From: Symbiodinium sp. CCMP2592
Lineage: Eukaryota; Sar; Dinophyceae; Suessiales; Symbiodiniaceae
DNA length: 64,000 nucleotides
Direction of reading: 5' to 3'
Assembly: GCA_905221615.1 (NCBI GenBank)
Contig: CAJNDT010000602.1
Span: forward strand, 322,986-386,985
Part shown: piece by piece, positions 1 through 64,000 of the stretch
Numbering within the stretch: the first letter of the stretch is position 1
Layout of the letters: each line of letters starts with the position of its first letter
Program-made: the position numbers and the translations under genes
Notes under the pieces: model-generated
The model's database searches: none
The model's input: only the letters and a program-made list of their open reading frames with translations
Told to the model about the DNA's origin: nothing

Positions 1-198
1 GTGATGCAGGAGCTATCGAAGGATCTCTGCCTTGAGGGAAGTCTGTCAGCTGTTTTCTTAACAGATCTCGAACTCTTCGCAGTTCTTCGTGGCTCTAAGA
101 GACGGCAGCTCTAGGGAGCTGGGAGCACGATGGACCCTGCTGTCGAGGACTGAAGCTTCCAAAAGAGGTTTAATTAACTACAACACAGCCTCTAGATC

Positions 199-2468
199 TT
201 TCTGCATAGAAGCCTAAATGCTTTGAATACAGCAAGGGATTCTGGTTTGCTGTTCTGGAGGCCCCCGGCAGGCCGCTGCACTATTGAGGGGACCTTTTCA
301 TCCGAACTATTGCGGGGTGGGCAGCTATCGTATACTACCCCTTAGAAAAGTTGTTGGGATGGCTTTTTTAATAAGGGGTTTATATAAGAAACCTATAGAT
401 CTGGCAGCCGTGCAAAACCAGAGTTTGGAGCTTTGGCCTGAATCCCTGAAGGCTGGAGACTTGAGGTTTCTATATAGAAGCCTTATGGTTTTGAATACAG
501 CAAGGGATTCTGGTTTGCTGTTCTGGAGGCCCCCGGCAGGCCGCTGCACTATTGAGGGGACCTTTTCATCCGAACTATTGTGGGGTGGGCAGCTATCGTA
601 TACTACCCCTTAGAAAAGTTGTTGGGGTGGCTTTTTTAATAAGGGGTTTATATAAGAAACCTATAGATCTGGCAGCCGTGCAAAACCAGAGTTTGGAGCT
701 TTGGCCTGAATCCCTGAAGGCTGGAGACTTGAGGTTTCTATATAGAAGCCTTATGGTTTTGAATACAGCAAGGGATTCTGGTTTGCTGTTCTGGAGGCCC
801 CCGGCAGGCCGCTGCACTATTGAGGGGACCTTTTCATCCGAACTATTGTGGGGTGGGCAGCTATCGTATACTACCCCTTAGAAAAGTTGTTGGGGTGGCT
901 TTTTTAATAAGGGGTTTATATAAGAAACCTATAGATCTGGCAGCCGTGCAAAACCAGAGTTTGGAGCTTTGGCCTGAATCCCTGAAGGCTGGAGACTTGA
1001 GGTTTCTATATAGAAGCCTTATGGTTTTGAATACAGCAAGGGATTCTGGTTTGCTGTTCTGGAGGCCCCCGGCAGGCCGCTGCACTATTGAGGGGACCTT
1101 TTCATCCGAACTATTGTGGGGTGGGCAGCTATCGTATACTACCCCTTAGAAAAGTTGTTGGGATGGCTTTTTTAATAAGGGGTTTATATAAGAAACCTAT
1201 AGATCTGGCAGCCGTGCAAAACCAGAGTTGGAGCTTTGGCCTGAATCCCTGAAGGCTGGAGACTTGAGGTTTCTATATAGAAGCCTTATGGTTTTGAATA
1301 CAGCAAGGGATTCTGGTTTGCTGTTCTGGAGGCCCCCGGCAGGCCGCTGCACTATTGAGGGGACCTTTTCATCCGAACTATTGTGGGGTGGGCAGCTATC
1401 GTATACTACCCCTTAGAAAAGTTGTTGGGATGGCTTTTTTAATAAGGGGTTTATATAAGAAACCTATAGATCTGGCAGCCGTGCAAAACCAGAGTTGGAG
1501 CTTTGGCCTGAATCCCTGAAGGCTGGAGACTTGAGGTTTCTATATAGAAGCCTTATGGTTTTGAATACAGCAAGGGATTCTGGTTTGCTGTTCTGGAGGC
1601 CCCCGGCAGGCCGCTGCACTATTGAGGGGACCTTTTCATCCGAACTATTGTGGGGTGGGCAGCTATCGTATACTACCCCTTAGAAAAGTTGTTGGGGTGG
1701 CTTTTTTAATAAGGGGTTTATATAAGAAACCTATAGATCTGGCAGCCGTGCAAAACCAGAGTTTGGAGCTTTGGCCTGAATCCCTGAAGGCTGGAGACTT
1801 GAGGTTTCTATATAGAAGCCTTATGGTTTTGAATACAGCAAGGGATTCTGGTTTGCTGTTCTGGAGGCCCCCGGCAGGCCGCTGCACTATTGAGGGGACC
1901 TTTTCATCCGAACTATTGTGGGGTGGGCAGCTATCGTATACTACCCCTTAGAAAAGTTGTTGGGATGGCTTTTTTAATAAGGGGTTTATATAAGAAACCT
2001 ATAGATCTGGCAGCCGTGCAAAACCAGAGTTGGAGCTTTGGCCTGAATCCCTGAAGGCTGGAGACTTGAGGTTTCTATATAGAAGCCTTATGGTTTTGAA
2101 TACAGCAAGGGATTCTGGTTTGCTGTTCTGGAGGCCCCCGGCAGGCCGCTGCACTATTGAGGGGACCTTTTCATCCGAACTATTGTGGGGTGGGCAGCTA
2201 TCGTATACTACCCCTTAGAAAAGTTGTTGGGATGGCTTTTTTAATAAGGGGTTTATATAAGAAACCTATAGATCTGGCAGCCGTGCAAAACCAGAGTTGG
2301 AGCTTTGGCCTGAATCCCTGAAGGCTGGAGACTTGAGGTTTCTATATAGAAGCCTTATGGTTTTGAATACAGCAAGGGATTCTGGTTTGCTGTTCTGGAG
2401 GCCCCCGGCAGGCCGCTGCACTATTGAGGGGACCTTTTCATCCGAACTATTGTGGGGCGGGCAGCTTT
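199..2468. repeat. 267/268-bp tandem repeat array
   Basis: The motif CTATTGAGGGGACC recurs at 281, 549, 817, 1085, 1352, 1619, 1887, 2154 and 2421, so the period alternates between 268 and 267 bp. There are about eight full units plus a diverged partial first unit (from about 199) and a truncated last unit ending near 2468. Units are nearly identical; they differ by a one-base T indel near the GAGTTTGGAG/GAGTTGGAG position and a few substitutions, which implies recent homogenisation. Short ORFs in both strands simply repeat with the unit and are not credible genes. The same CTATTGAGGGGACCTTT motif reappears beyond the transposase-like gene at 7126-7235, so the array may be subterminal DNA of the element carrying that gene. 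Confidence 0.95.
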
Positions 2469-2550
2469 TTGTTTTTGGTGGTTTGGGGCTTAATGACGGA
2501 ATTGAAATCCTAAATCCGACACCCTCTTTCTTTCAAGTCGCAAGTGCAGG

Positions 2551-4718
2551 ACCGTGCGAAGCGGCTCTTGCAGCAAGCAAAAGAGCAGGCCGAGGCTCTG
2601 GTTGCCAAGGCCGCAGCTGAAGCGGAGGCTCTCTTGGCCCGCGCTAAAGCTGAGAGCAACGTGGAAACCTCTCAGGAAGAGGGTCTAGACACTCAGGGCA
2701 ACGCGGAAAGCTCTCAGGCACGGACTCTGCCGGAGCGTTCTCAGGCACGGACTCTGCCGGAGCAGCCTGACGGCCAAGGAGCTGCTCTGGTTGTGTACTC
2801 TGAGGGGGAAGAAGAAACTCTTCCAGAACAGGCCCGAACTCCGGCCGTGAAGAGGCGGCTCTCCTTCGACAGTCTCTCGAGCTCTGGCTCGAAACAAAAG
2901 TCTCTGAGAAGTTTCTGGGGCTCTGCAGAAGACCGAGCCGCTCGCTCTGCCGAGTCTGTTCCTGTGAAGGCGACTCTTCGGAACAGGCACTCTGAGGCTT
3001 ACGAGCGACTGCGAGCTCTCGCTCGGGAGTACCAGGACGCTCTCTCTGACAGGGCTGAAGCTGTGGTGCAGAAGAGCTTCAACAAAGGCGGTCGGCCTCT
3101 TGGCTCTGGCACAGCTCCCTCTTCCAGCAACAGGCGAGTACGTGGCCAGGTCTCTGCAAGAAGAGAGCTGACCGCCTACGAGAAGCTGCTCCTCTGCCAG
3201 GAGGCGGGCTCTCGCTCGCCCGAAGTCTCTGAGCAGAAGCACTGGAAGCAACTCTCGGAAAAGTACGGCCTCCCTGTGCAGACTCTCAAGGAGTACTCTG
3301 GCAAGAAGGCCGTCTGGGAGGCTCTCGTGGAGAAGCACAAGCTCCACCCGAAGAGCAGAGCCTCTCGCAAGGCCAAGCGCTCTTGTCGCTACATGCGGCA
3401 AAAGGGCGGCGGTCGCAAGGCGGACTTTCCCGACCTCTTGCCCGCTCTGAAGCAGTGGCATGCGACTGAAAGGCAACACGGCCACTCTGTCTCCAAGCAG
3501 GACTTCTTTGCGGAGTACTTGACTCTCTTGGTGCAGAAAAGCCAGGCTCTGCTTCGAAAGGCCGAACTCTTGCCTCACGAAGACCCTGAGAAGCACTCTC
3601 TGCAGAAGCTGGCCAAGCTTGCTCTGGACAGGAAGCGCAAACTCTTGGCCTCAAAGAAGTACCGGCTCTCTTTGACGGACCGCCTGGTGACGGACTCTGG
3701 TGCGAAGTTCTTGGTGGCGGAGCAGGTGACGCACCTCTCTCCCACCGAGGAGAAGGTACGCTCTCAGCTGACCTTCCAGGCCTGTGATCGGGCCCTCTGG
3801 GCCATGACGTGTGCCTCTGAGGAGGCTCTGGCCTCTGAAAAGCTCGTGGCCGACCCTGCCTCTGTCCTGAACTCTCGCAAAGACTTTGTGCTCGGCATGA
3901 GCGACCAGGTGCCGCTCTGGGCCAAAGCTCAGCCGAAGAAGCTTCTCTTCAGCGAAGATGAGCTCTTGCAAGTTCATCCTGGCAGCGGAGACTCTCTTCG
4001 CCAGGAGCTTCAGGCTGCCCGAACAGCTCTGGAGGAAAGTCTGGGCGAAGACGGACCTCTCCAGGTCTTGGGAGACATGGACGAGCAGCCTTCCGACTCT
4101 AAGCTCAAGCCCGGCTCTAAGGTCAAGCGAGCACACTCTGAGGCGGACAAGTTCCGCATCACCTATGAGGCCCGGCAGAAGATCCACGGCCTCTGCGGTG
4201 ATGGCACTCCCTCTGCTGAGGTGTCCGCTGGTCTCTTGGTGTTCCCGGGGAAGCACTGCCGCCTCTCGAACTTGGACTCTGAAGGCCGGTACATCTCCAT
4301 GGAGCGGTACCGTGTGGGGAACTCTGAGGTTGTGCACCTCTCTGGCGAGAAATGCCGGTCTCTTCAGTGGGCTGTGAAACTGCGGGCTCTCTACCCGCAG
4401 GAGTTCTCTGAGATCGACATAATGCAGCAACCTGCCTCTAACATGGACGGTGTGCTCTTGAACTGGGTGGTGCAGCAGCAGGGCTCTGAAGAACCTTGCT
4501 CGCTCTACATCCGAGACTCTTTCGCGGCCATCTTCTCCTCTGAAGTCCAGCAGACTCAGCAGGTCGTGAACCAGGCCTCTGTCGAGATTCTCGGAAAGCT
4601 CACTCACTATCTCCAGGTGACGGACACCGACTTTGCTCGCTCTTTCAAGTCACTCTTCCGAGAAGCCTTGACCGAGCAACGGACCCTCTGGAGAGAGAAG
4701 AACAAGGGTCTCTTCCAG
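2551..4718 (+). CDS. Exon 1: pogo/Tc5-like DDE transposase core
   Basis: The exon begins with an Ala/Lys/Glu coiled coil (first ~40 codons). Numbering codons from 2544, a pipsqueak-type HTH lies at ~208-262, a Tc5/CENP-B-type HTH at ~285-335 (GRKADFPDLLPALKQW), and a DDE_1-like core follows. Its candidate acidic residues are D454 (GMSDQVPLW), D658 (LYIRDSF) and D694/D696 (QVTDTDFARSFK); the third is followed by the usual Lys-rich helix. This matches the pogo/Tigger order, although the family is distant. There is no upstream ATG: the frame is open only back to 2514. A pyrimidine-rich tract ending GTGCAG|GAC at 2550 looks like an acceptor, so a first exon or a trans-splice site is probably missing. 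It splices in frame to 4787. The sequence is packed with CTCT on this strand in all codon phases. Confidence 0.7.
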
Positions 4719-4786
4719 GCCGCTCTTACTTAGGACCTAATAATAAACTAAATGAAAACAATTGGAATCTCTCCCTTCGCTGGCAG
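4719..4786 (+). other. Intron, GC-AG, 68 bp
   Basis: The upstream frame runs to a stop in this interval, and the downstream frame has no ATG at its left edge. Joining after CTCTTCCAG (4718) and before GTGACTTAC (4787) keeps the frame and gives a continuous helical protein. The donor is GC and the acceptor is CAG|G. A CAGG direct repeat spans both junctions. These are the non-canonical dinoflagellate rules. Confidence 0.65.
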
Positions 4787-6540
4787 GTGACTTACGAGCA
4801 CATAGTCCTCTGCACCGTCGCTGCCCAACGTGCTCTGCAGAAGCGGCAGGCCGAGAAGGACTTCGTGCTCTCTGCCACCGTCCGCAACGGACTCTTGGTG
4901 TACCGCCCCTGCAACGGAGCTCTCGTGAAAATCTGCGACCAGGCCTGGGCCAAGGAGCTGTCTCTGGGAGTGGGAACAAAACGAATCCCAGAGAGTTGGC
5001 TCTCCGACCGGTACAAGTGGCTCTCCAAAGACGGTGTTCCGCAGCCTCCGGACTTCAAGCTCTCTTCCAACATCAAGGCCGTCTCGGACTTGATCCAGTG
5101 GAGCTATGACTCTCCGGCTCCTGCGGAAGATGGCGCCGATGACTCTCTGGACGTCCCGGACAGCATCCAGGAGGAGCTTCTCTTGCCGCTGAACAACAGC
5201 CTCTTCCTCAGGCTGTCCCCGGCTCTCCGTCGGAAACATCTGCGGCTGGAGGCCACCTCTGCAGACTACAAAGCTCTTCTGGAGAAGACGAAAGAGAAGG
5301 CTGCGGAGCGCCAGAACAGGGCTCTGGTCAGGAGGGTTCTGCGATCCAAGCTTCTCTCTGCTCTCGGTAAGAAGCTGAAGGAACGCAGCAAGAAAGAGGT
5401 CCTCTCCGGCATCGTGCCTCGAGCAACCACCTCTAAGGCGAAGAAGGTGGCCGCCTCTACCGTCAAGGACTCGGAGAAGGCCTCTGCCAAGGCCTCTGCC
5501 AAGAAGGTGCCGAAGCTCTCCGCGGTGACGAAGCCCTCTGTGACGACGAAGCCCAGCCTCAAGCTGAAAGCCTCTGCCGCGAAGAAAAGAAGAAGAAGCA
5601 CTCTAAGAAGAAAGCAGCGGAGGCTCTCGCCGACAAGATGGTCGCAAAAGCCAAGAACGGCGAGGAGACCTCTGGCGAGGTGGATGCAAGCTCTTGGCCG
5701 CTGCCTCTGAACACCACGGTGCGAGTGGTCTCTGAAGAGGCTGGGGCGCTCTTCTTCGGCAGAGAAGGGGACGTGAAGGGCTTCTCTGACGGCAAGCTGC
5801 ACCTCTTTTCTGCCTACGGGAGCTTCTCTGTCCCTGCCTCTCTCGTGCAGGCAAAGAACTCTGGCTGGGCCTCTCCAAGGCACTGGAAGGGCTTCAACTC
5901 TATGACCCGCGAGACTCTACGATCCATTCTGAGAGTTAGCGGTGCTCTTCAGATGCCTCTAGAAGAGAGGTCTTTCGACCACGTCCTCCTCAAGGTCCCG
6001 ACCTCTTTCAGTGTTCTCTTGGAAGAACAGCACTTGCTCTGGGGCTGGGAGCTGCTCTCCTGGACGTGGCCTCTCGAGACGAAGGAGTTCGCTCTTCTCG
6101 AGCCCGCTCTGCTCTACCAGCTCGAGGTTGTGAGTGCAGGCTCTGACTGGCCGCACAAGGCTCTCGAGCAAGTCTTGGCTGGAAAGTGCCGCCTGCTCTG
6201 CCCCATCTGGTCTCTGGGCCCCAACCACTGGACGCTCTTGGAAGGGGAGAGGGCCTCTCCAGATGAGCCCTGGTCTCTCACTTACAGAGACCCACCCTCT
6301 GAGAATGCTTTGAAGCAGGCCAGGACTGTGGCTGCTCTGCTGGGGGTGCTCGACCCTGCTCTCCCGCCTGTGAACAACACTTTTCAAGCTTCGTCCGAGT
6401 GCGGGTGGTTCGTGCTCTCTTGGATGGAATCGATCGTTGCAAGCCTCTCCGAGGGACCTGCCTCTCGAATGTGGCCGGCTGAGCTCTGCAAGGTCTGGCA
6501 GAAGCAGCGGCTTCTGCCTCTTGAGAAAGCTCTGCAGAAG
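4787..6540 (+). CDS. Exon 2: transposase tail plus C48 (Ulp1-like) cysteine protease
   Basis: The first part continues the transposase (WLSDRYKWLSKDG) into a Lys/Ala/Ser-rich basic linker. A -1 shift at about 5581-5590 moves reading into the frame that holds the protease. In that frame, counting from ATG 5638, the C48/adenain order H-D-Q-C is complete: H197 (GPNHWTLL), D218 (TYRDPP), Q250 and C255 (FQASSECGWFVLSW). C48 enzymes cleave SUMO-type or polyprotein substrates; the target here is unknown. The second frame extends upstream of 5638 as a Lys-rich run (5581-5637), so 5638 is an internal Met and not the true start. I infer one fused transposase-protease protein of roughly 1,430 residues. 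Ulp1 domains are known in several transposon families (for example some MULEs), but this fusion with a pogo-like core is less familiar. Confidence 0.7.
5581..5590 (+). other. -1 frameshift in purine run
   Basis: The sequence GAAGAAAAGA sits where the basic linker changes frame: the upstream frame reads AAG AAA AGA, and the downstream frame reads GAA GAA AAG AAG. One more A in the A4 run would fuse the two frames. No strong slippery heptamer is visible, so a one-base deletion or sequencing error is more likely than programmed shifting. If real, the copy is a broken gene. Confidence 0.6.
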
Positions 6541-6602
6541 GAGACTCTGCTGGGGTGGGGAGGGTTCTCTGTGATAGTTAGGGTTTAAAGCTCTGCTGCC
6601 AG
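6541..6602 (+). other. Intron, GA-AG, 62 bp
   Basis: The protease frame meets a stop at 6586, whereas the next frame opens without an ATG. Splicing after CTGCAGAAG (6540) to GAGAGCGACAAG (6603) gives continuous coiled coil (KALQKESDKLSEE). The donor is GA and the acceptor CCAG|G. An AGGAGA-type direct repeat covers both sites. Confidence 0.6.
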
Positions 6603-6986
6603 GAGAGCGACAAGCTCTCCGAGGAAAGCAAGGCCTCTCAGCAGAAGGCTCTGAAGCTCTCCAAAGCGCTGGAGGCCTCTCAGGCCAAGGCTGCCAAGGC
6701 TCTCGCAGCCTCTGCGAAGCTCAAGGCCTCTGCAAAGGCTGCAGCGAAAAAGACTCTCGAAGAGAACAACAGCCTCTTCCGGTGGAGCGATCTCTCCAAG
6801 GAAGCTGTCTCTGAGATCCGGCACCTCTACCTCTTCGGCCTGCAGAGGTGCTCTCGCTGCCGCTGGCAGGGGGGCTGCCTCTCTTGTGATCATGATTTTC
6901 TCTTCAAGTATCTCATGCGCAAAGAGGCTCTCAAGCGGAGCAAGGTGCCTCTCTTGACAGGACCAGGGAGCTCTTCAAAGCTGTAA
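6603..6986 (+). CDS. Exon 3: Ala/Lys coiled coil with Cys4 motif, C-terminus
   Basis: This frame has no usable start codon but joins in frame to the protease exon. It encodes an Ala/Lys/Ser-rich helical stretch followed by CSRCRWQGGCLSC (C-x2-C-x5-C-x2-C), which looks like a small zinc ribbon or knuckle, then a basic tail ending in TAA at 6984-6986. Such a motif could bind the element's DNA, but that is inference. CTCT density stays as high as in exons 1 and 2. Confidence 0.6.
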   Translation, partial: ESDKLSEESKASQQKALKLSKALEASQAKAAKALAASAKLKASAKAAAKKTLEENNSLFRWSDLSKEAVSEIRHLYLFGLQRCSRCRWQGGCLSCDHDFLFKYLMRKEALKRSKVPLLTGPGSSSKL

Positions 6987-7125
6987 ACCCTTAAGTCTGG
7001 CTGGCTGGCTATCTCTCTGTCCTTTATCTTGCCTGTTTCTGTCTCTGCTCTTCCAGGGCGTCAGTTTGTAGTAGGAGTGCTTCTCTACTTAAACCTTAAA
7101 AATTTTAGGACGGGACGGGTTTTAG

Positions 7126-7235
7126 GACTATTGAGGGGTCTTTATTATTGTGTGCGGGCCGAGTTTAGCTCTATTGAGGGGACCTTTTATTATTGTGTGC
7201 CGGGCCGAGTTTAGCTCTATTGAGGGGACCTTTAA
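7126..7235 (+). repeat. Short direct repeats sharing the 5' array motif
   Basis: Three copies of CTATTGAGGGG(A/T)C(C/T)TTT, in the same orientation as in the 0.2-2.5 kb array, are separated by about 45 bp containing TATTGTGTGC(G)GGCCGAG. They bracket the transposase-protease gene together with the 5' array and may mark the right edge of that element. No clear terminal inverted repeat was found. Confidence 0.7.
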
Positions 7236-7452
7236 TAATCACGAGCTCACATTATGGTTTTATAAGTTTTGGATTTATTTATGGCTTTGTAATTTATTAT
7301 CGGGTTTAGGTATGGTTTTATAAGTTATAGAGTTACGTAGGGTTGGTTTATGGCTTTATAACTTAGGATGTATTTGTATATGGCTTTATAACTTAGGGTT
7401 TGTCACCATAAACAGGGTTATAGCTGACGAGTCAAAGGCCCTTGCGAAGCGC
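7236..7452. other. Non-coding, degenerate TTATGGCTTTATAA repeats
   Basis: Several imperfect copies of a TATGGTTTTATAAGTTA-like unit are seen. No gene is supported. Confidence 0.6.
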
Positions 7453-7610
7453 TACCCAGACCTTCCAAAATCCCTTAATTAAGGAATATACCTTAAATTA
7501 TAATAGGATCCCCAATATGAATTAAGGAATATACCTTAATTCATATAATGGCTCCTATCATAATTTAAGGTATATTCCTTAATTAAGGGATTTTGGAAGG
7601 TCTGGGTAAA
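7453..7610. mobile_element. Foldback/MITE-like element, family E
   Basis: Long inverted arms run from CCCAGACCTTCCAAAATCCC to its reverse complement, each continuing into CTTAATTAAGGAATATACC. A second internal AAGGAATATACCTTAA copy lies in the loop. Related elements with CCTTAATTAAGGAATAT arms are at 24729-24849 and 29498-29616. No coding capacity. Confidence 0.85.
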
Positions 7611-7739
7611 ACCAAACAGTCTCAGCCATGGTTCCAGGCGCTGAAGTTCCACCGGATCCGTGACCGCGGAAGCCCCAACCACCGCTCCCGGTGTCCTGCC
7701 AATCGAAAGGAGGCTAGAGGGGTAGCGGTTTAAGGTTTA

Positions 7740-7816
7740 GGGTTTCAGGAAAGTATGTAGAATAATAGCCTTTTAGAGGAGTTGGGCCATTATTTTACCT
7801 ACTTTTGGGGGTTTAG
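7740..7816. mobile_element. Short foldback element, family F
   Basis: Imperfect arms AAGTATGTAGAATAATAG and CCATTATTTTACCTACTTT surround TTTTAGAGGAGTTGGG. Near-identical copies lie at 30805-30868 and, inverted, at 60430-60510. Confidence 0.75.
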
Positions 7817-8394
7817 GAAGGGGGTAGGGCTTGCAGGGGTTTATCGGATACCGCCTCACCGCACGAAAGCCGCGTAGGCAATATAGCGGCCTTGATAATT
7901 AGAAGAGGGTCTTGGACTACATTATACGATATTATAAGGCCCCTATATTGCCCAAATGCTCTGACACTGGAGGCAGTCATCCTAAAGCTTGTTCGCCACG
8001 CCAGCCTTCAGACTTGTACATGCTTGTGTACCCACATCTCGCCTTAAGATATATTTCAGCATATGTCTCACATCCTACCAAGTAAGAGAATAAACAATTA
8101 CAAGAGTAGGCGATTACATACAGTCCCTGCTCTATGTCAAACGGCGTTTCCTGCCAGACTAGTAGACGGTGGACAAGCTTCTGTTCAGCAAGACTTGTTT
8201 GCTATGACGCGGACAGGGCTTAGGACTGTTCTGCTGCATGATAGACCCCCATAAGGCACAAAAGACAAACTAAGGACAGGGATATCCGCTATGCTTATGC
8301 TTGTGCCCTTTATGGGTCTCTAACAGAAGAGTTTCTGCTTCTACTGTTTTATGCATAGTAGACAGTGCATGTATTGTATGATACAGACATGTAT
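7817..8394. other. Non-coding interval
   Basis: It contains a degenerate family-D-like block (about 7878-7950, GCGGCCTTGATAATTAGAA to AAGGCCCCTATATTG). No convincing ORF or RNA gene was seen. Confidence 0.5.
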
Positions 8395-8783
8395 CTATGT
8401 ATGTGTGTGTATAGTTGTGCGTGTGTATATATATATATATATGTATATGTAAGAACATATAAAAAACAGAATGCAACAGACAAATACACTATAAGACACT
8501 AAAAATATCAAGAGGTATCATACTATAGCTTTAAACAGTGAAATATAATATAAAATTCTATATTGAATAACACTAAATACATTATACTAAATACAATACA
8601 TTAAAATATGCCATACTGTACTGTAACACACTATAACATACTATGACAATATAGAACATGACATATCATAACACAACATAGCAGCGCGTAACAGAACATG
8701 CCATAAATATAACATAACGCACATACATACATACATACACACATACACATAGATACATGCATACATACATCAATACACAGACG

Positions 8784-8814
<31 letters not shown>

Positions 8815-8830
8815 ACACACACATGCGTAC
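8395..8830. repeat. TG/TA, ACAT and AC microsatellites
   Basis: A (TG)n(TA)n tract lies at about 8395-8450, AT-rich degenerate repeats follow, and ACATACAT then (AC)n occupy about 8700-8825. ORFs through them are low-complexity and rejected. Confidence 0.9.
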
Positions 8831-9420
8831 GGATGAACTTATGATGCCTGCAACACTTTTGGATGCTTCTTGACCCTTGCAGCAACCTCTCTGCCCCTGG
8901 CTCAAATAGGTGCCTCCCCCGGGCGGAGGAAGGGGAGCGGCGAGACCAGAGCCTGCCGCTGATGGGGTTTTGGCAAGGTTTTTGTAGAATTATATCGGGT
9001 TTCGGAGGGGATTTGCAAGATTTGCGTAGGGGCTTGATAGGGTCGCACAAAGGTTCGTATTAAGGAACACACAGCATGTAAGCAATGATATGCCGGTGCA
9101 CTTCAAGAAGCTGTCGCGAAGTTCCTGCCAACTAAGCTTGGGGTCTGGGGCCTCTGACGTGGTTTGGCGTGCTTGAGGAATTTAAAGTATATTGGTCTCG
9201 AATGGGTTGTCATCACATTGTATGGTATCTCAGCGGAATTTAGATTTGTCTGGTCGCCCAACGTATCACCTTTGGGTGGGCTCATGTGAGCTGCTTGCTG
9301 TGGTATCCTCCGCTGACTGCCTCATCATCCCAGGCCAGCTGCAGCTTGATGTTGCGTCCATGTCAAAGTCACGGTGGACCTGGTAGTCCTTCACGCGCCC
9401 ATACGCATGAATTCCAAACT
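8831..9420. other. Non-coding interval
   Basis: Mixed-composition DNA without a recognisable domain in any frame. Confidence 0.4.
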
Positions 9421-9439
9421 CTCACACGTCTGCACCTAC

Positions 9440-9593
9440 TAGAACTGCTGCTGCTACTACGGCTGGTGCTGCTGCTGCGACGACGACGACGAGTCCTGCT
9501 ACTGCTACTGCTGAGACTGCTGCGGCTACTTCGGCCAGTACGACTACCACGACTACGGCTACAAGTACGACTGCGAGAAGGACTACGACGACG

Positions 9594-9681
<88 letters not shown>

Positions 9682-9730
9682 AAAAAACTACTACTACTAC
9701 TACTACTACTACCACTACTACTACGCCCTC
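9440..9730. repeat. CTG/CTA trinucleotide array
   Basis: Degenerate CTG/CGA triplets pass into a nearly pure (CTA)n run at about 9595-9725, interrupted once by AAAAAA. All six frames give homopolymers, so no protein is inferred. Confidence 0.95.
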
Positions 9731-9956
9731 TTCTGCTGACCAGCACCACGCACCACCATTATCAAGACCACGACAACGACTACACTAACTAGCACCAGTG
9801 CTCGCTGGCCGTCAACTGTAAAGGAGTCTCCCACACCTAGGATGCCCAGTAGTACCCTTATTCCCTTTTTGTAGTCCTAGGCTCCTTGTAAAGTTACCCA
9901 GTACCAAAAAGAGAGGCCTTTTTTATTCTTAGGTTTCTGGGTATCCTAGTTATCCT

Positions 9957-10006
9957 CACCCCTAAACCCTAAACCCCTAAACCCCTAAACCCTAAACCCT
10001 GGGTAT
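9957..10006. repeat. Interstitial telomere-type CCCTAAA repeats
   Basis: Several CCCTAAA/CCCCTAAA units in tandem. The plant-type TTTAGGG telomere repeat is also used by dinoflagellates. Confidence 0.85.
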
Positions 10007-10108
10007 CCTAGACAACCGTCCTCGGCAGTGGGCCGCGAAAGCGGGAAGCCATGCTCCCCAAGGGCGGCTTCGAAGTCAGCACGGGAGATCACGCTGATCC
10101 TTGACATT

Positions 10109-10206
10109 ACCCTATAAGGCTCCAAAGTAGTTCCTTTTTTTGGGGTTCATATTATAGAATCCTATAAAGTAATCCCAAACAGGAGCTGCTATGGAGCCTC
10201 TGGGTA
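10109..10206. mobile_element. Foldback element, family B
   Basis: Arms GGCTCCAAAGTAGTTCCTTT and its diverged complement ending TGGAGCCTCTGGGTA surround TATAGAATCCTATAAAGTAAT. Other family members are at 24176, 27276, 33232, 37882, 42532, 47182 and the window end (63930). Confidence 0.85.
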
Positions 10207-10226
10207 AGAGTGTACATACAAACATG

Positions 10227-10330
10227 GATGGTTGTGAAAATTAGGGTTCCTTTTCGGGTACCCTAAATCATAGGTGCCGTATTATATTCAGGACCCAAAA
10301 AGGGACCCTAATTTTGACAACCACCCACAT
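10227..10330. mobile_element. Foldback element, family C
   Basis: GTTGTGAAAATTAGGGTTCC pairs with GGGACCCTAATTTTGACAAC. The loop contains TAGGTGCCGTATTA. A second copy lies at 62170-62275. Confidence 0.8.
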
Positions 10331-10388
10331 ATAAACAAACTATAACCTGCAAACGCGAAACCCCTAAATCCCTGAACCCAGTGGCCTT

Positions 10389-10497
10389 ATGTAGAGGTTT
10401 CCGAAAATGGGGGAGCGGAATAGAGTACCCTAAATAGTAGGATCCTTATTATGAAACCCCAAAATAAGGTACCAATTTTCGGAAACTCCCATGTAGG
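10389..10497. mobile_element. Foldback element, family A
   Basis: GAGGTTTCCGAAAATGGGG pairs with the right arm TTTTCGGAAACTCCCAT. The loop holds ACCCTAAATAGTAGGATCC. Family members occur at 26299, 26908, 32590, 37240, 41890 and 46547. Confidence 0.85.
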
Positions 10498-11929
10498 GAC
10501 CTGGAAAACTTCAAAGTGGAAGGATGCTTCAGCGAACGCCCGACGTCCGAGACTACCCTGGCTTCAACTTTTGGAATCGGGTTTCGGGAAATATTGATAC
10601 TATCTACCATTGCGTATCTAACTATATGAAACTATGTTGTATATGTAGAGACGATAACCACTGGATACCCCTGGAAGGGTCGAGGGATGTTGAATGCTAC
10701 ACCTCAGCATGGGGAGGCAGATTCAATGGCTGCGTAAAAGTCTGCCGGTATTCGGCCCTTTGCCCACATCGCTCAAGTCTTGGGGCGCACAGCTTCAGGA
10801 CTGCTCTGTGTCTAACATCATTTCAAGATGTACCGTATGAAAGCCCTGTGCTAATTCTCAAGGCCCCTGTATTCTGTAACCTGCACCCTCTGTTGCCGAG
10901 AAACCAAGCCCTTGAACATGGACCACTGAATCCCTAAACTCTACATCTCCAAAGCCGAGCCATACCTAAAACGCAGGTGCGTCATCCCGAACCCCAAACC
11001 TTTTTTCCCTGAAGCCCTCTGAACCTTAAGCCCCAAAACTCTAAAACCCTAAACCTTCGCCGAGCTTTTATGGAACCCCCACGGAGGCCACGTACTGCTC
11101 TTCAAAGGAACGCACATACAACTCTGAGAAACCCTAAACCACAAAACCCTAAACGCTAAACTCCCAAACCCAAAACCCTAAACACCGAAACCCTAAAATC
11201 CTCAAACCCTAAACCCTACTATAGATCCCTTAAAGGAACCCTACAGGTCAAGACACTTTCCCAAGCGCCGGCTCTCGGTGCAAACGCAGAACTGAAGCTC
11301 CGGCTTGTGCTGAAAGGCGCCTGGGCTTTGGGGATTCGTGGGTTTTAGGGTTTAGGGGTTTAGGGTCTGTAGGGTTTAGGGTTGAGGGTCTGTAGGGTTT
11401 AGGGTTTCAGGATTTTCGAAGGCGCCTAGGCTTTGAGATTGTTCGGGGTTTTTAGGCTTCGGATTGGGGTTTAGGGTTTATCAGGTTTAGGGATCCTTTA
11501 AAGGGATGGGGCTCAAGTGCTCTACGCTAACCACCCAAAACTCTCCTGGTGTAGAGAAACATGCAACGACATCATAACAAGGAGCCCGAAAAGAAGAACC
11601 TAACAAGATATGTTTAGGGTGTCGTGCCACCGACAATGCAGTCATCAGCCGAGTAACAGTATGCCGTCAGCAGAGGCGCCTGTCGGGTGAGAGCGACCCT
11701 TTCTTGGGTTTGAGGATCTGAGGCTTCAGCCCCGTTCCGCTCTGTCTGTCAAAAACATGCAAGCACTCCGGGCGACAGTTTACAAGGGTGGAGACTTTTT
11801 TGGGGCCCTTTTATTTTTTTCTTTTGGGCCCTTTCTTTTTGTTTTTGGTTGGTGCTTTCCTTGGGCTTCTAGGGAAAACCCTCTTTTTTCGGTTTTCCTA
11901 CTGAAAAAACTATTTTCCTTGCCTCTCTC
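10498..11929. other. Non-coding, telomere-like repeats
   Basis: Degenerate CCCTAAA units at about 11000-11230 and TTTAGGG units at about 11340-11490 face each other, an inverted arrangement. Open frames at 10524-10937 and from 11757 show no domain and the second runs into AT repeats, so none is called a gene. Confidence 0.6.
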
Positions 11930-12752
11930 TCTATATATATATATAGTATATATATATATATATACAGTATATATATATATATATATATATACACTATATA
12001 TACTGCACATACTCAATATATATATATATATATATAATATACTATATATACGACATGTACTATATACATATACTATATATACTACATATACTATATATAC
12101 TATATATATATATACTATATATACTATATGTATATATACTTTATACACTTTTTGTACTGTATGTATTATATGTAATATAGGTACTTTATGTACTATACAT
12201 ACTATATATGCTATATATATATACTATACATGTATATATATATATATATGTATATAGTACATATATATAATATATATATATTATATAATATATATATCAT
12301 TATAGATATATATTATATATAGTATATTACATATAGATATATATTATACTATAAATATACTATATATATATATATATACTATATAATATATATATATATT
12401 ACATGTATATATATATATATATATAATCTATATATATGATATAATAAAGATATGCTAGAATATCTTTATATTACTTAGTATATATTATATATATATTATA
12501 TGATATATATATATGCTATTTATATATATATATATACTATATAATATATAAATTATATATATATAATATATATATATACTAGATTATATATTATATACAC
12601 TATAAATAAATATATATATATATATATATACACACTATATATACTGTATATATATACTGTATATATACTGTATATATACAAAAAAACACAGATATATCTC
12701 TATATATACTATATACTATATATATATATATATATATATATATCTGTATATA

Positions 12753-12791
<39 letters not shown>

Positions 12792-12933
12792 ATATATGCT
12801 AAAAATACTCCATTTATATACTGTACATATACTTTATATACTATACATATATATATATATTGTATATACTGTATATACTATATATAATGCATATACCATA
12901 TATGTATACTCTATATGTATATATATATATGGA
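11930..12933. repeat. 1-kb TA-rich microsatellite block
   Basis: Nearly uninterrupted TATA/ATAC dinucleotide-type repeats with short variations. It ends before a CCCCCCCC tract at about 12938. Confidence 0.97.
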
Positions 12934-13189
12934 CACACCCCCCCCCATGACCTACCTCGGCCTCTTTTCCATTGTAAATACCGTCAAAACCTTCTCTTGG
13001 CAGGGATTCGCGTTTGGCATACGATTCGTGTTTTGCGTAATTTTCGGGGATGATACCTTCTCTATCATGGCTGATGTGAAGTCATGTCTCTTTACAACGT
13101 CGTGCCTATTCATGTCCGCTTTCAAATTCATATGCCTGTATTCATAAGCAAGAAACATTAAAAGAAACCATACGATACGACGGCGGAAA

Positions 13190-13615
13190 CCAAAAAACCA
13201 AAAATCCAAAAATCCAAAGCCTTTCTGAGGGGCCCGAAACTTTTGGATTTTTTGGTTTTCCTAGGTCTTTTTTGGTTTTTTGGGCTTTGCCTTGGCGAAA
13301 CCATGGCTTTTTTTTGGATTTTCGGTGGAAAACCAAAAAAACACAAGGTTTTTTTGGTTTTTCTGCTGTGTCTCTCGTGAAAAACCAAAAAACACCTGTG
13401 TTTTTTTGGATTTCTGCTGGAAAACCAAAAAAACCTTGGATTTTTTTGGATTTCTGCTGGAAAACCAAAAAAACCTTGGATTTTTTTGGTTTTCTGTTGG
13501 AAAACCAAAAAAACCCTAGGAAAACCAAAAAATCCAAAAGTTTCGACCCCCCTGACAAAGGTTTTGGATTTTTGGTTTTTTGGTTTTTTGGATTTTTGGT
13601 TCTCGGAGCCTTAGA
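13190..13615. repeat. 40-bp minisatellite with palindromic AAAACCAAAAAA/TTTTTTGGTTTT
   Basis: A unit of about 40 bp, GGATTTCTGCTGGAAAACC followed by A7 and CCTTGGATTTTTTT, repeats several times. A-rich and T-rich halves make each unit self-complementary. Peptides in both strands (repeated GFPAEIQKN or WKTKKTLDF) are consequences of the repeat. Confidence 0.9.
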
Positions 13616-13679
13616 GCCAATACAGCGCGCAGCATGCTTGATCGGAAATGGTTTCGTTGTTTACGCGCAGTAGTCTTCA

Positions 13680-14688
13680 GATGTGCATTAGGCATTAGTG
13701 TTAGTATTAGTATCTGCGTTCTAGCGTGTTGATTCGTGTTACTGTTAGTGTTGGTGTCAGTGTCAATGTCAATTCCAATGTCAGCGTTAGTATTAGTCTG
13801 AATATAAGTCTATACAATAGGTGTACTAATGGTAGTGTTAATGTCTAGTGTGAGTTTTAGTATTCGTATTAGTCTTGGTCTTAGTCTCTGCCTTATTCTT
13901 AGTGTTAATATTAACCAGTGTATAGTCTCATAGTCTATGGTAACATTGGAATAGTAGTATACGAGTATATTATTTATTGGTATGTGAAAATACAGATTCT
14001 TTGGTACATTGATGTGTCTGTTTTTTGTATTTGGTTTGAACGTGATTATTAGTATTCGTAGGAGCATTAATATTGGTATCAATAGCAGTATCGCTGTTCA
14101 TACTATGCATAATCGTATTAGCTGGAGTATCAAGTGGTAATACTGCTATTCATGTTAGTGTAGGTTTTTTTAATGTGAATATAAATACTGAGAATAATTA
14201 ATAAGACTATGCGCATTAATCTGCGGAGGAACTGTATCACTTATGTGCATATTAGTATTAATGTTAGCATTTGCGTGTATATTGGTAACAAATAAAGAAT
14301 AAAATTACTATCAATATGGGTATGTTTTTTAATATTCGTAGGAACACTAGTATTCATATTAGTATCGGTAGTACTGAAAGTACCCGTCTTCGTAAAAGTA
14401 TTTGTAATCATACTAATTCATATTAGTACGAGTATTAAGATGAATTATGATGCGCATATGAATACTTTCGAAGGAAATGCTGACCTTAATACGAATACCC
14501 ATATTAATGTCCTATTATGTATAATCGCAGTAGCCTGAGTATTGGTATGAATATTCGGACAAGTATTAGTATTCCAAACAACTAGTACTATTAGTATTCA
14601 TATTGAGAACAGTTAATAAGAATATGCGTATTAGTATCCCCAGGAGTGTTAATATTCCCATCAGCACTACTATTCGAATTAGTAGTGC
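13680..14688. repeat. Degenerate TTAGTATTAGTATTCG array
   Basis: About 1 kb of diverged six-base-type TTAGTA/TTCGTA units. Related sequence resumes at 21862-21975 on the far side of the KDZ transposon, so the transposon interrupted this array. Confidence 0.8.
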
Positions 14689-14696
14689 AATTTTTA
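14689..14696. repeat. Target-site duplication, left (AATTTTTA)
   Basis: Identical to 21854-21861 at the other end of the element. An 8-bp duplication is what KDZ/Zisupton-type transposases are reported to make. Confidence 0.85.
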
Positions 14697-14732
14697 GAGA
14701 CTGGTACGCCGTGGCGGCGCGTATTTTCGAGG
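14697..14732 (+). repeat. Left terminal inverted repeat of KDZ element
   Basis: It begins GAGACTGGTACGCCGTGGCG and ends TTTTCGAGG. Its mismatches to the right end are positions 1, 4, 5, 15, 24 and 27. Confidence 0.85.
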
Positions 14733-15126
14733 AATTCAGTGTTTTTCCTCGAGTTTTTTACTATAGAAATGGCTTCATCATACTCCCCAGAATACACTAG
14801 CAAACATTTGCATGACGTCTTAACGCAGTATTATTCTCAACAGCTGAACTGACGCCCGCACAAGCAGCACGCTGAGGATCCGACCTTGGCGGAGATAACT
14901 ACTTAGTAACTACTTTAATCCTGTTATTCTCATAGCCCACCAAGGGCGCGGAGACAGCAATTCTCAGTTTGCACAGAGTTATCAGCTGCTTCGCTCACTC
15001 TTCTTCTTTGGTCACCCCTCGGACTTGTCGCAGCAAGAGACAGTCGACTAGAAGTCAAAATTTGTACACGTATGTCAGGCTTCTTTCTTCGATGAAGCAA
15101 ACTGGCATGTTGTCGGATAGAGCTTC

Positions 15127-18100
15127 CTACTTCGAGGACGCTGGACGCTTCGCCATGCAGGCTGCTGGCCTCCGCAAGCAAACCTTTGCAGTTGGACGAC
15201 GGAAAACTTTCGAGGCGAATGATTTGCTGCAACTGTACGGCTGAGAACGGCGGCGCTTACGGCCTGAACTGAATGGGCTGAGGTGACTCACACTGTTCTT
15301 GCGGATCAACTCGTTATGCTTCTGCACGTAGAAGAGAACATAGAAGAAATGCGTCTGCGGAGACATGGTATTGAATGTTCTGGCATAATTGCGAAACCAA
15401 GCGAAGGTTTGCTCAGCCACAGAGGTATTCACCTCTCTCAATCTCTTGTCCAACTTTTTGTGCACCAAGGGCGAGCACGGACAAGTTGTACCATGACCAT
15501 GTGCGTGGAACTTATCGACGCAGAAATACTTAATGTCCCGGAGCATGTCCGACCTTCGCACTGCTTGCAAAGCGCAGCACATGCGGTCATAGATGATACA
15601 ATCCAAGACAGGAAGAATTTCAGCCGCATCTTCAAGCATCCTAACTGCCAGGTCATTGTTCTCAGGGTGGATCATCTCCTGCACACCAACGATGAGGCCG
15701 GACTCTGGATGAATAGCCATAAACCACCCATTTGTGCGCTTTTTGACTGTGCCGTCCTTCCGTGGCCGTCCGCCATGGGCAGGAGTAATAGTAGAACACC
15801 TGGATGAAACCTTTTCATGGCCATCGATCACGAGCTCGTACATAGACTTACTCTCCTTAACAGTAATCTCATTGGATTGGAACCACTTGTGATATTCCTG
15901 CACGAAGTTGTCAGCAAGCGGCTTCTCCAAACAGATCGACAGGAGTTTCTTGTCGGTGTCCTGGTCCGACAAGTCGCACCACATGAGCTCGCCGACCTGT
16001 AGGACATTGAGATACAACTGTGCGGTAGAGTATTCTAGCCGCCATCGAGCATGCTCATTTTCGTCTTTCCACATGACTTCCTTTTGCGCAAAGTTGATAG
16101 CATGGACACTGATATGCCCACGAAACTGCAGCATGCCATGATAATCCAGGAAAGATCGAGTGAAGACCGTCTTGGGATTCACGAAAACAAATTCCAGATC
16201 ACTTGCATGAGAGCTGTTGATCTTGTTGCCGTCCACCCAACGGTAGTTGTAGTGGTGCAATGTTGCACAATTGCGATTGGAGCATTTCTTTGTCAAATGT
16301 TCCACATGATGTACCCCGTCGAGAGCATATAAGCGTGCTTCGATCACACGCTCTTTCCGAATAGAGGCACCACACTCCAAGCACGTCTGCAGGGGTGAGG
16401 ATAGCACCAGTCTATCTGGACAGTGTACATCCACTTTCATTGTGATTGAGGCTTGCGACGCAGGTCGTTTGCAAGGTCCTGATCCACGAAGGTCATAGGC
16501 TGCGTGATGATCCAGAGCAACATCGTGGGTAAGCGTCTGAAGACGAAACCAAGACAGATTCTCCATGGAGGACACAATCTGAGACAGGATCTGGAAGGTG
16601 GTGTGCAAATGACGCCCGCTAGACTCAGAATCCACGACACATACTGTCGAGTCGCCCAGGAATCGGATGCCACTCCAATGTCCACCACCTGGAGCTGCTT
16701 GATGGACAATGAGGTTACCGTTGAGGGTATTCACCTCGCTCAGATCCACTTCCTCCATGTAGATCATGCGGTATGCGTCTTGCGGAGCGCGCTGCGAACT
16801 GTACCTCATGTGCTCGTTGAATTCCCTAGCGGAGATATCACCTTCATCTTCCGTAACCTCCAAGAGGTCAGTGTCGCAGTCAGGCTGGAGCACAGCAATC
16901 ACGTAGTGCAAGCAAGACGAGGTTGGCCCTTGCAAGTTAGCCCGGCAGATACTCCAAAGTCCAAGATCCTTGCGAATCAACAGCCTTGCTATGCTTGACA
17001 GCTCCGTGCCGGAAGGCCACGACTTGATGGCCATGGGAATCACACTCGCTTCACATGCCCGACACGCTTCGACGACATCCAACTCTGCAGCAAGACTGTC
17101 GCATTCAACATAGCACCCATCGAAGAGCAGCATTTGCACAGAGTCTCCCATGTGCTCTGACATGATGTGCATGAGCTTCGCCTCCTCAAAAGACAGCAGA
17201 GCTGAGAGCCGACTGAACTCTGGATTAGGACGATCTTCATAAAGATCAGCGAATACTCTGGCAGTCGGCATCTTCAGTAACAGCATAGCGGCACGCTGTA
17301 CCTCGTCACAAAGCTTGAGCAAATATGGGATTTCAACCGAAGGCCGGCCACCGTAGAAAATGCGAATAAGCTCTACCTTCGCTTCCTCAACGGTACACTC
17401 CGAATACTGTGCCAGAGATTCTCTCCACTGTTTGTAGAACTGCACGACCTTGTTCAGCATGGGGAACTTGTCCTCATCCCAAAGTGCAGATTCGCGCAGC
17501 TTCGAAACTAATAGACGAGGATGGCACGAAGGAGCGTCGACTTCGGCGCAGTGAGAGCCGAAGGCAATGAACCTTGCTTCACGCGTGAGCTTTTGACCAG
17601 AAGGTCCTCGCGACAACAAGCGTCCATAATGAGGTCGTCTGTAGTAGGCGATGTCAATGCTGGAGAAGTCTCCATTAACCAATCCGTCTCGACGATGCCG
17701 AGCAATGTAAGCTTCCAGGAGATCTGGACGACGATCATTGCCAGCTTGCGCGTAGGCGATGAGCGCAGTCAAATTCACTTTCTCCTGCAAGCGGAGTTCA
17801 CTATTACGCCCGAGCGCACTGAGATCTTCGACGATAGTTTTGTTTTGTCGGATAATTTGTGCGTCATGGTGGAAGGCTGCCCCTGTCCACTTCTCCTGCG
17901 TGTGCAGCAAGTCAAAGGGATCGCCCCATTCCGTCCAGGACCCGTACTTGTCGATGCCGCCGTGATTGTCCATGGCCACCTGTAGTTTTGTCCAATCCAG
18001 AAGGAGCTTGTGGAAACAACCATGATCCACTTGCTTCAAGAGGATCACGTCAGCGTTGTCCACGGCCTCGATAAGATAAAAAAGTTTAGTCCGCTTTCCT

Positions 18101-20154
18101 TTCGACGAGTATATGGCTCCTGGCAAAGCCTCAATCTTGTGGATGAGGTACTCCTTCAACACTCTTTTCCAGGGCGTCTGCGAATGAGCAGCAATGACTA
18201 GTCTATTGAACTCATTCACATCATCCGTCTCGTCTCCAGGAGGCGGAGCATTGCCGCCCGCAAGGCGTGAAGCTAGCCACTTGGTATCACGAACAAGATC
18301 GGCATGAACACCGGCGAGGTCGTTGATCATTCTCAAAGACTCTGCTAACGACGTTTCCTGGAAGAACGGAATGCAGTATTCCCGTAGGAACAGGGCGGCC
18401 GTTATCTCATGTGATAGGAAAGCAGATAGTTCGTCCTGTGGAATCAACAGGAAGACGCCGTTGTCTGTGTCCACCTCATTGACATCACTGACGAGTTTCC
18501 CCTTCCCCATGCGAAGACACACGATACGTCTCTCCAGCTGCTGGCAGCATTTGTTGCGATCGCGAGCTTCCTCAATTGTGGGTATGTTGTCATAATTTAA
18601 CTCCTGCACCTTCAAGCTCTCACCAAATTTGCGCTTAGTGGTGAAGCCGTAGTTGACCCGACAGTCGATGTCTTCGTCAACTACGAATCGCTTCCATAGG
18701 TCGGCATGGAAGGAAGACTTATGATCCATCTCTTGGATGCGAACATTGGCCATGTTCCATGCCAACTCCGCAGATTTGCGGAATTCCGACCGGTCCAAGA
18801 AGACCCCACAATCCAATGTGGAGGAAGCAAGGTCCCCGAACAAGGTGCGATCCAATATTGCCTCCATTCCTTTACCATCGCCACCTTTGCCGATCTGGAA
18901 GATCATTTTGGAAGTGCATACTCGCTTGAAGGCTGCGTGGAGGAAGCACAACTTGATTTGGAATCCATGTTCGTTCTTGTAATACAGAGACTCGAGGAAG
19001 AGACGAAGCCTGATACGGAAGTTGTTGACATCAATGTTGGGGTTCTGTGCGATCACATGTTCATACAGGTAGCGGTAGTTCAGTTTCAAGTAGCAATTCC
19101 GATCACGTGCTTTCGGAGCCACATCCCAATTCTCGTCGAGGTACACGTCCGTGAAACAGACGCCTGTCGATCTAGGCATAGGTGTATCCCACTCCAAGAG
19201 AAACAACTTTGTTAGAGGCTTTGAGGAGATTTCGCTTTCCCAGGTCTTCCGATATTGAGCGAGCATATCGGCGACACGGCGAGACCATTTGGCATGCCAC
19301 GCCTTGTTTCCTGTAGCTTTGCGAAGATGATCACTGTTAGCCTTGGCGACGCCACATAGCTCTTTAATCACATCCACGGACTGTTGAAGAAGATGTCGAA
19401 TCACATTGAGCACTTCGGCGCCGGCGGCTTCCCAACTCCATTGGGACTCTCGCTCTGCCGCCGCCAAGTCCAGAGAGACTTGAACAAACAAGCCCTCCAA
19501 GGCCATCAGCAAATCCCATGCATCGATGGACAAGTTCTCACAGCGAACCCAAGCACCGTCCTCGTACCGAAAAGCTTGTCGACAATGAGCCCTCCAGTTA
19601 TGGCCATCAATCAACATAGCCAACATAAGCTTCTGTTTGTTAGACATGCAATAGTTTGCGGCATCCATGTCACAGATGTAGTTGGCAATGGACACGAGTT
19701 TGCAGGTCTCCGGTGCGAAGTCCGGAAAGGAGTTACGACCCCACTGCATGTAGTGCTCGTACATGGCTGGCATTGTGATCGCGTTCGGGTTGACGGGTGC
19801 CGGCGCCAAGATGTGTGGGGCAGGAGGGTCGATCTCCAAATCAGAGAAGGCGCGAAACCTCATCATGACACAAAGTAAGAAGTACACAGATATATGCTCG
19901 GACCTGCATAACATTGCATGGGATATCTGCGTCTGAGACCCCAACAGATTTGCACCTCTGAGACGTTTCGCTGGACGAGGTGAAGGAGAAGACCCCGCCA
20001 TGTGAGGATACTCCTCCTGCATGAGATGTTCCAACTGACTCTCCAAAGAATTGGACATGTCAGCACTGACGACAAGGGGCGCGCGAATGAAGTTGTAGCT
20101 TGAAAGCTCGAGAAATGCTGAGGCATTAACAGACAACAAGGATGGAATGTCCAT
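15127..20154 (-). CDS. Helicase-polymerase-protease-like-KDZ transposase polyprotein (1675 aa)
   Basis: A true ATG at 20152-20154 opens an uninterrupted frame. Residues ~400-560 form an SF3 (D5-like) helicase: Walker A GKGGDGKG (422-429), Walker B RIQEMD (472-477), motif C LNYDNIP (519-525) and arginines 542/543. Residues ~840-1020 resemble a family-A-like polymerase palm: GRLLSRGPSGQ (844-854), motif A EVDAPSCHP with D873, K926/YGG (934-936), and FDG with D1012. Residues ~1078-1180 have papain/Josephin order C1081, H1159-W, D1175. Residues ~1240-1620 are a KDZ transposase: Cys cluster 1258/1261/1291/1296, D1444 (VIDGH), D1523 (IYDRMC), the Cys/His stretch 1545-1560, and the hallmark NTSVAEQTF with E1581. 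A basic tail follows. The protein would act in the nucleus on the element's own ends. Transposase assignment is firm, helicase good, polymerase and protease moderate. It has no introns, unlike nearby host genes. Confidence 0.88.
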   Translation of the reverse strand: MDIPSLLSVNASAFLELSSYNFIRAPLVVSADMSNSLESQLEHLMQEEYPHMAGSSPSPRPAKRLRGANLLGSQTQISHAMLCRSEHISVYFLLCVMMRFRAFSDLEIDPPAPHILAPAPVNPNAITMPAMYEHYMQWGRNSFPDFAPETCKLVSIANYICDMDAANYCMSNKQKLMLAMLIDGHNWRAHCRQAFRYEDGAWVRCENLSIDAWDLLMALEGLFVQVSLDLAAAERESQWSWEAAGAEVLNVIRHLLQQSVDVIKELCGVAKANSDHLRKATGNKAWHAKWSRRVADMLAQYRKTWESEISSKPLTKLFLLEWDTPMPRSTGVCFTDVYLDENWDVAPKARDRNCYLKLNYRYLYEHVIAQNPNIDVNNFRIRLRLFLESLYYKNEHGFQIKLCFLHAAFKRVCTSKMIFQIGKGGDGKGMEAILDRTLFGDLASSTLDCGVFLDRSEFRKSAELAWNMANVRIQEMDHKSSFHADLWKRFVVDEDIDCRVNYGFTTKRKFGESLKVQELNYDNIPTIEEARDRNKCCQQLERRIVCLRMGKGKLVSDVNEVDTDNGVFLLIPQDELSAFLSHEITAALFLREYCIPFFQETSLAESLRMINDLAGVHADLVRDTKWLASRLAGGNAPPPGDETDDVNEFNRLVIAAHSQTPWKRVLKEYLIHKIEALPGAIYSSKGKRTKLFYLIEAVDNADVILLKQVDHGCFHKLLLDWTKLQVAMDNHGGIDKYGSWTEWGDPFDLLHTQEKWTGAAFHHDAQIIRQNKTIVEDLSALGRNSELRLQEKVNLTALIAYAQAGNDRRPDLLEAYIARHRRDGLVNGDFSSIDIAYYRRPHYGRLLSRGPSGQKLTREARFIAFGSHCAEVDAPSCHPRLLVSKLRESALWDEDKFPMLNKVVQFYKQWRESLAQYSECTVEEAKVELIRIFYGGRPSVEIPYLLKLCDEVQRAAMLLLKMPTARVFADLYEDRPNPEFSRLSALLSFEEAKLMHIMSEHMGDSVQMLLFDGCYVECDSLAAELDVVEACRACEASVIPMAIKSWPSGTELSSIARLLIRKDLGLWSICRANLQGPTSSCLHYVIAVLQPDCDTDLLEVTEDEGDISAREFNEHMRYSSQRAPQDAYRMIYMEEVDLSEVNTLNGNLIVHQAAPGGGHWSGIRFLGDSTVCVVDSESSGRHLHTTFQILSQIVSSMENLSWFRLQTLTHDVALDHHAAYDLRGSGPCKRPASQASITMKVDVHCPDRLVLSSPLQTCLECGASIRKERVIEARLYALDGVHHVEHLTKKCSNRNCATLHHYNYRWVDGNKINSSHASDLEFVFVNPKTVFTRSFLDYHGMLQFRGHISVHAINFAQKEVMWKDENEHARWRLEYSTAQLYLNVLQVGELMWCDLSDQDTDKKLLSICLEKPLADNFVQEYHKWFQSNEITVKESKSMYELVIDGHEKVSSRCSTITPAHGGRPRKDGTVKKRTNGWFMAIHPESGLIVGVQEMIHPENNDLAVRMLEDAAEILPVLDCIIYDRMCCALQAVRRSDMLRDIKYFCVDKFHAHGHGTTCPCSPLVHKKLDKRLREVNTSVAEQTFAWFRNYARTFNTMSPQTHFFYVLFYVQKHNELIRKNSVSHLSPFSSGRKRRRSQPYSCSKSFASKVFRRPTAKVCLRRPAACMAKRPASSK

Positions 20155-20456
20155 GCATAGGCTACGATACTACACGGACATGCCAGGTCGTTGGTATGCG
20201 ACAAGAGACTGAGCTGAGTCGAAGACAAATAGACGGATGATCAGGAAGAAGATGGATGACCTTCCAGTAGCAAGAAAAGCATGATGCAGAAGGGCATCCT
20301 TCGTGAAGAATTACCTTCCTGTGAGAAAAAGACGTGCATATGTACAATGCCGTATTAGAGCCTTCCTATTGCTGCTGTACATCCTCTTCCTCATCGTGAG
20401 CCCTGTACCTTGTCTCTATTGTTCCCTCAGTTCCTATTCTCTTGTTTCGTGTCTGT

Positions 20457-20598
20457 CCCCTTCGCCCCTTGTCCCCTTTGTCCCCCTTTGTCCCCCTCTG
20501 TCCCCCTTTGTCCCCCTTTGTCCCCCTTTGTCCCCCTTTGTCCCCTTTGTCCTCTTCTGTTCCCCGTCTGTCCCCCTTTGTCCCTCTCTGTCCCCTGT
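20457..20598 (-). repeat. G-rich 10-bp minisatellite, predicted G-quadruplex array
   Basis: On the plus strand TCCCCCTTTG repeats about 12 times with minor variants; on the minus strand this reads GGGGGACAAA, giving many G5 runs 5 bases apart. It lies about 300 bp upstream of the transposase ATG, inside the element and on its sense strand. It could influence transcription or replication of the element, which is inference. Confidence 0.85.
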
Positions 20599-20730
20599 CC
20601 TTGGCTTCTGTCTCTCCTCGGCTTTGTAAACTAGAACATGTAACAGTAATGTACACATCGTCATACGCCTAGATTGCCGTCACAGTGCATACTGACCGAC
20701 AGATTTTTCTGTCTTTGCTCGCAAGCGTAA

Positions 20731-21270
20731 CTAGTTGCAGCCATCATTATATGCACTCAACTCGGCCTCATCCCACATGAGACCAGGAGGCGGAAAAGTT
20801 GACTCGGGAAAGGCTACTGCGCTGCAGCGGCTGCGCTTCCAGTTTGGCTCTTCTCCTTTGGAGAACCAACTGTGCTGAGACCAAAAAGTATTCGACCAGG
20901 ATTCGTTGCGTCCTTTAGACGACCAACGCCCCCCGCTCCAATACTTGGTCTTGGCGACACGCGCGGCGATTTCCTCTCTCTCGGCTTTACGTGCTCTCTT
21001 TCTTGCAGCTTTCTCACTCTCCAGCCGCAACCGTTCTACACGAGTGCGCTCCAACTCGAGCTCCGTAGCTGTGAAACTTTTCCGTGGAGTCGACGGTTTA
21101 TTAGACGGACGGGATGCCTTTGATGAAGTAGGCCGCGTTCGGCTAGGGAGAGATGTCGGCTGCCTATGCGGTGACTGTGGCTTCGGAGACTCACTGGACT
21201 TCGGCTTCGGCGGGCAGGTGCAGCGATCCCGCCCCCACTTCTGACATCCAGAGCATTTCGTACGAACCAT
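20731..21270 (-). CDS. Small Cys-rich, basic protein of KDZ element
   Basis: The first ATG in this frame is at 21268-21270 and gives about 179 aa; the frame is open further upstream but lacks ATG. The N-terminus has MVRTKCSGCQKWGRDRCTC (Cys-x2-Cys-x6-Cys-x-Cys), which may bind zinc. A Pro/Ser/Arg-rich segment follows, then a charged helix rich in Glu/Arg/Ala (about residues 85-125) and a Trp/Ser-rich tail. It is upstream of the transposase ORF on the same strand. No family was recognised; a DNA- or protein-binding accessory role is only a guess. It could alternatively be an upstream exon of the transposase. Confidence 0.45.
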   Translation of the reverse strand: MVRTKCSGCQKWGRDRCTCPPKPKSSESPKPQSPHRQPTSLPSRTRPTSSKASRPSNKPSTPRKSFTATELELERTRVERLRLESEKAARKRARKAEREEIAARVAKTKYWSGGRWSSKGRNESWSNTFWSQHSWFSKGEEPNWKRSRCSAVAFPESTFPPPGLMWDEAELSAYNDGCN

Positions 21271-21484
21271 GGCGCGCGCGTGAGATAGGAACTCGATGGA
21301 TAATAGGAAATTCTGCGGCAAATATGTGTAAGCTTACGGTAAGTGCAGTACATATACGGATAAAAAAGCCAAGCACCGCCAACGCTGAAGTTGAGGTCGC
21401 GACCTGAAACGCTATTATTTAGGGTATATGTGAGGATACAACAGCTCGGATACAAGGATTTGCCGGGCATGACAGGGGTTTCTT

Positions 21485-21592
21485 GGGGGGGGGGGGGGGG
21501 GGGCGCCAAAAAAAAAAAAAAAAAAAAAAAATTAAGGATATGCTTTATTATTTTTTTTTTTTTTTTTTTTTTTTCCCCCCCCCCCCCCCCCC
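21485..21592. repeat. Homopolymer inverted repeat G19-A24 / T24-C18
   Basis: G19 (21485-21503), CGCC, A24 (21508-21531), a 19-base spacer, T24 (21551-21574), then C18 (21575-21592). The two halves are nearly perfect complements and would form a hairpin or cruciform of more than 40 bp. It lies about 260 bp inside the right end of the KDZ element. Exact run lengths may be affected by sequencing. Confidence 0.85.
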
Positions 21593-21817
21593 ACCAGGGG
21601 CCCTTCTAGCTCGGCCTGAGCAGCCGTACATGGAGTATTATATTGTAACTTCGTACTGCAGCAAACACGTAGCTCACAAGATAGAAACGCTCATACGAAA
21701 GACATACCTACAGGCATACAGTAGAGAATAACATTGCCAGCACAACGAAAGGCCTACCTAGAAGCATGCAATGGAGAAGAACAAAGTCAACATCCTGAAA
21801 ACGACTGAAACCTGCAA

Positions 21818-21853
21818 CCTCGAAAACACACGCCGCCAGGGCGTACCATACTG
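21818..21853 (-). repeat. Right terminal inverted repeat of KDZ element
   Basis: Read on the minus strand it starts CAGTATGGTACGCCCTGGCG and ends TTTTCGAGG, pairing with 14697-14732. Confidence 0.85.
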
Positions 21854-21861
21854 AATTTTTA
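21854..21861. repeat. Target-site duplication, right (AATTTTTA)
   Basis: Exact copy of 14689-14696. Confidence 0.85.
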
Positions 21862-22495
21862 ATACTAGTATTAACCATTAAGCCTATTATGTTATGAACA
21901 GTAATATCCTTATTCGTAGGAATAGAAATCTTAGTATCAGTATTAGTATTCGCACTAGTAATAGCTATTATACACATTGGCGCATGAGTAACCTAAGAGC
22001 TTCACACAGAATAAACATGTGTGCACATGTAACCCTCATTACGATCCTAGGTAGGATGCACACATCGTTCTGTTTTGGTCCCGTCTTTGGGTTATGCCTA
22101 TGAGTACATGAACAAAATTAAAAACAGACAATGACAAACACAAAGTTACCCGGCGCATCTAACGATCTTACGTAGGATGTAGACACTGTTCTGTCTTGGT
22201 CCTGTCTTCGGGTTATGCCTATGGTCATTATATGACCAGAGTTATGAATATCCGGAACATTTAGGCAGTATCCTATTAAACAATTGCAGGCATTGAAGCT
22301 TGCCCAAATCCGCCAACGGCGATGTCGCGCCGTCGTAGGTCATTACAGTGTATTCAGCTATTGATTATACACGATATACGTTTCCATTGTTTATGTATGA
22401 GTGTATTTTATCCTAATGGTTTCCTCAAATCCTTACATGTTCTACTACCCATTGCTAGCCGAAGCACCTCGCGGTAGGTCTTGGGGGGGGGTGTG
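21862..22495. other. Non-coding; array remnant then unique DNA
   Basis: TTAGTATTCG-type remnants run to about 21975. Two diverged copies of a CCTACGTAGGATG...TTCTGTYTTGGTCC block (about 22045-22100 and 22165-22220) follow. No gene seen. Confidence 0.5.
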
Positions 22496-22640
22496 AGCAT
22501 ATATATATATAGTATAAGTATTGTTTATACTACATGTAATATATATATATATATATATATATAGAATACATACTATATAAACTAGATTTACTATGTATAG
22601 TACATATATACATATATATATATATACTCTATATTTAATT
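22496..22640. repeat. TA microsatellites
   Basis: Two blocks of (TA)n with ACATG interruptions. Confidence 0.9.
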
Positions 22641-22659
22641 TATATACTGACATACTACG

Positions 22660-22985
22660 GACCTTCCTTTCTTACTTTTTTCTTTCCTTTCTTGCTTCCT
22701 TCAATCCCTTGCTTTCCTCCCTTCTTGCTTTGTTTCTTTCTTTTCTTCCTTCGATCCTTTTTCCTTGCTTCCTTTCCTTCCTTCCTTCCTTCCTTGTGTC
22801 CTTGCCTTCTTGTTTCCTTGCTTCCTTCCTTCCTTCCTTCTCTCTCTTCTTCTTTCCTTGTTTCCTTCCTCCTCCCCTGTTTCCTTGCTGTCTTCCTCCC
22901 CTGTGTAAACAACAGAACGTAGGGGCCCCCCCAAAAAAAAAGGGCCCCCCCAAAAAAAAGAAAAGGGCCCCCCAAAAAAAAGGTT
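22660..22985. repeat. Polypyrimidine CTTCCTTT tract and A/C homopolymer blocks
   Basis: About 240 bp of almost pure C/T on the plus strand (CCTTCCTTTC units), then GGGCCCCCCC-AAAAAAAA blocks repeated three times at 22920-22985. Mirror-symmetric stretches could form triplex DNA. Confidence 0.85.
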
Positions 22986-22989
22986 CCCG

Positions 22990-23260
22990 TTTACAATCTA
23001 CGCCGTCTAGGGTTGAGGATTTGGGGTTTTTGCTTCTAGGTCTGATGAGGGGTTAGCTAGGGGGTTTAGGGTTTAGGGGGTTAGCTAGGGGGTGATGGAT
23101 CCCTAAATAAGCCCGAAACCCTAAACATGGTGTTCCGGGATTCAAGACCAAGACGGTTTAGGGTTTAGGGTTGAGGGTTTAGGGTTTAGAGACGGTTTAG
23201 GGTTGAGGGTTTGGGTAAGAGTTTAGGGTTTAGGGTTTAGGGTTTGGGTAAGCTGACCGA
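22990..23260. repeat. Telomere-type TTTAGGG repeats, degenerate
   Basis: Many GGTTTAGGGTTTAGGG units mixed with unique sequence. Confidence 0.8.
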
Positions 23261-23399
23261 AGCGGAAGGGTAAGCTCCTCACAGCCTTGCCAAAGCTGGC
23301 AAGGCAATAGCCAGTCAAGGTGCCGGTATGGTATAATCTAGGGTTCCTTTAAACTTTAAAGGGATCCTTAAAGTATTCTATAAAGGGTCTATAATAGGG

Positions 23400-23516
23400 T
23401 TCTATAGTATAGGGGCCTGAGTTATTAGAATATGGCTTTGGGGCCCATTACACTCTAACTATTATGACAAGGAGCCCCCAAAAAAAACTAGTATAGGTAC
23501 TTATGTTGGCCCCTGT
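23400..23516. mobile_element. Foldback element, family D
   Basis: TAGGGGCCTGAGTTATTAGAA pairs loosely with TAGGTACTTATGTTGGCCCCTG. The internal GGGGCCCATTA...GACAAGGAGCCCCC is also complementary. Others are at 24533, 36499, 41149, 45806, 58775 and 60221. Confidence 0.75.
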
Positions 23517-24175
23517 AGTATAACGACAGCCAGCTGCTTCTCGTTAAACTCTGCAGAGCCAAACTCCAGTCAGCATTCGGACTTTACATAAAACGGAATC
23601 GTCTACTAGACCTAAGAGTAACCTAGGAATAAAAAGGGTGCCCTTTTTGGGTTAAAGGGGGTTATAGGGGAACCTTAACCCTAAAAAAGGGAATAAGGGC
23701 CTACTCTGGGTCCTAGTCTACGAAGCCTGCGGGGTAAGCACGGCCACGCAGCTCTCGGGAACGCCGAGCGCCTGCTTGCAAGGCTTCGTACATCGGTGCA
23801 GGACCAGACGGAAACTCATGGCTTTCTGGTTCACCGGGCGGAGGTGCTTGGTAAGGGCCGCTTAGGGTTTGACGGCTTCAACTTACATGTAGATGGTTAA
23901 TGTAGGGGCCTTCATAATCAGAATAGGGTTTGAGTGCATATTATACTACAGGTAGTAATAATAATAGTACTAATGAAAAGGAAACCTCCTAAACCTTATC
24001 TAATTGTTAATGCTCCTACATTTGTTCAGGGATCAGGAACTTCGATCTTCCTTCAGCACGCGAAGGCAACCACAAGACCAAGGCCATAAAACTCATCACA
24101 AAGCTCCGACATCTCTTCGCGCTGCGGATCTAGAATTCCGGGCTTGTGAAGCTAAGGCTTCAGGTTCGGGAGTCT
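23517..24175. other. Non-coding interval
   Basis: It includes short self-complementary blocks (CCTTTTTGGGTTAAAGGGGG to CCCTAAAAAAGGG, about 23640-23695). No supported gene. Confidence 0.4.
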
Positions 24176-24268
24176 ACCCAGAGGCTCCATAGTAGTTCCT
24201 TTTTGGGATTACCTTATAGGATTCTATATATGATCCCCAAAAAGGAACTACTTTGGAGCCTTAGGGTA
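24176..24268. mobile_element. Foldback element, family B
   Basis: ACCCAGAGGCTCCATAGTAG pairs with CTACTTTGGAGCCTTAGGGT; the loop reads TTATAGGATTCTATA. Confidence 0.9.
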
Positions 24269-24360
24269 GGACCTAGAGTCTAGAGTCTAGGAGTTCGTGA
24301 CCTTCGACTGCCATGCTCGCTCAAGGTAGGCAAGGCTTCAGACAGCAAGTCCGCACATGT

Positions 24361-24464
24361 ACGGTTGATGATATAAATCCTGCATGACCCATGATAAGGA
24401 ATATACCATAATTCCCATAGTTTCGGGTCCTTCATGGAATGCAGGATGTATATCATCAACAGTA
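24361..24464. mobile_element. Foldback element, family E-related
   Basis: GTTGATGATATAAATCCTGCA pairs with TGCAGGATGTATATCATCAAC; the inner AAGGAATATACCATAATT resembles family E. Confidence 0.8.
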
Positions 24465-24532
24465 GGACTACTTTTTAAGACTGGTGATGCACAGCCAGTC
24501 TGAACACACGAGAGGCCCGAGATGTTCATATA

Positions 24533-24646
24533 GGGGCCTTAATGATTGTAACAGGCTTTTGGGGCCCATTATACTATGTACTTATAATAAGGAACCCCAC
24601 AAAATAGTCTAGTAGGTATAATTATTAAGGCCCCCCTATATTAGCC
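24533..24646. mobile_element. Foldback element, family D
   Basis: TAGGGGCCTTAATGATTGTA pairs with TATAATTATTAAGGCCCCCCTA. Confidence 0.85.
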
Positions 24647-24728
24647 CACCGGCCCGGACCAGCACCTGTTCGGCCCAGCCAATCCAGGCCGCAAGCGGCA
24701 TTTTCGCCAACATGTCTTTCGGGTCTTG

Positions 24729-24849
24729 ACCCAGAGAGCCCAATACCCCTTAATTAAGGAATATGGCTTAAATCATAAGGGGCTTCATATTATGATTTAA
24801 GCTATATTCCTTAAATTTCCTTAATTAAGGGGTATTGGGCTCTCTAGGG
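24729..24849. mobile_element. Foldback element, family E
   Basis: CCCAGAGAGCCCAATACCCC pairs with GGGGTATTGGGCTCTCTAGGG; CTTAATTAAGGAATAT lies in both arms. Confidence 0.9.
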
Positions 24850-25482
24850 ATCTCGAGTGTAAGCCGTCAATTCGTCGGGGCATCTCCCAGGCCAAGCATC
24901 AAGAAACACTCGCGCGAAGAGTTTCCATGCAACGACTACATGAGTTACGAGAAGGCTTGCTGCTTCCGCGGTGTCGGACACGGATTTATGCCAACCTGAG
25001 GTGATGCGAGTCGACGCAAAAGTATGACCGCTCCGTAGCAAGATGATCAGCAGTCAACCTGCTACCCCCGTGAGCAATGGGAAGGAACTCTGCTTTCGAT
25101 GCTTGACGTCTTGGGTCTGAGCTACGGGGGGACCATCCGACTGCCAACAAAAAAGGATTTTTGTTCAACAGGCAGCAACACCATCAGGCCCATTCATGCG
25201 ATGGCGGCTTGATTTGGATCACAAGCCACACAGCGCATGCGCAAGTCATTCCCTACGCCGATACCGCTATGGCCAGTGGATGCTGCTTTCGAATTCCTGT
25301 CACGCAGAGAAGCTCAATGCAAGGTGCGGCTGTGGCATTTGGATTGCTGCACCTGCGTCTCTGTATGCACTGGCACAGCACTTGTCCGATCCCGTCGACA
25401 TGGAGCTGTAAACACACATTATTTATGGCTCCCGGCCTACCTATGCTTTGCAAATCCGAATAGCCAATGCCACAGCCAAACA
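24850..25482. other. No supported gene
   Basis: Several overlapping short frames are open on both strands (for example a helical 65-codon minus frame at 24844-25041), but none shows a recognisable domain or splice partner. Confidence 0.35.
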
Positions 25483-25965
25483 CTACTTCGGCTTCCAATC
25501 GGAGCCAAACGTTGGAATGCGGACGTTAAACAGTTCGTCAGGGTCTGAGCTCTTATCTCGGGCAATTGGCCCCATGCAGTCGTAAGGAGTGCTTCCACAG
25601 CTGTCCCGCTGCAAGGGGTCTGCGCCGAAATAGAGGAGCAGACGAACCATGTGCCAGTCTCTCTCTGTTGCTGCGAGATGAAGCGGATAGGTTCGGTACA
25701 AGCCGCCGAACGACTTCTTGGCCACGTTTACATCGAAGCTGTCACTGTGAATGCCATGCTGTTGCAGGAACTTGTCCACTTGAGCCCTGGCCTTCTGCAG
25801 ATTAGACTGCTGTGCCCGGAGCTTCTTACACCTTTCCCTGCTTTCTTGCTTCTGCTTCGCGGCCCACCTGGCCATTTGGTCAGCGCTGCATTGCAACGCT
25901 TCGTCCTCTTCCTGCACCTTGCAGCGCCCGCCGCGTTGATGGAACAAGTGGTAAGACAAAGACAT
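25483..25965 (-). CDS. Coiled-coil/ankyrin-repeat protein (160 aa), likely retrogene
   Basis: ATG at 25963-25965. Residues ~15-75 are a Gln/Glu/Arg-rich coiled coil (QMARWAAKQKQESRERCKKL). Residues ~90-135 form about one and a half ankyrin repeats (YPLHLAATERDWHMVRLLLYFGADP, then DSCGSTPYDCM). Ankyrin repeats mediate protein contacts, so no specific function can be given. It is intronless, unlike the neighbouring CLC and NRT2 genes, and 37-60 bp upstream of the ATG lies a degenerate tandem spliced-leader relict. Both traits fit a gene re-inserted from mRNA. Some frames on the opposite strand are open but without domains. Confidence 0.65.
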   Translation of the reverse strand: MSLSYHLFHQRGGRCKVQEEDEALQCSADQMARWAAKQKQESRERCKKLRAQQSNLQKARAQVDKFLQQHGIHSDSFDVNVAKKSFGGLYRTYPLHLAATERDWHMVRLLLYFGADPLQRDSCGSTPYDCMGPIARDKSSDPDELFNVRIPTFGSDWKPK

Positions 25966-26001
25966 AAGGAGAGATGAGACTTTGAAAGGGAGCCAAACCA
26001 G

Positions 26002-26025
26002 CTTGAGCCAGGATGGCTTGAGACT
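26002..26025 (-). other. Degenerate tandem dinoflagellate spliced-leader relict
   Basis: The minus strand reads AGTCTCAAG then CCATCCTGGCTCAAG. The 22-nt dinoflagellate SL ends AGCCATTTTGGCTCAAG; 15 of 17 bases match here, and the preceding GTCTCAAG resembles the end of a second leader. Such CTCAAG-CCATTTTGGCTCAAG tandems are described for recycled cDNAs in dinoflagellates. Confidence 0.6.
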
Positions 26026-26298
26026 CTCGCAACTCGGGCCACTCAGGGTTTAGGGTTTGGGGTTTAGAAAACTATCATCATAATACTGTATATATAGATA
26101 CTATAATCATAATACAACAAAACTAATGGGTGGGTTTGCGCGTTTCAGGGTGCCGGGGCTTTCGGCAGCGGTTTCGCAAGGGCTTTGCTGGTTTCGTAAA
26201 ATCCTGCAGGAAGACGGAGAAGCCAGCGGTTCGGTGCCCTGAGGCACCTGGCCCCATGTAGCCGATGCTTACAGGAAGTTCGCCTTGGGGGTCTAGGA

Positions 26299-26406
26299 TA
26301 TGGGAGTTGCCGAAAATCGGGGACCCTAATATAGTACCCTAATTAGTAGGATCCTTATTATAAGGACCCCAAAAGAAGGTACCCCCCATTTTCGGAAACT
26401 CCCATA
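26299..26406. mobile_element. Foldback element, family A
   Basis: TATGGGAGTTGCCGAAAATC pairs with ATTTTCGGAAACTCCCATA; the loop contains TAGTAGGATCCTTATTA. Confidence 0.9.
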
Positions 26407-26455
26407 TTGAGGATTTCGGGCTAAACGTCCTAAGTTGTACTGTTCTCACAGTAGC

Positions 26456-26580
26456 ATACCTAGAGGCTCCAAATATAGTACCCCTATGGAATTAATTAGG
26501 TCCCCCCAAGCCATGATATGAATGGTCTTTTGGGACCAAATTCCATATTGGCACTATATTTGGAGCCTCTGGGATAGGTA
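26456..26580. mobile_element. Foldback element, family B-related
   Basis: TACCTAGAGGCTCCAAATATAGT pairs with its right arm ACTATATTTGGAGCCTCTGGG. The interior differs from other family B copies. Confidence 0.85.
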
Positions 26581-26907
26581 ATCACACCTGAACCACTGGC
26601 CCGACGTTGCTTTCTACACTTGGCAGGTGCCTCGATGCCGGCTTTGACCGAGCCTGTATGCACACCTGCAAGCCACAGCGCAAGTCAGTCAGAATATGAT
26701 AATACATTATAATACTATAATGATACTACAATACTCATACGATGATGGAATTCAGGCAACGCTAGGGAGGTCAGCCGCGGCGACGCATGCTATGTGGGAC
26801 TGCCTGACCAGAGGCTAAACTGTTATCCCAACATAAAACCCGAAGTAGAGGGATCCCCCATGTAAGAGCCATAAACAGGAAACCCCTAATTCTCTGATCG
26901 CCGCCGG
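26581..26907. other. No supported gene
   Basis: Unique sequence with a short ATAATAC-rich stretch (26695-26740). Confidence 0.4.
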
Positions 26908-27012
26908 TATGGGCGTTTCCGAAAATTATGGGTACCTCATTTTGGGGCCCTTATAATAAGGATCCTACTATTTAGGGTAGTATAGTAGTCCCTCATTTTC
27001 GGAAACTCCCAC
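26908..27012. mobile_element. Foldback element, family A
   Basis: TATGGGCGTTTCCGAAAATT pairs with CATTTTCGGAAACTCCCA; the interior is inverted relative to the 26299 copy. Confidence 0.9.
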
Positions 27013-27275
27013 ATCGCTTCACCGCTCTAGCCGGCCTGGCTTGGTGATATCCGCAAGGACCGTGTCAAAGCCTTGGATTTCTTGGGGCTCATAGTGAAGG
27101 ACAACAGGGAATGTGCGGCAGATTATGCTGACCGAAATACACACCTCAAACCCCGGACCAGGGTTCCTTCTTGTTCGAGCTGACGGCGTGCATCCAAGGT
27201 GCGAATGTCAGCTTGCCCCTCGACCGGCGCGTATCCTCATGATCCCAGCTGCTCTGGAGTCCGGCAGTGCATACT
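27013..27275. other. Non-coding or unplaced exon
   Basis: The CLC gene should continue downstream on the minus strand (CBS domains expected), but no CBS-like peptide could be recognised here. Confidence 0.3.
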
Positions 27276-27369
27276 TACCTAGAGGCTCCATAGTAGTTCC
27301 TTCTTGGGTTTCATATTCAGAATCCTGTAAGGTAATCCCAAAAAGGAACTACTTTGGGGCCTATGGGTA
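27276..27369. mobile_element. Foldback element, family B
   Basis: ACCTAGAGGCTCCATAGTAG pairs with CTACTTTGGGGCCTATGGGT. Confidence 0.85.
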
Positions 27370-27565
27370 GACGCATATACATACAAATGTATGAGCGTCT
27401 GTATGTCAACGTGTGTATCTGTATACACACACATAAACTTTGTAAAATCGAAACCTATATAAAGTACACTTATAATTGCTTTAGATATCTATGCACCTGC
27501 TTGTTTATGGCGTTTCCTGTTAGTTCGTGTATCTATGGTCAGACAAGAACTGTGACACAGTGTGG

Positions 27566-30495
27566 TGGCAGATGAGGCGAGCGACCGTTGAGCGATGCAT
27601 GGGCGTCGTAGATTGAAGCTGTCATCATATCCCCAACAAGTTTTGCCGTGAGGACGGCACACATGAAGGGCACGATGTAGTTCAGCTCTCCTTTCTTGAC
27701 ATGCCGACGGCGCACACACACACAAACACATCGAAGCACAAAATCGATGCTGCTCAGCGCCGCGCCTGTGAGTTCGAACATGATCACCACGAGCGAGACG
27801 GTCATGCGGCAGAAGCCCGACAACATGCTAATGGCACCTTTCTGTGCGCCCATGCAACCGCCAGCCATGTGCTTCAAAAGAGCTGTTGATCGCCCGCTGA
27901 GCTTAGGCTTAGACTCGTTCAACGACATCTGAGAAGTTGATGGGTACCCCAAGTCAGTGAGCATGTCTATCTTATAGTGGAAGTAACATCACCGAAGAAA
28001 TCTTGCAATGAGACCGTGCCTACCATAGCGAAGACGGCGGGCTCGATGTGCACCGGGAACTCGGACACGGCGGCTGCCAAGCGAAAGATGAGGTTTCCTA
28101 TCAAGCGGCCGAGGGCAGCTCCCACATACAACGAGGGTATGAAGAGCCCCGAGGGTATTGCAGCTCCGAAGGTATAGGTGGTCTGGAAGAGCCGCACCAC
28201 TGCTGCGATGAGCAGCCACATGTTCGCATGAAGGCTAATGTTGGCCACTGCATCGTCGTCCGGATCGCACAAGCCGAAGTGGCTTGGACGGGCATTGGGG
28301 CACGTTTCGAACATCGCATGGATGGCCTCCGTTGAGAGGGACCGCAATAGCTGCGTGAAGGGATAGCTCAGCGTCGCCGTCACCAGAGCGATGATAACGC
28401 ACTCCAAGACATTCAGGGTACCCCGCTGCTTGCAGGGAAGCATTGGTAGGAACCAAAGCCGGCCCTCCTTGAGTGCCTGGCGGCGCTGTGAGGTACACCA
28501 CAAGTTCATCATCACGAAGAGTCCCCCGCCGATGCCCCCGGTAACTCCGATCAAGAAGAAGGCAAGCATCTCCCAGGAGATCCACTCCTTCCTTGCAGTG
28601 TGTGTCGGAAGGGACAAGGCGAAGAGGGTGAGTCGGTTGGCACCCGTCAGATTCAGAGACTTCCTGAGTTGTCCTTTAAAGCCCTTTGAAAATTATCTAT
28701 ATACTATTATGGTTCTCTACAATTCTAGTACGGGAATGAAAAAAGATCCCTATAAGGACAGCCCAGCTTCAGGGTAAAGCTGGCTGCAAAAGCCGCCAAG
28801 AAGGCCAAGAGGAGGGTCCTTTGACTCAGGGAGCGGACGGATCCCAACTCCTCCACGGCGAACAAGACGCCTAGGGTTTAGGGTTTAGGGTTCAGGCTTT
28901 TTTTTTTTGAGGGCTCTTTTCCACCTGACTAGCAGTCGGAATTCCTTTACCAGGAGGAGCCTTTGGTAGGGGCCTCAGTGGGGACTTTGCGAAATTACGG
29001 GGTAGTTTAAGGTTTATAGGGTTTACGGATTAGGGTTCAGGGTTTAGAGTTTAGGGTTGCAGGTTTTTTTTTGGGGGGGGGTTCAGGTTTAGGGTTCAGG
29101 GTTTCAGGTCTAGGGTTCAGGGTTTTGGGTTCAGGGTTAGGGGCCTCCCAAGGGTGCCCCGAAGGCCGTGGACACGCCGGCCGCGGCCCCGATGCAGGCC
29201 ATCTCGTGAAATGGCATTCCTAGTTCATTGTTGGGATAGGATTAGAAACGTACATCTTTATTCCTTATTGGGTTTAAGTACAAAATTCCTTATTGGGTTT
29301 AAGTACAAAACTCCTTATTGGATTTAAGTACAAAATTCCTTACTGGGTTTAAGTAGCCATAAAAATGTAAAATGTCACCCAACTATGACAAAGATTCCGG
29401 CTCTGCGGAGGCCCAAAGCTCCGCAGGCGCGCTGCAAGGTGGAGGCGAGGCAAACCCCGATATGGATCAGGGGCCCCTCCTGTGTCTGGTGCTGAGTACC
29501 CAGAGCGTCCAAAACCCCTTAATTAAGGAATATACCTTACACTATACTATATTAGGGATCCTTCTATGATTTAAGGTATATTCCTTAATTAAAGGGTTTT
29601 GGAGGCTCTGGGTATAGGGAAGGGGGGAATGGATTCCTAAAGTAGTCCCTATATCATCCTCAATACATCATCCCCACAACCCCATTTCTCTCCCTTTCCC
29701 CACTAAGAGCCCGAGAGCCTTTCCGAGAGACAGGCCGGCCCCAACCACGAGGCTGAGGCCGAGAGCCTTGATCACTAAGCAAGCTCCCGTGAAGCTCAGG
29801 GGGAGGTCGTAGCCTGACACTGCGGCCTTCACTTCGGGGATGCCACTGCCTGTCTGAGTCTTAGCAGGGAATGGGGGAATGGGCTATGGGGACTATTGTT
29901 GGGAATTATATAGGGCCTACTATAGGGATCTATTCCCCTATTCCCTACTAAGCACCATGCAGACAGTTGCCTCTAGCCGTCGGTGCGTATTCGTAGACCA
30001 GGTATGCAGCCAAACCAGTGAAGACCAAGGAGGCGGAGACATACAAAAACAAGGAGAGGATTGCGCCCGCGGTCCCACTGAACTCGAAGAAATGTGCCCA
30101 AGGAACCCACACCACCCCATCGTCGCCGATCCTCAGCCATCAGCTGTGCAGCAGTCAAACTCGGCCGCCCTGCATACGGGCATTTCCGGGAATTCAGACC
30201 ACAAGTCTTCAAGGTACCCTAAGATAGGCCCTTACCCCCACAATACCAAGACCCAGATCCCAAAATCTATGAAGTTAAGAACGTTCCATAACGCCCTTTC
30301 TGCCCAGCCGCGCCGGTTTCTTGCACCTTAGGCTTCCAACACCCGAGTGTACTAATCAGGGGGTATCATGCAGCAGCTGTCAGGGCCAAGTACATATTCC
30401 TTGAGCTACCTGGGATCCTTTCGGTTGCTGCTCTGCTGAATTCCTGAAGATGTTGAAACCCATGTCTATTATGGCTCCCATGAAGGACACTGCGG
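27566..30495 (-). CDS. CLC-family chloride channel/transporter, multi-exon
   Basis: Exons read on the minus strand: ~30495-30420 ([14 protein letters not shown], tentative), ~30330-30230 ([18 protein letters not shown], tentative), 30131-29971, 29849-29719, 29479-29398, 29219-29145, 28870-28771, 28663-28020, 27837-27766, and 27690 to about 27566. Joined in frame they give the CLC hallmarks [61 protein letters not shown] and [14 protein letters not shown]. The Glu of GKEGP is present. CLC proteins move Cl- (or exchange Cl-/H+) across membranes. The C-terminal CBS domains are not found, so the 3' end is incomplete or diverged. An N-terminal hydrophilic exon may lie near 30655-30765. Donors are GC or GA, acceptors AG|G, and junctions sit in short direct repeats. 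Several introns hold foldback elements. Confidence 0.85.
27691..27765 (-). other. CLC intron with TG microsatellite, GC-AG
   Basis: It splits the conserved FELTG|ELNY motif. It starts GCGCGG, contains (TG)n and ends AAAG|GAG. Confidence 0.7.
27838..28019 (-). other. CLC intron, GC-AG
   Basis: It joins VFAMVG to [12 protein letters not shown], starts GCACGG and ends AAAG|G. Confidence 0.75.
28871..29144 (-). other. CLC intron rich in telomere-type repeats, GC-AG
   Basis: It joins FGAPLG to GVLFAVEE. About half of it is TTTAGGG/TTCAGGG-like repeats, so telomere-like DNA is here inside a gene. Confidence 0.75.
29220..29397 (-). other. Introner-like intron, family shared with NRT2 intron 2
   Basis: Its plus-strand ends TTCCTAGTTCATTGTTGGGATAGG and AACTATGACAAAGATT match the ends of NRT2 intron 2 (34935-35057), although the genes are unrelated. 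Both follow the same acceptor context AG|GAATGCC. A GGAAT direct repeat flanks this copy. It has expanded through four internal copies of TTCCTTATTGGGTTTAAGTA (period about 28 bp). Confidence 0.8.
29498..29616. mobile_element. Foldback element, family E, inside a CLC intron
   Basis: CCCAGAGCGTCCAAAACCCC pairs with GGGTTTTGGAGGCTCTGGG; the CTTAATTAAGGAATATACC arms are conserved. Confidence 0.9.
29850..29970 (-). other. CLC intron with terminal inverted repeats, GC-AG
   Basis: It separates EYAPTARG from SGIPEVK and is flanked by AGGCA direct repeats. Internal arms CTTAGTAGGGAATAG and CCATTCCCTGCTAAG make it a foldback; the same arm sequence recurs at 30571-30652. Confidence 0.75.
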
Positions 30496-30570
30496 TTAGT
30501 CAGGGCAACGGTCCTCCCCAAACCATTATCGAACTAATATAACCCTAGTAAACCATCTGAAACCCTTTCT

Positions 30571-30652
30571 CTTACCTTTGGTTAGTAGGGAATGGAAGTA
30601 TGAAAGTAATAGTAGTTGTAGTTGTACCCATTCCCTACTAACCAAAGGTAAG
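30571..30652. repeat. Perfect 25-bp inverted repeat, introner-like
   Basis: CTTACCTTTGGTTAGTAGGG (extended by AATGG) at 30571-30595 is exactly complementary to 30628-30652. The GTTAGTAGGGAATGG core is shared with the CLC intron at 29850-29970. Confidence 0.85.
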
Positions 30653-30804
30653 TTCTGGGCAGGGGCGCGTCTCAAGCACGTAGTCCACGTTCTCAGACCC
30701 GCCGCAGCAGCGGTTCCGGTCCGCGAGGAGGAGGCCACGGCAAAATCCAAAGCCTGAAGCTCTCTGGGGGGACTTAGTAAGTACCTGGACACCAATTTGG
30801 CCCA

Positions 30805-30962
30805 AAAGTATGTAGAATAATAGCCTTGTAGAGGAGTTGGGCCATTATTTGACCTACTTTTGGGGGACTTAGTAAGTAAGGTTACGAACAAGGTAACTAT
30901 ACTTGTACTTACTTCTAATCCCAATTAGGGTACTTATAACCTTACTTTCTAATTCCCAAATC
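30805..30962. mobile_element. Foldback elements, families F and G
   Basis: Family F occupies 30805-30868 (copy of 7740-7816). Family G follows (about 30868-30962): TTAGTAAGTAAGGTTACGAAC to GGTACTTATAACCTTACTTTCTAA. A second family G copy lies at 63298-63392. Confidence 0.75.
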
Positions 30963-31905
30963 CTCCAAGCTTGGTACCCGTCGCCATAAAGTGAACCCGA
31001 ACGCTAAACACTAACCGGAATCCCTCCTTTCATTCCTTTCCCTCTACGCCTCTAACTCTCACTCTCCCTCTCCCATTCTCTTAGCAGATAAAAAACCAAC
31101 TTGTAGACAACCACAAGAAGCTGGCATCGAATGTGGCAACTGCTGGACCGAACTATGTGAGCCCGGCAGAGGCCTTAAGTAGCCTCTGACCTTCTAAGAG
31201 TACCGGGCACTATAGTCGATGAAGAGAACACGCACAAGCACATACGCACACCCGCGCACACACAGACAAACACACACACACACACACAGACAGACATACA
31301 CGCGATGCGAGCCCAAGCAGCGCGCGTCGCCGAGAAAATCAGAGAAAATCGCAATGGCGCTTCCTTCTGTGACGGTCTCAGTCAAGCTTTATCCGGTGTT
31401 ACTAGTATGTGCTGGCCATGGGGCTCTGAGGGTTTAGGTGCACAGCTCTGGAATTTACTTGCGGGGGGTGTGTAGGGTTCTGGGATGTAGGGCCTTGTAA
31501 TTGCCTCTTCTGAGAATGGACGGGGTTGCATTTCACGGTGGCTTCATGCGTCGCAGATTTCATTGAGCTAAATATACACATCTGCTGCTTGCTAACATGC
31601 TCTGAGATGTTGAAGATGAGGTGATCCAAACGTATGAAGCCTCATGAGCTATCGTTTTTGCTTTGTTGCCAGACCACAACAGTCGCTACACCATGCAGCA
31701 ATGAATCGTGTAAGAAACAAAAAGCAGCTGGACTGTTCATGCGTCCTGTGATGGCAGTGAGCACGCCCAGGAGTAAGGCGATCAACCAGGGAAGCAAACT
31801 GCGGACGATGTCGGAGGCCTAAGCAATGCTAGCACAAACAGATGTTGATCAGGTTTGGGTCTGGCGGAGATGTGGGAAATCCAGAAAACGGTGTATCCTA
31901 ACTGA
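30963..31905. other. Non-coding, with CA microsatellite
   Basis: (CA)n lies at about 31255-31300. A minus-strand helical frame (31782-32009, containing FDKIIMRFWAQLGYTVFWISH) may be part of an unrecognised gene that the tandem duplication cut at 31906-31909. Confidence 0.4.
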
Positions 31906-32589
31906 GCCCAAAATCGCATGATGATTTTGTCAAAAACTTGTGTACAAAAACCCATAAGGAAGCGAACGACCGGGCGCAAAGTGCTGCTCGTGTAGGCGGG
32001 GACCAGCAACTAAATGCTGTTTGGAGGACGAAGGCACAAGCTATCTATCTATACATATATATATATATAAGACTGCTGCCAATGCCTCTGCTCTGACACC
32101 GCACAAGACCAGGCACAAGCGAGACTAGACTCAGGCCAGGGACCACAAGCGGCTTCGTCCAGAACATCATACGGCTTTGCAGGTGGAAGCTATCGTCAAA
32201 GCCTGAGCTGCAACTGTATTGAAAGGCTGCAGCAGGTCAGGCAGGAGTGGCCAAAGAGATCTTTTACCATCGTGTTATGCACAAGTCCTGGCCGTGTGAT
32301 GCCGCTACATGCTTGCGCTAAACAGTTCCAGAGCACCTGCTAGACCCCAAGCATGCTGTGCATGCTGTATCGCTGTATCCGTTTTAAGTGTTCGGCAGCT
32401 GAGTCTTTCTACAAGGGTGCTCGAGGCTTTTTGAGTCTGGAATCTTAGGAGCGCCATAGACATCTCCAAGTACGTGCAGCTTCTGCTTGAAGATCGAGCC
32501 AAACGGTTCGCATCCCACAGCTGGGTGCCCACTTAGAATAACAGAGTATATTACAATGTGATACACTATAATCTACGGTAATTGCACTA

Positions 32590-32695
32590 TATGGGAGTTT
32601 CCGAAAACAGGGGACCCCACTTATAGTAACCCTAAATAGTAAGATAAGGAGCCCCAAAATAAGCTACCCCTCAATTTCGGAAACTCCCATATTGG
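32590..32695. mobile_element. Foldback element, family A (unit 1)
   Basis: TATGGGAGTTTCCGAAAACA pairs with AATTTCGGAAACTCCCATA. It is carried by every tandem unit. Confidence 0.9.
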
Positions 32696-33231
32696 ACTAC
32701 TAGAGTCGGAGGGCTTCGATGGTAGTCCGTCCGAGGCGACTCGAGCTGGAAGGAAAGCTCTTGTGCCATTCACGCACGTGGCAAGCACCGGCCATCGCAA
32801 GCGGCTTAGGGTTTAGGTTTATAGGTTTAGGGTTTATAGGGTTTATAGGGTTTATAAGGTTTAGGGTTTATAGGGTTTAGGGTTTAAGGGCCATCTACAG
32901 CATCGAGAACTGCAAAGGTCATTCTGAGCTGATGATACCGGGGGGCCCGAATAAATAGAATAGGGTTCGGGAGTGTAGTTATCTTCATTTCGAAACCCCA
33001 ATGAACGGTCTTGGAAAGTATAAATGTCTCTACGTTGACTCTACATTACATGCTGGTGGGGTCCTGCGGCACGACGGGACGCCGGAGCCAAAGTAGCGAC
33101 GAACAGTATGATCCAATGGGCGAACAGCCCGGCAGCACAGCGAGTCGAGGCCCTCATCCGTGACGCTTTCAACATCATTGGGAGCCCAGGGATCTCGCTA
33201 CGCACCTCAGCAGCCCTCACTCCGATCACTG

Positions 33232-33325
33232 TACCCCAAGGCTCCAAAGTAGTTCCTTTTTGGGGTTCATATATAGAATCTTATAAGGTAATCCCAAAAA
33301 GGAACTACTATGGAGCCTCTGGGTA
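33232..33325. mobile_element. Foldback element, family B (unit 1)
   Basis: ACCCCAAGGCTCCAAAGTAG pairs with CTACTATGGAGCCTCTGGGT. It lies about 240 bp downstream of the NRT2 stop. Confidence 0.9.
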
Positions 33326-33566
33326 GCCACCACCATCGTCCACTTGTGTTTTTCTGAGATGTCTGTTGCTGGCAGCACCAAGTCATTTGCTTGGCAAATG
33401 GCAGGAAAAGCACACAGCTGTTGCCAAGTACTAAGTAGCGGTAAGTAGCGGGCCTGTCTGAACTCGTCGGTGCGTTGCACTCCATGCTAAGACACCGACC
33501 GGCCACACAAAACTGGCTCGAGCAATCGAAAAAGCATGAGGACTTTCTCAGCCTCGAGGCTAAAGT

Positions 33567-35596
33567 TTACATGCAGTTCTCACTGGTGGCCACAGACTCC
33601 GTGTGAGACTGGTTCTCGCTGCTTTGGGTCTTGCCCTTCTCGGAGCTCTGTGCCGGTCCGTGGAACATCCCACCCATCTCGGACCAGTAGTAGCAAGGGC
33701 TCAACAGAGCCCAAAACATTACATAGCCCGCGTGGACCTGGAAAGGCAGCAGAGCATCCTCGATCGGCCTGTAGAAGCAGAAGCCTGCAATCACGGCCCC
33801 GAGATTTCCACCGGCACCCACAAGCGCGGACACAACTGCGAGCTGCTTCCTGACTGCGCATACCACCACAAGGCACAACAAACCACAGATTAGTTGTTGC
33901 CATGACCGCATTACTTCACACCTCGATGTGCTGACCTGTCCCACATTAATTAATGCAACAGCAGGTGGCAACTGCGAATCACCTACAACCTTCCTTGTAC
34001 TGATCCAAGCTTCCGGTTCATGAAGGGCACGATGCCGTAGGAGGTGCCCTCAGCCATCTGCACAAAGAGCGAGAAGCAAACTAAGACTGCCAATGCCACG
34101 TACCAAGGCTGGGAATTGTCCACGTTCCCGAAGCTGAATAGGAAGATAGCTTCGAAAAAGAGTGCCAGGAACTGGGCCCAAATTCGGCCGCGGAAGCCGA
34201 AGTACTTGAAGCAAACATCGCTGCTGATGCCTCCAAGTGATCGAGCGAACAGATTCATAAGACCGAAAGCACCCGCCAGGGCACTGGCATCACCTGCATC
34301 CATCTGGAAGTATGTCCGAAAATGCGTAGCCAACTGATTGTTCATTGCGAGCTCTGTGCCGAAACACGCGGAATATTGGAATATCATGACCACGACGCGA
34401 ACGTCACGCAGCACCTCGACATAGTCCCACATCGAAGGTTTTTGTGTCTTGCCGGTCACGGCCGGATCGTAGTTGCGTGCCGTAGGCATATCCCAGCACA
34501 TGAGCTTCATGCAAATGGCAACGACCACGAACATGACCGCTGGCACCACCATGCAAACACGCCAAGCGACATTCGGCTCCAACCCGGAGGCCACCATAGG
34601 ATTGAAAAGTACAGACATCATAAAAATCTGGGTCACGCCGCCTCCCAAGTTGCCCCAACCGGCCGCAGTGGCGTTGGCCGTGCCGACAACATTGGGCGAA
34701 AACATCAGCGAGCACCAAAACTGGTTGGTCACGAACGTGGCGCCTGCGCAACCTATGAAAAAGCGGATCAGCGTATAGTTCCATGGAGCTGTAATGGCGG
34801 CCGCCATTGCCACCCAGAAGGCCCCAAAGGACAGTAAGCCACACTGAACGTTCACCGGACCGAAGCGCTCGAGGAGCGTCCCCAAAGCAACCCTCACGAA
34901 GATGGTCGAGGCAACAGAGGCCACGCCGGCATTCCTAGTTCATGGTTGGGATAGGATTAAAACATTTATTTGTTTACCTTATGGGGTTTAAGTACCCATA
35001 AAAAAGGTAAAATGCAAAACAACTATGACAAAGATTCGCAATCACGGAATTACATTCCGTGCCTGGGGTGCACACGCACTTTGTCAGCACCTGCGGTCTG
35101 TACTTCTCCTTCTGCTCAGCCGTTGACTCGGCGCCACTCGCCACATCTGGGGGGACGTCCTCGCACTCGATTTCCTTGCCGTCCTCCTTGAGGACCCCAT
35201 ACTGGCAATAGCTCAGCCCACTCTTCAAGTTCTTGAACTTCAGGTAGGCTGGTCGTGTCGGGAAGTCCGTAGGGGGGAAGAGCTGGTTCTCACACGTCCC
35301 CATGCTGGTCGCAACTTCGAGGCCCAAGGGCGCCAAGGCAAACCAGCCTTGGCAGCTTACACTTTTTGTTTTGATAACAGTGTACGTTAAAGGTTGAAAC
35401 GAGCTAAGCCCAAAAGTGCGAAGATTACATAGTAATAATAAAATTGTGCGAAGCAGCCCAAGAAGGCAAGGAAGAAAGATATGACGCTGGCCCAGAAGGC
35501 CCGCATGTGTGGATTCTGCTGTACGGTGCCGCAAACCCTCAATAGCGGCAGCTCCGTAGCCTTCTTGCTGGAATCCACTGCGAGCTTGTACTCCAT
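33567..35596 (-). CDS. NRT2: High-affinity nitrate transporter NRT2, copy 1
   Basis: Four exons: 35596-35458 (ATG at 35594-35596), 35347-35058, 34934 to about 34014, and about 33849-33567 (TAA), roughly 540 aa. They give the NNP-family MFS landmarks FLAFLG|WFALAPL, NAGVASVASTIFVRVALG, the first nitrate signature AAGWGNLGGGVTQ, the second VGAGGNLGAVIAG, and PFMNRK|QLAVVSALV. The protein should import nitrate/nitrite with protons at the plasma membrane. A hydrophilic Cys-rich loop of about 80 residues between TM1 and TM2 (exon 2) is longer than in plant NRT2s. Introns: 35457-35348 (GC-AG), 35057-34935 (GA-AG, introner-like) and ~34013-33850. They are flanked by GGCTG, GGAATG and GGAAGC direct repeats respectively. 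Exon 3 protein is identical in all four copies. Confidence 0.93.
34935..35057 (-). other. NRT2 intron 2, introner-like
   Basis: It is homologous at both ends to a CLC intron (29220-29397). GGAATG is repeated at donor and acceptor. The donor lies in a perfect hairpin (CACGGAAT-TAC-ATTCCGTG), and an inner inverted repeat ACCTTATGGGGTT...ACCCATAAAAAAGGT is present. The same intron is in copies 2-4. Confidence 0.8.
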
Positions 35597-35785
35597 GGCT
35601 CTACAAAGCGGGATGACAATAGTCTCTTCTCTGAGGCTAAAGCTCGAGCACCAATAACTTGCGCCAACAAATGCGAGGGTCTACAGCTTCGGCCTAGGCC
35701 CAGGCGTTTCGGGCTGTTTAGCTGTTCGGCGCCATTTTTGCTGTTCTTCTGCAAACTCTGCTCACGATGCAACACAAACCTACTT

Positions 35786-36498
35786 TTCCTAAACCCTAAA
35801 CTCCTAAACGGGTGAACCTCCTGTACGAAGTCCGTGGCTTGCGGCTGGCTCTCGCTGCCTTCCCTGAGATCGAGGGCTTAGGGTTTATAGGGCTTAGGCT
35901 CAGTTTCTTTTTTCTATGTGCTCTTTTCCGTCTGCACTTGCGTCCGAAACCCCGATTCAAGGGAGCCCTAAGGGTTCAGGTCCTAGGGTTTAGGGTTTAG
36001 AGTGTAGGGCTTGGGGCTTAGGGTTTAGGGCTTAAGGTCTGGGACATTCCCGGTGTTGTTGCCATGAGTAAGCCAACCACGACCCTTACTATTCTTGCGC
36101 TGCATGTTCACTGTTCCTGAAACTGGTCCAGAACTGACGAAAATCCGATCTTCCTCAACCCTACACCCCAAAGATTTCCGATATTTCGGGGTTTAGAGTC
36201 TTGACATGTCTTGACTAAGGGGCTTCGGCTCTTGATTTATTTTTGGTGGAGCCACTAACGACGCCTAAACCCGAAACCTCAAACTGCACACAGCTTCGGG
36301 GTCTCCGTCAACGTACCGAGTTCCAGAAGTGCCTTTAAACGTTTCGGCCCTTCCGTTGCAACTTGCTGGTGTGGAACATAGGAAATTTGGGGAACCTGAA
36401 CCCTAAACCCTAAGTTGAGTAAACCCTAAGTTGAGCTGAGGCCCTGGCAACAGCAGAAGCCAAACCTGGCAAAAAACTGGTGGAAGCTTGCGAACTAA
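35786..36498. other. Intergenic, telomere-like repeats upstream of NRT2
   Basis: TTTAGGG/CCCTAAA-type units at about 35786-35812, 35878-36035 and 36398-36435 are mixed with unique DNA; it recurs in units 2-4. No recognisable promoter elements. Confidence 0.5.
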
Positions 36499-36595
36499 TG
36501 TAGGGGCCTCAAGAACTAGAATTGGGTTTGGGGGCCTATTCTGCTGTAATTGTGACAAGGAACCCCCAAGATAGTATGGGTACTTGTTTAGGCCC
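36499..36595. mobile_element. Foldback element, family D at unit junction, truncated
   Basis: TGTAGGGGCCTCAAGAACTA to TTTAGGCCCC, cut at its last bases where unit 2 begins. The complete version is at 58775-58871. Confidence 0.85.
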
Positions 36596-39500
36596 CAAAA
36601 TCGCATGATGATTTTGTCAAAACCTTGTGTAAAGAACCCCCATAAGGAAGCGGACGAACGGGCGCAAAGTGCTGCTCGTGTAGGCGGGGACCAGCAACTA
36701 ACTTAAATGCTGTTTGGAGGACGACGGCACAAGCTATATAAGACTGCTGCCAATGCCTCTGCTCTGCAAGCGAGACTAGACTCAGGCCAGGGACCACAAG
36801 CGGCTTCGTCCAGAACATCATACGGCTTTGGAGGTGGAAGCTATCGTCAAAGCCTGAGCTGCAACTGTATTGAAAGGGCTACAGCAGGTCAGGCAGGAGT
36901 GGCCAAAGAGATCTTTTACCATCGTGTTATGCACAAGTCCTGGCCGTGTGATGCCGCTACATGCTTGCGCTAAACAGTTCCAGAGCACCTGCTAGACCCC
37001 AAGCATGCTGTGCATGCTGTATCGCTGTATCCGTTTTAAGTGTTCGGCAGCTGAGTCTTTCTACCAGGGTGCTCGAGGCTTTTTGAGTCTGGAATCTTAG
37101 GAGCGCCATAGACATCTTCAAGTACGTGCAGCTTCTGCTTGCAGATCGAGCCAAACGGTTCGCATCCCGCAGCTGGGTGCCCACTTAGAATAACAGAGTA
37201 TATTACAATGTGACACACTATAATCTACGGTAATTGCACTATATGGGAGTTTCCGAAAACAGGGGACCCTACTTATAGTAACCCTAAATAGTAAGATAAG
37301 GAGCCCCAAAATAAGCTACCCTCAATTTCGGAAACTCCCATATTGGACTACTAGAGTCGGAGGGCTTCGATGGTAGTCCGTCCGAGGCGACTCGAGCTGG
37401 AAGGAAAGCTCTTGTGCCATTCACGCACGTGGCAAACACCGGCCATCGCAAGCGGCTTAGGGTTTAGGTTTATAGGTTTAGGGTTTATAGGGTTTCTAAG
37501 GTTTAGGGTTTATAGGGTTTATAGGGTTTAGGGTTTAAGGGCCATCTACAGCATCGAGAACTGCAAAGGTCATTCTGAGCTGATGATACCGGGGGGCCCG
37601 AATAAATAGAATAGGGTTCGGGAGTGTAGTTATCTTCATTTCGAAACCCCAATGAACGGTCTTGGAAAGTATAAATGTCTCTACGTTGACTCTACATTAC
37701 ATGCTGGTGGGGTCCTGCGGCACGACGGGACGCCGGAGCCAAAGTAGCGACGAACAGTATTATCCAATGGGCGAACAGCCCGGCAGCACAGCGAGTCGAG
37801 GCCCTCATCCGTGACGCTTTCAACATCATTGGGAGCCCAGGGATCTCGCTACGCACCTCAGCAGCCCTCACTCCGATCACTGTACCCCAAGGCTCCAAAG
37901 TAGTTCCTTTTTGGGGTTCATATATAGAATCCTATAAGGTAATCCCAAAAAGGAACTACTATGGAGCCTCTGGGTAGCCACCACCATCGTCCACTTGTGT
38001 TTTTCTGAGATGTCTGTTGCTGGCAGCACCAAGTCATTTGCTTGGCAAATGGCAGGAAAAGCACACAGCTGTTGCCAAGTACTAAGTAGCGGTAAGTAGC
38101 GGGCCTGTCTGAACTCGTCGGTGCGTTGCACTCCATGCTAAGACACCGACCGGCCACACAAAACTGGCTCGAGCAATCGAAAAAGCATGAGGACTTTCTC
38201 AGCCTCGAGGCTAAAGTTTACATGCAGTTCTCACTGGTGGCCACAGACTCCGTGTGAGACTGGTTCTCGCTGCTTTGGGTCTTGCCCTTCTCGGAGCTCT
38301 GTGCCGGTCCGTGGAACATCCCACCCATCTCGGACCAGTAGTAGCAAGGGCTCAACAGAGCCCAAAACATTACATAGCCCGCGTGGACCTGGAAAGGCAG
38401 CAGAGCATCCTCGATCGGCCTGTAGAAGCAGAAGCCTGCAATCACGGCCCCGAGATTTCCACCGGCACCCACAAGCGCGGACACAACTGCGAGCTGCTTC
38501 CTGACTGCGCATACCACCACAAGGCACAACAAACCGCAGATTAGTTGTTGCCATGACCGCATTACTTCACACCTCGATGTGCTGACCTGTCCCACATTAA
38601 TTAATGCAACAGCAGGTGGCAACTGCGAATCACCTACAACCTTCCTTGTACTGATCCAAGCTTCCGGTTCATGAAGGGCACGATGCCGTAGGAGGTGCCC
38701 TCAGCCATCTGCACAAAGAGCGAGAAGCAAACTAAGACTGCCAATGCCACGTACCAAGGCTGGGAATTGTCCACGTTCCCGAAGCTGAATAGGAAGATAG
38801 CTTCGAAAAAGAGTGCCAGGAACTGGGCCCAAATTCGGCCGCGGAAGCCGAAGTACTTGAAGCAAACATCGCTGCTGATGCCTCCAAGTGATCGAGCGAA
38901 CAGATTCATAAGACCGAAAGCACCCGCCAGGGCACTGGCATCACCTGCATCCATCTGGAAGTATGTCCGAAAATGCGTAGCCAACTGATTGTTCATTGCG
39001 AGCTCTGTGCCGAAACACGCGGAATATTGGAATATCATGACCACGACGCGAACGTCACGCAGCACCTCGACATAGTCCCACATCGAAGGTTTTTGTGTCT
39101 TGCCGGTCACGGCCGGATCGTAGTTGCGTGCCGTAGGCATATCCCAGCACATGAGCTTCATGCAAATGGCAACGACCACGAACATGACCGCTGGCACCAC
39201 CATGCAAACACGCCAAGCGACATTCGGCTCCAACCCGGAGGCCACCATAGGATTGAAAAGTACAGACATCATAAAAATCTGGGTCACGCCGCCTCCCAAG
39301 TTGCCCCAACCGGCCGCAGTGGCGTTGGCCGTGCCGACAACATTGGGCGAAAACATCAGCGAGCACCAGAACTGGTTGGTCACGAACGTGGCGCCTGCGC
39401 AACCTATGAAAAAGCGGATCAGCGTATAGTTCCATGGAGCTGTAATGGCGGCCGCCATTGCCACCCAGAAGGCCCCAAAGGACAGTAAGCCACACTGAAC

Positions 39501-41245
39501 GTTCACCGGACCGAAGCGCTCGAGGAGCGTCCCCAAAGCAACCCTCACGAAGATGGTCGAGGCAACAGAGGCCACGCCGGCATTCCTAGTTCATGGTTGG
39601 GATAGGATTAAAACATTTTTTTTTTACCTTATGGGGTTTAAGTACCCATAAAAAAGGTAAAATGCAAAACAACTATGACAAAGATTCGCAATCACGGAAT
39701 TACATTCCGTGCCTGGGGTGCACACGCACTTTGTCAGCACCTGCGGTCTGTACTTCTCCTTCTGCTCAGCCGTTGACTCGGCGCCACTCGCCACATCTGG
39801 GGGGACGTCCTCGCACTCGATTTCCTTGCCGTCCTCCTTGAGGACCCCATACTGGCAATAGCTCAGCCCACTCTTCAAGTTCTTGAACTTCAGGTAGGCT
39901 GGTCGTGTCGGGAAGTCCGTAGGGGGGAAGAGCTGGTTCTCACACGTCCCCATGCTGGTCGCAACTTCGAGGCCCAAGGGCGCCAAGGCAAACCAGCCTT
40001 GGCAGCTTACACTTTTTGTTTTGATAACAGTGTACGTTAAAGGTTGAAACGAGCTAAGCCCAAAAGTGCGAAGATTACATAGTAATAATAAAATTGTGCG
40101 AAGCAGCCCAAGAAGGCAAGGAAGAAAGATATGACGCTGGCCCAGAAGGCCCGCATGTGTGGATTCTGCTGTACGGTGCCGCAAACCCTCAATAGCGGCA
40201 GCTCCGTAGCCTTCTTGCTGGAATCCACTGCGAGCTTGTACTCCATGGCTCTACAAAGCGGGATGACAATAGTCTCTTCTCTGAGGCTAAAGCTCGAGCA
40301 CCAATAACTTGCGCCAACAAATGCGAGGGTCTACAGCTTCGGCCTAGGCCCAGGCGTTTCGGGCTGTTTAGCTGTTCGGCGCCATTTTTGCTGTTCTTCT
40401 GCAAACTCTGCTCACGATGCAACACAAACCTACTTTTCCTAAACCCTAAACTCCTAAACGGGTGAACCTCCTGTACGAAGTCCGTGGCTTGCGGCTGGCT
40501 CTCGCTGCCTTCCCTGAGATCGAGGGCTTAGGGTTTATAGGGCTTAGGCTCAGTTTCTTTTTTCTATGTGCTCTTTTCCGTCTGCACTTGCGTCCGAAAC
40601 CCCGATTCAAGGGAGCCCTAAGGGTTCAGGTCCTAGGGTTTAGGGTTTAGAGTGTAGGGCTTGGGGCTTAGGGTTTAGGGCTTAAGGTCTGGGACATTCC
40701 CGGTGTTGTTGCCATGAGTAAGCCAACCACGACCCTTACTATTCTTGCGCTGCATGTTCACTGTTCCTGAAACTGGTCCAGAACTGACGAAAATCCGATC
40801 TTCCTCAACCCTACACCCCAAAGATTTCCGATATTTCGGGGTTTAGAGTCTTGACATGTCTTGACTAAGGGGCTTCGGGTCTTGATTTATTTTTGGTGGA
40901 GCCACTAACGACGCCTAAACCCGAAACCTCAAACTGCACACAGCTTCGGGGTCTCCGTCAACGTACCGAGTTCCAGAAGTGCCTTTAAACGTTTCGGCCC
41001 TTCCGTTGCAACTTGCTGGTGTGGAACATAGGAAATTTGGGGAACCTGAACCCTAAACCCTAAGTTGAGTAAACCCTAAGTTGAGCTGAGGCCCTGGCAA
41101 CAGCAGAAGCCAAACCTGGCAAAAAACTGGTGGAAGCTTGCGAACTAATGTAGGGGCCTCAAGAACTAGAATTGGGTTTGGGGGCCTATTCTGCTGTAAT
41201 TGTGACAAGGAACCCCCAAGATAGTATGGGTACTTGTTTAGGCCC
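36596..41245. repeat. NRT2 tandem repeat, unit 2 (4.65 kb)
   Basis: Near-identical to unit 3 over its whole length. It contains family A (37240-37346), family B (37882-37976), NRT2 copy 2 and family D (41149-41245). Confidence 0.95.
38218..40246 (-). CDS. NRT2: Nitrate transporter NRT2, copy 2
   Basis: Exons at 40246-40108, 39997-39708, 39585 to about 38665, and about 38500-38218. Coding sequence is essentially that of copy 1; intron 2 is one base shorter and has an uninterrupted T run. Start, stop, nitrate signatures and splice sites are intact, so it should be functional. Confidence 0.93.
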
Positions 41246-44200
41246 CAAAATCGCATGATGATTTTGTCAAAACCTTGTGTAAAGAACCCCCATAAGGAAG
41301 CGGACGAACGGGCGCAAAGTGCTGCTCGTGTAGGCGGGGACCAGCAACTAACTTAAATGCTGTTTGGAGGACGACGGCACAAGCTATATAAGACTGCTGC
41401 CAATGCCTCTGCTCTGCAAGCGAGACTAGACTCAGGCCAGGGACCACAAGCGGCTTCGTCCAGAACATCATACGGCTTTGGAGGTGGAAGCTATCGTCAA
41501 AGCCTGAGCTGCAACTGTATTGAAAGGGCTACAGCAGGTCAGGCAGGAGTGGCCAAAGAGATCTTTTACCATCGTGTTATGCACAAGTCCTGGCCGTGTG
41601 ATGCCGCTACATGCTTGCGCTAAACAGTTCCAGAGCACCTGCTAGACCCCAAGCATGCTGTGCATGCTGTATCGCTGTATCCGTTTTAAGTGTTCGGCAG
41701 CTGAGTCTTTCTACCAGGGTGCTCGAGGCTTTTTGAGTCTGGAATCTTAGGAGCGCCATAGACATCTTCAAGTACGTGCAGCTTCTGCTTGCAGATCGAG
41801 CCAAACGGTTCGCATCCCGCAGCTGGGTGCCCACTTAGAATAACAGAGTATATTACAATGTGACACACTATAATCTACGGTAATTGCACTATATGGGAGT
41901 TTCCGAAAACAGGGGACCCTACTTATAGTAACCCTAAATAGTAAGATAAGGAGCCCCAAAATAAGCTACCCTCAATTTCGGAAACTCCCATATTGGACTA
42001 CTAGAGTCGGAGGGCTTCGATGGTAGTCCGTCCGAGGCGACTCGAGCTGGAAGGAAAGCTCTTGTGCCATTCACGCACGTGGCAAACACCGGCCATCGCA
42101 AGCGGCTTAGGGTTTAGGTTTATAGGTTTAGGGTTTATAGGGTTTCTAAGGTTTATAAGGTTTAGGGTTTATAGGGTTTAGGGTTTAAGGGCCATCTACA
42201 GCATCGAGAACTGCAAAGGTCATTCTGAGCTGATGATACCGGGGGGCCCGAATAAATAGAATAGGGTTCGGGAGTGTAGTTATCTTCATTTCGAAACCCA
42301 ATGAACGGTCTTGGAAAGTATAAATGTCTCTACGTTGACTCTACATTACATGCTGGTGGGGTCCTGCGGCACGACGGGACGCCGGAGCCAAAGTAGCGAC
42401 GAACAGTATTATCCAATGGGCGAACAGCCCGGCAGCACAGCGAGTCGAGGCCCTAATCCGTGACGCTTTCAACATCATTGGGAGCCCAGGGATCTCGCTA
42501 CGCACCTCAGCAGCCCTCACTCCGATCACTGTACCCCAAGGCTCCAAAGTAGTTCCTTTTTGGGGTTCATATATAGAATCCTATAAGGTAATCCCAAAAA
42601 GGAACTACTATGGAGCCTCTGGGTAGCCACCACCATCGTCCACTTGTGTTTTTCTGAGATGTCTGTTGCTGGCAGCACCAAGTCATTTGCTTGGCAAATG
42701 GCAGGAAAAGCACACAGCTGTTGCCAAGTACTAAATAGCGGTAAGTAGCGGGCCTGTCTGAACTCGTCGGTGCGTTGCACTCCATGCTAAGACACCGACC
42801 GGCCACACAAAACTGGCTCGAGCAATCGAAAAAGCATGAGGACTTTCTCAGCCTCGAGGCTAAAGTTTACATGCAGTTCTCACTGGTGGCCACAGACTCC
42901 GTGTGAGACTGGTTCTCGCTGCTTTGGGTCTTGCCCTTCTCGGAGCTCTGTGCCGGTCCGTGGAACATCCCACCCATCTCGGACCAGTAGTAGCAAGGGC
43001 TCAACAGAGCCCAAAACATTACATAGCCCGCGTGGACCTGGAAAGGCAGCAGAGCATCCTCGATCGGCCTGTAGAAGCAGAAGCCTGCAATCACGGCCCC
43101 GAGATTTCCACCGGCACCCACAAGCGCGGACACAACTGCGAGCTGCTTCCTGACTGCGCATACCACCACAAGGCACAACAAACCACAGATTAGTTGTTGC
43201 CATGACCGCATTACTTCACACCTCGATGTGCTGACCTGTCCCACATTAATTATGCAACAGCAGGTGGCAACTGCGAATCACCTACAACCTTCCTTGTACT
43301 GATCCAAGCTTCCGGTTCATGAAGGGCACGATGCCGTAGGAGGTGCCCTCAGCCATCTGCACAAAGAGCGAGAAGCAAACTAAGACTGCCAATGCCACGT
43401 ACCAAGGCTGGGAATTGTCCACGTTCCCGAAGCTGAATAGGAAGATAGCTTCGAAAAAGAGTGCCAGGAACTGGGCCCAAATTCGGCCGCGGAAGCCGAA
43501 GTACTTGAAGCAAACATCGCTGCTGATGCCTCCAAGTGATCGAGCGAACAGATTCATAAGACCGAAAGCACCCGCCAGGGCACTGGCATCACCTGCATCC
43601 ATCTGGAAGTATGTCCGAAAATGCGTAGCCAACTGATTGTTCATTGCGAGCTCTGTGCCGAAACACGCGGAATATTGGAATATCATGACCACGACGCGAA
43701 CGTCACGCAGCACCTCGACATAGTCCCACATCGAAGGTTTTTGTGTCTTGCCGGTCACGGCCGGATCGTAGTTGCGTGCCGTAGGCATATCCCAGCACAT
43801 GAGCTTCATGCAAATGGCAACGACCACGAACATGACCGCTGGCACCACCATGCAAACACGCCAAGCGACATTCGGCTCCAACCCGGAGGCCACCATAGGA
43901 TTGAAAAGTACAGACATCATAAAAATCTGGGTCACGCCGCCTCCCAAGTTGCCCCAACCGGCCGCAGTGGCGTTGGCCGTGCCGACAACATTGGGCGAAA
44001 ACATCAGCGAGCACCAGAACTGGTTGGTCACGAACGTGGCGCCTGCGCAACCTATGAAAAAGCGGATCAGCGTATAGTTCCATGGAGCTGTAATGGCGGC
44101 CGCCATTGCCACCCAGAAGGCCCCAAAGGACAGTAAGCCACACTGAACGTTCACCGGACCGAAGCGCTCGAGGAGCGTCCCCAAAGCAACCCTCACGAAG

Positions 44201-45900
44201 ATGGTCGAGGCAACAGAGGCCACGCCGGCATTCCTAGTTCATGGTTGGGATAGGATTAAAACATTTTTTTTTTACCTTATGGGGTTTAAGTACCCATAAA
44301 AAAGGTAAAATGCAAAACAACTATGACAAAGATTCGCAATCACGGAATTACATTCCGTGCCTGGGGTGCACACGCACTTTGTCAGCACCTGCGGTCTGTA
44401 CTTCTCCTTCTGCTCAGCCGTTGACTCGGCGCCACTCGCCACATCTGGGGGGACGTCCTCGCACTCGATTTCCTTGCCGTCCTCCTTGAGGACCCCATAC
44501 TGGCAATAGCTCAGCCCACTCTTCAAGTTCTTGAACTTCAGGTAGGCTGGTCGTGTCGGGAAGTCCGTAGGGGGGAAGAGCTGGTTCTCACACGTCCCCA
44601 TGCTGGTCGCAACTTCGAGGCCCAAGGGCGCCAAGGCAAACCAGCCTTGGCAGCTTACACTTTTTGTTTTGATAACAGTGTACGTTAAAGGTTGAAACGA
44701 GCTAAGCCCAAAAGTGCGAAGATTACATAGTAATAATAAAATTGTGCGAAGCAGCCCAAGAAGGCAAGGAAGAAAGATATGACGCTGGCCCAGAAGGCCC
44801 GCATGTGTGGATTCTGCTGTACGGTGCCGCAAACCCTCAATAGCGGCAGCTCCGTAGCCTTCTTGCTGGAATCCACTGCGAGCTTGTACTCCATGGCTCT
44901 ACAAAGCGGGATGACAATAGTCTCTTCTCTGAGGCTAAAGCTCGAGCACCAATAACTTGCGCCAACAAATGCGAGGGTCTACAGCTTCGGCCTAGGCCCA
45001 GGCGTTTCGGGCTGTTTAGCAGTTCGGCGCCATTTTTGCTGTTCTTCTGCAAACTCTGCTCACGATGCAACACAAACCTACTTTTCCTAAACCCTAAACT
45101 CCTAAACGGGTGAACCTCCTGTGCGAAGTCCGTGGCTTGCGGCTGGCTCTCGCTGCCTTCCCTGAGATCGAGGGCTTAGGGTTTATAGGGCTTAGGCTCA
45201 GTTTCTTTTTTCTATGTGCTCTTTTCCGTCTGCACTTGCGTCCGAAACCCCGATTCAAGGGAGCCCTAAGGGTTCAGGTCCTAGGGTTTAGGGTTTAGAG
45301 TGTAGGGCTTGGGGCTTAGGGTTTAGGGCTTAAGGTCTGGGACATTCCCGGTGTTGTTGCCATGAGTAAGCCAACCACGACCCTTACTATTCTTGCGCTG
45401 CATGTTCACTGTTCCTGAAACTGGTCCAGAACTGACGAAAATCCGATCTTCCTCAACCCTACACCCCAAAGATTTCCGATATTTCGGGGTTTAGAGTCTT
45501 GACATGTCTTGACTAAGGGGCTTCGGGTCTTGATTTATTTTTGGTGGAGCCACTAACGACGCCTAAACCCGAAACCTCAAACTGCACACAGCTTCGGGGT
45601 CTCCGTCAACGTACCGAGTTCCAGAAGTGCCTGTGCCCTTAAACGTTTCGGCCCTTCCGTTGCAACTTGCTGGTGTGGAACATAGGAAATTTGGGGAACC
45701 TGAACCCTAAACCCTAAGTTGAGTAAACCCTAAGTTGAGCTGAGGCCCTGGCAACAGCAGAAGCCAAACCTGGCAAAACACTGGTGGAAGCTTGCGAACT
45801 ATAATGTAGGGGCCTCAAGAACTAGAATTGGGTTTGGGGGCCTATTATGCTGTAATTGTGACAAGGAACCCCCAAGATAGTATGGGTACTTGTTTAGGCC
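41246..45900. repeat. NRT2 tandem repeat, unit 3 (4.66 kb)
   Basis: It contains family A (41890-41996), family B (42532-42625), NRT2 copy 3 and family D (45806-45900). A 2-bp deletion in NRT2 intron 3 and a short GTGCCCTT insertion near 45632 distinguish it. Confidence 0.95.
42867..44894 (-). CDS. NRT2: Nitrate transporter NRT2, copy 3
   Basis: Four exons as in copy 1, ATG at 44892-44894, stop at 42867. The only clear change within the gene is a TAATTAATG to TAATTATG deletion in intron 3 (about 43249). All transporter landmarks are preserved. Confidence 0.93.
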
Positions 45901-47523
45901 CCAAAATCGCATGATGATTTTGTCAAAACCTTGTGTAAAGAACCCCCATAAGGAAGCGGACGAACGGGCGCAAAGTGCTGCTCGTGTAGGCGGGGACCAG
46001 CAACTAACTTAAATGCTGTTTGGAGGACGACGGCACAAGCTATATAAGACTGCTGCCAATGCCTCTGCTCTGCAAGCGAGACTAGACTCAGGCCAGGGAC
46101 CACAAGCGGCTTCGTCCAGAACATCATACGGCTTTGGAGGTGGAAGCTATCGTCAAAGCCTGAGCTGCAACTGTATTGAAAGGGCTACAGCAGGTCAGGC
46201 AGGAGTGGCCAAAGAGATCTTTTACCATCGTGTTATGCACAAGTCCTGGCCGTGTGATGCCGCTACATGCTTGCGCTACACAGTTCCAGAGCACCTGCTA
46301 GACCCCAAGCATGCTGTGCATGCTGTATCGCTGTATCCGTTTTAAGTGTTCGGCAGCTGAGTCTTTCTACAAGGGTGCTCGAGGCTTTTTGAGTCTGGAA
46401 TCTTAGGAGCGCCATAGACATCTTCAAGTACGTGCAGCTTCTGCTTGCAGATCGAGCCAAACGGTTCGCATCCCGCAGTTGGGTGCCCACTTAGAATAAC
46501 AGAGTATAAAACAATGTGACACACTATAATCTACGGCAATTGCACTATATGGGAGTTCCCGAAAAAAGGGGGGGGACTTATAGTAACCTAAATAGTAAGA
46601 TAAGGAGCCCCAAAATAAGCTACCCTCAATTTCGGAAACTCCCATATTGGACTACTAGAGTCGGAGGGCTTCGATGGTAGTCCGTCCGAGGCGACTCGAG
46701 CTGGAAGGAAAGCTCTTGTGCCATTCACGCACGTGGCAAACACCGGCCATCGCAAGCGGCTTAGGGTTTAGGTTTATAGGTTTAGGGTTTATAGGGTTTA
46801 TAGGGTTTATAAGGTTTAGGGTTTATAGGGTTTAGGGTTTAAGGGCCATCTACAGCATCGAGAACTGCAAAGGTCATTCTGAGCTGATGATACCGGGGGG
46901 CCCGAATAAATAGAATAGGGTTCGGGAGTGTAGTTATCTTCATTTCGAAACCCCAATGAACGGTCCTGGAAAGTATAAATGTCTCTACGTTGACTCTACA
47001 TTACATGCTGGTGGGGTCCTGCGGCACGACGGGACGCCGGAGCCAAAGTAGCGACGAACAGTATTATCCAATGGGCGAACAGCCCGGCAGCACAGCGAGT
47101 CGAGGCCCTAATCCGTGACGCTTTCAACATCATTGCGAGCCCAGGGATCTCGCTACCTCAGCAGCCCTCACTCCGATCACTGTACCCTAAGGCTCCAAAG
47201 TAGTTCCTTTTTTTGGTTCATATATAGAATCCTATAAGGTAACCCCAAAAAGGAACTAATTACTATGGAGCCTTTGGGTAGCCACCACCATCGTCCACTT
47301 GTGATTTTTCTGAGATGTCTGTTGCTGGCAGCACCAAGTCATTTGCTTGGCACTCTATGCAGAACGCAGAAATGGTAGGCCCGGCGCACATTGGTTGCCA
47401 AGTGGCGGGCTTGTCTGAACTCGTCGGTGCGTTGCACTCCATGCTAAGACACCGACCGGCCACACAAAACTGGCTCGAGCAATCGAAAAAGCATTAGGAC
47501 TTTCTCAGCCTCGAGGCCAAAGT

Positions 47524-47690
47524 TTACACGGTTATCTCACTGGTGGCCACAGACTCCTTGTGAGACTGGCACTCGCCGCTTTGCGTCTTGCCCTTCTCGG
47601 AGCTCTGTGCCGGTCCGTGGAACATCCCACCCATCTCGGACCAGTAGTAGCAAGGGCTCAACAGAGCCCAAAACATTACATAGCCCGCGT
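47524..47690 (-). pseudogene. Detached 3' end of NRT2 copy 4
   Basis: Encodes the end of exon 4 (GYVMFWALLSPCYYW to the stop at 47524), with a diverged C-terminus ending TSEITV and not TSENCM. It is now separated by 8.2 kb from the rest of the gene, so it is not expected to be translated. Confidence 0.8.
47596..47690. repeat. 95-bp target-site duplication, left copy
   Basis: From CTCGGAGCTCTGTGCCGG to CATAGCCCGCGT, repeated at 55913-56007. It is part of NRT2 exon 4. Confidence 0.9.
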
Positions 47691-47795
47691 AAGATTTGAA
47701 AAGGAGGGGGCCGCCCTCCCGAAACATCATGCCAGAGAAAAAGGATCACTGTGCCACCAGCTCTCCATTCCTCATCGGTGCCAGACAACAAGATG

Positions 47796-50700
47796 TCAGT
47801 CACTCTCCTCGCTAAGCAAAGCATGGAAAGGATCGCCTTCAGCATCCTGTTCCTCGGCAGCATCTTGACGATGAGCAGCCCATTCGCATAATACCCGCAC
47901 AAAGTAGCGCTGCAAAGCTTGGATTTGACCATCCGTGAAGCCGCAGTTAAGCGTGATTACGCCAGTCTGTCGCATGCACTGAGGCAGGCAGCCGGGAAGA
48001 GCTGCAGCAGGAACTCCTCCTGGAACCATGGCGGCCGTCCAAGCAACTGCCAGCTCTCGTCGCGCAGCGTCGTTGGCGCCGCAGGACCATAAGAAGTGAT
48101 CGGTGTGTTCGTCGTCGAGGCCACAGCGCCGGCAGCGCGCGTCAGCCACCTTAGATGCTTTGAACAGACGGTGTCTGCTCCACAGCGCGTCCGCGAGGAA
48201 GCGGGCGTAGCGAGCACCTAAGTCAGAGCCGTCCCACCCGAAGGTACGACGGCGGCATCCCAGCTCGATCAACGGCTGCAAGGTACGCCGTCTGTCGATT
48301 CCTGAAGACAAGCCCTCATGACAAATTCTACTGCCATCCCAGTGCTTCCACCACCACGAGCGCAGCTCACAGCGAAGCACATGCTTTGCCTTCTGTCCTT
48401 CCCGATCTTTGCGTGCAAGATCAGTCAACCTAATCGCACAATCCTCTCGAGGACAAACATGCTCCCAATCAGGCCAGGTCCAGCCCAAAACCTTCAACGA
48501 CCGACGAACCAACCTAGCAAATCCGACAACCGTACCTCGAAGCCTAGAGCAGGCCCGCCAGAGAACTCTGACGACTGGCTGACTGCGCAGAGAGAGACGC
48601 GCAAGCGCAACAACTGCAGAGTAACACTGAATCATGCTGGGATCCATGCGATGCAAGGGGGCCAGAAGGCCCAATGTCAAAGCTGTGCTTCTCATGTAAT
48701 TATGAGGGTGCAGGGTCGGTCCCCACCAAGCTTGAACGACGGCCGTCCTGAGCTTATCGATGACCAGCTGAGACACAGGAGTGCCTTCAGCATACAGACC
48801 TTGCAAGTATGCTGCAAGCAGACCTCTCCGTGTCTCCCGATTAGGGAGGAGGCGAGCACGCAGTACCTTGGAGCGTACCACAGAGGCTCTGTGATCACCC
48901 AGCGTGCAGTCAGCGCCAGATGCTGTCTCGAGCATGACACCGAGGTACTTGACAGACTCCTTAAGTGGAAGTCGACGCCACTCAGCAGCTGAAACATCAT
49001 CTTGAGCAGGCCCCACAAAGAATCTGCAAGATTTCAAGGGATGGATGCTCAACCCAAAAGCAGCATCGAAGACCCTCGTGGCCCGAAGCGCCGAGGCCAG
49101 CACGTCAACATCCTTGTTTAAGAGACATCTGTCGTCTAAGAAAACACGAAGCAAATCAAGCTTGGGAAGGCTCCAAACCCAAGCAGCCATCACGAGGTTG
49201 AGGGCCCACGGGGCAAGAGGGTCCCCCTGAGGAAGTCCCCTCTGCTCCGCTGCTTTGATGGTCACGCCGGTGGGCCCATCGCAGAGCCAAACATGTCTCG
49301 TCAAGCTTTCCCAAATGCTCACGACGTTGAACATGCAAATCGGGGCGCCCGCATGCCGCAGGAGAGCCTTGAGACTGTGCAGGCTCACGGTGTCGAAGCA
49401 CTTAATCGTGTCAAGACAAGCGCCAGCCAGAAAAGCATCATCGAAATGCGAGGCGGCAAGCCAGGAGGAAACCTCGTTCCCCGTATCCACAGCAGACGGA
49501 GCGCCATTGCGACCGCCGACAAGTTCATCCGGAAACCAGGAGCACCACTCGCCGAAGTGCTTCGCAGTTCGAGCCGCCCACATTCTGTAAACAGTATGCA
49601 AAATAGACAAAGGCCGTGCCGACCCATCATCCTTCGGGATACAAACCAGACGAGCGTTGCTCCACGAAGCTGGAAAGGGAAGCCCCTTGTCAAAAGCATT
49701 GAACAAGTCAACAAGCCGTTGAAGATGCTCATCTTCCAGATCGCCGATGTGTTGGAAAGAAATCCCATCAAGACCAGCCGCCGTGGAACGAACCTGAGCT
49801 CGAATGTCCTGAATGGTCCACTCCGGAAGGCCCGGAAAGGGCGTAGCCTTGGAAGCCACAACCTCACTGAAGGTCTGAGCCGCCAGAACCTGTTTCCGAA
49901 CCTGAGCAGGACAAGCCTCAGTCCAAAACGGCAACCACTCTCTCCTGACTGCGCAGCCTTGTTCAGTCGGTGTGAGAGCAGGCTTTCCGTCCGCCCTCAG
50001 CAAAGCTAAGGGTTTGGTGGGCCCCTGCTTAACCCATTTGGACGCCTGAGAAACGTCTCGCATTCGGATCTTCCATGCCGCGATGGCACTGCGCCGGCGA
50101 TCGTTGAGAGAATTCCTCAGCTCCACCTCGGTGGCTTCATACTGAGCATGCTTCCGGGGGGTCCATCCCGTGACAGAGGCCTCAGCAGACAGGCGCCTCA
50201 ATCTATTCATGAGGCCCAAAACAGCGTCCGTGTCCTTAGCAACGACCGCTCCCTTGGCGGTTCTGTAAGGAGTCTCTTGTCCCGTCAAACCGAGAGCACA
50301 GCCAAGCCAAGTACTCCATGCTGTTTGCGAGTCGTTGCGCGCAATGGCATCGTGAAAAGCGGCATCATCTTGGGCAGACCAAGGTCGGGACACTGGCCTC
50401 GGTAGAGCCCAGGCAATGCGGTCCTCCGCATGAAGCTTGCCAGGGACATCACAGATGAGTGGTGCGTGCTGCGTAGTAACCTCGTTATGAAGACCAACGA
50501 CGTTGGCAGGCTTGAGGCTCCCACACCCAACAAACCCGTCAATGGGATGACACCAGGAGTGTTTGACAGAGCTACGCCAAGTACCAAGCATGGTATGACC
50601 AAAATGGCCAGAGCAAGGATGAATCTCAAGAAGATCGGTATTAAAATCCCCCCCAGAAAACCAAACTCCCGGCTTGTCTTGCCACATGGCCAGTTCCCCA

Positions 50701-51113
50701 AAGAAGGCTTCCTGCGTACCTCGCTTCTTAATGGGGGCATACACGCTCGCAACTCTAGCAAGATCACCCCCGGCAAGCCTGAGGGCGACAGAACAGATTT
50801 GTTGAGAGTCCTGAAGCGAGCCAGCTGAATACCGGCGATGGACTAAGATCATTTCACCATACCCGCAAGCCCGAGGGGGGCCCCAGAAAGCTTGCCATCC
50901 AGCAGACCTAAGGTCCCTGGCAGTTCTTGCTTGTGCTGCAGCTTTCACACGATGTTCCTGCAAAAGACACACATCCACGTCATATTTGTTCAGAAGCTGA
51001 AGAAGTAAATCCTTTTGGGTGTTGAGGCTCCCAAGATTCCACGAAAAGAAGCGAATGCTGTGAGGGCCCGGGTTGGACGCCTCACCCAAACGACATTCGT
51101 GGGTCCAAGCCAT
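47796..51113 (-). CDS. Retrotransposon ORF2: AP-endonuclease + reverse transcriptase (1105 aa)
   Basis: ATG at 51111-51113. Residues ~18-220 are an exonuclease-endonuclease-phosphatase domain: N26 (SWNLGS), E53 (QEHR), GGDFN with D156/N158, D192 and H216. The usual SDH motif reads TQH here, so the Asp next to the catalytic His is missing. Residues ~430-730 are reverse transcriptase: LVCIPKDDGSARPLSI, motif A with D568 (LDTIKCFD), motif B RGLPQGDPLAPW (625-636), motif C FLDD (D660/D661), and motif D near 690. Near the C-terminus CRRCG...H...C is the LINE-type knuckle. The N-terminus contains LGEASNPGP (residues 9-17), reminiscent of 2A-type NPGP but with the Glu one place early. The enzyme nicks target DNA and copies the element RNA there. 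Confidence 0.92.
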   Translation of the reverse strand: MAWTHECRLGEASNPGPHSIRFFSWNLGSLNTQKDLLLQLLNKYDVDVCLLQEHRVKAAAQARTARDLRSAGWQAFWGPPRACGYGEMILVHRRYSAGSLQDSQQICSVALRLAGGDLARVASVYAPIKKRGTQEAFFGELAMWQDKPGVWFSGGDFNTDLLEIHPCSGHFGHTMLGTWRSSVKHSWCHPIDGFVGCGSLKPANVVGLHNEVTTQHAPLICDVPGKLHAEDRIAWALPRPVSRPWSAQDDAAFHDAIARNDSQTAWSTWLGCALGLTGQETPYRTAKGAVVAKDTDAVLGLMNRLRRLSAEASVTGWTPRKHAQYEATEVELRNSLNDRRRSAIAAWKIRMRDVSQASKWVKQGPTKPLALLRADGKPALTPTEQGCAVRREWLPFWTEACPAQVRKQVLAAQTFSEVVASKATPFPGLPEWTIQDIRAQVRSTAAGLDGISFQHIGDLEDEHLQRLVDLFNAFDKGLPFPASWSNARLVCIPKDDGSARPLSILHTVYRMWAARTAKHFGEWCSWFPDELVGGRNGAPSAVDTGNEVSSWLAASHFDDAFLAGACLDTIKCFDTVSLHSLKALLRHAGAPICMFNVVSIWESLTRHVWLCDGPTGVTIKAAEQRGLPQGDPLAPWALNLVMAAWVWSLPKLDLLRVFLDDRCLLNKDVDVLASALRATRVFDAAFGLSIHPLKSCRFFVGPAQDDVSAAEWRRLPLKESVKYLGVMLETASGADCTLGDHRASVVRSKVLRARLLPNRETRRGLLAAYLQGLYAEGTPVSQLVIDKLRTAVVQAWWGPTLHPHNYMRSTALTLGLLAPLHRMDPSMIQCYSAVVALARLSLRSQPVVRVLWRACSRLRGTVVGFARLVRRSLKVLGWTWPDWEHVCPREDCAIRLTDLARKDREGQKAKHVLRCELRSWWWKHWDGSRICHEGLSSGIDRRRTLQPLIELGCRRRTFGWDGSDLGARYARFLADALWSRHRLFKASKVADARCRRCGLDDEHTDHFLWSCGANDAARRELAVAWTAAMVPGGVPAAALPGCLPQCMRQTGVITLNCGFTDGQIQALQRYFVRVLCEWAAHRQDAAEEQDAEGDPFHALLSEESD

Positions 51114-51146
51114 CCACGCAACAACAGCCTGGACCCCGTATCTTCA
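51114..51146 (-). other. ORF1-ORF2 junction: single in-frame TGA
   Basis: ORF1 ends CTG TGA (stop at 51144-51146). The next ten codons are open and lead, in the same frame, to the ORF2 ATG. Read-through of one UGA would therefore give a single ORF1-ORF2 polyprotein with the LGEASNPGP motif at the joint. Confidence 0.85.
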
Positions 51147-54100
51147 CAGCTTACACAAGCGCTTCTGACGGGCAGCGGGCTTTTTAAGGACTCTGGCCAA
51201 CTTACGAGCAGATCCCTTGCTACCCCCAAGCGTGCACTGCTCACGACAAGCCTTCTTGTGGAAGTCACTGGCCGCTTGACTACGAACCTTCTTACTGGGT
51301 TTCGGCGCATCCCCCAAACCCGCCTGCGATTGCGGGCAGATGTTACGCATAAGTTCAGAAGCAGAATTTTCATGGCCGCATCTCGTGCACCTACACCACC
51401 GCGACACTCCGCCGAGACCTTTGCGGGAGCCTTTTACCTCAGAGCGTCCTGGCCACGAAGACGGCCGCACTTCTTTAAGCTCAACATCGTGAGCCCATGA
51501 AAGGCCAGCAGTCCTGAACAGGGAAAGCTTGCGAGCCAGGACCTGAGTGGCAACTTGGTTCCTTAGCGGGACTTGGTTACCGGCCAGAGCAGCCGGTCTA
51601 CGAACGTAAGGTTCCATGCAGTGAATGCACTCTCCCCAATGTTTACGGCGCTGGACACCTGGCATGGGATCCTCTGGGTAGCGTGCCGCAGGCACCCTCC
51701 ATCCGCACTGACACTGGTTGGTCGTTTTAAGGCCCGCGCCATCAAGGGCCTCAGAGGAAACAGCTCCCAGGACCACCTGTGCTTGCTTGGCCTGTCTTAG
51801 AAGCGCGTCAGGAGCTCGTTTTCCTACAATTCTGCGCGACCCTTCCGAATGCCCATCGTGTGGGGGCGCAGGGCGAAGCCACAAAGAGGTCTCTGAAGCG
51901 GCATTTTCAAAAGGAAGGGCATTGGACTTTTCCGCTTCCATTCCCGTAGTAGGAAAAACCCCAGTTTTCCCGCATCTAAACTCCTCAAAGGACCCTTCTA
52001 CATGCCCATCTTCCGAGAGCACTGGGCGGAGCTCCGCAGAAGAGCCACCAGCAACGGCCCTCTCTGGGGAATGATCAGGGGCCTTGGATGAGGCAGCCGA
52101 GCGCGCATCAACAACAGGCCTGAGCCACAGTGAACTCTCTGAACCAGCACGTGAGGCAGAACCCCGCGAGGACTTACGGCCTCCGCCCAAGTAGCTTTGG
52201 GAGGCCGCAGGCCGGTTGTCGTCAAGACCAAGCTTGGCCCACTTGGCAGGCGGAGAAACTTCGGGGTGCAGCGTGTAGAAGTGTTGGTCCTTCAGGAAAA
52301 GGAACAAAGGGTTGCTGTTGGTCTTGTGTCTCGGCACAACTCTTTCGATAAATTTCCATTTCTTTTGAACATGCTTAAACACCAGGACCTCAACCTGCAG
52401 AACATGTGCGGCGGCCATCGTCATCCATGGGTCAAGCCATTTGGCGGGGCGCCGGCAAGCCTCGAGGTATTGGGAAGCATCCTGAGGGAGTGAGCCTCCT
52501 TCCGTTTCCTCCGTACAGTCAGCATCAGGATACCACTCAAGCACCCAAGCACCCTGATTACTGTCGAGCCAATCAGCAGCCCGCGTTCTGAGAGAAAGCG
52601 CCACTTTTGCAATCTTGGGTTCCAACTTTGCCACCGTCGCTCCCTGTCTGAGGGCGTTGCTTGCAGCTAAACAGCGAAAGCCGCAATCTCCGAATCCTCC
52701 CAAATCCCACATCTTAACATCATCAGGGCCTGAAGAGCCGGACTCCTGGGGCGAGATGGACGAGTCAACACGCTGAGCTTTTTGGGGTTTGTTGGGCGAG
52801 GAAACACCGGTGCGATCATGCTTCTCTCCACGCTTGTCATCATGCTGCTCATCACGCTTGTCATTCATGTCAATTTCAACGGAATCACTGGGCAGGGAGC
52901 CATCAATTTGGGTGGGGGCGACATGGCCATCGAACCCTTCACCGTGGGAGTTCTCAGTCACTTCCGCGATTTTCGCGGCTTCCTTGGGGGGGTCCTTAAC
53001 CCGACTCACCCAGGCAGCCGGAGCCCGGATGGGCTGGGAGATGATTCTGGTAGTATTCTTGAACCAAGGTGAAATCTCAATCGTACCCTGGTCCCCACAC
53101 TTCAGGAACCATTGACCACTCGGTTGTGCCTGAGGCGGTGCAGCGCTGAACGTCCACACACCTTTTGGCTTAGCCGGCGCTTGAATGCCAGAGATAACTC
53201 TCCAGTGCTGAGATTCCAGGAGTTGCTTTAGCTGAGCCGGAAACCAAGTGGACGGAACCCCTTTTGCAGCCCAGCGACGTTTGACAGAGGCCTCAGAATC
53301 ATTCTCCCCAGGGGAGACACCGATAAGGCCCAGGCACGATCCACCCCCTGCCCTGTAGGCAAGAGGGACCTTAGCTTTATCAGCTTCTCGCTTCGCCATA
53401 GCGTAGTACGCCGGAGCTTTCATCTTGTCAACGGGAAGCCACTTGACAAAGGCCCGCCCACTAGGGTCAGACTGGTTGTCGACTCTCTTGACAAAAACTC
53501 CCTTAGCGCCCGAGTTCCCAAGAACAAGCAAACTGGAAGCTTCGGGAAGTTTGAGGAAGCCACTAATAGCCTCGTCACGCTGCTCGGTTTTATGCCATCC
53601 AAAACTACGCACCGCAAGGTCATCAGGAAGGATCGCTCTCACCGCCGACGCAGGTTTCCTAACGGTTTCATCCCAATCAAATGACGTTTGAAATGCTTTC
53701 GGGATGGTGACCTTGAGAGTGGCTTGCTTGACCTGTTCAGGCACACTTTTGCACTCAACAACAGCAGGTTGGTGACCCCACGAAGGGAGCTCGTCGGACA
53801 GGGCAACGACCCATGCTTCCTTCCATTTACCATCAACAAGACGGATCCACGACTTGGTAGCTTTGAAGCCCTCTGGCCCCTTGCTTTCCTGGTGATCCTT
53901 GAGGATCAAAGCAACTTTGCTCTTGAGCCCGTGCGCCGCAGCCAAGCCACGAGAGGCCTTAGCCTGCTCTAAAGTCACGACAGCAGCAGCGTTGTCGCCT
54001 GGCTCCTCTCCGTCCTCAAGGTCTTTGTCGAGAGCTGAGGCAGAACAAAGCTTACCAGGCCACCACTTCGGATCTACAGCCCAGGACTGAGGAGCTTGAG

Positions 54101-55912
54101 CGCTCTTTTCAAACGTCCTTTTCCCCTTGCTTGCAACGGGGCTAGACCAAGCAGCCGCGGGTGTTCGAGGCTGAGGCTGAGCTTTAGGAGCCGGCGCAGG
54201 GCTCTGGACCAGAGCCTTCAAGCTGCTGAGAAGACCCTGAGTGCCCTTTGTTTCACACTGCAGCACTAACGCCTTAAGTTGCGCTAGCAGGGTAGCTTCT
54301 GAGGCACAGGCAGGCGACAGCGGTCGGGCGTTTGGCGGCTCGAAAGACACTCGGCGAGGAGGGTCAGCACCGTCATTTGGTGCATCGCTTAAGCCTTTGC
54401 CTTTCCCGCCTTTAGCCTTGGGCCCCTTCTTACCCTTACCTTTAACTTGCCACCCGGGACTCGGGCTGCGGCTCGCACTAGCACAATGGCCGGGCGACAC
54501 CTTTCGGGGTGTGGGACTGCGGCCTCTCGGTTGAGCCGGCGACTGTGGTCTGGCCTCTGCAGGATCCTCATCCTCGGAAAGTGAAGCCAGCAAAGCTTGC
54601 AAGCCAAGAAGCAGTTTCTGCTCCTGTCGTTGCCTCTTAGAGGCCGCAGCTCCAGCGCCTCCGCCACCACCGTGCCAGTGTGTCTTAGGGCACCAGCCGA
54701 GCAACGAAGCTTCTGGAAAGGCCTCTTGCTTCTGAGGCGTGGCTGCGGCGGCAGGTTCGTCTGAGGCAGAGACGACTGAGGCCACAGCAGCTTGCCCGGA
54801 GGACCGAGGACCATCACTGTCGTCAAACACTCTTGCATGAGGCATGAACCACAAGCATCTACGACAACGAGAAAACATGCAGGCTTTCCAAATGACATGA
54901 ACTGACCGTTCAGGGCAACGACGTATCAGACGGAAAACTTGGGCACGTATGCGGGTGCTCACACGTGGTGGTTTGCAACGGACCTGATGTCCGCCTCCGA
55001 CCCCGTACTTTCTCGCGGATTGGATCCAAGTTCCTTCCGGGGGTTGCTGGGGGTTCGAAGGGCGTTTCTTTCGCCTGTGCTGCGCGCGCTTGCGCTTTGT
55101 CAAGTCGATTTTTCCTCTGAGGCGTCGAATGACATCTTGCGAGGAGTTAACAAGGAGATCACCAGACTTGGTTCTCTTTCTGGTCTTGCGTTTTTGCCTT
55201 TTCCAGGCCCGCTGAACCGCTTCATACACCCCACGAAGGACGACAGAAGCAGCAACAAGGAAAGCCACCGCGAGGTAACACTTCCCAAACCGAGGTCCCC
55301 ACTCCCGTGTCGAGAGAGCAGCGAAGAACTCGAAAGCCAGAGGAAACTCGTATTCCGAGACGTTGAAACCGCGGGGAGGCCCATGTGCCCATACAGGAAG
55401 CATGAGAGAGCCGCCCACTTTAAGAGTGCAGAAGTCACACGTGGGTAAGCCCACATCAAAGACTGGAACGTGGCAGAAGTGTGGCACTGTTGTGGGTAAG
55501 CCTACAGCACAACCAAACATCTGCAAGTGAGGCTCTGAAGCAAAGGCCTCAGTGAAGTTGACGCCCAAGCCGCGCCAATCACACAGGCGGGCGCCAGTGT
55601 CGTAGCCATGCTGTGCGCTGCCATGTTCGAGGCAGCCATACTCCGCGCAAGCATTGCTGAAGGATGCTTGTGATCCATTTCTTTCTACCGTGCAGCCCCA
55701 AGGGCAGTAATTTAGTGCCTCCAAGCGGCTGGTGGGACTCGACGACAAAACCCCCCCCGAAACGGAAACCGGAAGAACCGCAACCAACACCCACCCAAAC
55801 CAGCTAAACCAAGGAGAGCACCTCAGTGCGCAGTGCCGACGCGCCGATCGGTCTTTCGGGCTGAAAGCCTCTTGAGGGCTTGTTAGCTCTTGATCATTTC
55901 TTTTGTCAGTCA
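51144..55912 (-). CDS. Retrotransposon ORF1: membrane-like N-terminus, basic linker, OTU protease, Cys motifs
   Basis: The frame is open from the element's 5' end (and by chance back through NRT2 exon 4 to 56177), so the start is unclear; the first in-frame ATG is at 55518-55520. In order: a hydrophobic segment (55814-55751, FGWVLVAVLPVSVSGG); a Cys-rich stretch with NGS, NFT and NVS sequons; a second hydrophobic segment (about 55280-55227) followed by a Lys/Arg run; an Arg/Ser/Pro- and Lys/Gly-rich region; an OTU-type protease with GDCGFRC (about 52684, catalytic Asp-x-Cys-like) and DQHFYTLHP (about 52275, His); and two Cys clusters (CQCGW...HWGECIHC near 51700 and CRCTRCG near 51390). It probably binds RNA; OTU domains occur in some LINE ORFs. 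The membrane-like module is unexpected. Confidence 0.8.
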
Positions 55913-57870
55913 CTCGGAGCTCTGTGCCGGTCCGTGGAACATCCCACCCATCTCGGACCAGTAGTAGCAAGGGCTCAACAGAGCCCAAAACATTACATAG
56001 CCCGCGTGGACCTGGAAAGGCAGCAGAGCATCCTCGATCGGCCTGTAGAAGCAGAAGCCTGCAATCACGGCCCCGAGATTTCCACCGGCACCCACAAGCG
56101 CGGACACAACTGCGAGCTGCTTCCTGACTGCGCATACCACCACAAGGCACAACAAACCACAGATTAGTTGTTGCCATGACCGCATTACTTCACACCTCGA
56201 TGTGCTGACCTGTCCCACATTAATTAATGCAACAGCAGGTGGCAACTGCGAATCACCTACAACCTTCCTTGTACTGATCCAAGCTTCCGGTTCATGAAGG
56301 GCACGATGCCGTAGGAGGTGCCCTCAGCCATCTGCACAAAGAGCGAGAAGCAAACTAAGACTGCCAATGCCACGTACCAAGGCTGGGAATTGTCCACGTT
56401 CCCGAAGCTGAATAGGAAGATAGCTTCGAAAAAGAGTGCCAGGAACTGGGCCCAAATTCGGCCGCGGAAGCCGAAGTACTTGAAGCAAACATCGCTGCTG
56501 ATGCCTCCAAGTGATCGAGCGAACAGATTCATAAGACCGAAAGCACCCGCCAGGGCACTGGCATCACCTGCATCCATCTGGAAGTATGTCCGAAAATGCG
56601 TAGCCAACTGATTGTTCATTGCGAGCTCTGTGCCGAAACACGCGGAATATTGGAATATCATGACCACGACGCGAACGTCACGCAGCACCTCGACATAGTC
56701 CCACATCGAAGGTTTTTGTGTCTTGCCGGTCACGGCCGGATCGTAGTTGCGTGCCGTAGGCATATCCCAGCACATGAGCTTCATGCAAATGGCAACGACC
56801 ACGAACATGACCGCTGGCACCACCATGCAAACACGCCAAGCGACATTCGGCTCCAACCCGGAGGCCACCATAGGATTGAAAAGTACAGACATCATAAAAA
56901 TCTGGGTCACGCCGCCTCCCAAGTTGCCCCAACCGGCCGCAGTGGCGTTGGCCGTGCCGACAACATTGGGCGAAAACATCAGCGAGCACCAGAACTGGTT
57001 GGTCACGAACGTGGCGCCTGCGCAACCTATGAAAAAGCGGATCAGCGTATAGTTCCATGGAGCTGTAATGGCGGCCGCCATTGCCACCCAGAAGGCCCCA
57101 AAGGACAGTAAGCCACACTGAACGTTCACCGGACCGAAGCGCTCGAGGAGCGTCCCCAAAGCAACCCTCACGAAGATGGTCGAGGCAACAGAGGCCACGC
57201 CGGCATTCCTAGTTCATGGTTGGGATAGGATTAAAACATTTATTTTTTTACCTTATGGGGTTTAAGTACCCATAAAAAAGGTAAAATGCAAAACAACTAT
57301 GACAAAGATTCGCAATCACGGAATTACATTCCGTGCCTGGGGTGCACACGCACTTTGTCAGCACCTGCGGTCTGTACTTCTCCTTCTGCTCAGCCGTTGA
57401 CTCGGCGCCACTCGCCACATCTGGGGGGACGTCCTCGCACTCGATTTCCTTGCCGTCCTCCTTGAGGACCCCATACTGGCAATAGCTCAGCCCACTCTTC
57501 AAGTTCTTGAACTTCAGGTAGGCTGGTCGTGTCGGGAAGTCCGTAGGGGGGAAGAGCTGGTTCTCACACGTCCCCATGCTGGTCGCAACTTCGAGGCCCA
57601 AGGGCGCCAAGGCAAACCAGCCTTGGCAGCTTACACTTTTTGTTTTGATAACAGTGTACGTTAAAGGTTGAAACGAGCTAAGCCCAAAAGTGCGAAGATT
57701 ACATAGTAATAATAAAATTGTGCGAAGCAGCCCAAGAAGGCAAGGAAGAAAGATATGACGCTGGCCCAGAAGGCCCGCATGTGTGGATTCTGCTGTACGG
57801 TGCCGCAAACCCTCAATAGCGGCAGCTCCGTAGCCTTCTTGCTGGAATCCACTGCGAGCTTGTACTCCAT
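55910..57870 (-). CDS. NRT2: NRT2 copy 4, interrupted but nearly complete
   Basis: Exons 1-3 (57870-57732, 57621-57332, 57208 to about 56288) and most of exon 4 (from about 56123) are intact, and the exon 3 protein is identical to copies 1-3. The retrotransposon entered exon 4. Because the 95-bp duplication is repeated on this side, reading continues through FHGPAQSSE and then hits TGA in the element's first bases (55910-55912). Only about the last 23 residues, a hydrophilic tail, are lost, so the protein may still work. Its 3' UTR is now retrotransposon sequence. Confidence 0.85.
55913..56007. repeat. 95-bp target-site duplication, right copy
   Basis: Matches 47596-47690 and lies inside NRT2 copy 4 exon 4. 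Confidence 0.9.
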
Positions 57871-58871
57871 GGCTCTACAAAGCGGGATGACAATAGTCTC
57901 TTCTCTGAGGCTAAAGCTCGAGCACCAATAACTTGCGCCAACAAATGCGAGGGTCTACAGCTTCGGCCTAGGCCCAGGCGTTTCGGGCTGTTTAGCTGTT
58001 CGGCGCCATTTTTGCTGTTCTTCTGCAAACTCTGCTCACGATGCAACACAAACCTACTTTTCCTAAACCCTAAACTCCTAAACGGGTGAACCTCCTGTAC
58101 GAAGTCCGTGGCTTGCGGCTGGCTCTCGCTGCCTTCCCTGAGATCGAGGGCTTAGGGTTTATAGGGCTTAGGCTCAGTTTCTTTTTTCTATGTGCTCTTT
58201 TCCGTCTGCACTTGCGTCCGAAACCCCGATTCAAGGGAGCCCTAAGGGTTCAGGTCCTAGGGTTTAGGGTTTAGAGTGTAGGGCTTGGGGCTTAGGGTTT
58301 AGGGCTTAAGGTCTGGGACATTCCCGGTGTTGTTGCCATGAGTAAGCCAACCACGACCCTTACTATTCTCGCGCTGCATGTTCACTGTTCCTGAAACTGG
58401 TCCAGAACTGACGAAAATCCGATCTTCCTCAACCCTACACCCCAAAGATTTCCGATATTTCGGGGTTTAGAGTCTTGACATGTCTTGACTAAGGGGCTTC
58501 GGGTCTTGATTTATTTTTGGTGGAGCCACTAACGACGCCTAAACCCGAAACCTCAAACTGCACACAGCTTCGGGGTCTCCGTCAACGTACCGAGTTCCAG
58601 AAGTGCCTTTAAACGTTTCGGCCCTTCCGTTGCAACTTGCTGGTGTGGAACATAGGAAATTTGGGGAACCTGAACCCTAAACCCTAAGTTGAGTAAACCC
58701 TAAGTTGAGCTGAGGCCCTGGCAACAGCAGAAGCCAAACCTGGCAAAAAACTGGTGGAAGCTTGCGAACTAATGTAGGGGCCTCAAGAACTAGAATTGGG
58801 TTTGGGGGCCTATTATGCTGTAATTGTGACAAGGAGCCCCCAAGATAGTATGGGTACTTGTTTAGGCCCCT
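56008..58871. repeat. NRT2 tandem repeat, unit 4, right part
   Basis: Resumes the unit after the insertion and ends with a complete family D element (58775-58871, TGTAGGGGCCTCAAGAACTA to TTTAGGCCCCTATAA), beyond which similarity stops. Confidence 0.92.
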
Positions 58872-60220
58872 ATAATACGCTTAAGGCTGCGGGTGCCTAG
58901 GGCTGTAGGGTTTTCAGGCTGCGGTTCAGGGTTTCAGAGCCTTTTAGTGGCTTCAAGCAGTCTTGCATCTTGTATCCCAGAGTCAATGCCCTGTTACGAA
59001 GTTTAGGTTTCGTGCATTTGAGTCTCGGGATTTGAGTTCAAGGTTTAGTGCCGTTTAGGGTTCTAACCTCCGCGCCCTAAGCCGTGTCAGGAACTGAGGG
59101 CCCGAAAATTTGACATCATATTGTAATCTATACTAATACAGTCTCCATTTTCGACTCTATTAAAGGCTGCGACAGATACTTCGGTATGGACCTTGTTCGA
59201 GTATGCATTAGTTATGTATGTCTTGTATTTCAAACACATGAAAGCTTGCAGCCAATCCGCGGCCTGCCACCAGAACCTGACGTCCGGCCCAGTGAGTAAG
59301 GCGGGTCGAGGGCTCCAGGTAGCGACCGAAACTATCAGAATGTGTCTGGAGGCATTCGATACCCACAACTAGCTGCAATCAATCCGAATCTCTGGGGACT
59401 GTAACGGAAAGGCGTCGGCCTTGCTGTCATTTTTTTTTTGGAGGGGGGGTGGGTTTGGTATGACAGTAGTGGTGCTTGAGTGCTCGAAGGCCCTAAACTA
59501 GACATGCTTCGAGCTTCCTGGCTCCAATCACACTTGCTATCTGCATGGTTGCTCTTTGGTGTTATCTTTTGTTGGTGGCGCTACGGCTTGGACTTGCTGT
59601 TGCTATCTGTTGGAGCATCTTATCAGATATCACAAAAACGATCATTATCTGATACTGTTAGTGTTCTGCTTCTGCTACTACATGGCACCAACGGCGACCA
59701 CCCCAACCCCTCCCATCTCGCGCCCGAACACCAACTACCACGAGGATCACATCTGCTGCTACCACTACCACGAATGCTACGATGAAGATTATGACTACGA
59801 CTGCCACTAACTGACTTCGTCGTCCACGAAGACTAATACTGATACTGCTACCTCTCTTTCTGATCTAACGAATTGCTACACAGATTCTGGCTACCGCCTG
59901 CGACATTGCTCATCATTCTGGACAGCCCTCTGATGCTCCTGAGCTATCCGGCCGGTGACGGCAGAAATGCATGTTGCCATCAGCCGCGGGAGGCCATGCG
60001 AGCCCATGTCCACTGACAAGCTAGAGGATTCGGGCGCCTCAGTCGGATTCTGAACCTACAAACACTGGAAGCCATGCAGAAAACTGACACGGCCTATCTT
60101 TCTGCATCTACCAGCATGTGAAGGAGAGTATGCATATGCATGTGCAGGCAGAGAGAGCTTCGAGCCCTGGCCGTGGTGCCGTTGCGGCCTTGGGTCCATG
60201 TCGACAGCAAGCGGGAACTT
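58872..60220. other. Non-coding interval
   Basis: Degenerate TTTAGGG/TTCAGGG units occur to about 59065, a T8-G7 tract at about 59430, and CTACCACTAC-like degenerate triplets at 59690-59810. No domain was recognised in the short open frames. Confidence 0.5.
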
Positions 60221-60316
60221 ACTATAGGGGCCTTAATAATTACCAATACTGTTTTGGGGGTCCTTGTTATAGTATAATGGTGCCCGATACCCTATTCTAA
60301 TTATTAAGGCGCCTAC
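60221..60316. mobile_element. Foldback element, family D
   Basis: TAGGGGCCTTAATAATTACC pairs with CTAATTATTAAGGCGCCTA. Confidence 0.85.
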
Positions 60317-60429
60317 AGTACACAATGCAAGGTCAACCACCTTGAATGGACAAAGCGACACGTAAGCCTTTGTTATCAAGGGACCCCAGAAGCGAAGAAC
60401 TAGTTCTTCATCGAGACTTAAACCCTTAC

Positions 60430-60510
60430 CTAAACCCCCCAAAGGTAGGTAAAATAATAACCCAACTCCTCTAAAAGGCTATTATTCTACATACTTTCGG
60501 GTTCCAGGTA
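60430..60510. mobile_element. Foldback element, family F, inverted
   Basis: Reverse complement of 7740-7816: AAAGGTAGGTAAAATAATAACCCAACTCC to AGGCTATTATTCTACATACTTT. Confidence 0.8.
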
Positions 60511-61220
60511 ATCCTTAGACCCAAGTTCAAAACATGAACTTTTCGCTATCGGCGCGGGATCGAACACAGGGGCTTTCACAAATAGAATCAGGTTCCGTCT
60601 AAGGGCTCTATATAAGGGTTTCACTATAGGGGTTTGAAGATTTAGCACCGGGGTCGTATCTGTTAGAATAAGGTGGTACTATGATGATCTGAGGGACTGT
60701 ACGGGGATAATATGACTAATTTCTCCGACCTCCATATTGATTGTGCCTGCCCTGGCAGTTGTGTTTCGACCGGCTCGCTGAGTCACGCTCAGGGCACTAT
60801 CTTTGCAAGGTCATTTGATGCATCGAATTGTAGATCGAATTGTGCAAGCTCTTGAGTCTTAAATGCCGCTGCTTGCTTGAAGCTGCCCCAGAGAGGAAGC
60901 CGTTGGTCGTCGCCAATTAATCGTGCTGCAGTACGGTATACGTTTATTATGACTCTACATCATGATGTGCATATGCATGCATGCCCACTACAAAGTTTCT
61001 ACTTACTCGCCATCCTATGTAATGCTCTTCCCGGTGGAGCCAGAAGTCAACACGCCGCGTTTATGATACACTCTGAAGGAGAGGCAAACGTGATACCGAG
61101 GATTGGACAATCGCCACACAGCTATATCATGTTGCGTTACAACTTGCTAAAGTTCAATCCACTGCATGCCTACTCATAGTTGGAGTAAAGTTGAACCATA
61201 GTTGGAGTAAAATTGAACCC
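60511..61220. other. No supported gene
   Basis: Unique DNA; a plus-strand frame at 60877-61179 has no recognisable domain. Confidence 0.4.
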
Positions 61221-61247
61221 GTAGTAGCAGTAATAGTAGTAGTAGTC

Positions 61248-61296
<49 letters not shown>

Positions 61297-61400
61297 TGGT
61301 AGTGGTAGTGGTAGTGGTAGTGGTAGTGGTAGCGGTAGTAGTATAGTCGTAGTCGTAGTCGCAGTCGTCGTCACCGTGGTGGTGGTGGAGGCGGTGGTGG
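61221..61400. repeat. TAG/GTAGTG trinucleotide array
   Basis: (TAG)n then (GTAGTG)n, followed by CGTAGT and GGTGGT variants. It is the reverse-complement type of the 9440-9730 array. Confidence 0.95.
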
Positions 61401-62105
61401 TGGTAGTACGGAGTACATACAGGTTGTCGTCGTAGTACTGGTTTTATTTTTGCAGAAGCAGCAGGTCGTTGTATAGTGGTAACGCCATTAGTCTCCGCCA
61501 AATGAAGGAGCGTTAGATTCGTTAGATTGCGTCGCATGGTCATGCTCGTATATACTCGCAGCACCTCGCAGCAGCATCTCTATGTATCCCTGTACGTATG
61601 TACGAGTTTATGCATGTACGCAGATATCATTTTACAAAAATACACAACTAACTAAACAAATGAATGAGTCAGTATGCATGTTATGTATATGTACCTAAAG
61701 GCATATATATATATATATATATATGTATCTGTATATTCTCCCGAACGTTGTTAATGTAAAGGTCTCTGTATATGTCTATGCGTAAAATCTCCTCCTGCAG
61801 GTCCATGCACTGAAAAGTATGCATACACTACCAGATGAGTGCGTGCATGTGCAGGTGTTCATATCTCAGGAATCACATCTGTACCCAAGCCTATTCAGAT
61901 GGAAAAACATGGCGGGTGGGTGCAATAGGTCATAATTACACCTATTCGCTCCTCAATGGTACCGGCCCCAGCCGTGTAGCACCCTGTCATCATGGGAAGG
62001 TCTGGGTCGTGGCCCACTCCTGGGTGCGGCAAGTTTGGCGGGCATGGGATCTGCGTTGGAAGACAAAGCACTTCGGTAAGAGCCATCTGCGAAACAGTGC
62101 CGGGT
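61401..62105. other. No supported gene; AT microsatellite at 61698-61726
   Basis: No convincing coding region; a short (AT)n run is present. Confidence 0.45.
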
Positions 62106-62131
62106 GCACACACACACACACAAAACAAAAA

Positions 62132-62168
<37 letters not shown>
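62106..62168. repeat. CA microsatellite
   Basis: (CA)n interrupted by AAAACAAAAAAAA. Confidence 0.95.
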
Positions 62169-62169
<1 letters not shown>

Positions 62170-62170
<1 letters not shown>

Positions 62171-62275
62171 TTAGTTGTCAAAATTAGGGTCCCGTTTTGG
62201 GTACCATAGATATTAGGTGCCGTATTACAACAGGTCCCCAAAAAGGGATCCTAATTTTGACAACCACCCACATAG
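62170..62275. mobile_element. Foldback element, family C
   Basis: AGTTGTCAAAATTAGGGTCCC pairs with GGGATCCTAATTTTGACAACC; the interior TAGGTGCCGTATTACAACAGG matches 10227-10330. Confidence 0.85.
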
Positions 62276-62567
62276 ATAGAGGCAAAGAGAGGACTCTTTT
62301 CGACTCCCTGGGCTCCTTAGCCGCCTTACCCAGTCGCTGGTGTCTGCGAAGAATGATTTTGAAACCCGAGATTCTACTTTTGAAAAATGACAGAAGTGGG
62401 CCTCAATTATTGAGGCATTGAACAATCATTTAAATGCACGGCCGGATCCGGCAAAGTCAGTTCGCCTGAACTGTTGCCGGTGCCGACGAAAATGATCGAC
62501 TGACTGGTCTCAGTTTCCGTTACTCTCAGACCTCCACAGAGCAGGTCGGAAGCGAGCACCTCGTTGC

Positions 62568-63592
62568 GAGGCCTTGCAAATGACAGGCGAATATTCCCAA
62601 ATGTATGGGAGAGCGACCACGAACCACATGAAGGCCAGCGAGCCCACGACAGGCCACTGGAAATCGTGCCCGAAAGTATACTTCATCACCGCATATTGGA
62701 ACCACAGCAAATTGTTGATAGGGAGGAAGATGATCACGAGAACTGGGAATACAATCCACAGCGGCACTCGGTGACGGAGTCGTGCCCCGATTCTCCTAAG
62801 TCTCAGGAAGATTCGTTGGGGTCTTTCTTACCAAGTAAATGGGCAACTCAAACCGCGAAGCTGTAGAACTCTGAAAACTACATGCCTCTATGTATGTATG
62901 TATACATACATTACATTATACATTCCCTTACATTACTTAGATACATGGCCAAGTCTCCAGCAGAGCAGCATCTCCCAGAAAGCCAGGAAGACCAAGGGAG
63001 GAATCTGGAACCAGCCAATCATCCAGCCTTCAACCATCCAATACGGTTTAGGATTTAGGGTTTAGGGTTTAATAACCCTAAACCCTAAACATCCCTAAAC
63101 CCTAGACCTTATGGGTAGTTCTCTGAAAGAGCTCGGTCCGCAAAATAGTACGGCCCACGTCTTGAAGGGAGAGATCTACCCCTATAGCCCTTGACCCTCA
63201 ACTATCAACCCTGACCCTCAAACCCTTTCCCCCCCAAGCCCTGAACCCTCAACCCCATATACCTAAACACTGAAAGCCTCCCTGGAGGATCATGGGACTT
63301 AGTAAGTAGGGTTATAAGTGCCTTAATTGGGATTACAAGTACTCGTAAGTATAGTTACCTTATGCATCACCCCACTTTCTAAGTCCCATGATCCTTCGAG
63401 TAGGTCCATTCAGCCTTCAGCCGTCCATCCGAAGGGGTCGTTCACCGCCATGTACACATACTGGCAAAAGATTCCGAGCAATGGCGGGGCGCAGTTTGCC
63501 ACGACGTAGCGAAAGTGCGGGGCACCGGATCCCAAAATTTCCTGCGAACTCATCATTCCGAAACTCTCAACCCGAAGAGGACCGCCATGCAA
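62568..63592 (-). CDS. Unidentified multi-pass membrane protein, at least three exons
   Basis: Exon a (about 63592-63425) encodes HFRYVVANCAPPLLGIFCQYVYMAVNDPFGW. Exon b (about 63030-62960) encodes GWMIGWFQIPPLVFLAFWEML. Exon c (about 62800-62568) encodes VPLWIVFPVLVIIFLPINN and VVGSLAFMWFVVALPYIWEYSPVIC. Joined at TGAAGGCTG and GGAGA direct repeats with GC/GA-type donors and AG|G acceptors, the frame stays open, giving at least five hydrophobic segments. I do not recognise the family. Upstream exons should lie beyond 63.6 kb, and the 3' end left of 62,568 is not resolved. It is on the same strand as NRT2 and CLC. Confidence 0.6.
63040..63110. repeat. Inverted telomere-type repeats in an intron
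   Basis: GGTTTAGGATTTAGGGTTTAGGG followed directly by CCCTAAACCCTAAA, forming a foldback between membrane-protein exons. Confidence 0.8.
63298..63392. mobile_element. Foldback element, family G
   Basis: GGGACTTAGTAAGTAGGGTT pairs with CCCCACTTTCTAAGTCCCAT; the core AATTGGGATTACAAGTACT is inverted relative to 30868-30962. It lies in an intron of the membrane protein gene. Confidence 0.75.
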
Positions 63593-63599
63593 GTGGTAG

Positions 63600-63929
63600 T
63601 CTTATGCCCCGATGGTAGCCCCGATGGTAGCCCCTAGGGAACCCTCTCCTGCACGAAGCCACGCAGCTGGGTGCGGACCATCTCCTATACTGGATTTAGA
63701 CCCCCAGCAAGAATTAGAACTTTAGCTAATTCTTGGGGACTAAAGGAGCCCTTAACCCTAACCCACAAATTGAAAAATTACCGGGACTCAAGGGGAACCC
63801 TAAACCCTAATCCCTAACCCCCAAAATCAAAGAAACACATATAAGTTCCACTGAGTCTCGTCAAACTTGTCCAAATGACCCTCGGGCGTTGTCTCATCGG
63901 GAAACCATCTCCTGGGCTCTGCAAGGAAC
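63600..63929. other. Intronic/intergenic, CCCTAA-type repeats
   Basis: Short CCTAACCCTAA/CCCTAAACCC units at about 63752-63822 and an AATTCTTGGGG/CCCCAAGAATT-type small foldback near 63700-63740. Confidence 0.5.
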
Positions 63930-64000
63930 TACCCAGAGGCTCCATAGTAGTTTCTTTTTGGGATTACCTTATAGGATTCTATATATGAACCCCAAAAAGG
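63930..64000. mobile_element. Foldback element, family B, cut by window end
   Basis: ACCCAGAGGCTCCATAGTAG, then TTATAGGATTCTATATATGA and CCCCAAAAAGG; the right arm lies beyond the window. Confidence 0.85.

Follow-up and report, generated by a model that had tools for sequence, protein, structure and literature searches.

The window, a 64,000-nt stretch of DNA from the coral-symbiont alga Symbiodinium sp. CCMP2592, contains a recently mobile, intact-looking DNA transposon of the KDZ (Kyakuja-Dileera-Zisupton) superfamily that carries its own replication module (Table 1). A preliminary description had given the limits of this element exactly, and its observation as a whole is confirmed; its overall interpretation holds for the four domains of the main protein and is wrong in detail in assigning a "single ORF" to the element, as a second gene of 179 aa and a probable intron in the main ORF were found. 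The main ORF of 1675 aa, encoding P0001, is open as described, and all motifs lie where they had been placed: GKGGDGKG at 422, RIQEMD at 472–477, LNYDNIP at 519–525, EVDAPSCHP at 871, YGG at 934, FDG at 1011 and C1081/H1159/D1175. Judging from sequence comparison, residues about 70–99 of P0001 probably represent an in-frame GT-AG intron, since the coding stretches on either side of its position lie in different frames in L022 and L024, and since P0019, a Cladocopium gene model, reads KRLRGRDLFRAFSD uninterrupted and skips the intron region.

Table 1. Features of the element and its flanks in window coordinates.
Feature	Positions	Strand	Basis or remarks
Whole element, KDZ-type DNA transposon, 7157 bp	14697..21853	.	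Right-end matches, locus flanks, TIR
Left 8-bp target-site duplication (TSD)	14689..14696	+	Read directly
Right 8-bp TSD	21854..21861	+	Read directly
Left terminal inverted repeat (TIR) arm	14702..14732	+	31 nt, 90% complementary to right arm
Right TIR arm	21818..21848	-	31 nt, 90% complementary to left arm
Main gene, 1675-aa ORF P0001	15127..20154	-	D5N/SF3 helicase, family-A polymerase, Josephin-like protease, Cys cluster, KDZ transposase
Probable in-frame GT-AG intron, 87 nt	19859..19945	-	Suggested by L022/L024 frames and P0019 gene model
D5N + SF3-type helicase region, residues 100-720 (limits approximate)	17995..19857	-	
Walker A GKGGDGKG, residues 422-429, G at the S/T position	18868..18891	-	K428 28/28, G429 28/28
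Predicted family-A polymerase core, residues 785-1063	16966..17802	-	Palm D873, D1012; finger K926/Y934/G935
Josephin-like cysteine protease, residues 1064-1225 (modest match)	16480..16965	-	C1081, H1159, D1175; Foldseek 6pgv_A; triad counts
Cys cluster CxxC ... CxxxxC, residues about 1257-1297	16264..16386	-	Sequence and motif positions
KDZ transposase, residues about 1300-1640	15235..16257	-	D1444, D1523, E1581
TGTCC(C/T)n minisatellite between the two genes, about 10-bp unit	20470..20596	.	
Second gene, 179 aa, C-x2-C-x7-C-x-C, then Lys/Arg-rich	20731..21270	-	Homologues in L019 and (start only) L022/L024
Subterminal hairpin G(n)CGCCA(n)-loop-T(n)C(n)	21482..21597	.	DNA fold z -5.35

The left end, GAGACTGGTACGCC, begins at 14697, and the right end, GGCGTACCATACTG, has its last base at 21853; their outermost five nucleotides, which lie outside the TIR arms, are unlike (GAGAC left, TACTG right). 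In a search of the own genome with the last 257 bp of the element, 48 first-look candidates gave 40 scored matches, all of which reach the final base of the right end, and the bases beyond it differ among 30 fetched loci with the exception of three flank-sharing pairs (L034/L036, L039/L040, L049/L054). The common right end, the differing flanks and the presence of AATTTTTA on both sides bear out the ends and the 8-bp duplication that had been described. Perfect site-specific 8-bp TSDs were present at nine of the 11 sites for which both ends were read, and were missing in L005 and L028. Six further full-length copies are listed (L002–L007, 97–100% identity), among them L004, L006 and L007 with one or two stops each; the copies L001–L005 are 7–18 mismatches apart over about 6800 bp, gaps uncounted. 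Among the 17 loci L043–L059, examined for short non-autonomous copies, a candidate left end was seen only in L045 and L056, with a matching TSD in neither. The subterminal hairpin is kept in an internally deleted copy of ~360 bp, and other families have it in a comparable position. Rfam gave nothing at gathering score.

The KDZ domain with its DDE residues, the 8-bp TSD and the TIRs are shared with known KDZ transposons. The catalytic triad of the RNase H fold is conserved in the non-gap rows of the alignment of 28 proteins (D1444 21/21, D1523 17/18, E1581 11/14), the D1444 column holding no residue in seven proteins, mostly short models. We judge the PF18758 domain to be present, though P0001 itself scores just below the Pfam cut-off of 26.6 bits (25.3 bits, E 1.5e-5); within the family, P0017 lies below it (26.3 bits) and P0011 above (29.5 bits). 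A precomputed KDZ label is attached to three of the 28 homologue matches (P0011, P0012, P0017) and also to three matches of the core profile (P0037, P0046, P0051). Members of the KDZ group may have large transposases and accessory genes (PMC12730594, PMC12477816), and the accessories described are TET/JBP dioxygenases, F-box proteins and Cys clusters (PMC12730594, PMC12062965). SAP-type additions to KDZ transposases, taken as known in the preliminary description, are named in that description only. A helicase, a polymerase and a protease within the KDZ transposase polypeptide were not found among the accessories described in the available text of these sources.

When P0001, A2 and A3 were compared with PDB sequences, nothing relevant was matched, so that the helicase, polymerase and protease assignments rest on predicted structure and motifs; the PHROGs and NCBIfam domain libraries gave no useful match to P0001. 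The four domain calls made earlier are supported by structure prediction together with conserved catalytic residues, and sparse coverage of parts of the models among the structure matches was given no weight as evidence. In the predicted structure, the helicase region combines D5N with an AAA+ fold, as SF3/D5 helicases do, and departs from them in Walker A, which should end in GK(S/T): the lysine is kept and a glycine replaces S/T in 28/28 proteins. Given this replacement and a pLDDT below 50 at residues 444–518, the predicted ATPase activity is not assured.

For the polymerase core, a family-A palm is predicted at residues 785–1063 with a pLDDT mostly near 90, in agreement with the earlier call; a lack of the palm fold at 830–1020, which the preliminary description had named as speaking against it, was therefore not what the prediction showed. 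D873, D1012 and K926 are each found in 28/28 aligned proteins. The element's polymerase resembles in this respect TV-Pol (PolA-S3H) of Sputnik/Zamilon virophages, some polinton-like viruses and bacterial mobile elements, where a minimal family-A polymerase and a D5-type SF3 helicase form one protein, and with which the two palm aspartates and the finger lysine are shared (PMC2579912). R845 (27/28) and R849 (26/28) are candidates, by alignment, for the template-contacting beta-hairpin arginine of TV-Pol. Unlike in TV-Pol, the arginine of the fingers motif RxxxK is absent (position 922 is V in 14, L in seven, I in three, M in two, and T and K in one protein each, R in 0 of 28), Walker A lacks S/T, a protease and a transposase are joined on, and the host is a dinoflagellate; the helicase also precedes the polymerase according to the model ranges, whereas TV-Pol lies N-terminal to the fused D5 helicase in Sputnik (PMC2579912). 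Since family-A DNA polymerases and T7-type RNA polymerases have one fold in common, residue counts do not separate dNTP from rNTP use, and primase besides polymerase activity is predicted for TV-Pols (PMC2579912), the domain might act solely as an RNA polymerase or primase of the T7 RNAP superfamily that makes transcripts or primers of the element. We consider this improbable, as the strong structure matches among the best 50 per search are DNA polymerases (Taq, Bst, T7 DNA polymerase, Pol theta), and the helicase fused to the domain speaks for DNA replication.

The protease-like domain shows a modest match to Josephin-2 (Foldseek 6pgv_A: prob 1.00, E 0.025, rmsd 9.6 over 154 columns, TM to target 0.52), suggesting a Josephin (C86) fold with its Cys-His-Asp/Asn triad, of which C1081 (27/27), H1159 (27/27) and D1175 (27/28) are conserved in non-gap rows. 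Fold match and Cys-His-Asp order are common to this domain and Josephin deubiquitinases such as Josephin-2 and BpJOS; in contrast to these, it lies inside a transposon polyprotein, which it presumably processes itself. It is fast-evolving, with a dN of 0.78–1.06 between families.

The search with P0001 returned 28 homologues (E 0 to 4e-165), and the core profile had 39 matches among the best 7993 candidates, 38 of them at E 1.3e-78 or better and the distant P0054 at 9e-22. Between the window and L023, dN was 0.197 for the helicase and 0.248 for the polymerase with dS saturated, and L014 versus L027 gave dN/dS values of 0.30 (helicase), 0.21 (polymerase), 0.15 (protease) and 0.35 (KDZ); the informative pairs show purifying selection. 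Because of this selection, and because key residues are kept in 26–28 of 28 aligned proteins (gaps apart), the motif architecture is more than chance. The preliminary description had named a helicase/polymerase part that is a separate gene in other copies, joined here by chance, as the case that would speak against it. This is mostly not what was found: full-length fusions occur at 39–52% identity in Symbiodinium and Polarella, and the divergent P0055 has polymerase, protease and KDZ together, while the seven proteins without D1444 and the distant P0032 (1578 aa, 32%), which has helicase, polymerase and protease parts and no KDZ match, point the other way. An assembly artefact or chance fusion, to which the homopolymer tracts near the right end, hard to sequence, could lend some weight, is hardly conceivable given that many contigs, and other genera too, have the same fusion and that the hairpin recurs in other families. 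P0054 gave neither a KDZ match nor a usable protease match in the profile comparison; its C-terminal part resembles separate ORFs of 447–553 aa in the genome (four matches; L060 read), with no Pfam match. On the more tentative reading given below, the replicase module travels in P0054 with an unrelated transposase and would thus be a replication cassette that protist transposons exchange.

One element encoding a DNA polymerase, a cysteine protease and a DDE integrase is reminiscent of Polintons/Mavericks, which carry a protein-primed family-B polymerase, a retroviral-type integrase, an Ulp1-type protease, a packaging ATPase and capsid genes (PMC11071308). The element differs from them in its family-A polymerase, KDZ transposase, Josephin-like protease and 8-bp TSD, and it has no capsid candidate: apart from the main ORF, no frame exceeds 200 aa in the 7157 bp, and of the shorter frames, which are mostly antisense, the second gene was scanned and is without a Pfam match of the capsid or packaging kind. 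The best viral structural matches are virophage and giant-virus proteins, as would be expected of a capsid-less derivative of a virophage or polinton-like virus that acquired the KDZ transposase to serve as its integrase and cannot yet spread without a virus. Such an origin is very improbable in view of the small size of the remaining ORFs, the TSDs at nine chromosomal sites, and the failure to find a relative in viral contigs (scanned with P0001, A2, P0054, P0056 and P0055) or phage records (P0054, P0056); a search of prokaryote contigs with A2 was likewise negative.

A search of the genome for junctions with spacers of 0–30 revealed one exact right-end|left-end junction lacking any spacer, against 0 for the reversed pattern used as a control, and partial junctions of 15 nt are present at the left ends of the TSD-less L005 and L028, the three junction loci being L061, L005 and L028. 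Reading those of L005 and L028 as excision footprints was rejected, because the right end comes first and the left end follows. C4985, matched by a looser pattern, is palindrome-like, is without the outer 5 nt of either end and was not counted as a junction. The three loci suggest that ends were joined outside the chromosome; later tandem duplication could also have produced these circle/concatemer-like arrangements. D5-type ring helicases are replicative machines, and together with the zero-spacer junctions this argues against a role of the helicase-polymerase confined to local repair, in which it would unwind ends and repair gaps or strands at excision and integration of a cut-and-paste element copied by the host replisome. 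We regard such a role as unlikely but worth weighing, for a replicating episome is something that we infer, and ordinary KDZ cut-and-paste also yields TSDs of this length (Zisupton, 8 bp; PMC12730594).

We infer that the element is copied by its own replication enzymes, and this recently mobile transposon is probably self-synthesizing, working like a Polinton while combining a KDZ transposase with a replicase of the virophage type. The KDZ domain would cut the element out and paste it into a new site; the excised element may persist in circular (or head-to-tail) form, its ends abutting, to be unwound by the D5-like helicase and primed and copied by the TV-Pol-like polymerase, perhaps from the subterminal hairpin; and the Josephin-like protease would cleave the polyprotein into its working parts. 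For TV-Pol with D5 helicase in mobile elements, priming and replication of such elements have been predicted (PMC2579912). More tentatively, and with somewhat less than even confidence, we propose a new class of eukaryotic self-replicating transposons, in which a DDE (KDZ) circle with abutted ends replicates as an episome by means of the helicase-polymerase that it encodes, with a subterminal hairpin as origin, a Josephin-type protease matures replisome and transposase from one polyprotein, reinsertion generates 8-bp TSDs, and the replicase is a cassette exchanged among protist transposons.

As a rule, cut-and-paste transposons of eukaryotes are taken to rely on the host for their replication, with the virus-like Polintons as the main exception. 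If our reading is true, a non-viral element in which a cut-and-paste transposase is joined to a family-A replicase of its own would represent a second, independent route to self-synthesis, which might help to explain the transposon load of large dinoflagellate genomes. The element is also relevant to the proposed origin of virophages from mobile elements that carried a polymerase (PMC2579912), and this can be tested with it, as it looks recently active.

The product of the second gene is a putative DNA-binding partner. Its homologue in L019 matches in start and stop (33% over 209 columns, E 2e-15), and the main protein of that locus is 48% identical to P0001. A unit similar to that of the minisatellite between the two genes occurs on the opposite strand in L014, L015, L018, L019 and L027.

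The element at 14697-21853 is a transposon of Symbiodinium sp. CCMP2592 that has moved recently, because its target-site duplications (TSDs) differ site by site and its copies are nearly identical. Its ends are those proposed from the sequence alone. A search of its own genome (1.1 Gb in 5383 contigs) with the right 257 bp of the element yielded 48 first-look candidates; the 40 that were scored all matched up to the identical last base. The outer flanks differed among the 30 right-end loci inspected, except for three pairs with a common flank. Both ends were readable at 11 distinct insertion sites, nine of which had a perfect 8-bp TSD, each of a different sequence (AATTTTTA, TACGATTA, TGTCAATA, AAAGAAAA, AATCCTTA, TATTGAAA, AAGAATAT, ACTATATT and GAAAAATA); the TSD was absent at the other two, L005 and L028. 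Pairwise, copies L001-L005 showed 7-18 mismatches in some 6800 bp, and pairs involving L006 or L007 showed 35-56, gaps not counted. At the right end of locus L047, two right termini lie in tandem, GGCGTACCATACTG then GATGTACCATACTG, with the flank after them.

Features of the window and insertion sites of the element
Feature	Location	Strand	Remark
Second gene, 179-aa ORF	20731-21270	minus	Cys-x2-Cys-x7-Cys-x-Cys at start
Hairpin (G-run, CGCC, A-run, loop, T-run, C-run)	21482-21597		DNA folding
TGTCCCC minisatellite	between main and second genes		
729-aa open frame	2544-4733	plus	GTG start
Tandem array	32668-57539		4.65-kb unit
LINE-type endonuclease/reverse transcriptase ORF	47796-51113	minus	
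Second ORF of LINE-type element	51144-56177	minus	
Insertion site	L001		window's copy
Insertion site	L002		same site as L010
Insertion site	L003		right flank common to L026/L034
Insertion sites	L004, L005, L006, L007		one each
Insertion site	L008		same site as L009
Insertion site	C5198		loci L021/L030
Insertion site	C3513		loci L025/L041
Insertion site	C192		loci L028/L042

Pfam gave a single match for the main protein, P0001 (1675 aa): KDZ, at E 1.5e-5, slightly below the curated cut-off. A plain protein search returned 28 matches, and the organisms named for them were Symbiodinium, Cladocopium goreaui and Polarella glacialis; P0005, named Symbiodinium sp. CCMP2592, was 100% identical, the others were 31-63% identical in the alignment, and three of the 28 bear the UniRef name 'SF3 helicase domain-containing'. 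Among the 7993 best candidates scored with a core-only profile, 39 proteins matched, 38 of them at E 1.3e-78 or better, including P0043, a partial protein of Prorocentrum cordatum; the 39th was the distant P0054 (25% identical, E 9e-22). Since both searches take certain lengths only, small separate genes could escape them.

The helicase, polymerase, protease and transposase calls of the preliminary description were supported by counting catalytic residues in 28 aligned proteins (P0001 and 27 of its 28 matches, P0005 being left out). Walker A K428 was kept in 28/28, as was G429, which takes the place of the usual S/T; Walker B Q474/E475 in 26/26 non-gap rows; and motif C N520/N523 in 27/27. R845 was retained in 27/28, R849 in 26/28, D873, D1012 and K926 in 28/28 each and Y934 in 27/28, followed by C1081 and H1159 (both 27/27 non-gap rows) and D1175 (27/28). 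The KDZ residues D1444, D1523 and E1581 were found in 21/21, 17/18 and 11/14 non-gap rows. Seven of the 28 proteins have no residue at D1444, namely short models and the distant P0032 (1578 aa), in which a KDZ match was not found. P0032, a metagenomic protein, has a long N-terminal extension that looks protease-like by eye.

Selection was estimated by the Nei-Gojobori method for 16 pairs, most of them too close or saturated. Among the informative pairs, L014 versus L027 had a dN/dS of 0.30 in the helicase, 0.21 in the polymerase, 0.15 in the protease and 0.35 in KDZ, and the window versus L023 gave dN of 0.197 (helicase) and 0.248 (polymerase) with saturated dS. Between families, dN was 0.78-1.06 in the protease versus 0.36-0.58 in the other domains. 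The protease ratio of 0.88 for the window versus L006 (4 changes only) and the ratio near 1 for another close pair, L022 versus L024 (few changes), carry little weight. Apparent partial frameshifts occur in L007 (KDZ) and L028/L029.

The observation of a KDZ element with replication modules was confirmed, and its single reading frame had to be corrected: there is a second gene, and one short intron probably lies close to the beginning of the main gene. The 179-aa ORF was present in near-identical copies wherever the upstream part was available; its counterpart in L019 (33% over 209 columns) matches in start and stop, and L022/L024 resemble it for the first ~32 residues only, with a stop soon after. 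Its protein had no significant Pfam match. A similar minisatellite unit lies on the opposite strand in five other-family loci (L014, L015, L018, L019, L027); none was found in L022, L023 and L024, and L020 was not placed.

The hairpin folds as DNA at -49.5 kcal/mol (z -5.35 versus 200 shuffles); in loci that include the right end, it sits 241-297 bp away from it. Its pattern matched 35 times in 363 kb, at about 23 distinct places, all within this element type; the scanned sequence was mostly element loci, so that absence elsewhere rests on the window and flanks. It was present in 21 of the 30 right-end loci L030-L059 and not matched in nine (L041, L042, L044-L047, L051, L052, L056), among which L041 and L042 hold decayed versions and L051 a shorter one. 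The loops vary by family, and therefore structure, not sequence, is conserved.

An exact junction of right end to left end, with zero bases between, occurred once genome-wide (spacers 0-30 allowed, no mismatch; control pattern, 0 matches). There, at L061 (G000:C4919:121350-122550), a right-end piece abuts a ~360-bp internally deleted copy with about 22 bp of left end, the remainder right end, and the hairpin retained. At both sites that lack a TSD (L005 and L028), the left end carries CATACTG followed by GAGACTGG, a version of this junction truncated 7-8 bases into the right end. Circles or head-to-tail concatemers of the element would yield these junctions, which could also have arisen by tandem duplication after insertion. 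That the element copies itself by its own replication enzymes is the likeliest reading, albeit unproven.

The TV-Pol type of polymerase and its fusion with D5 helicases were defined by Iyer et al. 2008, who also proposed replicative transposons in bacteria (PMC2579912). TV-Pol has an RxxxK arginine in the fingers, whereas none of the 28 aligned proteins has it. PolA-S3H fusions have been reported in virophages and polinton-like viruses, as has a protease domain thought to process the polymerase polypeptide (PMC11071308). Zisupton has 8-bp TSDs and TET/JBP accessories (PMC12730594), and large KDZ elements and KDZ Cys clusters have been described (PMC12477816, PMC12062965). Literature searches, which covered few subscription journals and not Repbase, turned up no paper describing a KDZ element that carries a helicase, a polymerase and a protease.

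Domain combinations in the distant relatives P0054-P0057 suggest an old replicase module that has been paired with more than one transposase. In P0054, the polymerase is followed by a weak C2H2 match and a DDE-like C-terminal part that differs from KDZ (no KDZ match by profile comparison), has stand-alone ORFs resembling it in the genome and is, in our reading of the sequence, a putative transposase. One related stand-alone ORF, of 553 aa, DDE-like and without Pfam match, lies at L060 (G000:C346:15600-17300). P0055 joins polymerase, protease (hhalign versus family profiles, E 2e-4, probability 46%) and KDZ (E 3e-4, 39%) in one protein, the matches being modest because they are single-pair comparisons. 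P0056 combines a helicase (hhalign E 1e-7, probability 94%) with a polymerase, and P0057 appears to match it in make-up; their Walker A reads GKGGNSKG or GSGGNSKG.

Elsewhere in the window, Pfam gave nothing clear for the 729-aa frame, the DUF2293 match (E 0.014) being under cut-off. Stretches of the tandem array occur in 3-4 copies, of which most are 97-100% identical and one is 75%; ahead of the last unit, the array is interrupted by about 8.3 kb that contains the LINE-type element.
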